A stretch of DNA of 64,000 nt from Zygnema cylindricum (Eukaryota; Streptophyta; Zygnematophyceae; Zygnematales; Zygnemataceae). The position numbers were made by a program, and so were the translations under genes. The stretch covers positions 1-64,000 of the forward strand of contig JBBHKE010001743.1 in NCBI GenBank assembly GCA_037447655.1, written 5' to 3'. Positions 1-64,000 of the stretch are shown here, piece by piece (positions within the stretch are counted from its first letter, which is position 1; the number at the start of each line of letters is the position of its first letter). Below the pieces are notes generated by a model that worked only from the letters and a program-made list of their open reading frames with translations, made no database searches and was not told the origin of the DNA.

Positions 1-150
1 CCTCTCCCTCTCCCTCTCCCTCTCCCTCTTCCTCTCCCTCTCCCTCTCCCTTTCCCTCTCCCTCTCCTTCTCATTTTCTCTCTCCCTCTCCCTCTCCCCC
101 TCCTTATCCCTTTGCCTCTCCCTCTCCCTCTCTTTATTTCATTGTGGACT
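1..150. repeat. CCCTCT-type polypyrimidine tract
   Basis: Nearly pure C/T sequence built from CCCTCT and close variants, cut by the window edge. It resembles the pyrimidine tracts near 14.6-16.6 kb and 54.0 kb. No coding signal. Confidence 0.9.
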
Positions 151-2279
151 CCACCCACCTCTTGGTTCCCTTATACTATTCCTTTCTTCCTTACCACTCT
201 AATTTATGTTTCCTCCATACCCCTTCTCCTATTCCAATTTCACCAATGAGCACTTTGCAAGGCTCAGCTTGATGTCTTCTCTCTTCTCTCTTCTCTCCTC
301 TCTCTTGTCTCCTCTCTTTTCTCTCTTCTCTCATTTTGGAAAAAATTGGAGGAGTCGTCTAGATGTTTTTGAAAATGTTTTTCAAAAGCTCCTTAAGCCT
401 CATTGATAATAATAAAAAAAATTATTTTGGAAGCTCAAAGCTCCTTTCTTCACTCTGGTACACTACACACGCTACATATGATTCAACGATGTAACCAACA
501 TGAATGTAGCCAAGACAAAGATAACATGAACATAGCCAACATAGGTGTAGAGTGGCGGCACAAAATACACAATCGCAAAGCTTTGTATTTTCAAATTTGT
601 CATATATTGCTATGTTTTAAGAAATTCCAACGTTGGAAAGTAAGCTAAAAATGTTTGAGCACTCAAAAATTGGTACGACGTATCACAACATTCACGTTGA
701 TTACTCTCGAAGTAGCCGATCGCAAACAAGCACACGGTTGGATGGGAGGCACAAGAATTACGACGGTATAAAAGAGATGGCGGCATCTACGACGACAATG
801 ACGTCATGAAACAGTCAGATAAAAATTTCACGAAGCCTATGGCATTTCAACGCCAACAATGTTATCGTAAGAATCAAAACTTTGTTGTGGCCGTGTCACG
901 ACGTGTTTCAATTGTCTATGACAAATGTCAAGCCACTCACGCTGATTGCTCCCGAAACAACCAATCATAAATGTTGTAAAGATCACGAACCGATACAGAT
1001 AGATAATCTCTTCGAGCTTAGTAATATAGATTAAAGGCAACAATTTTTTCTTTCTATCTATTTGAAAATGCAACGCATGAAAAATGTTGTAGAGTTTTTT
1101 AATCCTACAAAGATAAAAATATTTGATCTTCTTAATTTATTGCCAACCATAAGACAAACGTGATATCCCATTTCCAAAATGTTTTTTGTGAATCCGCCTT
1201 AAAGTAAAAAAATCTTAAAGTGAATGTTGTGATCATGGCTTTATAGTTTTAAGGTTTATAAGGTTTTTAAGGTTTTCAAGTTATTTGAAGAACCCTAAAA
1301 ATTTTAAACACCTAAAACACCTTGATAAATCAATTACCTCCCCCAAAAAACATGAGTAGGAATTTTGACATTTGGCATTTAATGCGGGTTTTCGGATCTT
1401 GGGTATGAAATCTTGAATGTTGGACAGTGGTAGTGATAACTTATACATTGGCTATAATACAATGGAGATGCAAAGTACTTGCACCACTATTTAATCCTTA
1501 ATAGTATCCAATTTTCTCACATATCCAATGAGCGTGCTAAATTTCAAACCAACGTAACTAGGGAGAAAAAATATCTAGTGCTTAGAAAATTTGTTACCAT
1601 GAAGTAAGAAAAACAATTATTAGCTAGCGCGTGTGATTTTTATATCCTGATGTGATGTGAATTTTACACAAATTTTTCATTCATTTTCCTCCAAAATTGA
1701 ATCTACAATGAAAAAATCTTCTTTTGCATAAAAAATGCGTAAAATATGTACTACGATTCACCCCATATTAAAACTTTGAATGTACCAAGTTTTACGTCTT
1801 CCTCTTTTTGACTCACTGCCAAGTCTTACCAACTCATTTCAATCTTCAAAAGAAATTTACTTGAGAGCCAATTTTAGTTAAAGTAATATTTAAAACAACG
1901 AAAACGAAAACGTGTTCCCACGTGCCACATGTATCTGTAGATTTTTGCAAGAGAAAGAGCTTGTGGTAGTCACTCACATTTTACGAAAAAGAATTTGAAG
2001 TTCTTATTTTTTCTTTTTCGTTTCCTCTATTAGAGATTATGACTGATTAGTTTTTTACATTTTCTTTTGTTTTTCTTTCCTCTATTGTTATTCCCGTATA
2101 ACTTTTTTGCTCTATTATTTCTTCTCGTTTTCTTTTATCATGATTTCTTCCCTTTGTTTTTCAACCACTGCTATTATTCACGGGATTTTTGCAAAAAAAT
2201 GTGCCCCTGGTTGCCTCTCCCCTCCCCTCTTTTTCGAAAAACACACAATATTGACATGAAATGAAAGAGCTTTGAAAAA
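151..2279. other. gene-free AT-rich stretch
   Basis: Only short ORFs without recognisable domains are present. Between about 655 and 960 a phrase resembling 'acgacgtatcacaacattcacgttgattactc' in shortened form occurs twice (near 675 and near 900), suggesting an old internal duplication. I see no promoter, RNA gene or protein-coding exon I can support. Confidence 0.5.
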
Positions 2280-2830
2280 TGATTGTTTAGTTTGACAGTA
2301 GATGGAATGATAAAAGACGGAAACAAGATAAATGACGTCGACGTTGTCCCTAGTGATCATGACGTCACAATGTTACAGAAACCTAAACATCAAATATGTT
2401 ACAAAAAGACTATCATCAAATATGTTACAAAAAGACTAGACGTCTACAACGTCAAGATGTATAGATTTGTTCAAATTAGCCAGATTTTAATCGTCACAAA
2501 ATTATATAGCGCTTACAACCGTCATAGTCCAAAGTATTGATGTCCCTTTCGCACATTATAACATTTTAAAAAGTAGTACGGAAAATCCTCACTGTAATAC
2601 GAAGTTACATTTCAAAGTTTTGATTACGTGAGCATACCGATGTGATCCCATTTAAACGTGACTTAGCAAACTTAATTTGTATTATAGCGAAGATTCTCCA
2701 TACAAGACTTTTAAGTGGCCCAATGCTTAAAAATGGAATCCACTTAATTCTATGACGATTGTATACGTCGACAATGCCCGTGTCTCTTGTCAACATCTAC
2801 AATATGTGTTGTTGCACCTTAATTTTTGTA
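2280..2830. repeat. dispersed repeat, copy 1 (AACCCTAAACATC / GTCACAA type)
   Basis: Shares ordered phrases with copies at 3520-4260 and 27100-27800: a GACGTC-rich start, 'cctaaacatc', 'ctagacgtctacaac', 'gtcacaa', then 'aaaatcctcactgtaatac' and 'catttcaaagtttt'. Copies are diverged and contain no intact ORF. Possibly a decayed transposable element; no terminal repeats were identified. Confidence 0.5.
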
Positions 2831-3519
2831 ACTCCTTACGCCGTTGCATGCATTTGCGTGACATTCTAAACGTGCAACCTTCCAGCTCATGTCGTTCATG
2901 GTTAAAGAAGATGCTTTCGCCTTTAATCTCCTGTCCAATCGCCGTGAATTGACATTGAATTCTTAAGACCCCTGCAAGTAAAAATCCATAGTGGATGCAA
3001 ACGGACAAAAAAAAGTGTACTTTCTCTCGTCGTTTGAAAATCATTTGAAGCTTTAGAAAATATTTTGAAGCGCGCGAAAGATGTTTTTCTATTTGTGGAG
3101 CGATGATACTTTGGGTGTGTCCCCATGTATTAAAGTAACGTCCTTTTCCTATCGTTTTCCCCCAAAACGCAGTCCCCAACGAGAAAAACTTTAGCTGCAC
3201 GAGAAAATCAATTTTAGCAAAGTAAAGCGAACGTCAAGTCGATAATTTGAATTTACTTCATGTTTGTCGTCATATGAATGCATTTTGGCCTTTTCTTTTT
3301 TTCAACCCCTGGGCAAGAGGATCTAGCTCATCAAAAAAAATCATCAGAAATTGCCTGGCGACTCGATTTTGGGGAAAGTGTCACTCAAACAACAAATGAA
3401 AAACGGCCAACGCACGCGTCAAACGAGTGAGAAAATTTTAGGAAGAGGGAGAGTTCTCGCTATTTTTCTACCTGCCCGTCACGCGCATGTACGGAAAAAA
3501 GATTTGTAGGGTTCTCGGA

Positions 3520-4260
3520 CCTCCACTTTCATTCATGGGTCTTTTGCACAATTTTGCGCCATCGTCGCCTCTCCCTCTCCCTCTCACACTATCACTTTTA
3601 TCTCACACTTATTAGAATGGGGCACGACACAATTGGTATAAACTGAAAGATATTTAAAAAATAATTCTTTTGACTACCTTTATGTATATTTTTATGGCAA
3701 GTCGAGTAAGAAAAGTAAAAAAAATGAAATCGGATAGCCATGGCGGAAAGTTCTTGAATTTGTGACGTCCAAGTGAGCCTGGCGTCATAATGTCACAAAA
3801 CCCTAAACATCTACAATGTCACAAAATTACAAAAATCTAGACATCTACAGCCGTCGCTGTTTTTGTTGGCGTTACCATTCATCGCAAGTTTCGTAACATT
3901 CTTCAATCGTCATAAGTTGTACCCACGTCTACAATTGTCACATTTCAAAATTACAATTTCATTTTACGCTCTTCAAAGTACTACCGATAATCTTCATTAC
4001 AGTCCAAAATACTTTATTAAAGTACCGATTACATGGGGAAACGACCTTTACCTTAAAAACCATCGAAGATGTGTTATCCCGTAAAGTTTGAGGATGACTT
4101 GGCATGACGTGGTTGTAGTTCTAAAAACACACAACGACAACATGTAGTACATTTTAATTTTGAAGATTACGCAAATTGTACTTTCAATTTTTCAATTTAT
4201 TCGCATGGTTTAACTTTATCAGTTTGGCGAATTTGGCACATGAGGACTCGCCTTTAATAA
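3520..4260. repeat. dispersed repeat, copy 2
   Basis: Begins with 'ttcattcatgggtcttttgc' and a CTCTCCC run, as copy 3 does. It then has 'gccatggcggaaagtt', 'ccctaaacatctacaa', the CGTCACA phrases and the 'ggatgacttggcatgacgtgg' block also seen near 27,705. No intact reading frame. Confidence 0.5.
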
Positions 4261-5122
4261 AAATATTTAAAAGCCGACGTGTGCGATTTTTTTCTCGTTT
4301 TAAGGGCTATATATTCACAGTTCTTTCCAGCCAATGATGACGTAAAGTACAAAGGGTATCATATGTTGTTGTTCAAATCGTGCGATTTTTTAATTTTTTC
4401 AGATTTCGACGTATAATTCGTGACTTTTGAAAAAATCGCAAAAAAATGTGGAGTACTTTCTATCGGGTGAACTAAAAGGAAAATTTACGGGAAATGTACG
4501 GTATTTTATATCAAATTTATACGGTTTTTACAGAAATGTACAAAGTTTGTTGAAAAGATACGTTGCATTTATTAGTACTTTCTATCTGGTAAACTGAACA
4601 CAAATTTCACGGGAAATGTACGAAGTTTTATCAAAAATGTACGGTCATTTACGAAAAGAGACGCATAGGGTTACACTATTTGCGCGCGGTACGTTTGAAA
4701 TATGTACGAACATTTTTCTTCAATTTATTTTCAAAGGAGCCGCCATGAAAACGAATCTTCAAGGAAGCCGCCGTTACTGACGCGAAGGAAGTAGACAGTG
4801 AAATTGTCGTTTAAGAAGTTGTCGAAGCAGTTTTAACCTTGACAGAAGCAACCATGCCGAGAAATCAAGGGGAGGAGTGGGAGCACGCGAAGGCTTTAGA
4901 CGGTGGGATTCTTGTAGCCAACTAATTATGCGTATGTATTACCGAAAGATAGAGAGAGAAGGCCATGGTTGCCTGTCAAATAGTCTGAGAGAGACAGACT
5001 CTGACAAACTACATGTTACCGTGGTAGCCTATCTAACAGTTGTCTGTAACCAATTGATGGAAAAGTTCCGATACACACAATAAAACACACATTTAGCACA
5101 CACATAATACACATTTAAATAG
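4261..5122. other. gene-free region left of the LTR element
   Basis: Between 4440 and 4700 short phrases such as 'acgggaaatgtacg' and 'tactttctatc' recur about every 100 bp, so this part is a weak degenerate tandem repeat. A 68-residue ORF at 4877-5083 has no recognisable feature. Nothing else supportable. Confidence 0.4.
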
Positions 5123-6318
5123 TGTCATGCCGTAAGACATCAGCAGGTATTGTGATTATATCGTGTACTAATTGAAGTTTCGGTGACGTGACAGGTACAT
5201 ATCCGACAGTACAACTAGAGATTCGTATGGGACAAAGGTCGAAATATACTCTCGTACGGCACCATGGGAACACAATGTGAAATCAGCGTGGAACTAGACC
5301 ACGGTACGGCATCAAACGTCAGGAATTCAAACGGCTACAAACCTGACAGGTGTTTGAAGTCATGAACCCTTGGAGGTTCATGCATCATTTTTGCTTAGCT
5401 TAGGGAGGGTTTTTATCCTCGAGGTGTAGATGTAAGGCAGTCCGAGGCGGCCACGCAGCGGTCGTCTCTTGAAACTGGCAGCGTTTTAACATAGAAACCT
5501 GCCTGTTCATAGACATGTAGGAATTAGTGTTGCCGTACGGATTAGTGAAAGCATAGGATAAATGCCATTTGGCGAGATAGTAACTTTTGCAAATTAAGTA
5601 CGGGAATCCAACATTGGAAGGTTGTCGTTTTCTGACAAGTATTATTTTCGGGATTTGTTGAACTCTATCGTTAGGGTTTCACCTAAATATTTAGTGACAG
5701 GCTAGTTTTTGAGTTAGGGTTTTTTCCTTTCCCAGAGCCATAGTTTCATGCTAGTAATTGTCTTTGAGCTTCTCCTTCTCTTTGTACTAAGACCTTACCT
5801 AATCTACCGGCGCAAGCCAACCTGCAAGGTTTCCCTCGAGACTGTCTAGACTGTCTTCTACATGCTGTGGTTGTTGAATTGCGTCTGTGGACTGGGTGTT
5901 TCTTGCTGTCAGAGCGCTGACTTTGCAGTCTAACTCCAGTCCTGTTTGGCTTTGTGGGAATACCGGCTATCTCGGCTCCTTAGTCCTGTTACGGAAGGGT
6001 TCTTGTCTGATGGTTGGACTCCTGTAGGGAATATTAAAAGACTTCAGAGCCTAGTGGCTACTGTCGCAGATGTGAATTCCATCCTTACTTACCTGATCTT
6101 GTTTTGTCTTTTATTTCCTTGCTAAGTCCATGTGTTCGGAATAATTTGTTTCTTTCCGGGCCTATTCATTTATTATTTCTTGCAGTATATATGCTTTGTC
6201 CTCCGATTGTGGTCACAAATACTGTGCATATGTAATGGTCATTCATTTTCTGGTGTTTGTCGGCGACCCACGCGGGATGTGATGCATGCCATTCACGGTT
6301 GTACTGTCACGCACGACA
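5123..6318 (+). repeat. left LTR of the gypsy element
   Basis: About 1.2 kb, matching 13355-14566 over its whole length by eye. Starts TGTCATGCCGTAAGAC and ends GTCACGCACGACA. The bases after its end (atacaaataattgtc) do not look like a tRNA primer-binding site, so the junction with the internal region may be rearranged. Confidence 0.88.
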
Positions 6319-6553
6319 ATACAAATAATTGTCTAGCGCTCATTAAACAAAGAACTTACAAAATGAGATACATGTAAAATTCTTTTTTTTTACATGAATA
6401 GAATAGTACAGATACAAACTCATTAACGATTTTAAAGATTTTTCAAATCGTTCAATGCGTTACTTAATTATAATTCCCGCGTTGTAATCGTGCGTAAAAT
6501 GTGGTTTGAACAATTACGGTATTATACAACCGAGAATATCCGCCAGCTCTCTT
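6319..6553. other. AT-rich remnant after the left LTR
   Basis: No coding signal. Its right end 'gctctctt' (6546-6553) is the left target-site duplication of the hAT-type element that follows. Confidence 0.45.
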
Positions 6554-7301
6554 CAGAGGTCGCAAACGGTCAACCCCAACCGTGACCGACCGTTAACCGA
6601 CCGCCCGCGCCGGATTTGGAACGGATTCGGTTGCCAAATTTTGGGGGTCGGGCGGTTACGGTCGGTTGATTCACCAGGAAAAAAAAAACGGTCGGTCAAC
6701 CAAAAAACCAAAATAAATGAAAATTTTGTACTGTCCCTATAATCCAACATTCTTGTACTTTGTACTCTTTCGTATCGTGGAAGTACGTGACATATTAATT
6801 AGTGTCGCAAATCTTACATGGTATTGTAGTAACGCTATTCATTTCGTAAATCTTAGGGAACGCGACAAAGCGTCGCAAATCTGACACGTTAGTACACTAT
6901 TCATTTCGCAAATCTTAGGGAACGCGACAAAGTGTCGCAAATCTGACAAGGTAGTACACTATTCATTTCGCAAATCATGGGGAATGCGACAAAGCGTTGC
7001 AAATTTGACACAGTAGTAACATTATTCATTTCGCAAATCTTAGGGAACGCGACAAATCATAATTATTGGCTTATTCATACGTCGTACATTGGTTAATTTT
7101 GTACTTTTTCGGTTACGGGCGGGCACGGTTAGTCGCGAGAAATCGAGATTCGGTTAATTTTTATTTTCGTAAACGCCGGTCAGTTGACGGTTAACAATTT
7201 TGGAGCGTGACATAACCCGGTCGGGCGTCGGTTACTCAGATTTTGAAAAAAAAAATACGGTCGGTTTCGGTTATGTAAAATTTTGACTTTTGCGACCTCT
7301 G
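6554..7301. mobile_element. non-autonomous hAT-type DNA transposon
   Basis: A 748-bp element with terminal inverted repeats CAGAGGTCGCAAA and TTTGCGACCTCTG, flanked on both sides by the perfect 8-bp duplication GCTCTCTT (6546-6553 and 7302-7309). An 8-bp duplication and a CAGAGG-type end are hAT hallmarks. There is no transposase ORF. The ends continue as GGTCGG/ACCGACCG-rich subterminal sequence. The middle (about 6840-7030) has about three direct repeats of roughly 62 bp containing 'caaatcttagggaacgcgac'. It inserted inside the LTR element's internal region and is therefore younger than it. Confidence 0.85.
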
Positions 7302-7402
7302 GCTCTCTTCTATTTACGCAGTGCCGATTCGGCAGGAATATATTGCTTCTTCAAGACACAAATTTACACAAATTTTAAATTTAATTTAATTTTAATACAG
7401 TA

Positions 7403-7619
7403 CACCGTGAATCGCTATTAGTGTTAAATGTTTTTTTCGTCTCTTAAAACATATTTTTTCCGTACACAATTTTCCCGATTGTGGATCGGACGGATGCGAT
7501 GTGAGTAAGATTCTCAGTTTCCTATTAATGGTCTCAAACTGAAAATCGGACAAGTGTGTACGGAGAAAATATGTTTTAAGTGGCGAAAAAACTATCAGCA
7601 TTAATAGCGATACACGGTG
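7403..7619. mobile_element. CACCGTG-family MITE
   Basis: Starts CACCGTGAATCGCTATTAG after TA and ends in its inverted form at CACGGTG; the right flank is CA instead of TA. Length 217 bp. The internal phrases 'aagattctcag' and 'tacggagaaaatatgtttta' are shared with the other family copies. TA flanks suggest a Tc1/mariner-type origin. Confidence 0.75.
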
Positions 7620-8107
7620 CAGTCATTTGTAGCGCCACGGCGGTATGCCACGACATACCCTTTTTAATGTCGCGGATCATAGTTGGACAACCAGACAAAT
7701 ATGCCGCGTCGGTGGTACGGAGAGTTTGCCGCGTCAGAGTGGTCCTCCAGAGTCCTGTCTGCTAAATCGCAGCCGTCCTCTGATACAAATCTGCCGGCGT
7801 AGCCGTCCGTAGCCATTCCGTAAAATCCGGATGCCGCCGCTGCCGTCCGTTCAAATCACCCTTTCCTGGAAATGGACAGGCGTCGTCAATTCCGCCAAGG
7901 TTTACACTTAACAGGAACCTTCGTAGGTCCTGAAAAGGTTTGGGATACGACAAATATTTTTGGGGTTCGTTACAAGGTACGTAAAGTACGAACGTTCTTG
8001 TACTCTCGCTACAGTACACGTGTAGCACTAAATATCTCCCTCGGTTAAACCTACGATTCAGAAAAAAATTACAAAATGTCCGTAATCCTTTTCTCAAAAG
8101 TATAGTA
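7620..8107. other. gene-free segment between MITEs
   Basis: GC-richer than its surroundings, with several 'gccgtccgt' phrases. The longest open frame is a 141-residue minus-strand ORF with no recognisable motif. I looked here for the missing N-terminal methyltransferase motif I and did not find it. Confidence 0.4.
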
Positions 8108-8323
8108 CACCGTGCATCGCTATTAATGTTAATAAAATTTTCTCCACTGAAAACATCTTTCTCCGTACACATTTGTCCAATTTCCAATTTAAGACCGCCA
8201 ATCGAAAGCTGAGAATCTCACCTTTCAATCGCAGCCGTCAGAGCCACAATCCGACATGTGTGTACGGAGAAAATATGTTTTAAGAGACCAAAAACACATT
8301 AACCCTAATAGCGATGCACGGTG
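8108..8323. mobile_element. CACCGTG-family MITE
   Basis: A 216-bp copy bounded by CACCGTGCATCGCTATTA and its inverse ending CACGGTG, with TA on both sides. The right flank reads TACTGTA. It shares the 'gtgtacggagaaaatatgtt' block with the copy at 7403. Confidence 0.8.
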
Positions 8324-8468
8324 TACTGTACTTTCAGTCATACGAAAAAATTTACGTAAAATTTTAGGCTCAACCGCTCAATGAACCGCTAGACCGCGAA
8401 TCGTAATTAGAGTAATGAAAAAATTAGAGTCCAAAAACTAAAAAAAAGAATTAGATTAATGAACGCTA

Positions 8469-8586
8469 CACCTTGAATCGTTATTAGCGTATAGAAATTA
8501 TTAGTGTAAAGAAAAAATTAGCATCATTCATTCTAATTTAGTGCCAGGAGACGTGGCAGATTATGGTCCACGTCCTTAAATAGTGT
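8469..8586. mobile_element. diverged MITE fragment at the methyltransferase 5' end
   Basis: Starts CACCTTGAATCGTTATTAGCG. Near 8545-8575 it contains 'acgtggcagattatggtcca', which recurs inverted at about 61,975-62,000 next to another family member. The right boundary is uncertain; coding similarity to methyltransferases starts at about 8588. The insertion seems to have replaced the 5' part of the gene. Confidence 0.5.
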
Positions 8587-8587
8587 A

Positions 8588-9787
8588 ATTTATATTGACC
8601 CTTTGGCCAGACGCGCTCAGTTGCACCACTGTCAAGTCTTGCACGAACAATATCCTCATACCTTACCTCAGTCTGCTTTTCACGATATGCATTCGGCGTT
8701 GCCACAGGATATCCGGCTAATAGGAAATCATCATTTAATGGAATTGGAACCAATTGAACTCCTCTTTGCCGGATGGGAATGTCAGGGTATGTCTAGGGCC
8801 GAGAAAGGTTTAGGTCTCGCAGATCCACGTACTAAGTTATTTTTCAAGGTGGTGCGTCTTATCCACTTCTTCCAAAAACTGAACCGTCCTTTTAGATACA
8901 TCTTAGAGAACGTCGCAGCTTATAATGACCCCCGACCTACGGTTCTCGCTGATTATAAACGCATTGAATCATTAATTGGACCACCACTGATCATTGATGC
9001 CGCACGCCACGGTTCGCTTGCCCACCGAGTTCGTTCCAAGTGGACTAACCTAGTGGACATGGGTCGGCTCCGAGAGGCTAACCTCGCTGTCCGACCACCT
9101 AACCTTTCCATTCAGGATGCACTTCTTCCATTTCATAAAGTCCAGACATGTATACTGACAGACTATCCTCCAGCATTTGGTCTTAACATCCCGGGCCAGA
9201 CACTACGTGCACTGCCTACACTAGTTGCATATCCACACTCTCACGCATACTCACATAATGGACCGGGCATGCTTAAGAATACTCATACAGGCAGTTTAGA
9301 AGAACCTACTGCCACAGAACGAGAACATATTTTACATTTCATCTCAGGCACCACTGCTACTCCGGGACTCACCGAGAGGCAGCGCTGCACCTTACTTGGT
9401 CGTGTCATGGATCCCCAATCACTGTCATTTGTCTTAGGCATGGGGTTCGCAGCTGGTCGATACGCACAGAACCATCCGTCTCAATCAGCTGGGGGGGGGC
9501 ATACACCATTTAAACACACAGCTTCCAAGTCCTCACCTTCTCTTCGGGGTACAATATTTCACCTTGCTCTTTTTCCTTTTCCCGCTAAGTCTGACACAGA
9601 TCACACTATTTATGATTTTTTGAAACCTAGTCACATGAGTTGGTCTCTCCCAGCATACACGGCCGCTCGATCTCAGGTACCGGTACGGGCATCACCACAC
9701 TGGACAGCTGCATTTCTGTCTAGAAGTTGGCATCACCCAGTAGATTGTTTGCATCAGCTTCTTGTCGAGTATGAGATGAACAACTAG
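8588..9787 (+). pseudogene. DNMT3-like cytosine-C5 DNA methyltransferase, 5'-truncated
   Basis: C5-methyltransferases transfer methyl from S-adenosylmethionine to cytosine in DNA. The frame is open from 8537 to the stop at 9785-9787 with no clear ATG at its start. Visible motifs: a YIDPLARRA-like motif II region (8591 on); a motif IV region with FAGWECQGMS, catalytic-type Cys codon at 8780-8782; LFFKVVRLI; motif VI ENV at 8906-8914; a motif VIII-like AHRVRSKWTNL; a target-recognition-like KVQTCILT; and a motif IX/X part, ERQRCTLLGR then LGMGFAAGRY. The spacing and motif VIII wording resemble DNMT3/DRM types more than DNMT1. Motif I (the SAM-binding FxGxG part) is missing because MITE sequence lies directly upstream, and the Pro before the catalytic Cys is Glu here. 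It sits just before the reverse transcriptase in another frame. About 100 residues after motif X match nothing I know. Function in this copy is unlikely. Confidence 0.8.
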
Positions 9788-9801
9788 CACTTGCACAAGC
9801 C

Positions 9802-11580
9802 ATGGAAGCCATGACCATTAACACGCCTGAGAAACCGACATGGAATTTCGGAACTGGACTAACAAAAATTGAACACGAACTGTTAGATGAAGTCATAAAC
9901 CGAAACGTAGACGCATTTGCTTTCGCCATGAAAGACTTAGGTCAACACACCACTTACAAAATGTCTATTGACTTGGAAGATGATAGACCTATATTTAAGC
10001 CCAAGCATCGTCTATCCAAAACCGAATGGGAATCTCTAGACAAACGATGCGCAGAGTTAGAAGAGGCAAATCTGATTTATAGGTCCGATTCCACTTTCGC
10101 GGCACCCACCGTCATGCCTCGTAAAAAAGACGCGGAGGGGAATTTTACAGAACGTCGCATGTGTGGGGACTATCGAGAACTGAATTCACGTACAATCCAA
10201 GATCGACATTAAATGCCGTTGGCCGAGGACATTTTTGATCACGTGGGCGGAGCTAAATATTTTACCATCCTAGATCTGCGACATGGATTTAATCAAATCG
10301 AAATAGAGGAAAAAGATCGACAAAAAAGTGCATTTTGGGGTAGTGACGGACGTTGGGAATGGGCGGTTATGCCTTTTGGACTCAAAAATGCACCGGCAGT
10401 ATTCTAGAAAGTCATGGACTCAGTCTTGGGGGGGTCTAAGTTTGCTCGTTGCTATATTGACGATCTAATCATCGCTTCAGCCTCTATAGAGGAACATGCG
10501 GTGCATATAGAGTGGGTGTTGAAGGAATTAAAAAAAGTAGGACTTAAATGTCATCCTACCAAATGTACCTTTGGGGGCGAAGGGGTTCTATACCTTGGGC
10601 ATTTATCTCATCTGAGGGAATTACTCCGCTAGAAGTCAAAGTGGAAGCAATTAGTAAACTACGGGCCCCAACTGATTTGACTAGCCTGCGTGCATTTCTG
10701 GGGTTAGCCAATTATTACCGACGGTTTGTTCCTAGTTTTAGCACACTTGCATCTCCATTAAATGAACTCTTGAAGAAATCAGTCCCGTTCACGTGGGGAC
10801 CCTCTCAGATCGAGGCATTTCAGGGATTAAAGGACGCACTGTCCACCGCTCCTATTCTTCGTCCCCCAAATCATAAGTTGCCATTTTGCCTACAGACGGA
10901 CTTTGGTAAGCCCGGTATTGCAGCCATCCTAACTCAGCGTGAACTCACAGGTGAGGAATATGTGGTGGCTTATGCCAGTCGGAGCAACAATCAAGCGGAG
11001 TCAAATTACAGTAGTTATGAGGGGGAGTGCCTTGCCGCAGTTTGGGGTATTGTGCATTTCCGACATTATCTCTATGGCAAGCCTTCCACCGCTCCTATTC
11101 TTCGTCCCCCAAATCATAAGTTGCCATTTTGCCTACAGACGGACTTTGGTAAGCCCGGTATTGCAGCCATCCTAACTGAGCGTGAACTCACAGGTGAGGA
11201 ATATCTGGTGGCTTATGCCAGTCGGAGCAACAATCAAGCGGAGTCAAATTACAATAGTTATAAGGGGGAGTGCCTTGCCGCAGTTTGGGGTATTGTGCAT
11301 TTCCGACATTATCTCTATGGCAAGCCTTTTACCCTTCTTACTGACTATCAACCACTGCATTGGCTCATGACCAATGACAAGCGATCCGGCAAATTAGCCT
11401 GTTGGGCTCTTATTTTGCAGGAATATGACATGGAAATAATCCATCGACCCGGGCTCCTCAGTTTGGATGCCGACGGCCTCTCAAGGAACCCTTTGCCCCA
11501 CTCCAATGATAATGGTGTGCGACAAGATTTTGATGACGGATCAGTTGCCTCCTTATCAACCGGAGCACATCTGATTTACA
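9802..11580 (+). pseudogene. gypsy reverse transcriptase and RNase H, disrupted
   Basis: Encodes the polymerase and RNase H that copy element RNA into DNA. RT landmarks in order: ERRMCGDYRELN, FTILDLRHGFNQI, MPFGLKNAPAVF and the catalytic box YIDD (near 10455). The thumb/connection has LRAFLGLANYYRRFVP. The RNase H part has LQTDFGKPGIAAIL, YSSYEGECLAAVWG and HRPGLLSLDADGLSR, where the first catalytic Asp would lie in TDF. Breaks: TAA at 10210-10212, TAG at 10405-10407 (from the FQKVMD-like motif), and a frame change between about 10600 and 10630. An 81-codon in-frame duplication lies in RNase H. The first Met codon is 15 nt after the methyltransferase stop, in a different frame. Confidence 0.88.
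10842..11327 (+). repeat. 243-bp in-frame tandem duplication in RNase H
   Basis: The segment starting 'tccaccgctcctattcttcg' at 10842 starts again at 11085, a 243-bp (81-codon) period. The two units differ by about four visible bases: Q/E, V/L, S/N and E/K changes. It repeats the first RNase H Asp region and the EGE box, so the encoded domain would be malformed. Confidence 0.9.
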
Positions 11581-11583
11581 GTT

Positions 11584-13049
11584 TTGGAGCACCTACAAGA
11601 CACAAAACCGAACACGATTCCATGGGAGGACAGTGCTTTAATTCTTTTTCTATCTACACAGTCTTTCCGAGCAGGCACCCTACCAATGGAAGAGGAGCGT
11701 GTTCGTAAGAGGGCCCAAAGTTACTTATGGATGGGGGGCTCACTTATTCGTTTTCTCTCAGAAGGAAGTCATCGGCATGTCCCTAGGCCGCAGAAACGAC
11801 TATCACTTATCAACCAAATTCATACCGACCTTGGAAACTATGGCACCAAACGAACTTTGAGTTTGGTACAGGCACGGTATTGGTGGTCCGGCATGCAGGC
11901 TGATGTGGCGGCTGTGTTGCAGGAATGTAGCACATGTGACCGGCTACGAACCTCGTTTTCTAACTGGCTAACCACCCTTCAACTCTTGCCTATTCGAGGG
12001 CTCTTCTACAAATGGTCGTGTGACTTGGCAGGTCCCTTTCCAATTTCTCGAAGGGGCAAGCAGTACATTATGATTATGATCGAAAATTTCAGCAAATGGG
12101 TGGAAGTTGTGGCCCTCTCGTAAAAACCTGCCAAACTCACCACAACAACTTTCAAATAGCATGTGCTTCTCCGATACGGAGCCCCGCAGAAGTACTTACC
12201 GACCAAGGAACCGAGTTCCGCGGCAAATTTCAGGAGATGCTGGACGAGGCGTTAATCGATCACCGGCGGACGAGCCGAGATCATCCTCAAGCAGACGGTT
12301 TGGCAGAGAGAGCTGTACAAACCTTTAAACGTGCTTTGCGTAAACATTGCTTGGAAAAACAAATTACGATGTGGGATGAATCATTGGGATATATTGTCAT
12401 GGGTTATCGCATGTCTGTACAGGCCAGCATGGCAAATTTCAGCCCCTATTATGTGTTGTTTGGTCGAAAACCACTATTAGGTAGGAATGTACAGAAAGCC
12501 GCGAGCTTACCTCTACCTCTTATGTTTAATTCTCTGTTTTTGGAAGAACTAACTAACCGAGCGTTGCTTTTTGCTAGAGAAATGCCCATGGCTTTTGAAA
12601 ACCTGCAGATTGCCCAACATCGCGACTCCTTACGGTTTGCGACGACTCGCAGTGGCAGCTACCGGCCACAACAAAAACCCTTTCGGGTGGGGGATTACGT
12701 TTATTTGCAACGGCAAACTTTTGACACACTCGACACGGATGTTTCGGCTCACATTCTGAGGATAACAAAAATCGACGCCAATGCATTATTAAGCTTACAA
12801 GGGGCCGACACGCGAACTTTGCGGGAGCAATCGAAAAATTGTGCCCCTTGCTATCTACCTGACCTTTCCCACAACATGGACCCGTGGGGGAAGCCGATTA
12901 CCGAGGCCACTGAGTGCCAATTATGCCGGCGAACTGATGGAGAAACAACAATGCTCCTCTGTGACTATTGCAATCTGAGATTCCATATGGAGTGTCAAGT
13001 TCCACCTCTGCACACTATCCCGGCTGGATAGTGGTTTTGCGACGGGTGT
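11584..13049 (+). pseudogene. gypsy integrase with C-terminal PHD finger, disrupted
   Basis: Integrase inserts element DNA into the host genome. N-terminal zinc-binding part: HTDLGNYGTKRTL then CSTCDR; the usual second His (GH.G) is Asn here. Core acidic residues: Asp in WSCDLAGPF, Asp in LTDQGTEF and Glu in GLAERAVQTFKR, i.e. a D,D,E triad. A stop TAA (12121-12123) and a frame change break the core between the two Asp residues. The C-terminal part has PFRVGDYVYLQR. After it comes a PHD-type zinc finger (12915-13049): CQLC, CDYC, H in RFHMEC, then WFCDGC, matching Cys4-His-Cys3 spacing. An in-frame TAG at 13029-13031 precedes the conserved Trp. I saw no chromodomain. The PHD finger could bind histone tails and guide integration; that is inference. 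Confidence 0.83.
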
Positions 13050-13097
13050 CGCGATCTACCAGCTGTCTTAACCAGCTCCTCCGCAGGCTAAAAAGCT

Positions 13098-13352
13098 GGA
13101 GGGTGGGGAATTCCATCCTTACTTACCTGATCTTGTTTTGTCTTTTATTTCCTTGCTAAGTCCATGTGTTCGGAATAATTTGTTTCTTTCCGGGCCTATT
13201 CATTTATTATTTCTTGCAGTATATATGCTTTGTCCTCCGATTGTGGTCACAAATACTGTGCATATGTAATGGTCATTCATTTTCTGGTGTTTGTCGGCGA
13301 CCCACGCGGGATGTGATGCATGCCATTCACGGTTGTACTGTCATGCACGACA
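13098..13352 (+). repeat. polypurine-like tract followed by an extra 3' LTR fragment
   Basis: A purine run (GGAGGGTGGGGAA, about 13098-13109) resembling a polypurine tract is followed by 245 bp (13108-13352) that match the last 245 bp of the left LTR (6074-6318), ending GCACGACA. Two bases later the complete right LTR starts. The fragment may be a truncated original 3' LTR. Confidence 0.75.
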
Positions 13353-13354
13353 GC

Positions 13355-14566
13355 TGTCATGCCGTAAGACGTCAGCAGGTATTGTGATTATATCGTGTAC
13401 TAATTGAAGTGTCAGTGACGTGACAGGTACATATCCGAGAGTACAACTAGAGATTGGTATGGGACAAAGGTCGAAATATACTCTCGTACGGCACCACAGG
13501 AACACAATGTGAAAACAACGTGGAACTGGACCACGGTACGGCATCAGTTGTCAGGAATTCAAACGGCTACAAACCTGACAGGTGTATGAAGTCATGAACC
13601 CTTGGGGGTTCATGCATCATTTTTGCTTAGCTTAGGGAGGGTTTTTATCCTTGGGGTGTAGATGTAAGGCAGTACGAGGCGGCCACGCAGCGGTCGTCTC
13701 TTGAAACTGGCAGCGTTTTAACATAGAAACCTGTCTGTTCATAGACATGTAGGAATTAGTGTTGCCGTACGGATCAGTGAAAGCAAAGGATAAATGCCAC
13801 TTGGCGAGATAGAAACTTTTGCAAATTAAGTACGGGAATCCAACATTGGAAGGTTGTCGTTTTCGGACAAGCATTATTCTCGGGATTTGTCAAACTGTAT
13901 CGTTAGGGTTTCACCTAAATATTTAGTGACAAGCTAGTTTTTGAGTTAGGGTTTTTTCCTTTCCCAGAGCCATAGTTTCATGTTAGTAATTGTCTCTGAG
14001 CATCTCCTTGTCTTTGTACTAAGACCTTACCTAATCTACCGGCGCAAGCCAACCTGCAAGGTTTCCCTCCAGACTGTCTTCTACGTGCTGTGGTTGTTGA
14101 ATTGCGTCTGTGGACTGGGTGTTTCTTGCTGTCAGAGCGCTGACTTTGCAGTCTAGCTCTAGTCCTGTCTGGCTTTGTGGGAATACCGGCTTTCTTGGCT
14201 TTGTGGGAATACCGGCTATCTCGGCTCCTTAGTCCAGTTACGGAAGGGTTCTTGTCTGATTGGTTGGACTCTTGTAAGGAATATTAAAAGACTTCAGAGC
14301 CTAGTGGCTACTGTCGCAAATGAATTCCATCCTTAGTTACTTGATCTTGTTTTGTCTTTTATTTCCTTGCTAAGTCCATGTGTTCGGAATAATTTGTTTC
14401 TTTCCGGGCCTATTCATTTATTATTTCTTGCAGTATATATGCTTTGTCCTCCGATTGTGGTCACAAATACTGTGCATATGTAATGGTCATTCATTTTCTG
14501 GTGTTTGTCGGCGACCCACGCGGGATGTGATGCATGCCATTCACGGTTGTCTTGTCATGCACGACA
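13355..14566 (+). repeat. right LTR of the gypsy element
   Basis: A full-length copy of the LTR at 5123-6318, starting TGTCATGCCG and ending GCACGACA. It has a short internal duplication around 14170-14215 ('ggctttgtgggaataccggc' occurs twice). The bases after its end pass directly into the polypyrimidine tract. Confidence 0.88.
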
Positions 14567-16605
14567 TCCCGTCTCTCCCTTCTCATCTCCCTTCTTCCCC
14601 TCTCACTCTCCTCTCTTAGTCTCCCTTTTCTCCCTTCTTCCCCTCCCTCTCCCTTCTCTCCCTTCTCCTCTCCCTATCCCTTCTGTCACTTCTCCTCTCC
14701 CTTCTTCCCCTCTCCCTTTACCTTTGCTCCCTTCTCTCCCCCTCTCCCTTCTTCCCCTCTTCCACTCCTTTCTCACCCCTCTCCCTCTCCCTTCTCCCCC
14801 TTGTCTCACTCCCCCTTCGCTCACTCTCACTTCTCCCCCCTTTGCTCACTCTCACTTCTCCCCCTTCGATCACTCTCCCTATATCTGCCTTCGCTCACTC
14901 TCCCGACTGTCCCTTCTCCCCATCCTCTCACTCTCCCCCTCTTCTCCCTCTCCCTTCTGTCCTTTCACCTCTCCCTACTTCCCCTCTGACTCTCCCTTCT
15001 TTTCTTCTCCCTTTCCTTCTTCCCCTCTCATTCTCCCTTCTCTCCCTCCTTTCTCTTCTTCCCCTCTCCCTCAACCTTCTCTCTCTTCTCCTCTCACTTA
15101 TCTCCCTTCTTCCCTCTCACTCTCCCTTCTCTCCCGTCTCTCCCACTCCCTTCTCTCCCTTCTCCTCTCCTTTTTTCCCCTCTCCCTCTCCCTTTTTTCC
15201 CTTCTCCTCTCCCTTTTTCTCCTCTTCCTCTCCCTTCTCTCCCAACTATCCCTTCTTTCCCTTTCCCTCTTTCTTCTCTCCCTTCTACTCTCCCTTATTA
15301 CCCTCTCACTCTCCCTTCTCTTCCTTCTCCTCTCCTTTCTTCCCTTTTCCCTCTCCCTCTTTCACCTCTCACTCTCCCTTTTCACCCTTCTCTCCCTCTC
15401 CCTTCTTCATCTTCTCTCACTCTCCCTTCGCTCACTCTCCCTTCTCCCCTTTTGCTTACTCTCCCTTCTCGCCCTTCGCTCACTCTCCCTTCTCCCCCAT
15501 TGCTCACTCTCACGTCTCTCCCTTTTCCCCCTTCTCTCACTCTCCCTTCACCCCCCTCCTCTCCCTCTCCCTTCTTTCCCTTCTCTTCTCCCTTTTTCTT
15601 CTCTCACTCTCCCTTCTCTCCCTTTTCCTCTCCTTTCTTCCCCTCTCCCTCCCACTTATTCCCTCTCCCTTCTTTCCCCCTCCCTCTCCCTTCTCTCCTC
15701 TCTCCCGTCTTTCCCTCTCCCTCTCCCTTCTCTCCCTCTCCCTCCTCTCCCTTCTTTCCCTCTCCCTCTCCCTTCTCTCCCTCTCACTTCTTCCCCCCTC
15801 CCTCTCCCTCCTCTCCCTTCTTCCCCCCCCGCTTCTTCGACTTTCCCTCTCCCTTCTTCCCCTCTCTCTCCCTTCTTCCCGTCTCACTCTCCCTTCTCTC
15901 CCTTCTCCTCTCCCTTCTTCCCCTTTCCCTCTCCCTCTTCACCTCTCACTCTCCCTTTTCACCCTTCTCTCCCTCTCTCTTCTTCATCTTCTCTCACTCT
16001 CCCTTCGCTCACTCTCCCTTCTCCCCCTTATCTCACTCTCCCTTCTCCCCCATTTCTCACTCTCACGTCTCTCCCTTTTTCCCCTCCTCTCCCTCTCCCT
16101 TCTTTCTCTTCTCTCCCTTTTTCTCTCACTCTCCCTTCTCTCCCTCCCTTCTTCCCCCCTCCCTCTCCCTTCTCTCCCTTCTTTCCCTCCCCCTTCTTCA
16201 ACTCTCCCTCGCCCTTCTTCTCCTTTCCCTCCCTTCTCCTCTCCCTTCTTCCCCTCTCCCTTCTCTCCCTCTCCCTTCTCCTTTCCCTCCCTTCTCCTTT
16301 CCCTTCTTCCCCTCTCTCTTCTCTCCCTTCCCCTCTCCCTTCTCTCCGTCTCCCTTCTCCTTTCCCTCCCTTCTCTCCCTTCTCCCCTCCCTTCTTCCCC
16401 TCTCCTTCTCTCCCTTCTACTCTTCCCCTTCTCTCCCTATCCCTCTTCCTCTCCCTTCTCTACCTTCTCCTCTCCTTGCTTCCCTCTCCCTCTCCCTTCT
16501 CTCCCTTCTCTCCCTCTTCCCCTCCCTTTTCTCCCTTCTCCTTTCCCTTCACCTCTCCCTCCCCTCTCCCTTCCCCTCTACCTCTCCCTTCTCTCCCTCT
16601 TCCTC
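14567..16605. repeat. 2-kb polypyrimidine tract, TCTCCCTTC type
   Basis: Almost every base is C or T, in imperfect words such as CTCTCCCTTCT and CCCTTCTTCCCC. Higher-order repetition is visible: the block with 'cttcgctcactctcccttc' near 15,420-15,500 returns near 15,990-16,060. Long Ser/Leu/Pro ORFs across it are composition artefacts. It begins exactly at the LTR end. Confidence 0.93.
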
Positions 16606-17393
16606 ATTTGTATCAACACCATATTGTTTGATGGCGCCTGACAAAATTACATATGCAAAAGATGAACCCATGAATCCACAATTTTACATTTTTTTCAAAA
16701 ACCCAAATAAAAACACTTCAATGAAGTCATTTTATCAAAAACCCAAAAAATAATTGTTCAATAAAAAAGTCATTTCACAACTAACAATTCCTCAAGTTTC
16801 CACAAATTGGAAGTCACTCATGTTACAAAATGTTTATAGAAATATTTTTTCACAAAAGATGTTTGCTTTTTTTAATCCACAAAAAAAAACTGTACAAAAA
16901 GTTGCCTCGATTTCTATTTATGCCTTTTTTTTCTCAAAAACCTAAAACTTCTCAAAACTGTCCTAAAAAAAACTGACAAACTTGTCACCTGTTTCATAGA
17001 CTTCTCGTCTTTTTCTAACCTCCAAACAAAAGTATACACCAAAAAGAGTGGAAAAAAAAACTTGTATACAAAAAAAACTGTCCTATCCGTACAGTGAAAA
17101 ACCCGAGATTCTAGGAACAAAAAAGAAGCCCCATACTGTTGAGGAACAAAAATGTACAAAAATGATGATTTTCAACAACTCTCTCTCGACTCTCTCTCGC
17201 TCTCTCTCTATCCCTCTCCCTCTCTCTTCTCTCTCTTGCTCCCTCTATCCCTCTCTCCCTCTCTCCTCTCTCTCTCGCTCTCCCTTTATCCCTCTCTTCT
17301 CCTCTCTCCCCCTCTCTCGTTTCTCCTCTCTCCCCCTCTCTTGTCTCTCTTCCCTCTTTCCTTATCCCTCTCTCACTCCCGTCAAAAAAAAAA
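16606..17393. other. AT-rich spacer with a CT-rich block
   Basis: 16606-17165 is A/T-rich with phrases such as 'caaaaaccca' and 'aaaactgtc'. 17170-17385 is CTCTCT/CCCTCT microsatellite-like. This is downstream of the minus-strand bicupin gene and may include its 3' UTR. No separate gene seen. Confidence 0.5.
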
Positions 17394-20300
17394 TTACTCC
17401 TCCCTGGTCGAAGGTAAGCGGAGGCCCAACTGCTCCGCAATCACACCATGGGATTGCTCCATGAAGTTCTACATAAGACAGAAAATTGAAAAAAGTTAAA
17501 AGACTGAAATCTTTGTTTTTTTTTGTAAAGTGGCACAGAGAAAAAAACCAGAAAAAAAACTGGAATAGTATAAAAAAGAAGGGAGGAAAATTATAAACAA
17601 TATTTTCATTTTTTATTCCTATTTTTCATTTTCCATTCTCCTTTTCCATTCTCTTTTTTTCTCCTTTTTCATTCCCCTTTTTCCCAATTTTCATTCCCAT
17701 TTTTCTTCATTACCTGGAAATCCTCTTAATAGTGAAACTCCGCCCATTCAATGAAAGCTTACCTTAAAAGATTTGTTTTCTCCGTACAACTTGACACAGA
17801 AAAAGAACCGAAATAGGATAAAAAGATATTAAAGGGGACGAAGATAACAAAAAAAATCATTCACATTTTTCATTCTCATTAATTTCACATCTACCTGGAA
17901 ATCCTCCAAGTGAGACTCCACCCATTCGGTGAGACTCTCCTTACGGCTTCCCTTCCCCCCCTCTCGAGGCGGGAAAATCGCGAACTCGTGGAGACGCTTT
18001 TGTCGAAACTTCTTTAATGTTTCTTTATCCACACTAAATGCGGTGGCACTCAATTCGAGAGGGACAGCCTTATAAAGAGAATTGGCTCCGGCGAGGAAGG
18101 CAGGGATAGGAATGGAATTTCCGGCGAAGGAGGCGTATTCTAGAGTTTCGGTATTATGGGCTCTCTGTTTCAGGCAAAAGGAAAGAGGGAAGAGGGAAGA
18201 AAAGAAGGAAAAGAAGAGGAAATGAGGGAGGAGGAGGAAATGAGGAGGGAGGAGGAGGAAAGGAGGAAAGGAAGAAAAAACGAGAGGGAGAAGAAAAGGG
18301 AAAGAGAAGGTAGATAAGGCAAAAAACAAAAGGATGAAGAAAAGAGAGAGAAACAGGGTAAGAAAGATGGAAAAAAACCGAAAGAGTTTTAAGGAAAAGG
18401 AAGAAGGAAAGAGCAAAATAGAAAGACGAAAGAAACAAAAGAAGGAAAAAAAGAAAAGGAGCAATTTTTAATTCTACATTAAAATTATTTACGGATTATT
18501 TTGTCAAGGACATCAACATTATTAAAGTGATAACATTCCTCCCTCCCCTCTCCTTAAAATGACTCCTGGGGAGAAAAAAAAAAGAAAAAGGGGCTCCTAA
18601 AAAACCCTAAAGAGAACAAAACACAAAGTGCTGCCCCACCAAGGGGAAAAAGGAATGAAATCATCTTTACCAAGAAGGCAAAGAAAAAAAAAGAATCAAA
18701 CACTTTAACAATTAAGGCGAAGAAAAAAAGAAAACAATCAAATAACACTCTTAACAAAAAAGGCAAAAAGAAAGAAAAGGAATCAAAAGGACCAAATACT
18801 CTCACAAAAAAGAAAAAGAAAAAGACAAAGAAATAGTTCTCACTAGTGCTGTAGGATAACCCAAGGGAATGACAAACAAATTAAGGAATCAAATCCTCTT
18901 CCACAAAAAAAGGCAAAGCAAAAGGCAAAGAAAAAAGAAATAGACAAAAGGAAAAGCCAAAAGAAATAGGCAAAGGAAAAACCAAAGAAAAAGACATAAA
19001 GAGACAAAACAAAAGACAACAACAAAAGAAATAATCCTCACCAATGCTGTAGGATAGCCCAGGGGAATAACAATGACATCTCCCTCCTTCAAATCCGCGT
19101 CCAACGCCTTACTCCCATCCGGATAGGCCATCTCCACTCCTCCCTTCCCCTTGGTAATGAAGATGACTCGGGCGGCATTAGCGACAAAATGTGGCGCCAT
19201 TAATGCGCCAGGCTGTCGTATTTACACCCAATATAAATCCAAAAAACAAAACCCGATTTAGACCCCAACAAGCTAGACCCAAAAGAAGGGAAACGAGAGG
19301 GGAAACGAGGGGGGGAAGTGGGAATAGAGGGCTAGTGAGTGAGATTACGAGGAAGAGAAAAAGAACGGGGGAGGAGGGGAAAAATGAGGGGAAAAGAGGG
19401 GACAAAAGGGAAAAGAGGGGGAAATGAGGGCTAGTGAGAGCGAGAGATTATGAGGAAGAGAAAAAGAAAGAGGGGCGAAAGGAAGAAAGAGGGGAAAAGA
19501 GGGGAAAGAGGTGAAAAAGAGGGGAAAAAAGAGGGGGAGGGGAAAAGTGGGCTAGTGAGAGAGAGAGATTACGACGAAGAAAAAAAAAAGCGGGGGGGAG
19601 GGGGGAAAAGGGAGGGGAAAGAAAGGGAAAAAAGAAAGCGGGAAAAGAGGGGGGAAAAGGGAGGGGAAAAGAGAGAGGAAGAAAAGGGAGACGAGAGGAA
19701 AACAGAGAAAACTAGGGGGGAAAGAGGAGATAAGAGGGGGAAAAAGGAGAAAAAAAGGGAAACGATAGTAGAAACGACAGGGGAAACGAGAGGAAAAGAG
19801 GGGGAATGAAAGGGGGAACGAAAGGGAGAAAGAGGGGGGAAAAAGGTAAAATAGAGGAAAAGAGGGGAAACGACGGGAGTAAATGAGAGGAAAACATAGG
19901 AAACGAGAGGAAAAAATGGGAAAAGGGCGGAAGAGTGAGGAAAGGGGGAAAGAGAGAGGAAAGAGGGGAAAAGAGGGGAAAAAGGAAGGCTAGTGAGAAA
20001 GAGATTACGAAGAAGGAAAAGAAAGAAAGAGGGGGAGGAGGGAGGGTGGTAGGTGGATAGATGAAAAGGGAGATATATGAGCAGAGGAGAGGAAGAGGGA
20101 GAAGGGGGTGAAAAAGAGGAAATGGACAAGGGTGAGAGGGAGAGAGATGTAGGAGAAGTAGAGGGAGAGGCTGCGGAAAGGGACAGGTAGCATTTGAAAA
20201 AGGTAAAAAAGAAGAGGGGAAAAGGGAGAGGAAAAAGGAAAAGGGAGTGAGGAAAGAGAAAAAAAACCTCAAGACGAGCACAAGCAAATCCAAGATTGAG

Positions 20301-22346
20301 CTGCTTGAGAATTGGCAATTTGAAGGCATTCAGGAGGGCCAGTTTTCCTCCGTGTTCGACGGAAACTTCCGGCTGTGTTCGGTGCACACTGTAGACGAAA
20401 TCTCCGAACCAGCTGTTGCTTTCTTCCGCGGATTTTATGAAATCAGGCTCTTGCTGCAGAAATCAAGAAGAGAAAGAGAGAAAATTCAGAAATTAAGAAG
20501 AGAAAGACAGAAAATGCAGAAAAAGGCAATTGAATTCAATTCAACGGTCAATTCACATTGGGAAGATAAAATTGTTGCTATTTTTCCGCAGATTTTATGA
20601 AATCAGGCTCTTACTTCAGAAATTACGAAGAGAAAGAGAGAAAAGAAAGAGATTAAGTCAAATTCAAATAAACTCAGATTGAAAAGAGGGATACAATGCA
20701 GTCGATTCAAATTCAAAAGAGAAAATTCAATTGAAATTCAAAACAGAAAATTCAAATTCGAAGAGGGAAATTCAAAAGAAGAGGTAATTCATATTCAGAA
20801 GAGGAAATTCAAATTCAGAGAAGAAAATTCAAATTTAGAAGAGAAAATTTAGAAGAGAACGATCAAGAAGAGAAAGACAAAATATAGTCAATCAAAATCA
20901 AGAGAAGGAGAAAAGTCAAGACAGACAAACAGTATAATTTACGAGGATACGCTTAGTGTCCTTCACATGAAATAACCTTCAAAATAAACCTTGTCCACCA
21001 AATGGAAAAAACTAACAAGAAACCGTTTATTTCCTGCAATTTAATTTTATTATCTCACCTCGACTTTGACAAAACCAGCCTCCTTCTGACCCTCCAAAAG
21101 CTTCTGGATATCTTCCTCTTCCACATCCCATGCATGGGCTAGAATCTCCTTACTGTTAAGCAACCAAAAAAAACCAAAACAAATGTGTGAGCGCGTGAGA
21201 GAGAGAGAGAGAGAGAATGAGAGAGATTGCCAAGTGAAGCATTAAGGTAATCCCCTACCTGAAGCTACGATAAGAGACAAGAGGAGAAGGAAGATGGAGA
21301 TAAAGAGAGTGATTAGATAATCTCTTACCTGAAGCCATGAAGGAATCCTCCAGTGTACTTCTTCTTAGCTCCAATGAGATGGAAAGGAGTATACTGCCCT
21401 TTGTTGGGACCTCGGGAAGTTTCCGCGACACCCACAAGCCTCACTGGATTTTTGTCGTCATCATTATAAATCCAACGCACCCAGCCTTGAGGAATGGCCC
21501 ATATATCTCCTTTTTCAATATATCTTAAAACCCCAGCAAAACCCCAAATAATAACCAGGGTAAGCAAGATTAAACCAAGGATTTCAAGTGAGAGAGGAAA
21601 GATGAGAGTGAAAAGGAAGAGTGGGTGGCAAAGGGAAGGGAAGTTGGTGGTCAAGCGGGAGGGTAAGAGGCAGCGGAAGAGTGAGGAGCGGGAGGGGGAG
21701 AGCGAGTGACAAAGAAGGGGAAGAGAGATAGGAGAGAGCTGAGAGAGGAAAGGTGAAAGAGGAGCGATTTTTGACTCTTGTTGAATCTTAACTCTCAAAA
21801 AATAAACAAAACCCGAAAAATAGCCGAGCAAGATTGTCAAGATTTGATTAACACATGTTTAAATAAAGCAAATAAAAGCAGTTAAACACCCAGGACAAAC
21901 AAGACTTGATCGTCAAACCACCAATTGTGTCGAAAACATCCAGACAACCAAGATTTAAACCAGAGATTGTCAATATTTGATTATCAATGATTAAACAAGC
22001 GAAGTTAGATTCGGTATAATCGTCATTTGATGCCCAAATAAAACTTCAAACAAACAAAATTTCGTTCCAGAAACATGCAAACGACCAAAACAACATGTAG
22101 TGTTTAAGAAATATTTAAAAACCAAGTCTGTTAAGATTTGATTGTCACTATGTTTAAGTAAAGTTTAAATGAAACTAGTTGTCAAGATTTATTTGTCACT
22201 TTGGACTAAAATTATTTTTCACTTTTTTAAGGATTCCATTCCAAAAACATTAAAAACACGTGTCTAAGAATAGTTACCATTCATTTTAAGCTAAACCACT
22301 TCTATTCCAGAGACATTAGAATTGCAACAAAAATCGGACCACATAT

Positions 22347-22381
<35 letters not shown>

Positions 22382-23300
22382 TCATTAACATTGTCACCAT
22401 AAATGTTATTATTATTGTTTACCTTACACTTGTAGGGATTCCCACGGGAGTGATGAGACCAGCTTTAGCCCTTCCTGAGAGAACATAGAGAAGAGTTGGC
22501 GACTCGGTATACTCGGGAAGAGCCAAAGACTTTGGCTCCACAGTAATTAGAGCCGCACCCAATCGAGTGTCCTAAAAAAAACATGAAATTACAAATAAAA
22601 ATATTAGAACATAAGAAATCGAGTATCCTGAAAAAATAAGGATTCACAATTTAAAAGGATAAAAAAACAAAGAAAATTGGTAGCTATCGAGACTTTCAAT
22701 GCATTTTATTGTTGAGAAAAAAGCTTTTAGAAATTACATCTACTCCATTATAAGCTGCCAAAAATAATAGACAGCAATCATGCAACAAATGGCAAAAGAA
22801 TTCATGAAAACAATTTAGAAAAAAAAAATAGTAAAAAACTGTCTTATGTTTGCATCTCTATCACAATTAAAAACTTTTCTAGCCAAACACATCATGCAAT
22901 ATTTGTAATTGTGACATCTAACAAACAAATATTCACCCATCACATCAAACAAAAAAAAAAGTTCAGTGATAGAAATAAGAAAGGATATCATTCTCCCAAG
23001 AAATAGATCATACCAAGAATAAGAATATCATCCAGCCAAGAATATGAATTATTCTGCATAGAATAAAAAACATCATTCTATCAAAAATAAGAATATCGCT
23101 CTACCAAGAACGTGACATCTGCCCCATACCTGCAACTGCTGGAAACTCTCACTCCAAACGTGTACGGATCCTCCTTCGGCTTTCACCCTCTCTTCTGGCG
23201 ACGGCGCCAGAAACTCTTTCTCGCCTATAGCCCAGACAGACTGTACGGACAACTGTACGGACAACAGTGCGAAAACGCTTAACAAAACAGCAGGCGTCAT
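17394..23300 (-). CDS. secreted bicupin, 11S-globulin/glutelin-like, eight exons
   Basis: Exons on the minus strand: 23130-23300, 22423-22571, 21329-21523, 21059-21152, 20268-20453, 19042-19212, 17895-18164, 17394-17468. All introns are GT-AG, phases agree, and the total is 1311 bp (436 residues plus stop). Seven of these exons match the plus-strand paralogue at 52519-63501, five of them in exact length, which supports the model. Exon 1 gives a hydrophobic signal peptide (MTPAVLLSVFALLSVQ, likely cleaved near VWA). Two cupin barrels follow: the first has SPTLLYVLSGRAKAG and GDIWAIPQGWVRWIYND, then FHLIGAKKKYTGG and AHAWDVEEEDIQKLL; the second has PGALMAPHF, VEMAYPDGS, GDVIVIP, then FLAGANSLYKAVP. 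These landmarks match plant glutelin/11S-like cupins. I see no Asn-Gly legumin processing site. A storage or extracellular/vacuolar role is inferred. The ATG at 23300 is preferred to an upstream in-frame TTG. Confidence 0.85.
17707..17760. repeat. decayed copy of the bicupin exon 7 / intron 7 junction
   Basis: Resembles 17889-17942, which spans the exon 7 donor. Shared words: 'acctggaaatcctc' and 'gaaactccgcccattc' versus 'gagactccacccattc'. On the minus strand it still reads CCAG followed by GTAATG. It lies inside intron 7. Confidence 0.75.
18165..18460. repeat. polypurine block in bicupin intron 6
   Basis: A/G-rich on the plus strand (gaggaggaaa-type words) directly next to the exon 7 acceptor, so the transcript has a long polypyrimidine tract before the AG. 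Confidence 0.8.
18833..18880. repeat. decayed copy of the bicupin exon 6 / intron 6 junction
   Basis: 'gtgctgtaggataacccaag' here parallels 'atgctgtaggatagcccagg' at 19044-19063, including the flanking donor (minus strand CACTAGTGAG versus CATTGGTGAG). It lies in intron 6, about 200 bp from the real junction. Confidence 0.75.
19265..20260. repeat. 1-kb polypurine tract in bicupin intron 5
   Basis: GGGGAAAAGAGGGG-type sequence. The phrase 'ggctagtgagagagagagattacgacgaag' recurs in shortened forms near 19330, 19430, 19550 and 19990, showing a roughly 100-450 bp higher-order unit. ORFs across it are compositional artefacts. Confidence 0.88.
20460..20960. repeat. AAATTCAGAAGAG-type degenerate repeats in intron 4, with a junction copy
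   Basis: Tandem 'gaaattcaaattcagaagaga' variants fill 20640-20900. At 20585-20645 there is a copy of the exon 5 acceptor region: 'gattttatgaaatcaggctc' occurs both here and at 20431-20450, and an AG is kept at the equivalent splice position. Confidence 0.75.
21238..21275. repeat. decayed copy of the bicupin exon 3 / intron 3 junction
   Basis: 'aggtaatcccctacctgaagc' parallels 'agataatctcttacctgaagc' at 21315-21335. The minus strand keeps CTTCAG followed by GTAGGG. It lies in intron 3. Confidence 0.65.
22615..22650. repeat. decayed copy of the bicupin intron 1 / exon 2 junction
   Basis: 'aaatcgagtatcctgaaaaaa' parallels 'caatcgagtgtcctaaaaaaa' at 22560-22580. The minus strand keeps TTTTTTCAG followed by GATACTCGAT. 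It lies in intron 1. Confidence 0.65.
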
Positions 23301-25189
23301 GGCTTCTTCTGACCACAAATCTTTGAACTCAAACTTTTTCCTGCAAAATTTTCTCAGAGTTTATTTGCAGAGTTTATTTGTATGTAAATAAAAACATAAG
23401 TATCTTGGCAGAGTTTTTAAAAAGTTAGGTCTATGAATGTTACAAAGGACTAGCCGGCGATCGAAGCAGATTCTAAGTATTAAATAGTCAAGAGATATTG
23501 CTTGTTTGGCGGATGGCTGTTTCTGATTGGACGCTGTTCCGTGAAATTTGCGCTAACTGACGTTTCCTGCGTTAGGTCAAGAATGATGCTGATTGGTTAA
23601 TGTTTCATGGGAACATGCGGTAACTGGGAGTTTCCAAAGGTGTTTTCTGTTAGGGTAATAACACGAAAGAATTTTTTTCCCGATGTTGGGGTTGAACCGT
23701 ACATTTTTTATGACTAAATGTACGTGCCTTTACTATAACTGTACAATCCGTACGATTTACCCTCAAAACGAATAAGACTCTGTTGGTAATAACTCTAATG
23801 CGTCACGTAGCAAGAGATCTTATTGGTTAGGCATGGGACGGCGAAAGCACGGAAGTTTAACATGCAAGCGGAGAAACCAAGGTTGGCTGGTGTGCAATTT
23901 TGTTCGAAGGTACAAATGGTACGAAAAAACTTAATTTCTATCTAATTATGTACTTTTCTGTACACTTTTGAGAGGAACAGCTGGGCGGATATTTTTCTCC
24001 ACGGACGATGAATCTGTGCAATAACATAGAGGCGTTTCTAATCGACGGTCCACATTCAAGAATAGAACAGAGAATCTACGACGTGCAAGGAAACGCCATA
24101 TGCATGAATGCATACACATCTGTGCAAACCACTTGGGTGACATGAAACTCTCCACGTCTACTCGACAAACGGAAAGTTTGGGCACCGAATTAGTGTTTCT
24201 AACGCAATACGCGGTGTACTCTAATCAGGTTAGGGTTCGGCTCCATGAGGGCAACTTTCGGGGACCAAAATCGGGTCAGATGCATTCTCAACGGTTAGTA
24301 TATAGAAAAACTGTATTGCAAAAAATTTGGGCCAATGGAATGAACCGGTTCAATTTGTCGGCCATTCATAACTTGCTGCGTTTGTTCACTCTGTTTGTAT
24401 GTTAAATCATTATGTTTGGTAGTTTAATCACTATGTTTGGTGGTTTAGTCATTATGTTGATGGTTTAATCATTATGTTTGGTTTTTGTTTGGTTGTTGAA
24501 GCGCAGGTTTTTGGTTTTCTAGGTGTCTATCAGTTGTGAAGCTTTTCATTTTTTTGCTATTTCATTTTTCTGGTTGTTTATGAGAGTGTTTATTGCTTTG
24601 ATCGGTTTTTACCCTTTTTTGTTTGTTGAAATCTCGTGTCAGGTGCTAAATCTTTGTGTTTGGATGTTTTAGTTTTTCATTTAGATGTTGAAAGCTTCCT
24701 TTCCTTGTTTCTACATTAAAATTATTGTTGTTTAGATGATTGTTTTTATTTTTCTAGTTTTTTGCGTAGTTGTTTAATGCAACATAACCCCTATGCCTTG
24801 GGGGGGGTCCTATCACCTTCATAAGAGCAAAAATAGCATTGTTTATTCGGCCCACCAGGAAATCATAACCCTTGCCCAAATAATCCACATGGTAACTCAT
24901 TGAAAAGCTATTTTAGAATGTTCGACTTCTACACAAGATAGATATTGAGATTGAACCAAACAGTTTATTTTTAGTAATACAAGTCATTTGTATTTATTGA
25001 ACTTCTAACTTTAGGGGGTTGCTATTGTCCCCTTAACTATAAAGTGACTGGAAAAGGTTTGTTAATTCTACTCAACATATTATTGGTGTTGACTCCACCT
25101 CTCTAAATGTCATATATACCTCATGAGTTCTTTGTGACACCTCTCTTTTTGTTTAAATGTACCGTTTCGGTTGCGCATGGCCATGGGAG
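23301..25189. other. upstream region of the minus-strand bicupin and gene-free spacer
   Basis: 23301-23500 is the likely promoter and 5' UTR side of the bicupin; I could not settle on a TATA box. 24400-24490 has a short repeated phrase ('ttaatcattatgtttggt'). ORFs of 79 and 101 residues near 24.0-24.4 kb show no recognisable domain and overlap on opposite strands. No gene I can support. Confidence 0.4.
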
Positions 25190-26560
25190 TTTTCCTCCTT
25201 CGCTTCAATAATTAACTCTGATTATCATGATATCGACCCGCAAAAGTGTTCTCAATAACCACTATAATTGTGGAGACGTAAGGTTGAGAAACCTTAGAGG
25301 AACAAAAAATCTTGGCCATCATAACACGCTTCGGGGAGTGACTTTTCCCTACAAATGCATAAGCAATACATCAAATAAGGCAAAAAAAATGATTGGATTT
25401 TTAGCGAGATTTTAGTGAAAAAAACAATCTTATTAGAGGACACATAGGCGAGACAAGTTTCAAAGGGTCATGGGAGTAGTAAAGTGCACCCAAAGGCTCA
25501 CAATTTGTCCAGCATGATAACAAAAATATGTTTGGGTTAAATGAACATGACGACCTTTTACCAAAAAAGTGTTGACCATGGTGGCCTATTCCTCAATTTA
25601 CTCCAACATCATCCTCGTCAAAGGTAACCCAATCGACTTTACACTTCCTCTAGAGACTAAGATCCTTATGCTCCACTCCTTCTAATGGAGTTTAAACCAA
25701 TTGACCTGGTTGGACCAAAAAGACGTCGTTACGAGAAACTACAATGAAGTTGGCGAAAGACATCAAGATCAGGATGCATGTGGTGGCGCAACATGACGGA
25801 TACGTGCTTCCACCTAGAAGCAACCGGGACTAAGTATAAGGCAATAAGACTCAACAAGAGAGCAGTACCAAACGCAATATGAAAGGTTCTTATTTCAGAT
25901 AACACGGGTATTTTATCACCAAATGCAAAAATTATGCGTTATATACAGAGGGAGGAAAAGTGATTGATTTGAAACTTAAGAGTGAGATGGCGACATCCAC
26001 ACAAATCACCTCACACGACTATATGATCGATATCGAGGCATTAGCCCATATGGGCTTGACGCGTAAATCATTCTCTAAGATTTCCACCATGCCTCCCCCT
26101 ATGATCTGTACGGGTGATGATCACTTCACCTATGCAACAAGAAGATGAGACATCAAATTTTAAGTGTTACTTGATGGAAAATCGGCATCCATAATCACGA
26201 AGGAGGTCCACTATGTCTTAGAGTCCAAACGAAACGTGTAACACCTCAAGCACAAAACAATGGAATTATGCCAATATGGGAACAAAGGAGGAAGAATCAA
26301 TCTAATGAAAAGGGAATTCACCACGGGGGTGGAAACAAGGTGGAACAAAAAGGAAATAACTACGGTGGAAGCAGAATGGATGGCTGGTACGACTTACAAA
26401 GCCATACTCCAAGTAGTTTGTCGCAATCAAGCTAATGAAAAGATAATTCACTACGTTAGCTTGGAACAAAGAGGGAGAATCAACCTAATGAATGTGGTAT
26501 TCACTTCGTTAGAAGGGGAATGGATGGTTGGACCGACTTATAAAGTCATCTTCTAAGTAG
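25190..26560 (+). mobile_element. possible remnant of a Ty1/copia-like element
   Basis: Near 26020-26240 the translation reads AHMGLTRKSFSKISTMPPP, then CTGDDHF and, after stops, LLDGKSASIITKEVHYVLESKRNV. This order resembles the protease-to-GAG-pre-integrase part of copia polyproteins (SHMTG.., ..TGDDH.., ..L.DVLYVPELKRN). Stops and frame changes are frequent, and no LTRs or RT were found. 26330-26560 has short direct repeats ('gaatcaa.ctaatgaa', 'attcac..cgtta'). Confidence 0.35.
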
Positions 26561-27099
26561 CTTGTCGCACTCAACCACTCGTGACTCAACCACTCCACGA
26601 TTCAAGTAGGCAATCACACAAAAAAATATGTCAAAAAACAATCCCTCAACTTTGTTGTTTTGAACAACTTTGTTGTTTTGAACAACTTGGTTGTCCAGAC
26701 CACAACAAGCAATGGGCACGAAAATAACATCAGAAACACTGGGCACCGAAGACTTGGATGTCTCCAACAAAATTCACTCCGGAAACCAATCAAAGGAAAC
26801 CAAGTCAAGGGAAATTTCTCGCCAATATCACTCATTTCAAAGTGATAGCGGAGCAATTAGTTGACCTTTGGAATTTCTTGAGAGAGGGCCCAACAATAAT
26901 GTTTTCATCATTAAAATATTTCTTTCCAAAAAATTCAAGTTGTAAAGATATACACCCACACCTAAGTAGATATCGACCTCTCCATGATTTATTTTGCAAA
27001 TACACTTTTTTGACTGAGGTTGTTATTATCACGAGCAATCTAGAAAATGTTTATCCCATTGGCGGTCATCCTAGTACTTTCAACAAAAAAGTCATGTAC

Positions 27100-27800
27100 T
27101 GGTCTTGGACCTCCTCTTTTATTCATGGGTCTTTTGCAAAAGTCTACGCCATCGTCCCTTCTCCCCCCCTCTCTCACACAATCGCTCATTTATCACTCTT
27201 TTGGAAATGAAACAGGGCAATCATAGTATGAAATAAAAGAGCTTGTTTTTTATCACTCTTTTTTGGGAATGAAACAGGGCAATCATATTATGAAATGAAA
27301 GAGCTTGTTTTTCTTTATTACCCTTAGGCTTATTTTGATGGGTTAACGAGCGAGAAAAAATAGAAAAACAAAATTGAAAAGCCATGGCGGAAAGTTTTGG
27401 AATTAGTGACGTCGACGTTGTCACAAGCGAGCATGGCAACCCTAAACATCTAGAATTTCATATAAAACTAGACGTCTGCAACCATCGGTATTATAATTTT
27501 GTAGTCGTCTACAATCGTCACAAGTGGTATACACGTCTACAACCGTCACACTTGTAAGTAACATTTTTTTTTCGCACATTGGAAAACTCTGAAAAAAAAG
27601 TATGGAGAATCTTCACTAAAATATAAAATTACATCTCAAAGTTTATGTTACATGGGCACATACCCTAAAATGTACTCTTGAGTTGTTTTAGTAGAGTTTG
27701 AAAATGAGTTGGCATGACGTGGCTATGCGTCGAAAAGATGAAGACGCCAAATTTAAGTACATATTAAGTTTCAAGATGACTTAAACTGTACTATGGTTTT
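27100..27800. repeat. dispersed repeat, copy 3
   Basis: Shares 'attcatgggtcttttgcaaa', the CTC-rich run, 'gccatggcggaaagttttgg', 'ccctaaacatct', 'ctagacgtctgcaacc' and 'gttggcatgacgtggctatg' with the copies near 2.3 and 3.5 kb. A 54-bp unit starting 'tatcactctttt' is duplicated at 27190-27310. Confidence 0.55.
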
Positions 27801-27803
27801 GAC

Positions 27804-28109
27804 CATAGTTCAAAAGTAGGCGTTTTTATGGTAGGCCTCTGGTCGGCACCTTTATCGTAAGTTGTGTTATGGGTTTTTCATGTGATCTTCTTAGATCGCT
27901 ACTTTGATCAGCGACCGTTGGATCGTCCGAATCTGACGGTGTAAATAAAAAATTTTGGTCCAAATGTTTTAATTGGTCAAATTTTTGGTCCGAATGTTTT
28001 AATTGGTCCAAATAGGTCTGAATACAATATGGGTCTTAAGGTCATATTGTATGTTTTGCATACAGTAGGCATATTGTATGGGCCTACTTTCACCTACATT
28101 TGAACTATG
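27804..28109. mobile_element. 306-bp hAT-like non-autonomous element
   Basis: Inverted ends CATAGTTCAAA and TTTGAACTATG, flanked by the perfect 8-bp direct repeat GTTTTGAC (27796-27803 and 28110-28117). Near 27950-28010 it contains tandem 'ttggtccgaatgttttaat' words and no ORF. The exact end is ambiguous by one base because of a shared G. Confidence 0.65.
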
Positions 28110-28117
28110 GTTTTGAC

Positions 28118-28864
28118 ACATTCTTCGTACGGCAGAATATTTTCTCGTTGCAGGGTCGATTTTTAAGGACAAACGAAAAAAAAAACCTTACTTTAAGCTC
28201 TTAAAACACATTGGCACACACCTTTATGAGTATCAATAATTTGACAGGATGATGCCAGAGTCTTCTGCGCGAAGGCTTTCTTGAATCTGACGGCCGATGG
28301 AAACTAACCGGCTAAATTAGTCACCGTTCATAAATCGTCCGTCCGCTTTTTTTAGGGCGTTTTAGATTGAACCATCACGCCACTTCCGCGCGTCATTGTG
28401 GGGCGTCCGATTTTCGCTAAAGTCAAAGCGGACGGTCCAATTACGTTTCCATTATCGACTGACCCAAAATGTGGTCTAGCGGAGCCGAGCCCTCAGGAAT
28501 AAATATAAAACGCTACAGTAAATGAGAACACCATCTATATATTTGTCTTTTCCTGCCGTTATCCGTCTCCGTACAGGTCGCACCTCTGACAGGGTTCAAC
28601 CGACAATACGCCCCTCTCTAGATTCTCACTTACCATAATCTTGTCGTATCTTTCACCATCCGGAAAATCCGGATCGTCCGTCTGTATATAATTTGCAAGA
28701 AATTGATAAATTTTTAAACGAATTCTGGATAGCCTTTCCAAGTTTGCAGACTTTTGGATTCTGCACATAGGCATCAGTCCTTAACCCTAATTCTACCATA
28801 TAAGTCATCGCACTAAAAGGCCGTACTAAAAATAAACTCCATACGAAAAATATTTCCTAACCTA
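28118..28864. other. gene-free spacer
   Basis: Mixed-composition sequence with GTCCG-type words. A 71-residue minus-strand ORF (28559-28774) has no motif I recognise. It may include the promoter of the ORF starting at 28865. Confidence 0.35.
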
Positions 28865-30342
28865 ATGGCTCCTATTTTGGATAATAGGTCCAAATTTCGA
28901 CTCCCCAATGACTTTCTAGAAGCTCCTGTACTTCCGAAAAACCCTAAATCTCCCAAAATTTCCGTACCTTCTCCCACCGACATTCCTGTCTCAAGTACTA
29001 ACAAACCATCCGCCGTGTCCTATTATCCGTCTACTTTGGCGGATTCTTCACACGTGTGGCCAATAGAAGTCAATGTCTGTTCCTATCCAGAACCAGCAAA
29101 TTTCTCACCCTCCAAAAAGTACATTATGGACCAATACGCGGCGATTGGGACAAAACAGTGTACGGCAAAAAGTACTGCCTGGACACGCCGCCTGAGTGGG
29201 GAGGCTAGGGGGGAGGCGGCATTAGGTGAGGAAGGAAGGGGAAAAGAGGCGACGGTTAAGGAGGGGGAGGGAAGTGAGGTGGGGAGAGGAGTAGAGAGGC
29301 GGAGGATAAGAAGGAAAAATCGGGTTGTTCATGAGAGTGAGGAGGGGGAAGGGAGTGAGGTGTGGAAAGAATTTGAGAGGAGGAAGGAAATAAAGTTAGG
29401 AAAAAAAAAGTTAGTCATTGGAGTGACGAGGATTACGTCCCCTCAACTTCTTGTAGCGACGAGAGCATCGAGGATGGGGAGGAACCGGCTTATGAGAAGC
29501 ATACCCCCGAGGTAGAACATTCCACGGATATTCGGGTATGGAAGGATGTGGATGAGCCCGCCACCGAGGACGAGCAAAGTCCGGATAGCGAGGGACGACA
29601 ACGAGAGGATGAATACGCGGATGATGACGACGTGTTCGAGGCGCCTCCGTCACCGAATAGAGAGAGAGGCATTGTATTGGATAATCCGGGTCCTCAAGCT
29701 CCCTACCGAGTTGAGGATCCGGATTGGTATTTTCCTCCTCCCACGGGAGAGGAAGAAATGGACAGTTTTGTTCCTCGGGCCGAGCATTACATTCCGGTTG
29801 CCGAATGGCCGGAACATTGGAGGTACGGTGAACCTCGCCCCCTAAACCCGAGGGGAAATCCACGTCCGGAAATTCTCGACATCCCTCCGGATGTTCCCGC
29901 ACATCCGACGTGGCTCTTCATTGACGGCGACGACCGTGGCTCGACATTTGCCCACATACGGCAATTCGATCCGGCGGATCCACGGCATACGTGGATAGTT
30001 CACGACGACCGCGGATTTCGTGTGAATGTTCCCGAGTTATTACGGCTTCACCATCCGTGGGACCCCCGACTATACACCGTCTTAAAATATTGTCGGAAAA
30101 CTCCCAAGGTAATGGCTTTGCGAGAGGCTCGTACTTCGGTTCTTCATAAGTTCCGAAATCTTCAAGTGAGGCGACCTCGTTTATGCGAAATCCCAAGGGT
30201 TCCCCGTCCGATTACCCCACCTCCACCACCGAGAGAAGAGGATTGGCAAAGAATAATCGAGGCACTCACTGAACAATTGGCCGCCCAACAAGAACAATTG
30301 GCGAGGCTCACTCGGGACTTGTCTCAAAAAAAACTGCGGTAA
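28865..30342 (+). pseudogene. unidentified frameshifted gene with a C-terminal coiled coil
   Basis: Two adjoining open frames read as one gene. The first (ATG at 28865) passes through Pro/Ser-rich then Glu/Lys/Arg-rich sequence. The second frame is open from the A-run at 29400-29409 to the stop at 30340-30342, with acidic and proline-rich sequence (VSHWSDEDYVPS, then DDDDVFEAPPSP). A better-structured part (WLFIDGDDRGSTFAHI, HTWIVHDDRGFRVNVPELL) follows, then PPPPP and a Gln/Leu coiled coil (LTEQLAAQQEQLARL). The frames switch at a nine-A homopolymer, so either a one-base mutation or a base-call error. With the switch it would be about 490 residues. I do not recognise it; a retroelement gag-like protein is one possibility. 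Confidence 0.5.
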
Positions 30343-30765
30343 TCGGTATGTTTGTGATTTGCAATTTTTTTAGGGTTTCCTTCTCTTCTTATCTTGTCAT
30401 CGCTAACCCACCCACTCAATATGTTGTCATTATTAATTTGTTGTTTATGTTAAATATACCGACGACAGAGGATCATCCATAAAGCAGCGACGAATTCCAG
30501 TCGTCGCTGAACCATGATTCCATTGTGGCGACAGTTGTTTGTCGCTGAAATAGCGACGACAATCTGTCGTCGCTAATTCAGTTCTCAATCTTGAATATAT
30601 TCAGTCACTAATTATTTTTTGTTTCCTTACTCCAATTGCAGAGTATCAAAAGGCAAGGCGATGGTGGTCGTACGATTTATAACTTTTTTTCACCTTTTTT
30701 TTTTTTTCATTTCTGAGCTCTTGTAAAGCTAAAGAAAAAAACTGCCGATTCATTATTTTTTGCCA
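30343..30765. repeat. spacer with CGACGAC inverted repeats
   Basis: Around 30482-30590 the motif GCGACGA and its complement alternate: 'cagcgacgaattccagtcgtcgctga' in shortened form is one near-perfect hairpin, and 'agcgacgacaatctgtcgtcgct' is another. A MITE-like or structured repeat is likely. No gene. Confidence 0.5.
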
Positions 30766-31017
30766 CACCGTGAATCGCTATTTCTACAGCGTTTCTATTT
30801 TTTGGCGCCATTTTAATCGACTTTTGTCCGTACCGCGTCCAATTTCCATTTAAACAGGCGTTTTCAGAAAGTGAGGATCTCAGCTTTCCATCTCGACCGT
30901 CAGATTAATAATCCGGAAGAATAATTGTACGGAGAAAAAATTGTACGGAGAATGTACGGAGAAAAGTTGATTTACGTGTCAAAAAAAAGGATTGATGTCC
31001 AATGGCGACACACGGTC
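30766..31017. mobile_element. CACCGTG-family MITE, diverged
   Basis: Starts CACCGTGAATCGCTATTTC and ends 'aatggcgacacacggt'. Contains the family phrases 'gaggatctcagctttcc' and 'gtacggagaa'. About 252 bp; ends are less symmetrical than in other copies. Confidence 0.6.
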
Positions 31018-31574
31018 TGGTTTCAGCATCAAATTTTTTGCTAGGGTTCAGGATTTTCTAGGGTTTCTATGCTCTGCTCCAAACTGAAAAAAAACAAAAC
31101 AGAACAAAAAATAACAAAATAAACAAAAACAGTGCTGTCCTATTTTATTTTTTCTCTAGTTTTATTTCCCGGGGCTTTGTAATTACGGAGGACAGTTTCC
31201 ATGTAGTCTCTGGCATATTGATTTCCAAACATGACATCTATATATTTCATATGACCGCCATATTTTTTTCTTTCATAGGGTTTTAGGAACCGAAAAAAGC
31301 TTAATATATATTTATTCGGGTTCAGTAAATCACAACGGACCCGGAACACAGAACCACTTTATTTTTGTTTCCCTGGGTTCAGTAAACCACAAAGGATTAC
31401 ACCGCATTCCATGTAAAACGATAATTCTCAGTTCGCATGACGCCTAACTGACAAGTTTACTCATGTAACTCCCTTCATTCCCTAACTGATTCAAAATCGG
31501 CGATATATATTTTTGCATGCCCGGCGATATGCGATATATATTTTTGTATGCCCGGCGGTATTATTTTTTTTGTT
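31018..31574. other. gene-free spacer
   Basis: 'acccggaacacagaaccac' and 'gggttcagtaaaccacaaa' repeat a GGTTCAGTAAA word at 31318 and 31377. No coding signal. Confidence 0.35.
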
Positions 31575-31712
31575 GCCGGCGCCGGGGCTCGAACCCGGAC
31601 TTCTGGACTCGCTCCTCGAGAAGTTACAGACGCCATCTCAAAGGGGGAGAGAGAGAGGGAATCTCATAAACCTCAAGAGTGCGCAGAAGGCTATCCACTA
31701 TAGCACGCCGGC
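31575..31712 (-). tRNA. tRNA-like sequence with an insertion (tRNA pseudogene or SINE head)
   Basis: Read on the minus strand, 7-bp acceptor arms GCCGGCG and CGCCGGC pair fully. A D-arm-like CTAT-AGTGG-ATAG follows, which fits an A box. Near the other end a T arm CCGGG-TTCGAGC-CCCGG holds a B box. CTTCTG and CAGAAG can form the anticodon stem. Between these stem halves lie about 80 nt instead of 7, and I cannot place a T33 or an anticodon, so a functional tRNA would need an unusual intron. A related fragment at 31960 argues for a repeat family. Confidence 0.5.
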
Positions 31713-31959
31713 GATCTAAAAGATTATGGACAGTTTTTTATTTGTATGACCGGCGATAACTTTATAAAAAAAATTTAGCCGCCGTCTGTAAATTGTGAGC
31801 CGTCGATGATTTAGACGCCGTCAAGGACTTCCCGCCGTCGATGATCTACTGCTCGATGATTTATCCGCCGTCAATGACTTACAACCGTAACTGCCGTTGA
31901 AAACCATGACCGCCGAGGAAATAACGCGATCAGCGCTATCATAATTTTTTTAATTTTTT
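31713..31959. other. gene-free spacer rich in GCCGTC words
   Basis: 'gatgatttagacgccgtcaa', 'gatgatctactgctcgatga' and 'gatttatccgccgtcaatga' form a degenerate tandem repeat of about 25-30 bp. Confidence 0.45.
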
Positions 31960-32025
31960 GCCGGCGCCGAGAATTGAGCCAGGGCCCTCCACGAACCTTG
32001 ATCCCTTCTTCAGTGAGTTTAATTT
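31960..32025 (-). repeat. second tRNA-like fragment
   Basis: 'gccggcgccgagaattgagcc' parallels the T-arm and acceptor end of the tRNA-like element at 31575 ('gccggcgccggggctcgaac'), and both follow a run of T. It is cut by the MITE at 32048. Confidence 0.45.
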
Positions 32026-32047
32026 AGGACCTTACTACTGTACTGTA

Positions 32048-32263
32048 CACCGTGAATCGCTATTAGCGTTTATGTTTTTTTTTCCAATCAAAACGTCTTT
32101 TCGCCGTACACACATGTCGGATCTTGGATCTGACGGTTTCAATTGAAAGGTAAGATTCTCAGCTTCCGATTGGCGGTCTTAAATTGAAAATCGGACAGGA
32201 GTGCACGGAGAAAAGATGTTTTAAGTGGTTAAAATATTATTAACACTAATAGCGATACACGGT
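32048..32263. mobile_element. CACCGTG-family MITE
   Basis: A 216-bp copy: CACCGTGAATCGCTATTAGC at the left after TACTGTA, and the inverse ending 'agcgatacacggt' followed by ATA at the right. The internal 'agattctcagcttccgattgg' block is shared with other copies. Confidence 0.8.
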
Positions 32264-32636
32264 ATAGTGGTCCTTTCACCATCCTCCATTACTGGAAAGT
32301 TGCTACTAAACCTATGTACACTTTAATTGAGGTTGTCAACTTGTTACGCCATATGGTATGAGTGATAATTCGATGAAAGAAAACAAATGCGCATTTTATT
32401 AGTGCGCATTATTGATGCGCATTTTTTATGTACTGGGTTTAATACTTTTGTAATTGATCATTAATGTATAAAGTGAAGGTATCAAGGTAAAAGAAAAAGA
32501 CAAAAGGAAAAATTCTAAATGGAATAAGGCGAGAGAGTAGAAGCAAAAATAAAAGCGCCAGAAAAATTGAAGCAAAATAGATAAAAGACAAGGAGACGTA
32601 CGGAAACTTGGTCCCAAAAGAAATGATTAAAAGGCA
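32264..32636. other. AT-rich spacer
   Basis: 'tgcgcattttattagtgcgcattattgatgcgcat' in shortened form shows three TGCGCATT words at 32388-32425. No coding signal. Confidence 0.35.
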
Positions 32637-32960
32637 AGAATTTTGGAGTTTGGGGAAATTGAGAATATGAATATGTTGGGAATTTTGCAAATTTGGGAAT
32701 CTGTGGAATTTTGAGAATCTGTAAAATTTGGGAATTTTGGGAATGTGAGAATTGAAGGAATTTGAGAATCTGGGGAATTTTCGGAGTTTGGGAAATTCAG
32801 AAATCAGGGAATTCAAAAATTTGGGCGCTCGGAGAATTTGGGAATTTGGGAATTAGATAATTTAAAAATTTGGGCATTTGGTGAAATTTAGAAATTTGGA
32901 AATTTTGGGAATTTGGGAGTTAAGGAAATGTAAAAGTTCAAGGAATCTAGCTTTTCGGAG
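32637..32960. repeat. GGGAATTTGG-type minisatellite
   Basis: Degenerate tandem words of 8-12 bp (gggaatttgg, gggaattttg, agaatctg, ggaattcaa) across about 320 bp. It appears as Asn/Pro/Phe-rich sequence on the minus strand. Confidence 0.75.
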
Positions 32961-33734
32961 GAAATATTGTAATACATTGAGTACAAATCTTATTACTCAA
33001 GGTTTTTATATTAGAGTGTTGTTCTCTGTAGAGTGAAGAGCACTGGGCTGGGCTCCCTCCCTCCCTCCCTCTATTTCTCTCCCTCCCTCCCTCTCGCCCT
33101 CCTCTCTCTCTATCGTCCGCCCGATTATGGAACGACTGTGCAGAAATTTGATTTTAAAAAATACGAAAAGTACGCATTCCAAAAATTTAATAAGAAAAAG
33201 GAGTTATCCGTGTGAATGCAAAACTAGAATGTCGAATTTTAGTTTAATTGTAATGTGACGTGACAGAGAATAATCCACTTCCTTAACTAGCATTATTAAC
33301 ACTATTTTATGATTTTCGGGCAAAAAAAAAAACGTGAGGTAATGTAATTATTAGTGACACCATAATTAGTTATAAAAAAAAAAGCAGGATAAATTAAAAA
33401 GCACGATGGTAAACCATCTGAGTCCGGGGGTACAAAAGGGGTGGCAAGGCCAAAACTGAAAAACTAGAAGCAGGGCAATAAAAAACAAAGAAAGCAACGT
33501 GAACACAGAAAAATGGCAAGTAAATAAAAGCACCCAAACCCAAAATGAGAAGCACGGCAACAAACAAAACCAAACTACAAGCCCAGCCCCAACTCAATTA
33601 AATATCTACTAAAAGCAACCTAGTAAGTCCCCCCAGCCCGGGGGAGCACGTTGAGGGAGTTCCGGAACACGTCGACGATCCATAACCGCCATAGCCGATC
33701 GAAGGAGAATAGGAGCCTGCACTCGCTGTAAAGC
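32961..33734. other. gene-free spacer with a CCCT microsatellite
   Basis: 33053-33110 is CCCTCCCTCCCT-type. The rest has no supportable gene; ORFs of 60-67 residues are unstructured. Confidence 0.4.
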
Positions 33735-33890
33735 CATTTCTGATTCCGTTTCTGTTTCTGTTTCTGTTTATGTCTTTGTCTCCGTCTCCATTTTCTCCGT
33801 TTCAGTTTCCGTTTCTGTTCGTTCCCGCTTCTGTTTCTGTTTCCGTTTCTGTTTCCGTTTCCGTTTTTGTTTCCGTTAGCTTCTCACTTT
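33735..33890. repeat. TTTCTG/TTTCCG hexanucleotide repeat
   Basis: Tandem GTTTCTGTTTCYG hexamers over about 150 bp with C/T variation at one position. Confidence 0.85.
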
Positions 33891-34919
33891 CAACAATTAA
33901 AAAGAACTGATGCTCTCGAAAAGTAAAGACAACGTAACGAGGATTTTCTAAATTAAATAAAAAAACTGTAACAAAGATCCTTATAATTATTGTCCGAAAA
34001 AACAAAAAAAAAAAAATGACAGGTTGTTTCAAAGAAAGCGATCATTAAACATAGATAAGGAAAAAAAAAAAAAAAAAACAAAAAACAAAAAACAAAAAAC
34101 AAAATGTACAATTAGGAACAGCTCAAGCACAACTAGATACGATAAAAGAATAATAATACTAATAAATAGTAATAATAAAAAAACAAATATTACAACAAAA
34201 ATAGACTGAAAAAGCGACTAAATTTTTTGACAAATAATACTAAGAGGACAAACAATTCAACCAACAAAAAAAAAAGATAAAAAAGAAAAAGGATAATACG
34301 GCTAAGAAAACAAATAATACGAGAAGAAAGAGGACAAATAATGCTTTTTCACTAAAATTACGTTGAATTAAAAAACCGTTTTATTCAGAAGCAGGTTTTA
34401 AAGAAAAACCGGTTTTTCTCGCTGGTTCGTTTTCATTTCAATGTGGTTTTAGTTAAATAGACTTTTTGATAAAATGACATTTAAGCATATATGGAAGCAC
34501 ATTTCCAATACATGGTATGTGACCATATTTTTGATATAATATATCAAAATCATAATACATAAAAACTATATAACATATTATATTAAAAATACGATCCATA
34601 TGTCCTGAACAGATAATGTATTAAAAAACAGGAATATCAGCCCTGAAGGAAAAACAAAAAAAAAAACGGAAACAAGGGAAAAAAAGAAGGAAAATAAGCA
34701 AAGAAAAAGCAAAAAAAAAAACAACAAAAAGGCAAAAAAAAAGCAAACCGAGAAAAGAAAGAAAAACTGAAAAAAAGCAAATAAAAATAAAATGGAAAGG
34801 AGGAATTATGATAAATCAAAAATAAAAAGAATACCCCACCATGATTTGACAATGTGATTTTTGTAATTTTTTTCCCTAAATGGTGTCTGAAAAAGTGGAT
34901 TCAACGGAATGGAAGGAGG

Positions 34920-34978
<59 letters not shown>

Positions 34979-35324
34979 AAGCCTACATTTCAGAAGTCAC
35001 TATTCCCAAGCTACCTAATTTCTGTGCAGCCCTACAAACCAAACCCTAAAACCCTTAAAACCATGATAAAAACCCTTAAAACCCTAAAAAAAAAAACTAA
35101 ACAGGCTGATAAAAACGTGTCCATTATCTGGAGGCGGTCGAAACCTCCAACTAAAAAGAAGAAAAGAAAAAGAGAGGCAATAAGAAAAGAGGAAATAAGA
35201 AAAGGAAATAAGAAGAGGAAATAAGAAAAGGAAATAAGAAGAGGAAATAAAAAGAGGAAATAAAAAGAGGTACTAAAGAGTGAGAGGAAAAGGAAATAAG
35301 AAGAGAAAATAATAACTGAAGTCC
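33891..35324. other. A-rich gene-free region with microsatellites
   Basis: Contains poly-A and AAAAAC runs (34055-34100), a (GA)n microsatellite at 34924-34975 and 'aggaaataagaaaaggaaat' repeats at 35180-35310. 35035-35100 has AACCCTTAAAA telobox-like words. No gene I can support. Confidence 0.45.
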
Positions 35325-35418
35325 TCATGAGGGACCTCCTCTCCCTCCTAGAGAGGCAAAAAGTTGCACCACTTCTTCAAAAATATCGCCGATCATTCGC
35401 CCAACCTCTGTCTCCGAT
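35325..35418 (-). CDS. possible terminal exon of an unidentified gene
   Basis: On the minus strand a strong acceptor (TTTTTTTCAG) at 35419-35420 is followed by 94 bp whose second frame reads SETEVGRMIGDIFEEVVQLF and ends in TGA at 35325-35327. It stands out from the surrounding low-complexity sequence. No partner exon was found, so this may be chance or a relic of another junction copy. I do not recognise the peptide. Confidence 0.22.
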
Positions 35419-36630
35419 CTGAAAAAAACAGTGTGGAAAATAGTTCAGAAAATAAAATAAACAAATTAATTAAATAAGATAAACAAATTAACTAAACAAG
35501 ATAAACAAATTAACTAAACAAGATAAACAAATTAATTAAATAAGATAAACAAATTAATTAAACAAGATTAATAAATTTATTAAATAAGATAAACAAATAA
35601 ACGAAATAAAACAAACAAACTAATTATTAAACCAGAAGGGAGAGGGGAGCGAGAGCGGGAGCGGGAGAGGGAGAGGGCGAGGGGGAGGGGGAGGGAAAGG
35701 GAGAGGGAGAGTGGGAGAGAGAAGGAGAGGGGAGGAAGAGGGAAAAGAGGGACAGGAAGAGGGAGAGAGAAGGAGAGGGAGAGGGAGGAAATCAAAAAAC
35801 AAAGATGTCATGAATTGATTTCTACTAAAAATAAAGACAGGGTGAAAAGGTAACTACAACACCGTTTATCGCTAATTTTAACCTTTTAAATTCATTTTTC
35901 TCCGTGCACAATTGTCGGATTAATATATTAATCCGATATCAAACTGATATGAATCCGACGTTAATCCGATATTAAACTGATATTAAACCGATATTAAACC
36001 GATATTGCTCCGATATTACATTCCTAGCGATCCTTGGTGTACTTTTCTGGAATTTTTCGGTGAATTTATCAACTACAGCTTTTTGTCGTATGTATTTGTC
36101 AATTTCCTTCACACGTTGAGAAAGGTCTAAAATTTTCTGATCTATAAAAACTCAAATATAAAAGTCAATATGTGAGAGCAAAATTAAATGTGCTTCTTTT
36201 TTTTATTTCCTAAACATCTATAACCAACCTAAGATGTAAAAAACGAGTCTTTAAACATTCAATTCTTGCAAAACTGTATGGAAAAGAGAAGGCAAGTTCC
36301 TTGTTAGGTATTCTTCTCTCCACCTTTTTTTTTTTTTTTTTCATTTTCAACGCATCTTTGTCTCCGAACATGTGATGTGGTACTACTTTTCCTATATTGA
36401 ACATAATTTCGTACATTTTTCCCTATAACGTGCTAAAACTTTGTATACTTTTCCTATATCATACTAGAATTTCTAACGTTTCCATTTACTATGCTAAAAT
36501 TTTGTAGACTTTTCCAATTTCGTGTAAAATTTCAACTTTAACATGAAACTGAGAAACTTCAGGATTTTTGACCTTTTAATGTATTTAAACTTTTCAGGTT
36601 TTTCCAAATTAAGGTTATTCCAAACTTCAC
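35419..36630. other. repeat-rich spacer downstream of the TGD5-like gene
   Basis: 35455-35590 has 'aaataagataaacaaattaa' tandem repeats. 35640-35790 is GGGAGAGG polypurine. 35865-36025 starts like a CACCGTG-family MITE ('acaccgtttatcgctaattt') and continues into 'gatattaaaccgatattaaa' repeats. 36390-36540 repeats 'acttttcctatat.tgctaa' words. No gene seen. Confidence 0.5.
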
Positions 36631-39600
36631 TCACAATGGGTTTTTCTCAAACCGTTGATTGTATATTCTCCGTTTCATCCTTCCTACTCCTCCAATATTG
36701 GAATAACTTCCTAATTTGTCATATCCTCTCCCTTTTCCCGCCCCATAACCGTATCCCACTCCTATCCCACAACCGGCTCCGAGGCCAAGGCCGGCTTGGA
36801 AACCAGGAAAACCCCAACCAAAACCCGCACCTGAAAAGACAAAATAACAAGAAATAGTGATAATGAGAAGAGAGGAATCAGAAATTCATGAAAAATGGGT
36901 TGAAAATGTTTAAAAATGGGTTGAAAATGGTTAAAAATGGGTTAAAAGTGGATAAGAAACGGGTAAAATGCAAAGTATTGAGACTAAGACCGACCCAGAA
37001 AATGGGAAATCCGAACCATAACCCGAACTGAAACCCGCACTGAAAGGAAAAAATAACAAGAAATAGTGATAACAAGAAGAGAGAAATGGAAAATGCATGA
37101 AGAAAGTGTTAAAAAATGGTTAAAATGGATAAGAAATGGGCAAAAAGCTGTAACTGAGTCCAGGAAAACCCCAACCAAAAACCGCACCTAAGTATAAAAA
37201 TCAAAGCATAAGATAAGAGATAAGAAAGGTACGGAAATTGGAACATATATAGAGGAGAGAGGAGAGAGAGAGAGGGAGGGAGGGAGAGGGAGAGAGGGAG
37301 GGAGGGAGGGAGGGAGAGGAGAGAGGGAAGGAGGGAGGGAGAGGAGAGTGAGGGAGAGAGGGAGGGAGGGAGGGGGGGAGGGAGGGAGGGGGGGAGGGAG
37401 GGAGGGGGGGGGGAGGGAGGGAGGGAGGGAGGGAGGGAGGGAGGGAGGGAGGGAGGGAGGGAGGGAGGGAGGGAGGGAGGGAGGGAGGGAGGGAGGGAGG
37501 GAGGGAGGGAGGGAGGGAGGGAGGGAGGGAGGGAGGGAGGGAGGGAGGGAGGGAGGGAGGGAGGGAGGGAGGGAGGGAGGGAGGGAGGGAGGGAGGGAGG
37601 GAGGGAGGGAGGGAGGGAGGGAGGGAGGGAGGGAGGGAGGGAGGGAGGGAGGGAGGGAGGGAGGGAGGGAGGGAGGGAGGGAGGGAGGGAGGGAGGGAGG
37701 GAGGGAGGGAGGGAGGGAGGGAGGGAGGGAGGGAGGGAGGGAGGGAGGGAGGGAGGGAGGGAGGGAGGGAGGGAGGGAGGGAGGGAGGGAGGGAGGGAGG
37801 GAGGGAGGGAGGGAGGGAGGGAGGGAGGGAGGGAGGGAGGGAGGGAGGGAGGGAGGGAGGGAGGGAGGGAGGGAGGGGGAGGGAGAGGAGAGGGAGGGGG
37901 AGGGAGAGGAGAGAGAGGGAGAGAGAGGGACAGAGTGGGAGAGAGCAAGAGGGACAGTGGGAGAGAGAGAGGAGGGAGAGGGGGGAGAGAGAGGGAGAGA
38001 GAGAGACAGTGGGAGAAAGAGAGGAGGGAGAGGGGGGAGAGAGAGAGGGAGAGAGAGGGACAGAGTGGGAGAGAGCGAGAGGGACATGGGAGAGAGAGAG
38101 GAGGGAGAGGGGGGAGAGAGGGGAGAGAGAGAGGGGATGGATGGAGGGAAGGAAGGGAGAGGGCGGGAGAGAGGGAGAGAGAGAGAAAAGCTTCCACAGC
38201 AAATAGAAAATTTTAATAAAGCTATCTCAGCATTTACTATGGGAAAAAAAGATAGTGAGACTTTAGGGTTTTCCATGGTTTTTTTGGGTTTTCCTACAGT
38301 AAAGAAAAGTAAATAAAGCACGCTCGTACTTATTACGGAAAAAATAATGAATAAATCACATAAAAATAATAATTATAATAATTATAATAATAATCAAATA
38401 CTTACCATATTTCACACATCTTTGCCCATTTCTAAATTAAAACCAAAATAAAACTTGTCAATATTTTAATTTCCATAAAAAAAACTTATCAACATTAGCC
38501 CTTTTTAAACCCTTTTTTCCTCCCTTTTTCCCCAAAATTACAATGGAAAACCCGGAAATCTACACTGGGGTTGTTATCAATGAAATGGGTTTATAGGGAT
38601 TTTTCGGATAATTTGGGGGTTTTTAGGGGATTTTAAGGTTCCTCAGAGGTTTTTAGTCTTTTTATATTTTTTAGGGTTTTTAGGGTTTGTAGGATTTTTT
38701 AGGGTATTTTAAGGGCTTTAGGATTTCAGGATTTTTTGGGTTTTTTTATGTTGGAGGCAAATGTGTATGGAATGAATGTGTCTCAATAATTTTGCACTCG
38801 TTTTAACATCATTTTAATATCATTTATAAATCATTTTTTCATAATTTTTTCATCATTTTTCATTATTTTTTCATCATTTTTTAATTATTTTTGCTGTTCG
38901 GGAAGAATGAAAAAGAGCATTGGCACCAAATGACGGATTTGATGTTTCATGCACTTAAAAAAAAAAAATGAAAATAAAAAATATATATATTACATGCATT
39001 TGGAACATTTATAAACCACAACATAAAACTACAAACACCAGGAGATGCTTTCCCTAAAGAATACAAGACAAAAAAAATCAGAAAATAGACCTAAAAATGT
39101 TTCTTTGTACCAAAATGTCTCTACAGAGTGACAAAAACCTCAAAAAAAAAGAAAAAAAACCTCAAAAAAAAAGTTAAAAAAAAAAAAAAAAAAAAAATTG
39201 TTGAAATTTACATGATTTACAATTAATATCTACTGTTTTTGTCAGAAACGTCTAATTTCGCTTGCAAGGGAAAGGATGTTCATAAACTGTTACCGGTCAA
39301 TGTAAAAATAACTGTTTTGGACTGTCTCGTTTTATAAGTAAGAAGTTTCCCTCTGTCATATTATAAAATTAAAAAAATAGAAAAATCATAATAGTAATAA
39401 AATAAGTAAAAAAATAAATTAAAAAAAAAAGTTTTGAACAATTGAGTTCTAGTTCTCTCCCTTTCTATACGAAATCCAAAATATAATCGACTTCTTAAGA
39501 TTCTTACAAAAATATAAAAACTCTAACAGTATTAGAACTCAAAGAAAAAAAAAAACTCTAAGAATCTAACTTCCAATAGAGGAAAAGCGGAAAAGGCGAT

Positions 39601-40135
39601 TTCCTAACCTAAAAAAAACAAAAAAAAACAAAAAAAAAACAAAATTTTGCATTTTCCAACACCGAAACTATTATGTCTCACAAAAACTATTTGAAATAAT
39701 TACTCGAACGAAGTATTCGAAAAAATACTTTTTTTTGCACCTAATAAAAAAAAGCTTTGCATTTTCCAACATCGTGACTCTAATTAAACTCAAAAATCAT
39801 TCGAAAAACATACAGGCAAAGAATACTCGAAAAATCAGACCAAAATATTAGAAAAGAATATTCAAGAAGAGTAGTAGAAAAAGAATATTAGAAAAGAATA
39901 TTAGAAAAGAATATCCGAAAAGAATATCCGAAAAAAAAATCCGAAAAAAAAATATTCGAAAAAAAATAAAAAAAAATTATATATATATTTTGGGCTTACC
40001 TCCTACTAAACCGATTCCTACTCCCACTCCACATCCCACTCCATACCCCCAACCAGGCCCCAGCTTCCCCCAATCCGGAGAGGTAACCACAGGAAGCGTG
40101 AAGGAATTTCTTCTCTGGATTCTTCCTCCCCCCAT
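36631..40135 (-). CDS. TGD5-like glycine-rich plastid-envelope protein, two exons
   Basis: Exon 1 is 40000-40135 and exon 2 is 36631-36830 (minus), with a phase-1 GT-AG intron of about 3.2 kb; total 336 bp, 111 residues. Exon 1 encodes MGGGRIQRRNSFTLP, then DWGKLGPGWGYGVGCGVGVG. Exon 2 encodes AGFGWGFPGFQAGLGLGAGC, GIGVGYGYGAGKG, then a basic tail (SNIGGVGRMKRRIYNQRF). The Gly-aromatic pattern, the DWG start, FPGFQAG and the AGCGIGVGYGYG block match the plant TGD5 family. In Arabidopsis TGD5 works with the TGD lipid-transfer complex in moving lipids between plastid envelope membranes. The basic C-terminus agrees with the family. Family assignment is from recalled motif similarity. The intron holds a huge GGGA tract and copies of the exon 2 start. 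Confidence 0.75.
37005..37195. repeat. two decayed copies of the TGD5-like exon 2 acceptor region
   Basis: 37005-37090 and 37155-37195 resemble 36795-36865. Shared words: 'cccgcactgaaaggaaaaaa' versus 'cccgcacctgaaaagacaaa', 'aacaagaaatagtgataa' in both, and 'aggaaaaccccaaccaaaa' at 36804 and 37162. On the minus strand each keeps an AG at the acceptor position (CTTTCAG and CTTAG). They lie upstream of the real acceptor, inside the intron. Confidence 0.75.
37255..38195. repeat. GGGA/GAGA polypurine block with about 116 perfect GGGA units
   Basis: 37411-37876 is an uninterrupted GGGA tandem repeat of about 466 bp. It is flanked by imperfect GAGAGGGA sequence up to 38195, including a roughly 100-bp higher-order repeat ('gggagagagcgagagggaca'). 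It lies in the intron of the TGD5-like gene. The long Arg/Glu/Gly and Pro/Ser ORFs across it are artefacts. Confidence 0.95.
38196..39997. other. remaining intron of the TGD5-like gene
   Basis: AT-rich. 38600-38720 has TTTTAGGGTTTTTAGGG telobox-like words. 38860-38890 repeats 'catcattttt'. 39830-39960 repeats 'gaaaagaatat'. Several poly-A runs. No additional exon seen. Confidence 0.55.
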
Positions 40136-40138
40136 GGC

Positions 40139-40335
40139 AGTAAACCCTAAAACAAAGCCCTAAGAAAACACCCTAAAAAAACACCCTACAAACACCCTAG
40201 AAACACCCTAAAACCCTAACTGAAACTCTACTACACTCTAAAAACCCTAAAAACGCCTGAAAAACCCTAAAAAACCCTTAGAAAACCCTGGAAAACCTAA
40301 AAAACCTTTAAAAACCCTAAGAAACTGTGGAAGTG
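40139..40335. promoter_or_regulatory. AACCCTAA telobox cluster upstream of the TGD5-like gene
   Basis: About 15 AACCCTAA/ACCCTAAA words occur in under 200 bp directly 5' of the minus-strand ATG. Teloboxes are common in promoters or 5' leaders of plant housekeeping genes; whether they act here is inference, and they could be a simple repeat. Confidence 0.5.
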
Positions 40336-41475
40336 CCTCCCGTTAAAAATCTTAAAAAATCTTATTCTAAAAGAAAACCGAAAAAGAATCCTTGAAATGT
40401 CTTAAAAACTGTTTCAACGTAGAAAAAATGATTGTACGGACGGATTTGTACGGACGGGACTACAGTGGAAAAAGGAGAAAAAAATAATTAAAACTTTTTA
40501 GCAAATCTATTCTTGACAGAAAACAAAAGCAGACGGAGTTGGAAATAAGAGCATTTACAGTTTTTTTCACAAAAGCCAAAAAAAAAAACGTTTTTTTTTT
40601 TGCTTTCTTAGAGGGTTTCCAAAACAAAAAACATTTACTTATATAGACTTTTTAAATTGGCGATAACATATAGGTTATGCAATTGTTGAACAAAAAAAAT
40701 GAATGATTTTTTTTTTTAAATCCTTTTGTTTATCTTTCACAATCAATTTCATAAGTATTGGACTATTGAACTTTTAGGGTTTTGAAGTATTGAACTAGTG
40801 AATTTTTAGGGTTTTAAAGTATTGAACTAGTGACATGACATAAAAAGTTTATTTTTCCCGAGAGAAAAGTAACTTGAGTTAACTTTTTTCTAAGTTACGT
40901 TTCTCCTACTTGAATGTTTTATCTCTTTCGCTGTAGTATTTAACTGGAGAACTATTGACATGACTGGTTCGCTTAAAAAAAAATTAACTAGAATTAACTT
41001 TTCGTTCAAGTTACGTTTCTCTTTCTCCCATTTGAAATTCTGTTTACTATCTTTAGTGAACGCGGAAGTTTTTACTTTTTATTACTGCTACTTTTCGTCC
41101 TCTAATTGATCTCTCTTTCTTTTATCTCTCCCTCTCTCTCCTTTTCTATCTTTTGCTCCCTCCCTCTCCCCACCTTTCTATCTTTCTCTCTCTCCCTCTC
41201 TTTTAGGCTCCCCCGAATTTTTGTATGTGACTATAAAAGAACAGAGAGAGAGAGAAATGATAGATACTCTTTTTTGCTTCTCGTGGTTAGAGTGACGTCA
41301 CGCTACGTAATTTGTACCACCGGAAGAAGATGCAGAAAGTATTGAAGAAGTCCTTTTTATTTTAAACATTTATATGCGGAAAACGTTAATTACTAGAGAA
41401 TTATTGGAATCACTGAGACCTGCAGGAAACTCAAAAGAGTCTTTTGTTTTGCTCCTATTTAATAACCCTATTTTA
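40336..41475. other. intergenic region between divergent genes
   Basis: Lies between the minus-strand TGD5-like start and the plus-strand zinc-finger gene, so it probably holds both promoters. It has a repeated 'gtattgaactagtgaattttt' phrase near 40780-40830 and a CT-rich stretch at 41110-41210. No defined element identified. Confidence 0.4.
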
Positions 41476-44066
41476 ATGGCAAATCGAGGAAGTCAAGGCC
41501 TCCTTCGACTCGCAAATATTGCAAGGTCTCAGCTGGTAGAGTATTATGGTAAGGAACTGTATTCATTTTTCCAATTTATCAGCGGTTTATCCCATCATAA
41601 ATTTATTTATTTTGTGTCCTTATACAGCAATGAAAGGGTGTTGTACAACATAATGCAGCTGAGCCTATGTTGAGATGTTAAAAAATTGTCTGCCGATATG
41701 TATTTATCAATTGTAACTGTAGTTAACTCTCAGGCCTCGATCAATTGTTTTTACGTCTTTCCTAAGTTTTTTAGGCAATGCTGAAGAGGATATCACTTGC
41801 AGGGACCAATAGCAAGGTGTAAATTTCATCTCTTATGTCGAAGGAGTTTCGTTTTTTGGTAGAGCTTTGAGAAATGTTTGTTTGAGATTACTTACGAGTT
41901 TCAGAGTTTGATGTTCTTTGGCAGCTAAGCAAGAACTTCATTTCCGTTAGGTTGCTGGGGTTGCAAGTTTGGACGCAAAAAACAATCGTTGTTTTATTTA
42001 CAGTTTGTTAACAATTCTAACAGTCGTAGTAATATTTACAACTTGTAAATAATCATAGTAATATTTACAGTTTGTTAACAGTCGCAGTATTATTCACAAC
42101 TGGTTAACCACTGAAGTACTATTTACAATCTGTTAACAATTTTAGTGTTTTTCCAACTCGTTAGCAGTCGTAGTAATATTTACTATTAATTAACCATCGT
42201 TGTATTATTTACAATTTGTTAACAATCGTAGCATTATTTACAATTTGATAACACTTGTAGTAATATTTACTATTAATTAACAATCGTTGTATTATTTAAA
42301 ATTTGATAACAATTGTAGTAATATTCACAATTTGTTTACAATCATTAATATATACAATATGTTAACCACCATAGTATTATCTACAATTTGTTGGCAATCG
42401 TATCTTGAATGGCATTTCTTATGAATGGTTTTGGCACAAGTTTATTGTGTTTGAGTGAGAGAGTTTGTCTTTTTGTCCATGCCTTTTGCTGCTGCTGTGG
42501 ATAAACCGCGAGAGGAAAGGAATTCCAAGTTTTGCTTCTTCTTATGCCTCCTAATGAGTTTTTTTCGAAATTTATCTTCCTTTTAATCGAATGCAAAGTG
42601 TATCTTCGTTGTAAACTTGAAGCTAAAAATAGGAACTAACGTTGGCATCTTGGTCTTAAAAATTTCCTTCTGCTGTCTGGCTGACTTATAACCTGGAATT
42701 TCAGAATGTCAGAGTCGATAGCTCCTTCTTGTGTCAGTGAAAACAGCTCTGTTACACTATGTTTAACTGAAAGCATATTATTATTTGTTGAGACACGAGG
42801 CCTTACTGGATGTGAAGTTCAGTTGTAAGCTTACTGGAAATGGTAGATCTAGGTGCTTTCATGAGTGGACGCGTCAGATATTCCCATTGGTTTTTTTTTT
42901 AAATAGGAATACTTACCGTGGACGTATCTTTATTTTTATTCGCTTAAATAGAGCGCTAGGTCAGTTCACATTTGGCAGACAAAAACACAAATCAGCATTT
43001 TAGGTCACCAGGTAAGGCTCCCAACTCATAAGAATATAACAAGTTATTTGAGATAAAGAATACTGGAATAGCTGTAAAGAAAAGTCAAAGGATTTGTAGT
43101 CCTTGTCACTAGACTTCTATTAAGCGCTTATGATGATGACATATTTATGATTCACTATTTGTACACCAGTTAACACGTGCGAACTCTGTCCTTTATCCGA
43201 CTAGTCAACTTCTAACATTTATTTTTGTCCTCATGGATTGCCCTACAACCGCAGGTCTTCAAGGAAGCTATTTTCATTCTCTCCTATCTCGGGACCAGAT
43301 CTTATGCCCAATGACTTCAAGCCCTTGTCTTCAAAACCAGTCATTTGATCCTTCTTTATCTAGAAGGCCCACCGTATCTCTCACACCCTGTTTACCGCCA
43401 GGTCGCAATCTATACAGTAAAACTCTTCAAGAGGTACCCGATTTATCAACCGTCCATGTAAGCCGTCCATCCATGTCTTCCTTTGCTGCCATTCCAAAGG
43501 AGTATTTCTTCTATTTCCAATCTCGTCGAAATCTGCACAGCAGTGTCTGTCCGTCGAGTGGTAAGATAAAGGAATCCTCAGTATCTGAATCAGAGGATGA
43601 TTTATTATTGCGGTCCACCTCTTCCTCTGAAAGACAATCGGCCGCCGATTCTTACGACAATGTGCGAGGATTGAAGGAAAAGTTGCCTGAAACTCCAGGG
43701 AATCTGTCTCTTGGAGAGAGTAACAGCGACAGTAACAGTAACAGTTTGACAGGGAACGAAAACGGTGTTGAATCGCAAAGGAAACAGTCTAGCAGGCATG
43801 ATTTGGCCCTTTTGTTTACATGTACTATTTGTGATACTCGCTCGGCAAAGACTATGAGTCGAGCAACTTATGAAACTGGAGTTGTTATAGTGAGGTGCCC
43901 GAGTTGCTCCAGTTTGCACCTTATAGCAGATAGAAAGGGCTGGTTTGGTGATCCTGGTAGTGTTGAAGACTTTCTCGCGAGCAAAGGGGTTGGGGTAAGG
44001 AAAGGTGGTGAAGAAACTTACGAATTTACTGTAGAAGATCTCACTGGATGGTCTGAGAAGAAATGA
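41476..44066 (+). CDS. DNL/Zim17-type zinc-finger protein (Hsp70 escort, HEP), copy A
   Basis: Exons 41476-41548 and 43255-44066, phase-1 GT-AG intron, 885 bp, 294 residues. Exon 1 encodes a presequence-like start (MANRGSQGLLRLANIARSQ), rich in Arg/Leu with no acidic residue, as organelle presequences are. Exon 2 has a long Ser-rich linker and then the zinc finger: CTIC at about 214-217, CPSC at about 239-242, followed by LHLIADRKGWFGDPGSVEDF. Family members bind zinc with these four Cys and keep organellar Hsp70 soluble; plant chloroplast/mitochondrial members share the GWFGEPGS-type wording. An in-frame ATG at 43233 lies before the acceptor, so it is probably intronic. AATAAA at 44112-44117 may be the poly(A) signal. 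Bases from 41587 on are duplicated at 54822-61535. Confidence 0.8.
41995..42400. repeat. TAATATTTACAATTTGTTAACAATCG minisatellite in zinc-finger gene intron 1
   Basis: About 13-14 degenerate units of 28-31 bp with the core 'atttacaatttgttaacaat'. The same array is at 55225-55575 in copy B with somewhat fewer units. Confidence 0.85.
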
Positions 44067-45229
44067 AGGGAAAGCAAGCAATTTGCCTCGTCGATATGCT
44101 TACATTTCATGAATAAAAGGTGAGACTGCCCTTAGATCGATACTTTGTTTCGTGGTTGTTGATTGTGTCATGTTATTTTTTTTTGTTATTTTTTTGGTCA
44201 TTATGCTCACGGTGTGAGTATTTCATAACTTTTAACCAAAACCAGAAAAGCAAAAGTTTTGCTTTCATTGTTCTAAAGTTTCTACACTAATACCAGTCTG
44301 GTGAAAACATTTCATCTTGTTTGAAGTTGTAATTAATTCTCTCTCGACCGTTGCTTTCACCATATAAAAAGTTTAGATTATGAGAAACAATTGCATTCAG
44401 CAAAAAATTTAGGTCAAAACCTGCAAAATTTAAGGGAAAAACAGGTTGCGGAGCTTTGAATATGCACAAAACATCTTTTTGAAGATCTACAGCACAAACA
44501 CATTGTCATTGACTATTCGCTGACTTGTTACATTCCTCCAATGGCCTTTATCATCAAATGTATACATGATGTATTGGATCCTAATAGGACAAAGCATTTT
44601 TCGATCCGATATTCTTTGCATTCCTATGGTATGGTAAATGCTTTTGTTTTTAGTGATTGAAGTAAGTATTTTGTCAATAAAATTTTGAAGGCATTCTTGA
44701 CATTCGATTCAGATTTAGTGTTGTCAAGCCTTCAGCAAATCCTTCTCTTATAATATCTTATCGTAATATTATCTTATTGCGAAAAATTATTTTAGTTCTA
44801 GTTGCCACTGTTCAGTTTAATTGGTAATCATTTTTAGATACTTTCTTACATATTTCTTTAAATAGTTTTAGGAAAAGATCCTTACAAACCTATGCTTACA
44901 ATGACGAAAACCACACAGGAGTGGTTGGCGGCAAGGAAAGAAAGAAAGGTAGAGACAGGAAAATATGTTTGGCTTTGCATCTCCGAGCTTTAAGTGTTTG
45001 ACTGTCGATTTTTTTTAACAATTCGTGCTTTGATAATGCATTGGTAGATATGATTCACGTTTTTATTCTGTAAACTTGTGAAGTTCCTGCTTCTCGCATC
45101 TCCTTCCACGTGTCTTGTGTCTTTTTGGTAATTTCATGTTTAGTTTATTTTCATGCACAATTGAATGTGCATGTACCAAGGCGGCTTTTGTGCTACGGTG
45201 GTAATAACCGCTGAATAGAAAGTCAACTA
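44067..45229. other. 3' flank of the zinc-finger gene with one candidate exon
   Basis: 44872-44948 is bounded by 'ttttag' and 'gtagag'. In copy B (58217-58300) one frame reads YAYNDETTQEWLEARKERKK; copy A has one extra base that shifts this frame. Similar boundaries in both copies suggest an old exon of an unidentified gene. Otherwise non-coding. Confidence 0.35.
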
Positions 45230-45445
45230 CACTGCTAATCGTTACTCGTGTCAAAGTTTTTTCACCACTTTAAACATTTTTTCTTTGTGCACACTTGTCG
45301 GATTGTCAATCCTATGGTTGCTATTGGAAGGCAAGATTCTCACTTTCTTATTGGCGGCCTCTGATTGACAATTCAACAAGTGTGCACGGAGCAAAGATGT
45401 TTTAACAGGCGAAAAAAACTTTAACTCTAATAACGATGAGCGGTG
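45230..45445. mobile_element. CACCGTG-family MITE, diverged
   Basis: Starts CACTGCTAATCGTTACTCG, ends 'gatgagcggtg', TA on both sides, 216 bp. In copy B (from about 58,436) only the left end remains and the rest is deleted. Confidence 0.7.
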
Positions 45446-45986
45446 TAGTCATAATTACAACAATCTTGAACATTGGAAGATGGAAAGACAGTAAGACAGT
45501 TAGCTAACAACTGCAGCAACGAAACAGTTAAAAATTTGCATGTTACCTTTTCTGCCATTTTTAGTAGAAGGCAGATTGTGAGTTTTTAATGAAGCTTATT
45601 GTTTTCATAAAATTATTTGTTAATAGAATGCATGGATGTCAGTCACAAAAACCGTTTTTTTTTTCAGTATCTGGTTGGATCATCTTGGTAACGAGTCCAT
45701 CAATTGCTCCCTTGGTTCTTTTGAACTGATGGTAATAATTTTGATTTCTTAGCCAAAGAACAAAAGTCTCTATTGCAACGGAGGTTCCTTGTAAGCGAAA
45801 TAACAGAAAACATCAAACAGTACGGATTACATTACGCAGCCACTGTAAATGAGAATATGTTACTTCTTGTATTACACCAAAAACTGCCAATTCAAAATAG
45901 ATTGCAATCGATTCTGTTTTTTTTTAAATTATCCTTTGATAGCTCGTGAATTTCTTTCCAAATTCGTCGTAAACGTTACAATGCTA
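45446..45986. other. intergenic part of the duplication with a candidate exon
   Basis: 45754-45845 starts after 'ttcttag' and in one frame reads LLQRRFLVSEITENIKQYGL, followed by a GTAAAT donor. The same peptide in copy B (58674 on) is LLQRRFLGSEITENMKQCGS. Conservation of the frame across the two copies hints at a real exon; I do not recognise it. Confidence 0.35.
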
Positions 45987-46525
45987 CACCGCGAATCGTT
46001 ATTAGTGTCAAAGTCACTAATTTGGGTTCTTAAAATTTTGATTTTTTTTTTCAAATAGGATACATGATTTTAATTTTTCCTTGACGTTAATTTAGGTTCC
46101 GTACAAAATAAAGTAAAGCCCGAAAGTACAATAAAATATAAATAGTGTGGTGTACGGTCGATGTCAGACCGTACATAACTGTACCTTTCCAAGTGAAAAT
46201 TTACAAAAAATGAATTAAATCAGACGCGCACGCATAGGAATGTGCGCTCAAAAAAACGGGAGTAGTCTGACACGTAAATTAGTATAGCATGTACGGATCT
46301 TTTAAATTCGCGACGACGTACGATTTCTAATATTTTGTCGGATGCATATATTAATGTATATAATCGTACGGCGGATATTCCATTTTTGCTGTTCGCAAAT
46401 TAGCATAAACGCCGAAATTAGAATACACCTTTTTTCTGAAGATTTTCAAATTCTTAATTAGCATCAATTACGGTAAATTTTCTTCAACACTATTTAAACT
46501 TTGACACTAATAACGATTCGCGGTG
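45987..46525. mobile_element. long CACCGTG-family element present only in copy A
   Basis: A 539-bp element with ends CACCGCGAATCGTTATTAG and 'taacgattcgcggtg', TA flanks. At the matching place in copy B (about 58,910) it is absent, so it probably inserted after the segmental duplication. Confidence 0.75.
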
Positions 46526-46750
46526 TAGTTCGCCATCTTGCTGAGTTGGACAAAGGAAATTCGCATGGTCGTCAACCCAGAAAAGAAAAAAATTGCCGAG
46601 CAGGGCACCTCAAAAAGGTACAAAAAGTACAAAATTAGTGACAAAACTGTTTTTTGCGTACCATTTGTAGTTTTGTACCTTTTTCGATAGCAATCCACTT
46701 TAGTTTTCCCGCTTGCATGCGGAATTCCGTGTTTTCCGCCGTCTACGCTA

Positions 46751-46953
46751 CACCTTGAATCGCTGTTAGCGTCAAGTTTTTTTTTTCGCCACATAAAAGA
46801 TTTTTCTCTATGCACACGTGTCACTTTCCGTCCGGAGGCCGCCACTCGGAAGGTACAGTAACATTTCTACCCTTACATCGCAACCGTCGATGAAATTTTG
46901 TGACACGTGAAAGATGTTTTACGCAGCGAAAAAAAGAATGACGATTCACAGTG
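46751..46953. mobile_element. CACCGTG-family MITE shared by both duplication copies
   Basis: 203 bp, starts CACCTTGAATCGCTGTTAGC after TA and ends 'gattcacagtg' before TA. The matching element in copy B is at 59456-59687, so the insertion predates the duplication. Confidence 0.7.
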
Positions 46954-49900
46954 TACCGGCTAATTAAAAATTTGAAATCGCATATTCGGACGGTTCCAGT
47001 TAAATTGTTAATGCATGTTTCGGGCAAGCGTAACCAATCAGAATCATGCTTCCATAATGCACGGAACCCTTGGTTAATGGAACCGTTAGTGTGAATGTTT
47101 CGAGGAGCAGGGGCCAATCAAAAGCCAACAGTTCCGCAGAACAGTAAAGAAACTTTGGAATATACATAATACTCGAACTATATAACGCTTCAATCGCCGG
47201 CAATAATCAGGAATTTTGCAAAACTTTTGTAACATTGAAACTTTCAGTTTTTGTGTTCAAGCTCTGAGAAAGCATTGCTTCCCTTTTTTCTTGTTTCATT
47301 TCCTCTTCCAATCTTTTTTGAGACATTGGGTGGAAAATTGAAGGTGATAATACTTTTTTTTTTCATTTTTGCAAAGTTTTATGCATTGACTTTTGTTTTT
47401 TTTTATTTGATGTTGGTGTTAACATAGAAGTTTTGAACTAGTTTCCTAAGCCCTAATACAGTTTCCGATTTTTGAGAGTCTGTCAAATCTATTCCTTCAT
47501 TTTTTTTTTAACAGAGTGTGAAAAATCTATTCTTTCATTTTTTTTTTCAATAGAGTCTGACAAATCTAATCTTCTATTTTTTTTTAATACATAATATGTA
47601 TATTTCCTTTGTTGGATAGTTAAGTGCAGGTTCAATTCTAAAAGTAGACAAAGACTTGGGATAGGGATTTGGTATGTGTGTGTGTTTGTTTACAAATTTT
47701 TTTTTTTTCTTAAGCTATAAATTATTACATAAAAAATTAAATGTATAAAAAAAAGGAGAGAGAGCTAGAAATTTATAATGAGGAGGTGTACAACTATGTA
47801 CAAAACATGTAAAAACAAACTTAAAAAAAGGTAAAGGGTGGTGCGGGAAGATGGTTTGATAGTGGTCAAGAGTTCAAATTATATTTGGCAAACAATATCC
47901 TTTTCTTAATATGTGCATCATACACAACTTTTATTCAATTTAAAATTTAATTTTAACTCTGAATGAAATGGAATGTGAAATGCCTCATACCAAGTTTTTT
48001 TTTTTTGTTGCTTGATTTTTTTTTGCTTTCCATCAAAATGAAATTGAATGTGGATTTTCTTCAATTTCATGCGATTGCAATCTTCTGGATTCGGCATGTG
48101 TTCTTGTTTTGTTGTTTTTTTCTGTTGTTTCCAAATATTTATAATGATATTGAATTTGGGGCTTATTATATTTCATTACAATATGAGGTGTTCTTTACGT
48201 CCGGCATTAATATGTCTAACAATTTTATCTAAAATAATTATAATATAATTTTATCTAACATTGATCTAAAATTTTGACGCCTTTGAGAGTCAATAATCGG
48301 TGTTATATGACCGATTATATTTTCCCAATTTGTGATTCTCTAATTTTGGTATGGTGGAAGCTTTTGATGTAGTTTTCTTCGAAAAGTTTTCTAATAAAAT
48401 TTCTTGCTCACATTTCCATTCAAAAATTTGTTTGCAATTTTGATTTTTTAATATTGAGCCACAAATAATTACATAATTCTCTAATTTTGTAAATTTTTGT
48501 CAATAATTTTTTTTACTCATTCCAAGGAAAAATAATTCCCACTGATCACTGCGCTGTTTTATGGCCGATTGATTGTACCATTTTGTAATTCCCTAATTTT
48601 GGTAAGGTGGAAGCTTTTGATGCTTTGATCCCCACTATCTGATTTTATTTCCTTTTGTCCTATATGGCCTAATGCCTACGTTATAGTTATGTGTCCGAAG
48701 ATGTCCCTTATTTGATGAATGTCTACCAATGTCACCTTAAGTCTTCTAATGTCCAATGTCCACCATTTTCTTAACATGTCCTATTTGCATTATCTAATCT
48801 TTCATGTCTTTATCTTCCATGTACACCGCTCGATGTCTAATATCTTGACTTTGTCCAGTTTCCTCCAAATGGGTCCTTCGAGTCTTAATAACAACACCCC
48901 AATGTCCCTTTTCCGAGTATTTAATGCCTTTTGTCGCTTTGTCCATTGTCCTTTTTATGATGCTTCATGTTTGATGTCATGTCTTGTGTCTTCTATTCAG
49001 AATGTGAATTTATAAAATCAGTTGTTATTTTTTCTTTTGTTGTTGTTGTTCCGTTGTTCTTGTTCTTTCATCTTCAAAGTTTATCACACAATTTACTTTT
49101 GTGTATAGGTCAATTAGAAGTAAATACTTAAATGGAACGTTTTCTTTTCAAATCTTAGAATGATACATAGTTCCAAAAATCCCATTGTTGGGAGGTCATC
49201 TCTATTAGACTTTTTTTGTCACTCTCTCTTTCTTCCATCTTATCGCTTCTGTCTTCACTTTTGGTAGTTTTATTATTTTAACTTATTTTATTCTCTCATA
49301 TTACCTCCCATTTTTGGGATTCAATATTGAACAGGATTTAAAAAAAAATTGCTCAGAGAAATTTTCCTCCGATTTTTTTAAAGAACACCATGGTCGTGTT
49401 TAGAGGTGAGTCGCTTCTTATAACAAAAAAAACATTAATAAAGAATAATTTGAAATCATAATTTTATGAATAGTTTGCAAGGACACTAAAGGTCATTATT
49501 GGTTTTGCATTTTCTTTTAATTCTTTGAAATTCTCATATTATACCCATAAAAGTGTCACATTTTCTTTAATTTGCAACAAAATCTCGATCAACTTCTTCA
49601 ATTGTGAAAGATGAATTCTTAATCAACTGTTCAAGCTATTAAATTTGTTTCTCATCATTTTTTTTTTATAATTTGAAATTATATACCTAAACGATGTACA
49701 GCCGTCTTCAAACATTATATTTTTTGTTGTCTTATGAGAGTGTATATCTCTCAGTTGACATACAAATGAAGAGTGAAAAAACATTAATTACCCGAATCTG
49801 TTTTTATTTAGTATGAAAATATCTCATTTTCAAGTATATATATACCTAGTAATCAAATTATTCCTAAGGGAATGTGACAAGAAGTGGGAAAATTGTACAG

Positions 49901-52284
49901 TGAAAAAATTTAAGCCAAAAATCACCCCCGAAAGACAAATTGTGTGTAAATTGATTATATTGATTATTTGATTATTACAGAAAAAGTAGTCACAAAAAAA
50001 GGATAGACAATAATAAGACAAATTGGTTTAGGAAGTGCTAAACCAAGAAGTTATAAGACAAAATAGTATAAAAAAACAGCTTCAATATAACGAGTGGAGG
50101 CTAGAGGTAATAATAGTAAAGTAGTGTCGGAGCAGAATTCTTATATTCATAACTATTATTCTTTCATTTCTACTTTGAAATGTTTCAGGTAAATCCAAAG
50201 AAAGCATTCAAACTGAAGAAATTACTCAAATCGAAGAAATTCGAATCGTTACCGGTGAAGTTTTGAAAATGAAGAGAAAACGGACATCGACTCGTCGGGA
50301 ACCAAGAAAAAGCAAAAACCCTAAAAATAATAAGGGAACCATGGAAAAAATTCAACCTTGGGATACCGATGGAACTCTTCAAAAACAGTTGACTAAAAAA
50401 ATTGAATCTATATTGTCGAATGTGACGAAGCTCGAGAAATTAGAACGAGAGGGAAAGCTTTTCGTAAAAAAATGAAATTTTTGAAAGGTTTCGTGTATAA
50501 AAATAGAGTCTATCGATTTCAAACGTTTCCTTTTGGTTGAGAAAAGACTTGGAAAATATTGAAAATAATGCGGAAAGGAGAAAAAATGAATGAAGAGATA
50601 CATGAGTGACATACAAAACTTTTTGAGTTTCTCTCTTTGTTTCTCTCTTTTAGATAAAGTCGTTTTACATTTGGGAAGGCAGATATACTCTTAAGTTTCT
50701 TTCTTCTTTGAAAATGTTGCTTTACATTTGAGAAGATGATAAGAGTGGCAAAAAAATTTGAGAAGTGAAATATGCAAAAAAAACCCATGGAAAGTTCTCA
50801 AACATATAAAACCTATGAAATTTTGGTTGTCATTTGAATGCGAATGTGTGTGCGTGCGTGCGTGCGTGTGTGTGTGTGTTCTTTATTTGTTTTTCTTGTT
50901 ATTTTTTCCTGTGAAGTTTATGAATTTTTTCCTCCTTTCTTGGGATTGTGCGATGGGACGAACCATGAACAATCTTCCGCTTTATTCCGTTATGCCTTGC
51001 ACGTGTTGAGCTTATATTGGTCACCTTTTCAAGTGAGGTCAATTTTTTTGTTTGAGAGGAAAACTTGCCTGCGGATCCGTTCACTTTTTGCGCTCATAAA
51101 ATTTTTGAGCTAATAAACTTTTTTACACTAATGTACTTGTCGTGCTAATGAACCTTTTAGCGCTAGTAAACTTATTAAATTTTTTTTGCGCTAATAAACT
51201 TTTTGCGGTCATTAATTTTTTTTGCGCTAATAAACTTTTTGCGGTCATTAATTTTTTTTTGCGCTTATAAACTTTTTGCGCCAACGGATTTTTTGCGCTC
51301 ATAAATTTTTTGTGTTAATGAAGGGTTTTACTTTGGACATTTGCCTGGAATGGAAAATAAAGGAAAACTAATCCAAGGTAGCAATTGAATTTATAAGCAA
51401 TAGTTCAATAACGTTGTATGAGTTAACCTTGTACTAAGATATGTATTATACGCACTGTATTGTATATAACGTTTTCGAATGTTTTCACATATTCGAACTA
51501 AATTCACAAGTGAAAGATAATTCATGATACAATTTAGAAAGGCGATAGTGGCACATGCGAAAAAAAGGTAGCTTTAATAAAAGTGAGGTAACTGGAAATG
51601 ATCATGAAGTGATTTTTTTATTTTTTTTAGGGTACGCATCGGCAGTGGCTGAATCGTACCGATACGTATCGCCAATCGGCATGCGATGCGCTATGCGTGT
51701 TTGCTCTAAACTTCTTCGAAACTTCGTCTGCAAAAATCTGTCCAATCGAGTCTAATATGGCGTTGAGATGCGTCATTAGATTCATTTACAATTATTTATT
51801 TTAACGGCTACCATATCTCCACGTCGTCAATATTACATCTCTGCCGTTCATGAAATAATCCTCCGTACAATATCCTCAATCCAAGACACCTCATCATCCA
51901 CCTCAACTTTAAAATGCCACGCTGGCCGAAACCAAATGCCCACGTCATACGAATCTATTATATAACAGCTTCGAATCAGTATTTCGCAAAATGTACAGAG
52001 TGGCTATCGAAAGGAATGTTCCACGTTTCAATTTTTTCCCCAAGTTCATGCAATCCGTACAATCGACGGTCAGGATTCCGAATTAGAGAAGCGTCCCAGT
52101 TCGTTATCCATCGTTCTGTATACGGACGAAAATTCGGTCAGGTTCATTCCGTACGAACAAGAGAAATTCTGTCCTTCCTAAGCCGCCCGCCAAATCATCC
52201 ACTCAAAAAATGTTTTTTTTCTCTTCTTTTCATTGCCACGTCGGCTTCGGAACCTCGTGTGGATATTCGAAAAAATTTCATTTG
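46954..52284. other. right part of copy A and spacer to the second bicupin
   Basis: 47,200-48,500 is AT-rich non-coding. 48,660-49,010 is rich in ATGTC words and recurs at 60,620-61,110. 49,333-49,404 may be an exon of an unidentified gene (frame in copy B reads FFAFFQTTPWSCLE; copy A has a stop). 50,190-50,475 follows a 'tgtttcag' acceptor and is open for about 95 codons in one frame (Lys-rich, ending FVKK), without a recognisable domain. 50,846-50,880 is a GT repeat. Confidence 0.4.
51070..51330. repeat. TTTTTGCGCTAATAAAC minisatellite
   Basis: Degenerate units such as 'tttttgcgctaataaacttt' and 'tttttgcggtcattaatttt', about 30-37 bp each, 6-8 copies. Confidence 0.8.
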
Positions 52285-52404
52285 CCACGTGTCGTCCGAT
52301 CCAAGCTTTGGTGCATGGAGATTCCCGGCCATCTTTTCGCTTAGAGGAACAAATCTCAACCGTCCGATCTGCCGTACAATCGATCCCGGTTTCTTTATAT
52401 AAAT
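52285..52404 (+). promoter_or_regulatory. promoter of the second bicupin: G-box and TATA box
   Basis: CCACGTGTC (52285-52293) contains a CACGTG G-box/ABRE core. TATATAAAT (52396-52404) is a good TATA box 115 bp upstream of the ATG at 52519. TGCATGCA near 52478-52485 looks like an RY-type word but lies in the likely leader. G-box and RY words are typical of plant seed-storage promoters; function here is inferred. Confidence 0.55.
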
Positions 52405-53520
52405 AAGGGAAATGACGGCAAATATTATATTAAGGAATTATTCCTCTCTCTCTCAAAAATCGACGAATCAGGAAGCTTGCATGCAAAGAGAAGGAGAAGG
52501 GAAAACTGAATCATCATCATGGCTGCGTATCTCCTTAGCGCCGTTTTAGGATTGTACTTGTTGTCATCCGTACATTCCGTACATGCGACAGGAGAGAGCG
52601 AGTTTATCGCACCTTCTCCCGCGAAAGTTGTGAGCACGGAGGGAGGATCCGTACATGTTTGGAGCGAGGATTTCCGTCAGTTCCAGGTGCGTTCCGAACC
52701 GGTTCCATGCTTATAGCGTATAAATATTAAAATGTTGATCTGTTCTATGTATTTCAAATGGTTTCAGTTTTTTGCTTACTCTCATCCTATTGTGAAATAG
52801 TCGAAGGGATCGCCTACATTGCGCGGCCGCCGTTTCGATTGGAACTTTGAATCTGGTGCGCCCAATCCAATCGGACGGCAGAGAATTATGCGCACTGATT
52901 TTTAGATTTACCAAATCTGTCAAATCTGCAAGTTGCAAAAAATGATTAATCTGCTGCCGAGGAAATTTTCTGTAGTGACTCCACTTGACTTTCAGATCCC
53001 ACGTGGACATCCGAGATTCAAGCTTCAAATTATACAATTTCACGCATTGCGTTTAACGGCTGAGATTGAAGGAGAAATGTGCTACACTCGGATACGCGCG
53101 TGAAACTCCGACACTTGGCTATCCCAACTTGCAAATGTGCCAAAGCCCTCCGTACAAACAATGTACCTTTTCGCACCACACAACAAAACACAAAATCTCC
53201 CTCTTCCACATCAACGGTGCCGATTCACTCATCGAACCACTCACATCGTACAAAATCCCTTACATCCCGACACGTCAATTTCTCCTTTTGTACCGTACCA
53301 ACCAAACGTCGTCACAATCTCCCGTACCAGCCGTACTCACCTATTCCGTACTTTCTCGTACTGTGGTGCAGGACGCCCACCTGGGCGCGGCTCTCCTGAC
53401 CGTGCAGCCGAAGTCCCTGGCCGTGCCGCAGTACACGGACTCCCCGACGCTGCTCTACGTCCTCGAGGGCTCCGCCCGGGTCGGCCTCATCACGCCCGTC
53501 GGCATTCCCGCCGTAAACAA

Positions 53521-54755
53521 GTGAGTACCACCAAAAAAAAAAAAAAAAAAAAAATCGTACGGCAAATTTGTACCAGATGTACGGACATTTAACATCCACG
53601 GAAAAATTTCAAATTTCCTGCATTGTACGACACTCGAAAGTTTTACAAAACTGTACGGTATTCAATGAAACTGAACTCTCAACCTCCCGTTCACCTCTCC
53701 CTCCCCTCTCCCTCTCCTCTTCTCCCCTCCCCAGGCCTCTCGGAGGCGACGTCTGACCATCCCGCGGCTGGGTGCGGTGGATCTGGAACGATGACGTCAG
53801 CAGTCCTCTCGATTGGTCCCGTGGCCCCACGTGGCCCAATGGGCACACGCACCTCCTGGGGGCCAAGAGGACACATTGGAGGGTGCTGCAGTTCGGGTGG
53901 GAGGGATGGGGAGGGATTGGTGTTGTTTTATTTTTTCCTGCCCTTCTTTTTGTCATTTCTTTTCTGTTTTTTTTTTCATTCTCTTTTTTTTATGTCTTCT
54001 CTCTCTCTCTCTCTGTCTCTCTTCTCCCTCTCCCTCTTCCTTTCTTCTCTCCTCCTCTCCTCCCTCCTCCTCTCTCCCTCTCTCTCCCCTCCTCCCTCTC
54101 TCCTCTGCCTCCCTCTCTCTCTCTCTCCCTCTCCCTCTCCCCCCCTCTCTCTCTCTCCCTCTCCCTCTCTATTTACTTATCTAGTCCCTACATGTGCTAT
54201 TTTGTCCGTATCCGGGCAGCCCAAAACTTTTGGCGCACGCGTGGGACGTGACAGAGGATGACGTGGAGAAGCTTCTCAACTCGCAGGAGGCGGCCGGGTT
54301 CGTCAAGCTGGAGGTGGGGGGGGAGGGAAGGGAAGGGAAGGGGAAGGGAAGGGCATATTGGGGTTGATTTTGTGCATTAATCAATGTAGTGAAAGAAAGG
54401 GAAGGAAAGAAAAAAAAACAATGGGGTATGGGGTTAGTTTAGTTTTTATGGGATTTTTTTTGTGAAATTGACATTTTACGATATTTGGTGTTGACCTTCA
54501 GATTTTTTTTTTTTATTTTTTTTTTAGTTTTTGAGTTTTGTTTTCCCTTATGGTTACATTTGATATCAATGTTATGTTGTTTTTTTAAGAGATTGTTTTT
54601 TTTTTTTTTTTTTAATAAAATCGAATAGAAGAAGTTACTACAGACTGTTAATTTTTTTTTTCTCCTCTCTCCCCCCCTAAATCCCTCCCTCCCTGCCTCG
54701 CACCTCTCTCTCCCCTCTCTCCCTCCCTCTCTCCCTCTCTCTCCCNNNNNNNNNN
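53521..54755. repeat. CT-rich intron tracts and an assembly gap
   Basis: 53690-53730, 54000-54180 and 54655-54745 are CTCTCCC-type tracts in introns of the second bicupin. 54746-54755 is a run of ten N, i.e. a scaffold gap of unknown real size. Confidence 0.9.
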
Positions 54756-55224
54756 TTTTTGAATCCTTTCTGCATTTTTGTTAACTAGCTCCGGACTCTC
54801 AATTGATGTCAATGTTAACTATTATCCCATCATAAATTTATTTATTTTGTGTCCTTATACAGCAATGAAAGGGTGTTGTACAACATAATGCAGCTGAGCC
54901 TATGTTGAGATGTTAAAAAATTGTCTGCCGATATGTATTTATCAATTGTAACTGTAGTTAACTCTCAGGCCTCGATCAATTGTTTTTACGTCTTTCCTAA
55001 GTTTTTTAGGCAATGCTGAAGAGAATATCACTTGAAGGGACCAATAACAAGGTGTAAATTTCATCTCTTGTGTCGAAGGAGTTTCGTTTTCTGGTAGAGC
55101 TTTGGGAAATGTTTGTTTGAAATTACTTACGAGTTTCAGAGTTTGATGTTCTTTGGCAGCTAAGCAAGGACTTCATTTCCGTTAGGTTGCTGGAGTCGCA
55201 AGTTTGGACGGAAAAAACAATTGT

Positions 55225-55575
55225 AGTTTTATTTACAGTTTGTTAACAATTCTAGATATTTACAAGCTGTAACAGTCGTAGTAATATTTACAACTTGTTA
55301 ATAGTCATAGTAATATTTACAGTTGTTAACAGTCGCAGTATTATTCACAACTGGTTAACCACTGTAGTATTATTTACAATTTGTTAGTTGTTAACAGTCG
55401 TAGTAATATTTACTATTAATTAACCATCGTTGTATTATTTACAATTTGTTAACAATCACAGCATGATTTACAATTCGATAACAATTGTAGTAATATTCAC
55501 AATTTGTTACCAATCATTAATTAATATATGCAATATGTTAACGACCATAGTATTATCTACAATTTGTTGGCAATC
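55225..55575. repeat. minisatellite, copy B of the 41995-42400 array
   Basis: Units 'tagtaatatttacaatttgttaacaatc' (shortened variants), about 12, in the same position relative to the zinc-finger exon as in copy A. Confidence 0.8.
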
Positions 55576-56449
55576 GTATCTTGAATGGCATCTCTTATGA
55601 ATGGTTTTTGCACAAGTTTATTGTGTTTGAGTCAGAGAGTTTGTCTTTTGTCCATGCCTTTTGCTGCTGCTGTGAATAAACCGCGAGGGGAAAGGAATTC
55701 CAAGTTTTGCTTCTTCTTATGCCTCCTAATGAGTTTTTTTCTAAATTTGTCTTCTTTTTAACCGAATGCGAAGTGTGTCTTTGTTGTAAACTTGAAGCTA
55801 AAATATAGGAACTAACGCTGGCATCTTGGTCACAGAAATTTCTTTCTCCTGTCTGGCTGACTTGTAACATGGAATTTCAGAATGTCAGAGCCGATAGTCC
55901 CTTCTTGTGTCAGTGAAAATAGCTCTGTTATACTATGGATAACCGAAAGCATATTATTATTTGTTGAGACATGAGGCCTTACTGGACGTGAAGTTCAATT
56001 GTGAGCTTACTAGAAATGGTAGATGTAGTTGTTTTCATGAGGGCACGTGTTGATTTTTTTTTATATATAGGAATGCTTACCGTGGATCTATCTTTATTTT
56101 TATTTGCATCAATAGCGCGATAGGTAAGTTCACATTTGGCAGAGAAAAACACAAATCAGCATTTTAGGTCACCTGGTAAGGCTCCCAACTCATAAGAATA
56201 TGACAAGTTATTTGAGATAAGAAAACTGGAATAGGTGTAAAGAAATGTCAAGCTTTGTAGGAACATTGCATTGCACTGCATCAAATCTTGCCCCATCCTT
56301 ATGGATTTGTAGTCCTTGTCACTAGACTTATATTAAGCGCTTCTGATGATGAATTTTTATGATTGACTGTTAACAGAACTCTGTCCTTTATCCGACAAGT
56401 CAACTCCTAACATTTGTTTTTCTCCTTATTGATTGCGCTACAACCGCAG

Positions 56450-57288
56450 GTCTTCAAGGAAGCTATTTTCATTCTCTCCTATCTCGGGACCAAATCTTAT
56501 GCCCAGTGACTTCAAGCCCTTGTCTTCAAAACCATTCATTTGATCCTTCTCTCTCTAGAAGGCCCACCGTATCTCTCACACCCTGTTTACCGCCGGGTCG
56601 TAATCTATCCAGTAAAACTCTTCAAGAGGTATCTGATTTATCAACCGTCCATGTAAGCCGACCATCCATGTCTTCCTTTGCTACCGTTCCAAAGGAGTAT
56701 TTCTTCTATTTCCAATCTCGTCGAAATCTGCACAGCAGCGTCTGTTCCTCGAGTGGTAAGATAAAGGAATCCTCAGTATCTGAATCAGAGGATGATATAT
56801 TATTGCGGTCCACCTCTTCCTCTGGAGGACAATCGGCCACCGATTCGTACGACAATAATATGCGAGGATTGGAGGAGAAGTTGTCGGAAACTCCAGGGAA
56901 TCTGTCGCTTGGAGAGAGAGAGAGTAACAGCGACAGTAACAGTAACAGTTTGAGTAACAGTAACAGTTTGACGGAGAGTGAAAACGTTGTTGAATCAAAA
57001 AGGAAACAGTCTAGCAGGCACGATTTGGCCCTTTTGTTTACATGTACTATTTGTGATACTCGTTCAGCAAAGACTATGAGTCGAGCAACTTATGAAACTG
57101 GTGTTGTTATAGTGAGGTGCCCAAGTTGCTCCAATTTGCACCTTATAGCAGATAGAAAGGGCTGGTTTGGTGATCCTGGTAGTGTTGAAGACTTTCTCGC
57201 AAGCAAAGGGGTTGGAGTAAGGAAAGGTGTCGAAGAAACGTATGAATTTACTGTAGAAGATCTCACTGGATGGTCCGAGAAGAAATGA
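56450..57288 (+). pseudogene. DNL/Zim17-type zinc-finger exon, copy B, lacking exon 1
   Basis: The exon 2 frame is open from the acceptor (cgcag at 56445-56449) to TGA at 57286-57288, 839 bp, nine codons longer than copy A because of Ser/Asn repeat expansion (SNSDSNSNSLSNSNS). The zinc finger is intact: CTIC, CPSC, LHLIADRKGWFGDPGSVEDF. The presequence exon is missing because the duplication starts downstream of it. The two ATG codons at this position in copy A read TTG and GTG here, so the next in-frame Met is within the linker (RPSMSS). Selection seems to have kept the frame, or the copy is recent; an upstream exon may lie in the gap. Confidence 0.65.
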
Positions 57289-59455
57289 AGGGAAAGCAAG
57301 CTATTGTCTCTTCGATATGCTTACATTTCATGAATAAAAGGTGATACTGCCCTTAGATCGATACTTTGTCACGTGATTGTGTCATGTTTATTTTTTTGTT
57401 ATTTTTTTGGTCATTATACTCATGGCGTCCGTATTTCATAACTTTTAACCAAAACCAGAAAAGCAAAAGTTTTGCTTTCATTTCCTGAAGTTTCTGCACT
57501 AACTCCAGTCTGGTGAAAACATTTCATGTTGGTTTGAAGCTGTTATTTAAGTTTTTCTCTCGACGCTTGCTTTTACCATTTCGAAAGCCGGAAAAAAAAA
57601 ATTATCGTGATCTGGTGTGACGTAATAAAGGTTTTAGTATGGGCTTGTTGTTCATGGTGTACATGTTGGTTTCAGTCGCATTAAAGATTATGAGAAACCA
57701 CTGCATTCAGCTGAAAATTTAGGTGGAAAATTGCAAAATGTAAGTGGAAAACAGGTTCTAGGGTTTTGAATATGCACAGAACAATTTTTTGAAGACGAAG
57801 GATACAAACATATTGCCATTGACTTTTCGTTGACTTGTTACATTCCCTCCAACGGCCTCCATGATCAAACATATACATAGTATAACATATACATGATATA
57901 TTGGATCCTAATACGACAAAGATCTTTGGATCAAAGTGGTAGACTTAAATTTTTTATATTTCCATGGTATGGTAAATGCTTTTGTTTTTAGTGGTTGAAG
58001 CAAATGCTTTGTCCGTAATATGCTGGTCTCTTCTCTTCCTCAAAAAAAAAAGGCAATCTTGACCATAGATTCAGATTTAGTAATGTCAAACTCTCAGCGA
58101 ACCTTTCTCTCCTTAATACTCTCTAGTTTGGAAAAAAATTGTTTGCGACGCTGCTTTTCAGTTTTAATTTGTAGATATTTTTGGATATTTTCCTACATAT
58201 TTCCCTAAATAGTTTTAGGAAAAGATCCTTACAAATCTATGCTTACAATGATGAAACCACACAGGAGTGGTTGGAGGCAAGGAAAGAAAGAAAGAAACGT
58301 CAAGGCAGTAAATTATTCTGTAAACTTGTGAAGTTTCTGCTCATCTCCTTCCACGTGTCTTGTGTCTTTTTGGTAATTTTGTGTTTAATTTATATTCATC
58401 CCTGTTACGGTGATAATAGAATAGAAAGTCAACTACACCGTTAATCGCTATTCGTATTAATTCTTTTTTTCGGTGCATTTTTTGTAAAAAGCAGATTGCG
58501 AGATTTTAATAAAGCTTATTGTTTTAATAAAATTATTTTTTAATAGAATTCATGGATGTCGGTCACAAAAAACGTTTTTTTTCCCAGTATCTGATTTTGA
58601 TCAACTTGGTAATGAGTCCATCAATTGCTCCCTTAGTTCTTTGAACTGATGGTAATAATTTTGATTTCTTAGCCAAAAAACAAAAACCTCTATTGCAACG
58701 GAGATTCCTTGGAAGTGAAATAACAGAGAACATGAAACAGTGTGGATCACATTACAGCATCCACTTTTAAAATGAGCATATTGTACTTCTTGTATCACAC
58801 CGAAAACAGCCAATTCAAAACAAGATTGTAATCGATTCGGTTTTTCTTTTTTGATTATCCTTTGTTAGCTCTCGAATTTCTTTCCAAAAATGTCACAAAC
58901 GTCACAATACAACAGTAGTTTGTACAACCATCGCTATTTTGATGAGTTGGACAAAGAAAATTAGCACGGAGCCAAGTTTTCAGCGATAGAAAACAATGAT
59001 ATGTTTAAAAACTTGCGTTATCCACTGGCCGGCTTACACGTGACGTTCATTTGCTCGCCTTGCTGTAGAGATAAGCAGTTGCAGCATACGTCCGACGAAT
59101 CCCATTGGTTCCTGCTTCCAAGCAGCTTTTAATATGTGGAGAAGTCCCGGAGAGATTCATGGCGACCGAAGTGCCTCTACAAAAAACCGTACATGTAACG
59201 TAACTACGCATTTATGTGGAAAGAATCTCCGTACACGTCGTAGATTCTCTGACTGATTTCCATTTATCTCCACCGTCGATAAATATCGCCTCCTCTTTCA
59301 TGGCAGAGATTCATCGTCCCAGAAAAGAAATTTTTTTGCCGAGCTGGTCACCTCGAAATAGTACAAAAAGGTATAAAATTAGTGACAAATGTGCTTTTTT
59401 CGTACCATTTTTAGTTTTGTACCTTTCTTTTCCGCGTTTTCCGCCGTCCACACTA
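57289..59455. other. copy B flank
   Basis: Parallels 44067-46750. AATAAA near 57334 matches the poly(A) signal of copy A. Candidate exons at 58217-58300 and 58674 on are described under copy A. No other gene seen. Confidence 0.45.
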
Positions 59456-59687
59456 TACCTTGAATCGCTGTTAGCGTCATGTTTTTTTTTTCTCCATATA
59501 AAACCTTTTTTTCTATGCACACGTGTCTGTTCCCGTCTTGGAGACTGCCACTCGGAAGGTATTAAGATCCCCTAACTTTACACCACAACCGTCGATGAAT
59601 TATTTTTGGCACGTGTGAACAGAGAGAAGACGTTTTAACTTTTGAAGTATGGAAAAAAACACGACGGCAATAGCGATTCACAAATGT
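59456..59687. mobile_element. CACCGTG-family MITE, copy B partner of 46751-46953
   Basis: Starts TACCTTGAATCGCTGTTAGC and ends 'agcgattcacaaatg' with TA flanks. Internal phrases 'tctatgcacacgtgtc' and 'gccactcggaaggta' match the copy A element. Confidence 0.65.
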
Positions 59688-60619
59688 ACCGGCTAAATAA
59701 AAATTCGAAATCGCATATTCGGACGGTCCCAGTTGATGCATGTTTCGGGGGAAATTGTAACCAATCAGAACCATTCATCCGTAATGCAAGGAACCCTAAA
59801 TTAATGTAACCATCAGTTACCGGATTTTTCGAGGAGCAGCGACCAATCAAAAGCCAACCGTTCCGCAAAACAGTAAAGAAACCTTGGAACGCATAATTCT
59901 TGAACTATACAACGCTTCAATCGCCGGCAATATTTATATATAGATTTTATTTCCAAAAACGCGATGGTAATACCTTCGAAGTACAAAACATGATTGTCAC
60001 TAAAAAGAATTGATGACCAACAAAGGTAAAAGGCCAAAACCCTAAAGGACTAAAAACACAACAAAAGTGCGTTAAAATAATATAAGTGCGTTATAATATT
60101 TAATTATATTACATTACGATGTGATGTGTTCTTGACGTCCGGCATTAATATGTCTAACATTGATAAATTTTGTCTGATTTTTCTTTTTTTGGAGTCAATA
60201 ATCGGTGTTATATGACCGATTGGTTTTTCCTAATTTGTGATTCTCTAATTTTGGTAAGGTGGCTCTTGATGTGGTTTTCTTCGAAATTTTTTCTAATAAA
60301 ATCTCTTGGTCACATTTTCATTCAAGGAAAAACAATTCCCACTGATCGCTACGCTACGCTGAGAGTTCATTGCATACCATACTAATTACTGTGTATATAA
60401 TTCAAGGTTTTATGTGTTTAGTGATTTCAATTGAATCTGGTTTTTTTTTGTATAATTAATACACAACAAAAAATTATCTTTACATCTTTATAAGAGTCAA
60501 TAATAAATTTAAAATTCTCTTAAGAGTCAACAATCGGTGTTATATGGCCGATTGTTTGTTCCAATTTGTGATTCTCTAATTTTGGTAAGGTGGAAGCTTT
60601 TGATGCTTTGATGTCCACT

Positions 60620-61110
60620 ATCTCATTTATTTTCTTTTGTCCTATATGGCCTAATGCCTTTGTTATAAGTATGTGTCCGAAAGTGTCCCTTATTTGATGA
60701 ATGTCTACCAATGTCACCTTCCGTCTTTTAGGGCTTTTTAGGGCTTTTTAGGGTTTTTTAGGGTTTTTTAGGGTTTTTTAGGGTTTTTTTAGGGTCTTCT
60801 AATGTCCAATGTCCACGATTTTCTTAACATGTCCTCTTTGCTATCTAATCTTTGATGTCTTCGGACGTCCTCCAAAATCGTTCTTTATAAAATATAGATA
60901 TCTATTCTATTTATTTTATTTTTCTGATATCTTCAATGTCCACCGCTCGATGTCTAATATCTTGACGTTGTCCAGTTTCCTCCAAATGGGTCCTTCGACA
61001 TCTTCATCCTAATGTCCCTTTTTTGAGTATTTGATGTCTGTTGTTTGTCACTTTGTCCATTGTCCTTTTTATGATGCTTCATGGTTGATGTCATGTCTTG
61101 TGTCTTCTAC
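60620..61110. repeat. ATGTC-word region with TTTTTTAGGG tandem repeat (copy B)
   Basis: ATGTC/AATGTCC recurs every 10-20 bp, as in copy A. At 60,726-60,795 there are seven units of (T)nAGGG type (TTTTTAGGGC then TTTTTTAGGG); these are absent from the same position in copy A (48,735), so the array arose or was lost after duplication. Confidence 0.75.
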
Positions 61111-61659
61111 TCACAACTTGAATTTTTTAAATCAGTGGTTGTTCTTTATTATTTTGTTGTTGTTTAGTTCCACTCTTTCTTTCATCTTTAAAGTTTATCA
61201 CACAACTTTTGTTGACAGTTACACTAGTTTCTTTTCAAATTTTAGAATGATACATAGTGCCAAAATCGCATTGTTGGGAGGTCGTCTCCATTAGTCTTTT
61301 GGTGTCACTCTCACCTTTTTCTAGCTTATCGCTCCTGTCTCCACTTTTGGTATTTTTATTATTGAACTTATTTTATTCTCTCATATCACCTCCCATTTTT
61401 GGGATTCAATGTTGAACAGGTTTAAAAAAAAAATTGCGCCAAGAAGTCTTCTTCGCGTTTTTTCAAACAACACCATGGTCGTGTTTAGAGGTGAGTCGTT
61501 TTTTATAACAAAAACACCATTATTACAAAATAAAATTAGAGTACATGATAAATTAGTATCATGGTGTACCCGAAAAAACACAATTTACCGTAAAGTACGC
61601 TAATTGTTTCATTACGCTATCTATTTCATTACGCTAATAGCGATTCACGGTGTACAGTA

Positions 61660-61874
61660 CACCGTGAATCGTTATTCGCGTAAAGGTTTCTTTAGCGTGT
61701 AGGAACAATTACCGTTATTTACGCTAATTGAGAATTTGGAAATTTTCAACGAAATCGCTTATTCTAATTAGGAATTAGGTTTTTTTTTAATAGTGTGGAT
61801 AATTCTATTTAAGAATTTGCAAAAAAAAAAGGTACCTTAAATAGCGTCCATTACGCCAATACCGATTCACGGTG
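61660..61874. mobile_element. CACCGTG-family MITE, array member 1
   Basis: CACCGTGAATCGTTATTCGCG at the left, CACGGTG at the right, TA flanks, 215 bp. Seven bases to its left an orphan right end (CACGGTG ending at 61652) of another copy is present. Confidence 0.8.
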
Positions 61875-61881
61875 TACTGTA

Positions 61882-62078
61882 CACCGTCAATCGCTATTAG
61901 AGTATATAACGCCAATTCGGTGCCCTTTTTTCAAAAAAAAAAACCTGAAATACAACTAATAATGCTATCTAAGTACGTGGACCATAATCTGCCACGTCTC
62001 AGGTACTAAATTAGAATCAATAACGCTAATTGTTTTTTGACGCTATTTAATCCTTGACTCTAATAGCGATTGGCGGTG
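61882..62078. mobile_element. CACCGTG-family MITE, array member 2
   Basis: CACCGTCAATCGCTATTAGAG to 'gcgattggcggtg', TA flanks, 197 bp, separated from member 1 by TACTGTA. It contains 'tacgtggaccataatctgcc', the inverse of a phrase next to the methyltransferase at 8545-8575. Confidence 0.8.
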
Positions 62079-62467
62079 TACTGTCCTGTAGCACATTGGA
62101 TCAGGAATGAGTGAATGACCAATGGTGAGCAGAGTATACACTCCAGGAAATACACGGTTTTGAAAAATAATAGCAAATCGTACGGCGGTGTGACGACTTG
62201 TGGTTGACGATTGCAGCAGAAGCGTCAGCAAAGCAAGGAAAGCAGGTTTTCGAGTTTTTTTTTGAGTCAATTTTTGTTTTCTTGTTTTTTTTGTTATTTT
62301 TGGTTATTTTTTGGTCATTTTTTGGTTTTATTTTTGTTTTTTAATGCGTGGGTTTTCATCTATGCAACGAGAATAGAAAACAAAAAAAAAAAACTGATCA
62401 AACGAATTACCTATTTTATTTTTTTCCTTTTTTTCTTTATTGTTTTTTTCTTTTCTTTTTTTAACAG
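62079..62467. other. intron sequence before bicupin exon 6
   Basis: I searched here for the missing exon 5 of the second bicupin and found no matching peptide. The right half is T-rich and ends in a good acceptor (ttttttaacag). Confidence 0.5.
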
Positions 62468-63501
62468 CCTGGAGCCCTTATCGCCCCCTATTTCACGACA
62501 AACTCCCCCAATCTTCTTTTCATTTTGGCGGGAAAAGGACATATTGAGATTGCCTATCCGGACGGTCATGTTGCACTAAGGACAAATGTGACAGTTGGTG
62601 ACGTCATCGTTGTGCCCGCCGGATTCCCCTCCGCTCAGGTGTTTATTTATTTATTTATTTAAAAATTTGTTTATTTTACTTGAAATTTTATTTTATTTTA
62701 TTTTATTTTATTTTATCTTATTTATTTATTTATTTGTTTTATTTAACCAGAAGCATGATGACGAAAACGCCGAGAGGCGTTTTTCATTTTTCCATTTTTT
62801 TTTTCATTCCCTGAAATTCATTAACATTCTTCCTTTTCTTCCCCTTTCTCTTTTTCCCCCTTTTTTCCTTTTTTTTCCCTTTTTTTTCCCTTTTTTTCTT
62901 TTTATTCCCACTTTTTTTCTTTTAGCATGCGGACGAAAATGATATTTTGGAATGGGGTGCCTTTTCTGGTTCGTCTCTTCCTATTCCGTCTTTCCTCGCT
63001 GGAGCAAATTCTTTGTACAAAAGTTTTCCGTTAAAATTATTAACTTCCGCATTTAATGTGGATGAGGAATTGGAGAATAAATTTCGATCTCGAAGGACAA
63101 GAGATTTTATTATTTTTCCTGCAAGAAAATCCGAGGGGGAAATTGAATCAGAGTCGACGATCGAAACTTGGGTCGAGAAGGAGAAAGAGACGCTTAAGGT
63201 AATTTATATATTTATTATTTTTTTTTTATACTTGTTTTGTTGTTTTTTTTTTTTATTTTTTTTTATGTTAACATGTTGATTCATATATTTTATAAGTATT
63301 TTTTTTTTCTTTGGTTTTTTTTGGCTTTATTTTTTTTGGATGGATTTGGAATCTTTTTATTCTTTTCCTTTTTCATGTTTTTTTTCTCTAACTAATACTT
63401 TCTTTTTTTCTTTTCTTTTTTTTCAGAATTTTGTAAATAATGCCCGTAATGCGATCAAGGAAGAAATTGGACTCCGATTGCCCTCCGAGAAGTCCGTTTA
63501 A

Positions 63502-64000
63502 ATAGAAGGGGGTGAGGGAGAGAGAGAGAGAGGGGGAGAGATGGTGAGAGGGTGAGAAGAATAGGGAGAGAGGGAAGAGAATTGGAACTATTTTTTCAGA
63601 AAAGGTTCTTTTATTGTCAGAAAAATGACGATAAAATTGAACTAAAAGAGAGAGAGGAAGAGTTTTTTGTGTGAGAGAGAGAGATTGTATAGTGTCTACA
63701 TATTCTCAGTTTCAGTTTTCAGTTTTTTTTTTTTCCCTTTTTTTTTCCCTTTTTTTTTTTTCCTGGCCCGAGTTGTTTTAGAGATTGTTTGGTATGTCTT
63801 TGAAATTTTTAGGATGATGTTTCTGGTTATGTTTACGGTTCACGGTTTACGATTTACTATGTATGGTTTACGGTTCAGAATATACGGTTTAACTTTACGT
63901 TTCTGTTTCTGTTTGTGTTGATGTTTTGTGGGTTAGGGCTCAGGCGTGAGGGGTTAAGAGGGTAGAGGTAGGGTTAGGGTTAATGTTTTGGGTTTAGGTT
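63502..64000. other. 3' flank of the second bicupin
   Basis: GA-rich (63,512-63,580), then T-rich, then short 'ggtttacggtt' words and AGGGTTAGGG words at the window edge. No gene seen; probably the 3' UTR and downstream spacer. Confidence 0.45.

Follow-up and report, generated by a model that had tools for sequence, protein, structure and literature searches.

We report that positions 8592-9787 on the forward strand of the window, by which we mean the whole 64,000-nucleotide stretch of Zygnema cylindricum DNA analysed here (a portion of contig C1307 in a 353-Mb assembly), are a DNMT3-type cytosine methyltransferase (DNMT) domain inside a Ty3/Gypsy polyprotein, just before the reverse transcriptase (RT). 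Taken jointly, the data make it probable that we have here a decayed copy, truncated at its 5' end, of an abundant Ty3/Gypsy family which carries a DNMT enzyme and integrates by a circle route.

The ORF scan of the window gave an uninterrupted frame at 8537-9787, with 416 aa between stops. Homology of this frame to the intact host copy begins at 8592, and 8476-8583 is part of a different repeat that has 81% identity with 62071-61965 in the window self-comparison. The frame matches the Pfam DNA_methylase family (E 7.4e-8, 32.6 bits against a cut-off of 22), and DNMT3A chains are its top sequence matches among solved structures in the PDB (E 8.3e-9). Its features are as follows.

8592..9787, + strand: DNMT3-like C5-methyltransferase domain, 5'-truncated, motif I missing, open frame (Pfam, PDB, homology to intact copy)
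8771..8794, + strand: motif IV, GWECQGMS, with Glu in the place of Pro ahead of the catalytic-type Cys (sequence, host loci)
8906..8914, + strand: motif VI, ENV (sequence)
9020..9034, + strand: motif VIII-like, AHRVR (sequence, PDB match)
9374..9403, + strand: motif X-like, ERQRCTLLGR (sequence, profile)

All four C5-methyltransferase landmarks that the initial annotation had pointed out (GWECQGMS, ENV, AHRVR, ERQRCTLLGR) were found, as was the truncation it described, the 5' end being lost at about 8592 and motif I absent. The RT that it placed beside the frame is directly downstream, but in a different frame and broken by stops. Both Pfam and profile scores keep the frame inside the C5-methyltransferases, and a chance open reading frame is ruled out, since Pfam, PDB and fold all concur.

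The host genome contains at least 101 matches to the window protein (100 scored of 3637 first-look candidates), and nine of the 30 loci that were cut out have no stop within the match. One copy (C1344:85514-96154) is a single open frame of 2395 codons, in which Pfam, applied in two pieces, recognised DNMT, RT, RNase H, integrase and a complete PHD finger, together with a zinc knuckle and a protease as weak matches, both under the Pfam cut-off. The order along its polyprotein, a single open frame, is gag-protease-DNMT-RT-RNase H-integrase-PHD, gag and protease being assigned by the weak matches. The repeats of this copy, which we call A and B, follow the layout A1, coding, B1, gc, A2, GGG, B2; they are identical (A1/A2 at 927/927 bases, B1/B2 at 240/240), and TTGG flanks the copy on both sides as a 4-bp target duplication. 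Identical repeats and the target duplication indicate a very recent insertion with the DNMT domain intact. A second copy, on contig C449, has a DNMT 70% like that of the window, and its layout is the same, the repeats being older (89% for A, 96% for B); the full A-coding-B-A-B layout was examined in these two copies. Ty3/Gypsy elements are recognised by the order RT-RNase H-integrase with an rve core, and both are present here, while the identical long terminal repeats at each end of typical Ty3/Gypsy elements are absent, the layout being the split A-coding-B-A-B (C1344, C449).

A family of LTR-type retrotransposons with a DNMT3-like domain beside RT had been claimed from the window alone, and the intact C1344 copy and the many matches bear this out. 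The search for other genomic copies that link DNMT to an LTR/RT unit found DNMT, RT and repeats of the same family together in C1344. The window by itself, where the DNMT and RT frames differ, would also agree with an accidental association, in which a host DNMT3 gene or pseudogene landed by chance in or beside an ordinary retrotransposon. In C1344, however, DNMT and RT share a single open frame, the domain occurs in many copies and the same fusion is found in public sequences; the intact copy and the public relatives refute such an accident, to which we give practically no chance.

The remainder of the element in the window, and a related repeat upstream of it, comprise the following features.

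5123..6318, + strand: solo-like A-B repeat (A at 5123-6073 and B at 6074-6318) bounded by TGTC...GACA, probably inserted separately (match to A2-B2)
9775..10629, + strand: reverse transcriptase, stop-broken (RVT_1 at 10213-10404, 2.3e-10, and 10408-10629, 1.7e-10)
10548..11708, + strand: end of RT, then RNase H, in which 243 bp are duplicated in tandem, 10842-11084 / 11085-11327 (Pfam, self-comparison)
11575..13031, + strand: integrase, H2C2 zinc domain and weak rve core, frame broken (Pfam)
12915..13013, + strand: PHD finger at the integrase C-terminus, in-frame stop inside (PF00628, 9.7e-7; complete in the C1344 copy)
13098..13108, + strand: G-rich tract, putative polypurine primer site, immediately 5' of B1 (sequence)
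13108..13352, + strand: repeat B1 (self-comparison)
13349..13358, + strand: B/gc/A joint, palindrome GACAGCTGTC (sequence)
13355..14321, + strand: repeat A2 (self-comparison)
14318..14322, + strand: A2/B2 joint, hypervariable between copies (copy comparison)
14322..14566, + strand: repeat B2, the 3' end of the element (self-comparison, intact copy)

The LTR-like repeats at 5123-6318 and 13355-14566 share 93% identity, and the former aligns unbroken, end to end, with A2-B2 of the intact copy (L032 1982-3155, 91%). It is followed by unrelated DNA, whereas in the C1344 copy internal sequence comes immediately after A1. Since A and B stand here without internal element sequence behind them, 5123-6318 is probably a solo copy, and we read it as a solo repeat that probably arose by A1 x A2 recombination and represents a separate insertion; three of four bases match between its flanks (ATAG/ATAC). 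The DNMT frame does lie between the LTRs by position, as first described, but probably not by origin, the left repeat being the likely solo copy. Just 5' of the G-rich tract, three copies have an inverted repeat CCAGCT...AGCTGG (window 13072-13108; L032 1700-1760; L034, reverse strand), possibly a hairpin at the plus-strand primer.

Elsewhere in the window, MITE-like short inverted-repeat elements occur at 7396-7619, 8106-8330, 32040-32263 and 45268-45447; their ends resemble GTACACCGTG...CACGGTG and they are 75-84% alike. The stretches 41587-49448 and 54822-61533 have many common repeats at about 12-13 kb spacing, likely a tandem segmental duplication, and each contains a DNL zinc-finger frame (PF05180, 2e-23 and 5e-24). 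A piece of a cupin gene is present at 53057-53521 (PF00190, 3e-5), and long simple repeats at 14570-16640 (pyrimidine-rich, + strand) and 37200-38000 (GGGA/GGAA-type) produce long spurious open frames.

The two joints between the repeats differ in character. That between B and A is the perfect palindrome GACAGCTGTC in the window, C1344, C449, L038, L040, L045 and L058; the central gc is gt in L047 and L049, and the joint is more altered in L039 and L059. The A/B joint, by comparison, takes 19 different strings in 30 loci, against 7 to 15 in other 14-column blocks of the alignment. Its length is unequal in 83% of pairs, as against 0% in the two preceding 14-column blocks and 19% in the next block. 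In the pair table, which leaves out L040 because of its deletion across the joint, 16 of 17 pairs with 94-97% identity next to the joint have unlike joints; among pairs of at least 97% identity, three of eight have unlike joints and five the same one, which could mean that joints are in part inherited or that one form is favoured. L043 and L045, which lie on different contigs with different flanks, are identical over roughly 380 aligned positions beside the joint, yet their joints differ. The variants resemble trimming of the A end with a varying count of G before B, which fits end-joining of cDNA ends.

The split layout and the variable joint are features of the copies themselves, and for the order of the integration steps we infer the following. 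Reverse transcription would give a linear cDNA bounded on each side by B-gc-A; its ends would be joined imprecisely into a circle, leaving the variable A/B joint; and the integrase would cut the circle at the palindrome GACA-gc-TGTC and insert it with a 4-bp target duplication. A two-repeat circle cut at B/gc/A yields exactly the repeat order that is observed. Standard LTR retrotransposons are not known to integrate from an internal palindrome of an end-joined two-repeat circle. It could instead be that A-B-A-B came from ordinary LTR duplication or recombination in a plain LTR element, the A/B joint being just a mutable spot. Consistent with this, six of the 16 loci (among 30) in which both ends were recognised are A-B copies where no B could be recognised ahead of A, two of the six being unclear, and length also varies among 14 other blocks of the LTR alignment: it does so in under 20% of pairs in ten of them and in 35-73% in four, one of these at the alignment edge. 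The flanks of the six A-B copies match exactly in one (L044, GTCA), at two or three bases in three and at one base in two; exact four-base duplications were found in two cases only, C1344 and L044. Against a plain LTR element, however, the young C1344 copy and the divergent C449 subfamily have identical layouts, the start of B coincides with the end of the G-rich tract, and the two blocks 5' of the joint are constant in length. We therefore regard ordinary duplication or recombination as quite improbable and prefer integration from an end-joined circle.

As to the identity of the DNMT domain, a profile of nine relatives gave 90 bits to DNMT3A, 49 to DRM, 42 to HaeIII, 37 to DNMT2 and a non-significant 13 to DNMT1. 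When the domain of the intact copy was modelled with AlphaFold2 from 21 sequences (pLDDT 87.3, pTM 0.86), all 50 PDB fold matches listed, of 189 at E <= 0.001, came from DNMT3 entries. The motif order is unpermuted and DNMT3 is the best match among solved C5-methyltransferases. Animal DNMT3A/3B are thus the closest in both sequence and fold and have the same motif order; they differ in having PC where the element has EC, in an identity of about 19-22% in fold alignments, and in the ADD and PWWP domains, neither of which Pfam reported in the element polyprotein. A viral origin was considered and is not favoured, as the best viral model reached a TM of 0.58 by query length and the first five DNMT3 chains 0.64-0.65; a scan of IMG/VR with the first alignment gave 32 stretches that matched a pattern, none of them confirmed.

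The DNMT domain has been kept under purifying selection. Of the 45 pairs formed by ten host copies picked for full or nearly full DNMT frames, 17 had unsaturated dS, and their dN/dS was 0.096-0.369; in the remaining 28, dS was saturated and dN was 0.13 to 0.24. A PF00145 profile search of the host genome placed at least 123 loci above the cut-off (123 scored of 782), all at only 34-52 bits, and therefore host DNMT genes are indistinguishable in it from element copies. The methyltransferase load of this genome is high, and at least part of these PF00145 places are copies of the DNMT-element family.

The Glu that stands in the window for the usual Pro of motif IV, already remarked upon in the initial annotation, is confirmed, but it is not damage to this one copy. 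Of 30 host loci, a non-random sample chosen by similarity to the window, all 30 have Glu ahead of the catalytic-type Cys, 29 have the Cys itself and 25 the exact ECQ; decay as the source of the Glu is ruled out because all 30 loci share it. Motif VI reads ENV in 15 of the 30; several more, among them the intact C1344 copy, have ENI. The proposal to look in intact copies for motif I and PCQ had a divided outcome: intact copies do have motif I (DLFAGIGT) as well as ENV/ENI, but ECQ in place of the PCQ that many public relatives possess. Among 35 public proteins, of which P0034 and P0035 are distant and may fall outside the family, 15 of the 34 readable ones have Glu and 19 have Pro, one lacking the region. 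The Glu and Pro states require at least two changes on the DNMT tree, which has 33 rows (29 public proteins, three host copies and the window, six public rows being dropped as too short) and an unsure root because of long branches.

Most likely, the DNMT, released with RT, would act on the element's own cDNA, methylating its cytosines while reverse transcription proceeds or afterwards, and its substrate may also be an RNA:DNA hybrid or RNA. The PHD finger, judging from its position, would probably help the integrase to choose chromatin. Alternatively, a DNMT with Glu for Pro could be a non-catalytic DNA- or SAM-binding module, comparable to DNMT3L, that aids cDNA synthesis or integration. None of the 30 host loci retains the Pro before the catalytic Cys, nor do 15 of the 34 readable public relatives, and the main text of de Mendoza et al. 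(2018; PMC5890265) reports that the KnitGypsy-Dnmt3 domain of Klebsormidium gave no methylation in yeast, a result that its authors do not treat as decisive because human DNMT3B failed there as well. Yet a dead site would be expected to lose its Cys, which 29 of the 30 loci keep, the intact C1344 copy retains motif I (DLFAGIGT) and motif VI (ENV/ENI), and one clade of relatives retains PCQ. A non-catalytic module thus seems to us unlikely, though it deserves some weight, and an active methyltransferase is the reading we follow.

Traces of methylation in the copies are weak. In the window, the element parts have CpG observed/expected ratios of 0.75-0.88, as against 0.91-1.06 for three other stretches, and 6319-8587 reaches 1.65; the young C1344 copy has 0.73-0.91. 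With one copy, not an ancestor, as the reference, the excess of C-to-T/G-to-A changes at CpG exceeded 1 in 25 of the 28 copies, with a median of 1.65-fold and values from 0.91 to 3.12. This weak signal fits methylation of the copies by any agent, host methylation included.

The public relatives comprise two architectures. By domain positions, the DNMT is upstream of RT in P0005, P0007, P0013 and the host element, and between RNase H and integrase in P0015, P0016, P0017 and P0028. The latter four form one clade on the DNMT tree (100/100) with P0002, P0003 (labelled Chrzof1, which we take to be Chromochloris zofingiensis) and P0027; P0015, P0016 and P0028, the only members of this clade on the RT tree, also group there (100/98), with one non-DNMT outgroup. 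The two architectures may go back to independent captures of the domain or to one capture with shuffling afterwards. The ECQ motif is also present in P0030, whose label Mesvir1 presumably denotes Mesostigma viride. A PHD finger occurs in P0005, P0010, P0015, P0016, P0017, P0027 and P0028 as well as in the host element; Pfam found none in P0013, nor in P0007, which ends within the integrase. P0034 has SPCQ, scores only 54 bits and is possibly DIRS-like. P0019, filed as a Candidatus Obscuribacterales DNA methyltransferase, sits in the PCQ clade of element domains and is perhaps eukaryotic contamination of a metagenome bin.

DIRS elements use a tyrosine recombinase and make no target duplication; the host element, with its rve integrase and 4-bp duplication, is unlike them in both respects. 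Chromoviruses, the Gypsy elements with a chromodomain, carry this chromatin-reader-type domain at the integrase C-terminus, where the host element has a PHD finger instead. The capture of methyltransferases by retroelements in Klebsormidium and Symbiodinium, mentioned in the initial annotation, has been reported in the main text of PMC5890265, but the annotation's contrast with these cases as DNMT1-type was mistaken, for the Klebsormidium Gypsy and Symbiodinium DIRS elements are already of Dnmt3 type there. KnitGypsy-Dnmt3 of Klebsormidium nitens is described as having Gypsy domains, a Dnmt3-type domain in Pol, DIRS-like repeats and a DNMT under purifying selection (de Mendoza et al. 2018, PMC5890265, main text), and, compared by description, the host element is like it in all four. 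In Symbiodinium, Dnmt3-type domains are found in DIRS elements and an orphan type in LINEs (PMC5890265, main text); SymbioDIRS-Dnmt3, as described there, resembles the host element in its Dnmt3-type domain in a retrotransposon polyprotein and its split repeats, and differs in having a tyrosine recombinase and not a DDE integrase. Such elements are also mentioned in streptophytes and dinoflagellates, those with LTRs being called Copia, in PMC12344493. The terms 'PHD' and 'motif IV' are absent from the main text of PMC5890265 (figures and supplements aside), and our searches of open-access papers, likewise apart from figures and supplements, brought up no description of the conserved Glu, the PHD finger, a DNMT placed between RNase H and integrase, or the hypervariable A/B joint. 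The DNMT-bearing retrotransposon is therefore of a known though rare kind, that of KnitGypsy-Dnmt3, and the host element is a variant with several features that we have not found described.

In summary, we tentatively suggest, as a reading that may well not hold in full, a widespread and probably green-algal Gypsy clade with a fixed ECQ DNMT3-derived enzyme, perhaps retuned for cDNA or an RNA:DNA hybrid, a PHD reader, and DDE integration at the internal palindrome of an end-joined two-repeat cDNA circle. It is puzzling that a transposon should carry the type of enzyme used for silencing transposons. The family offers near-identical intact copies, and PCQ relatives as a natural control, for work on the function of the enzyme, and the A/B joint may mark single insertion events, which would make the integration route directly testable.
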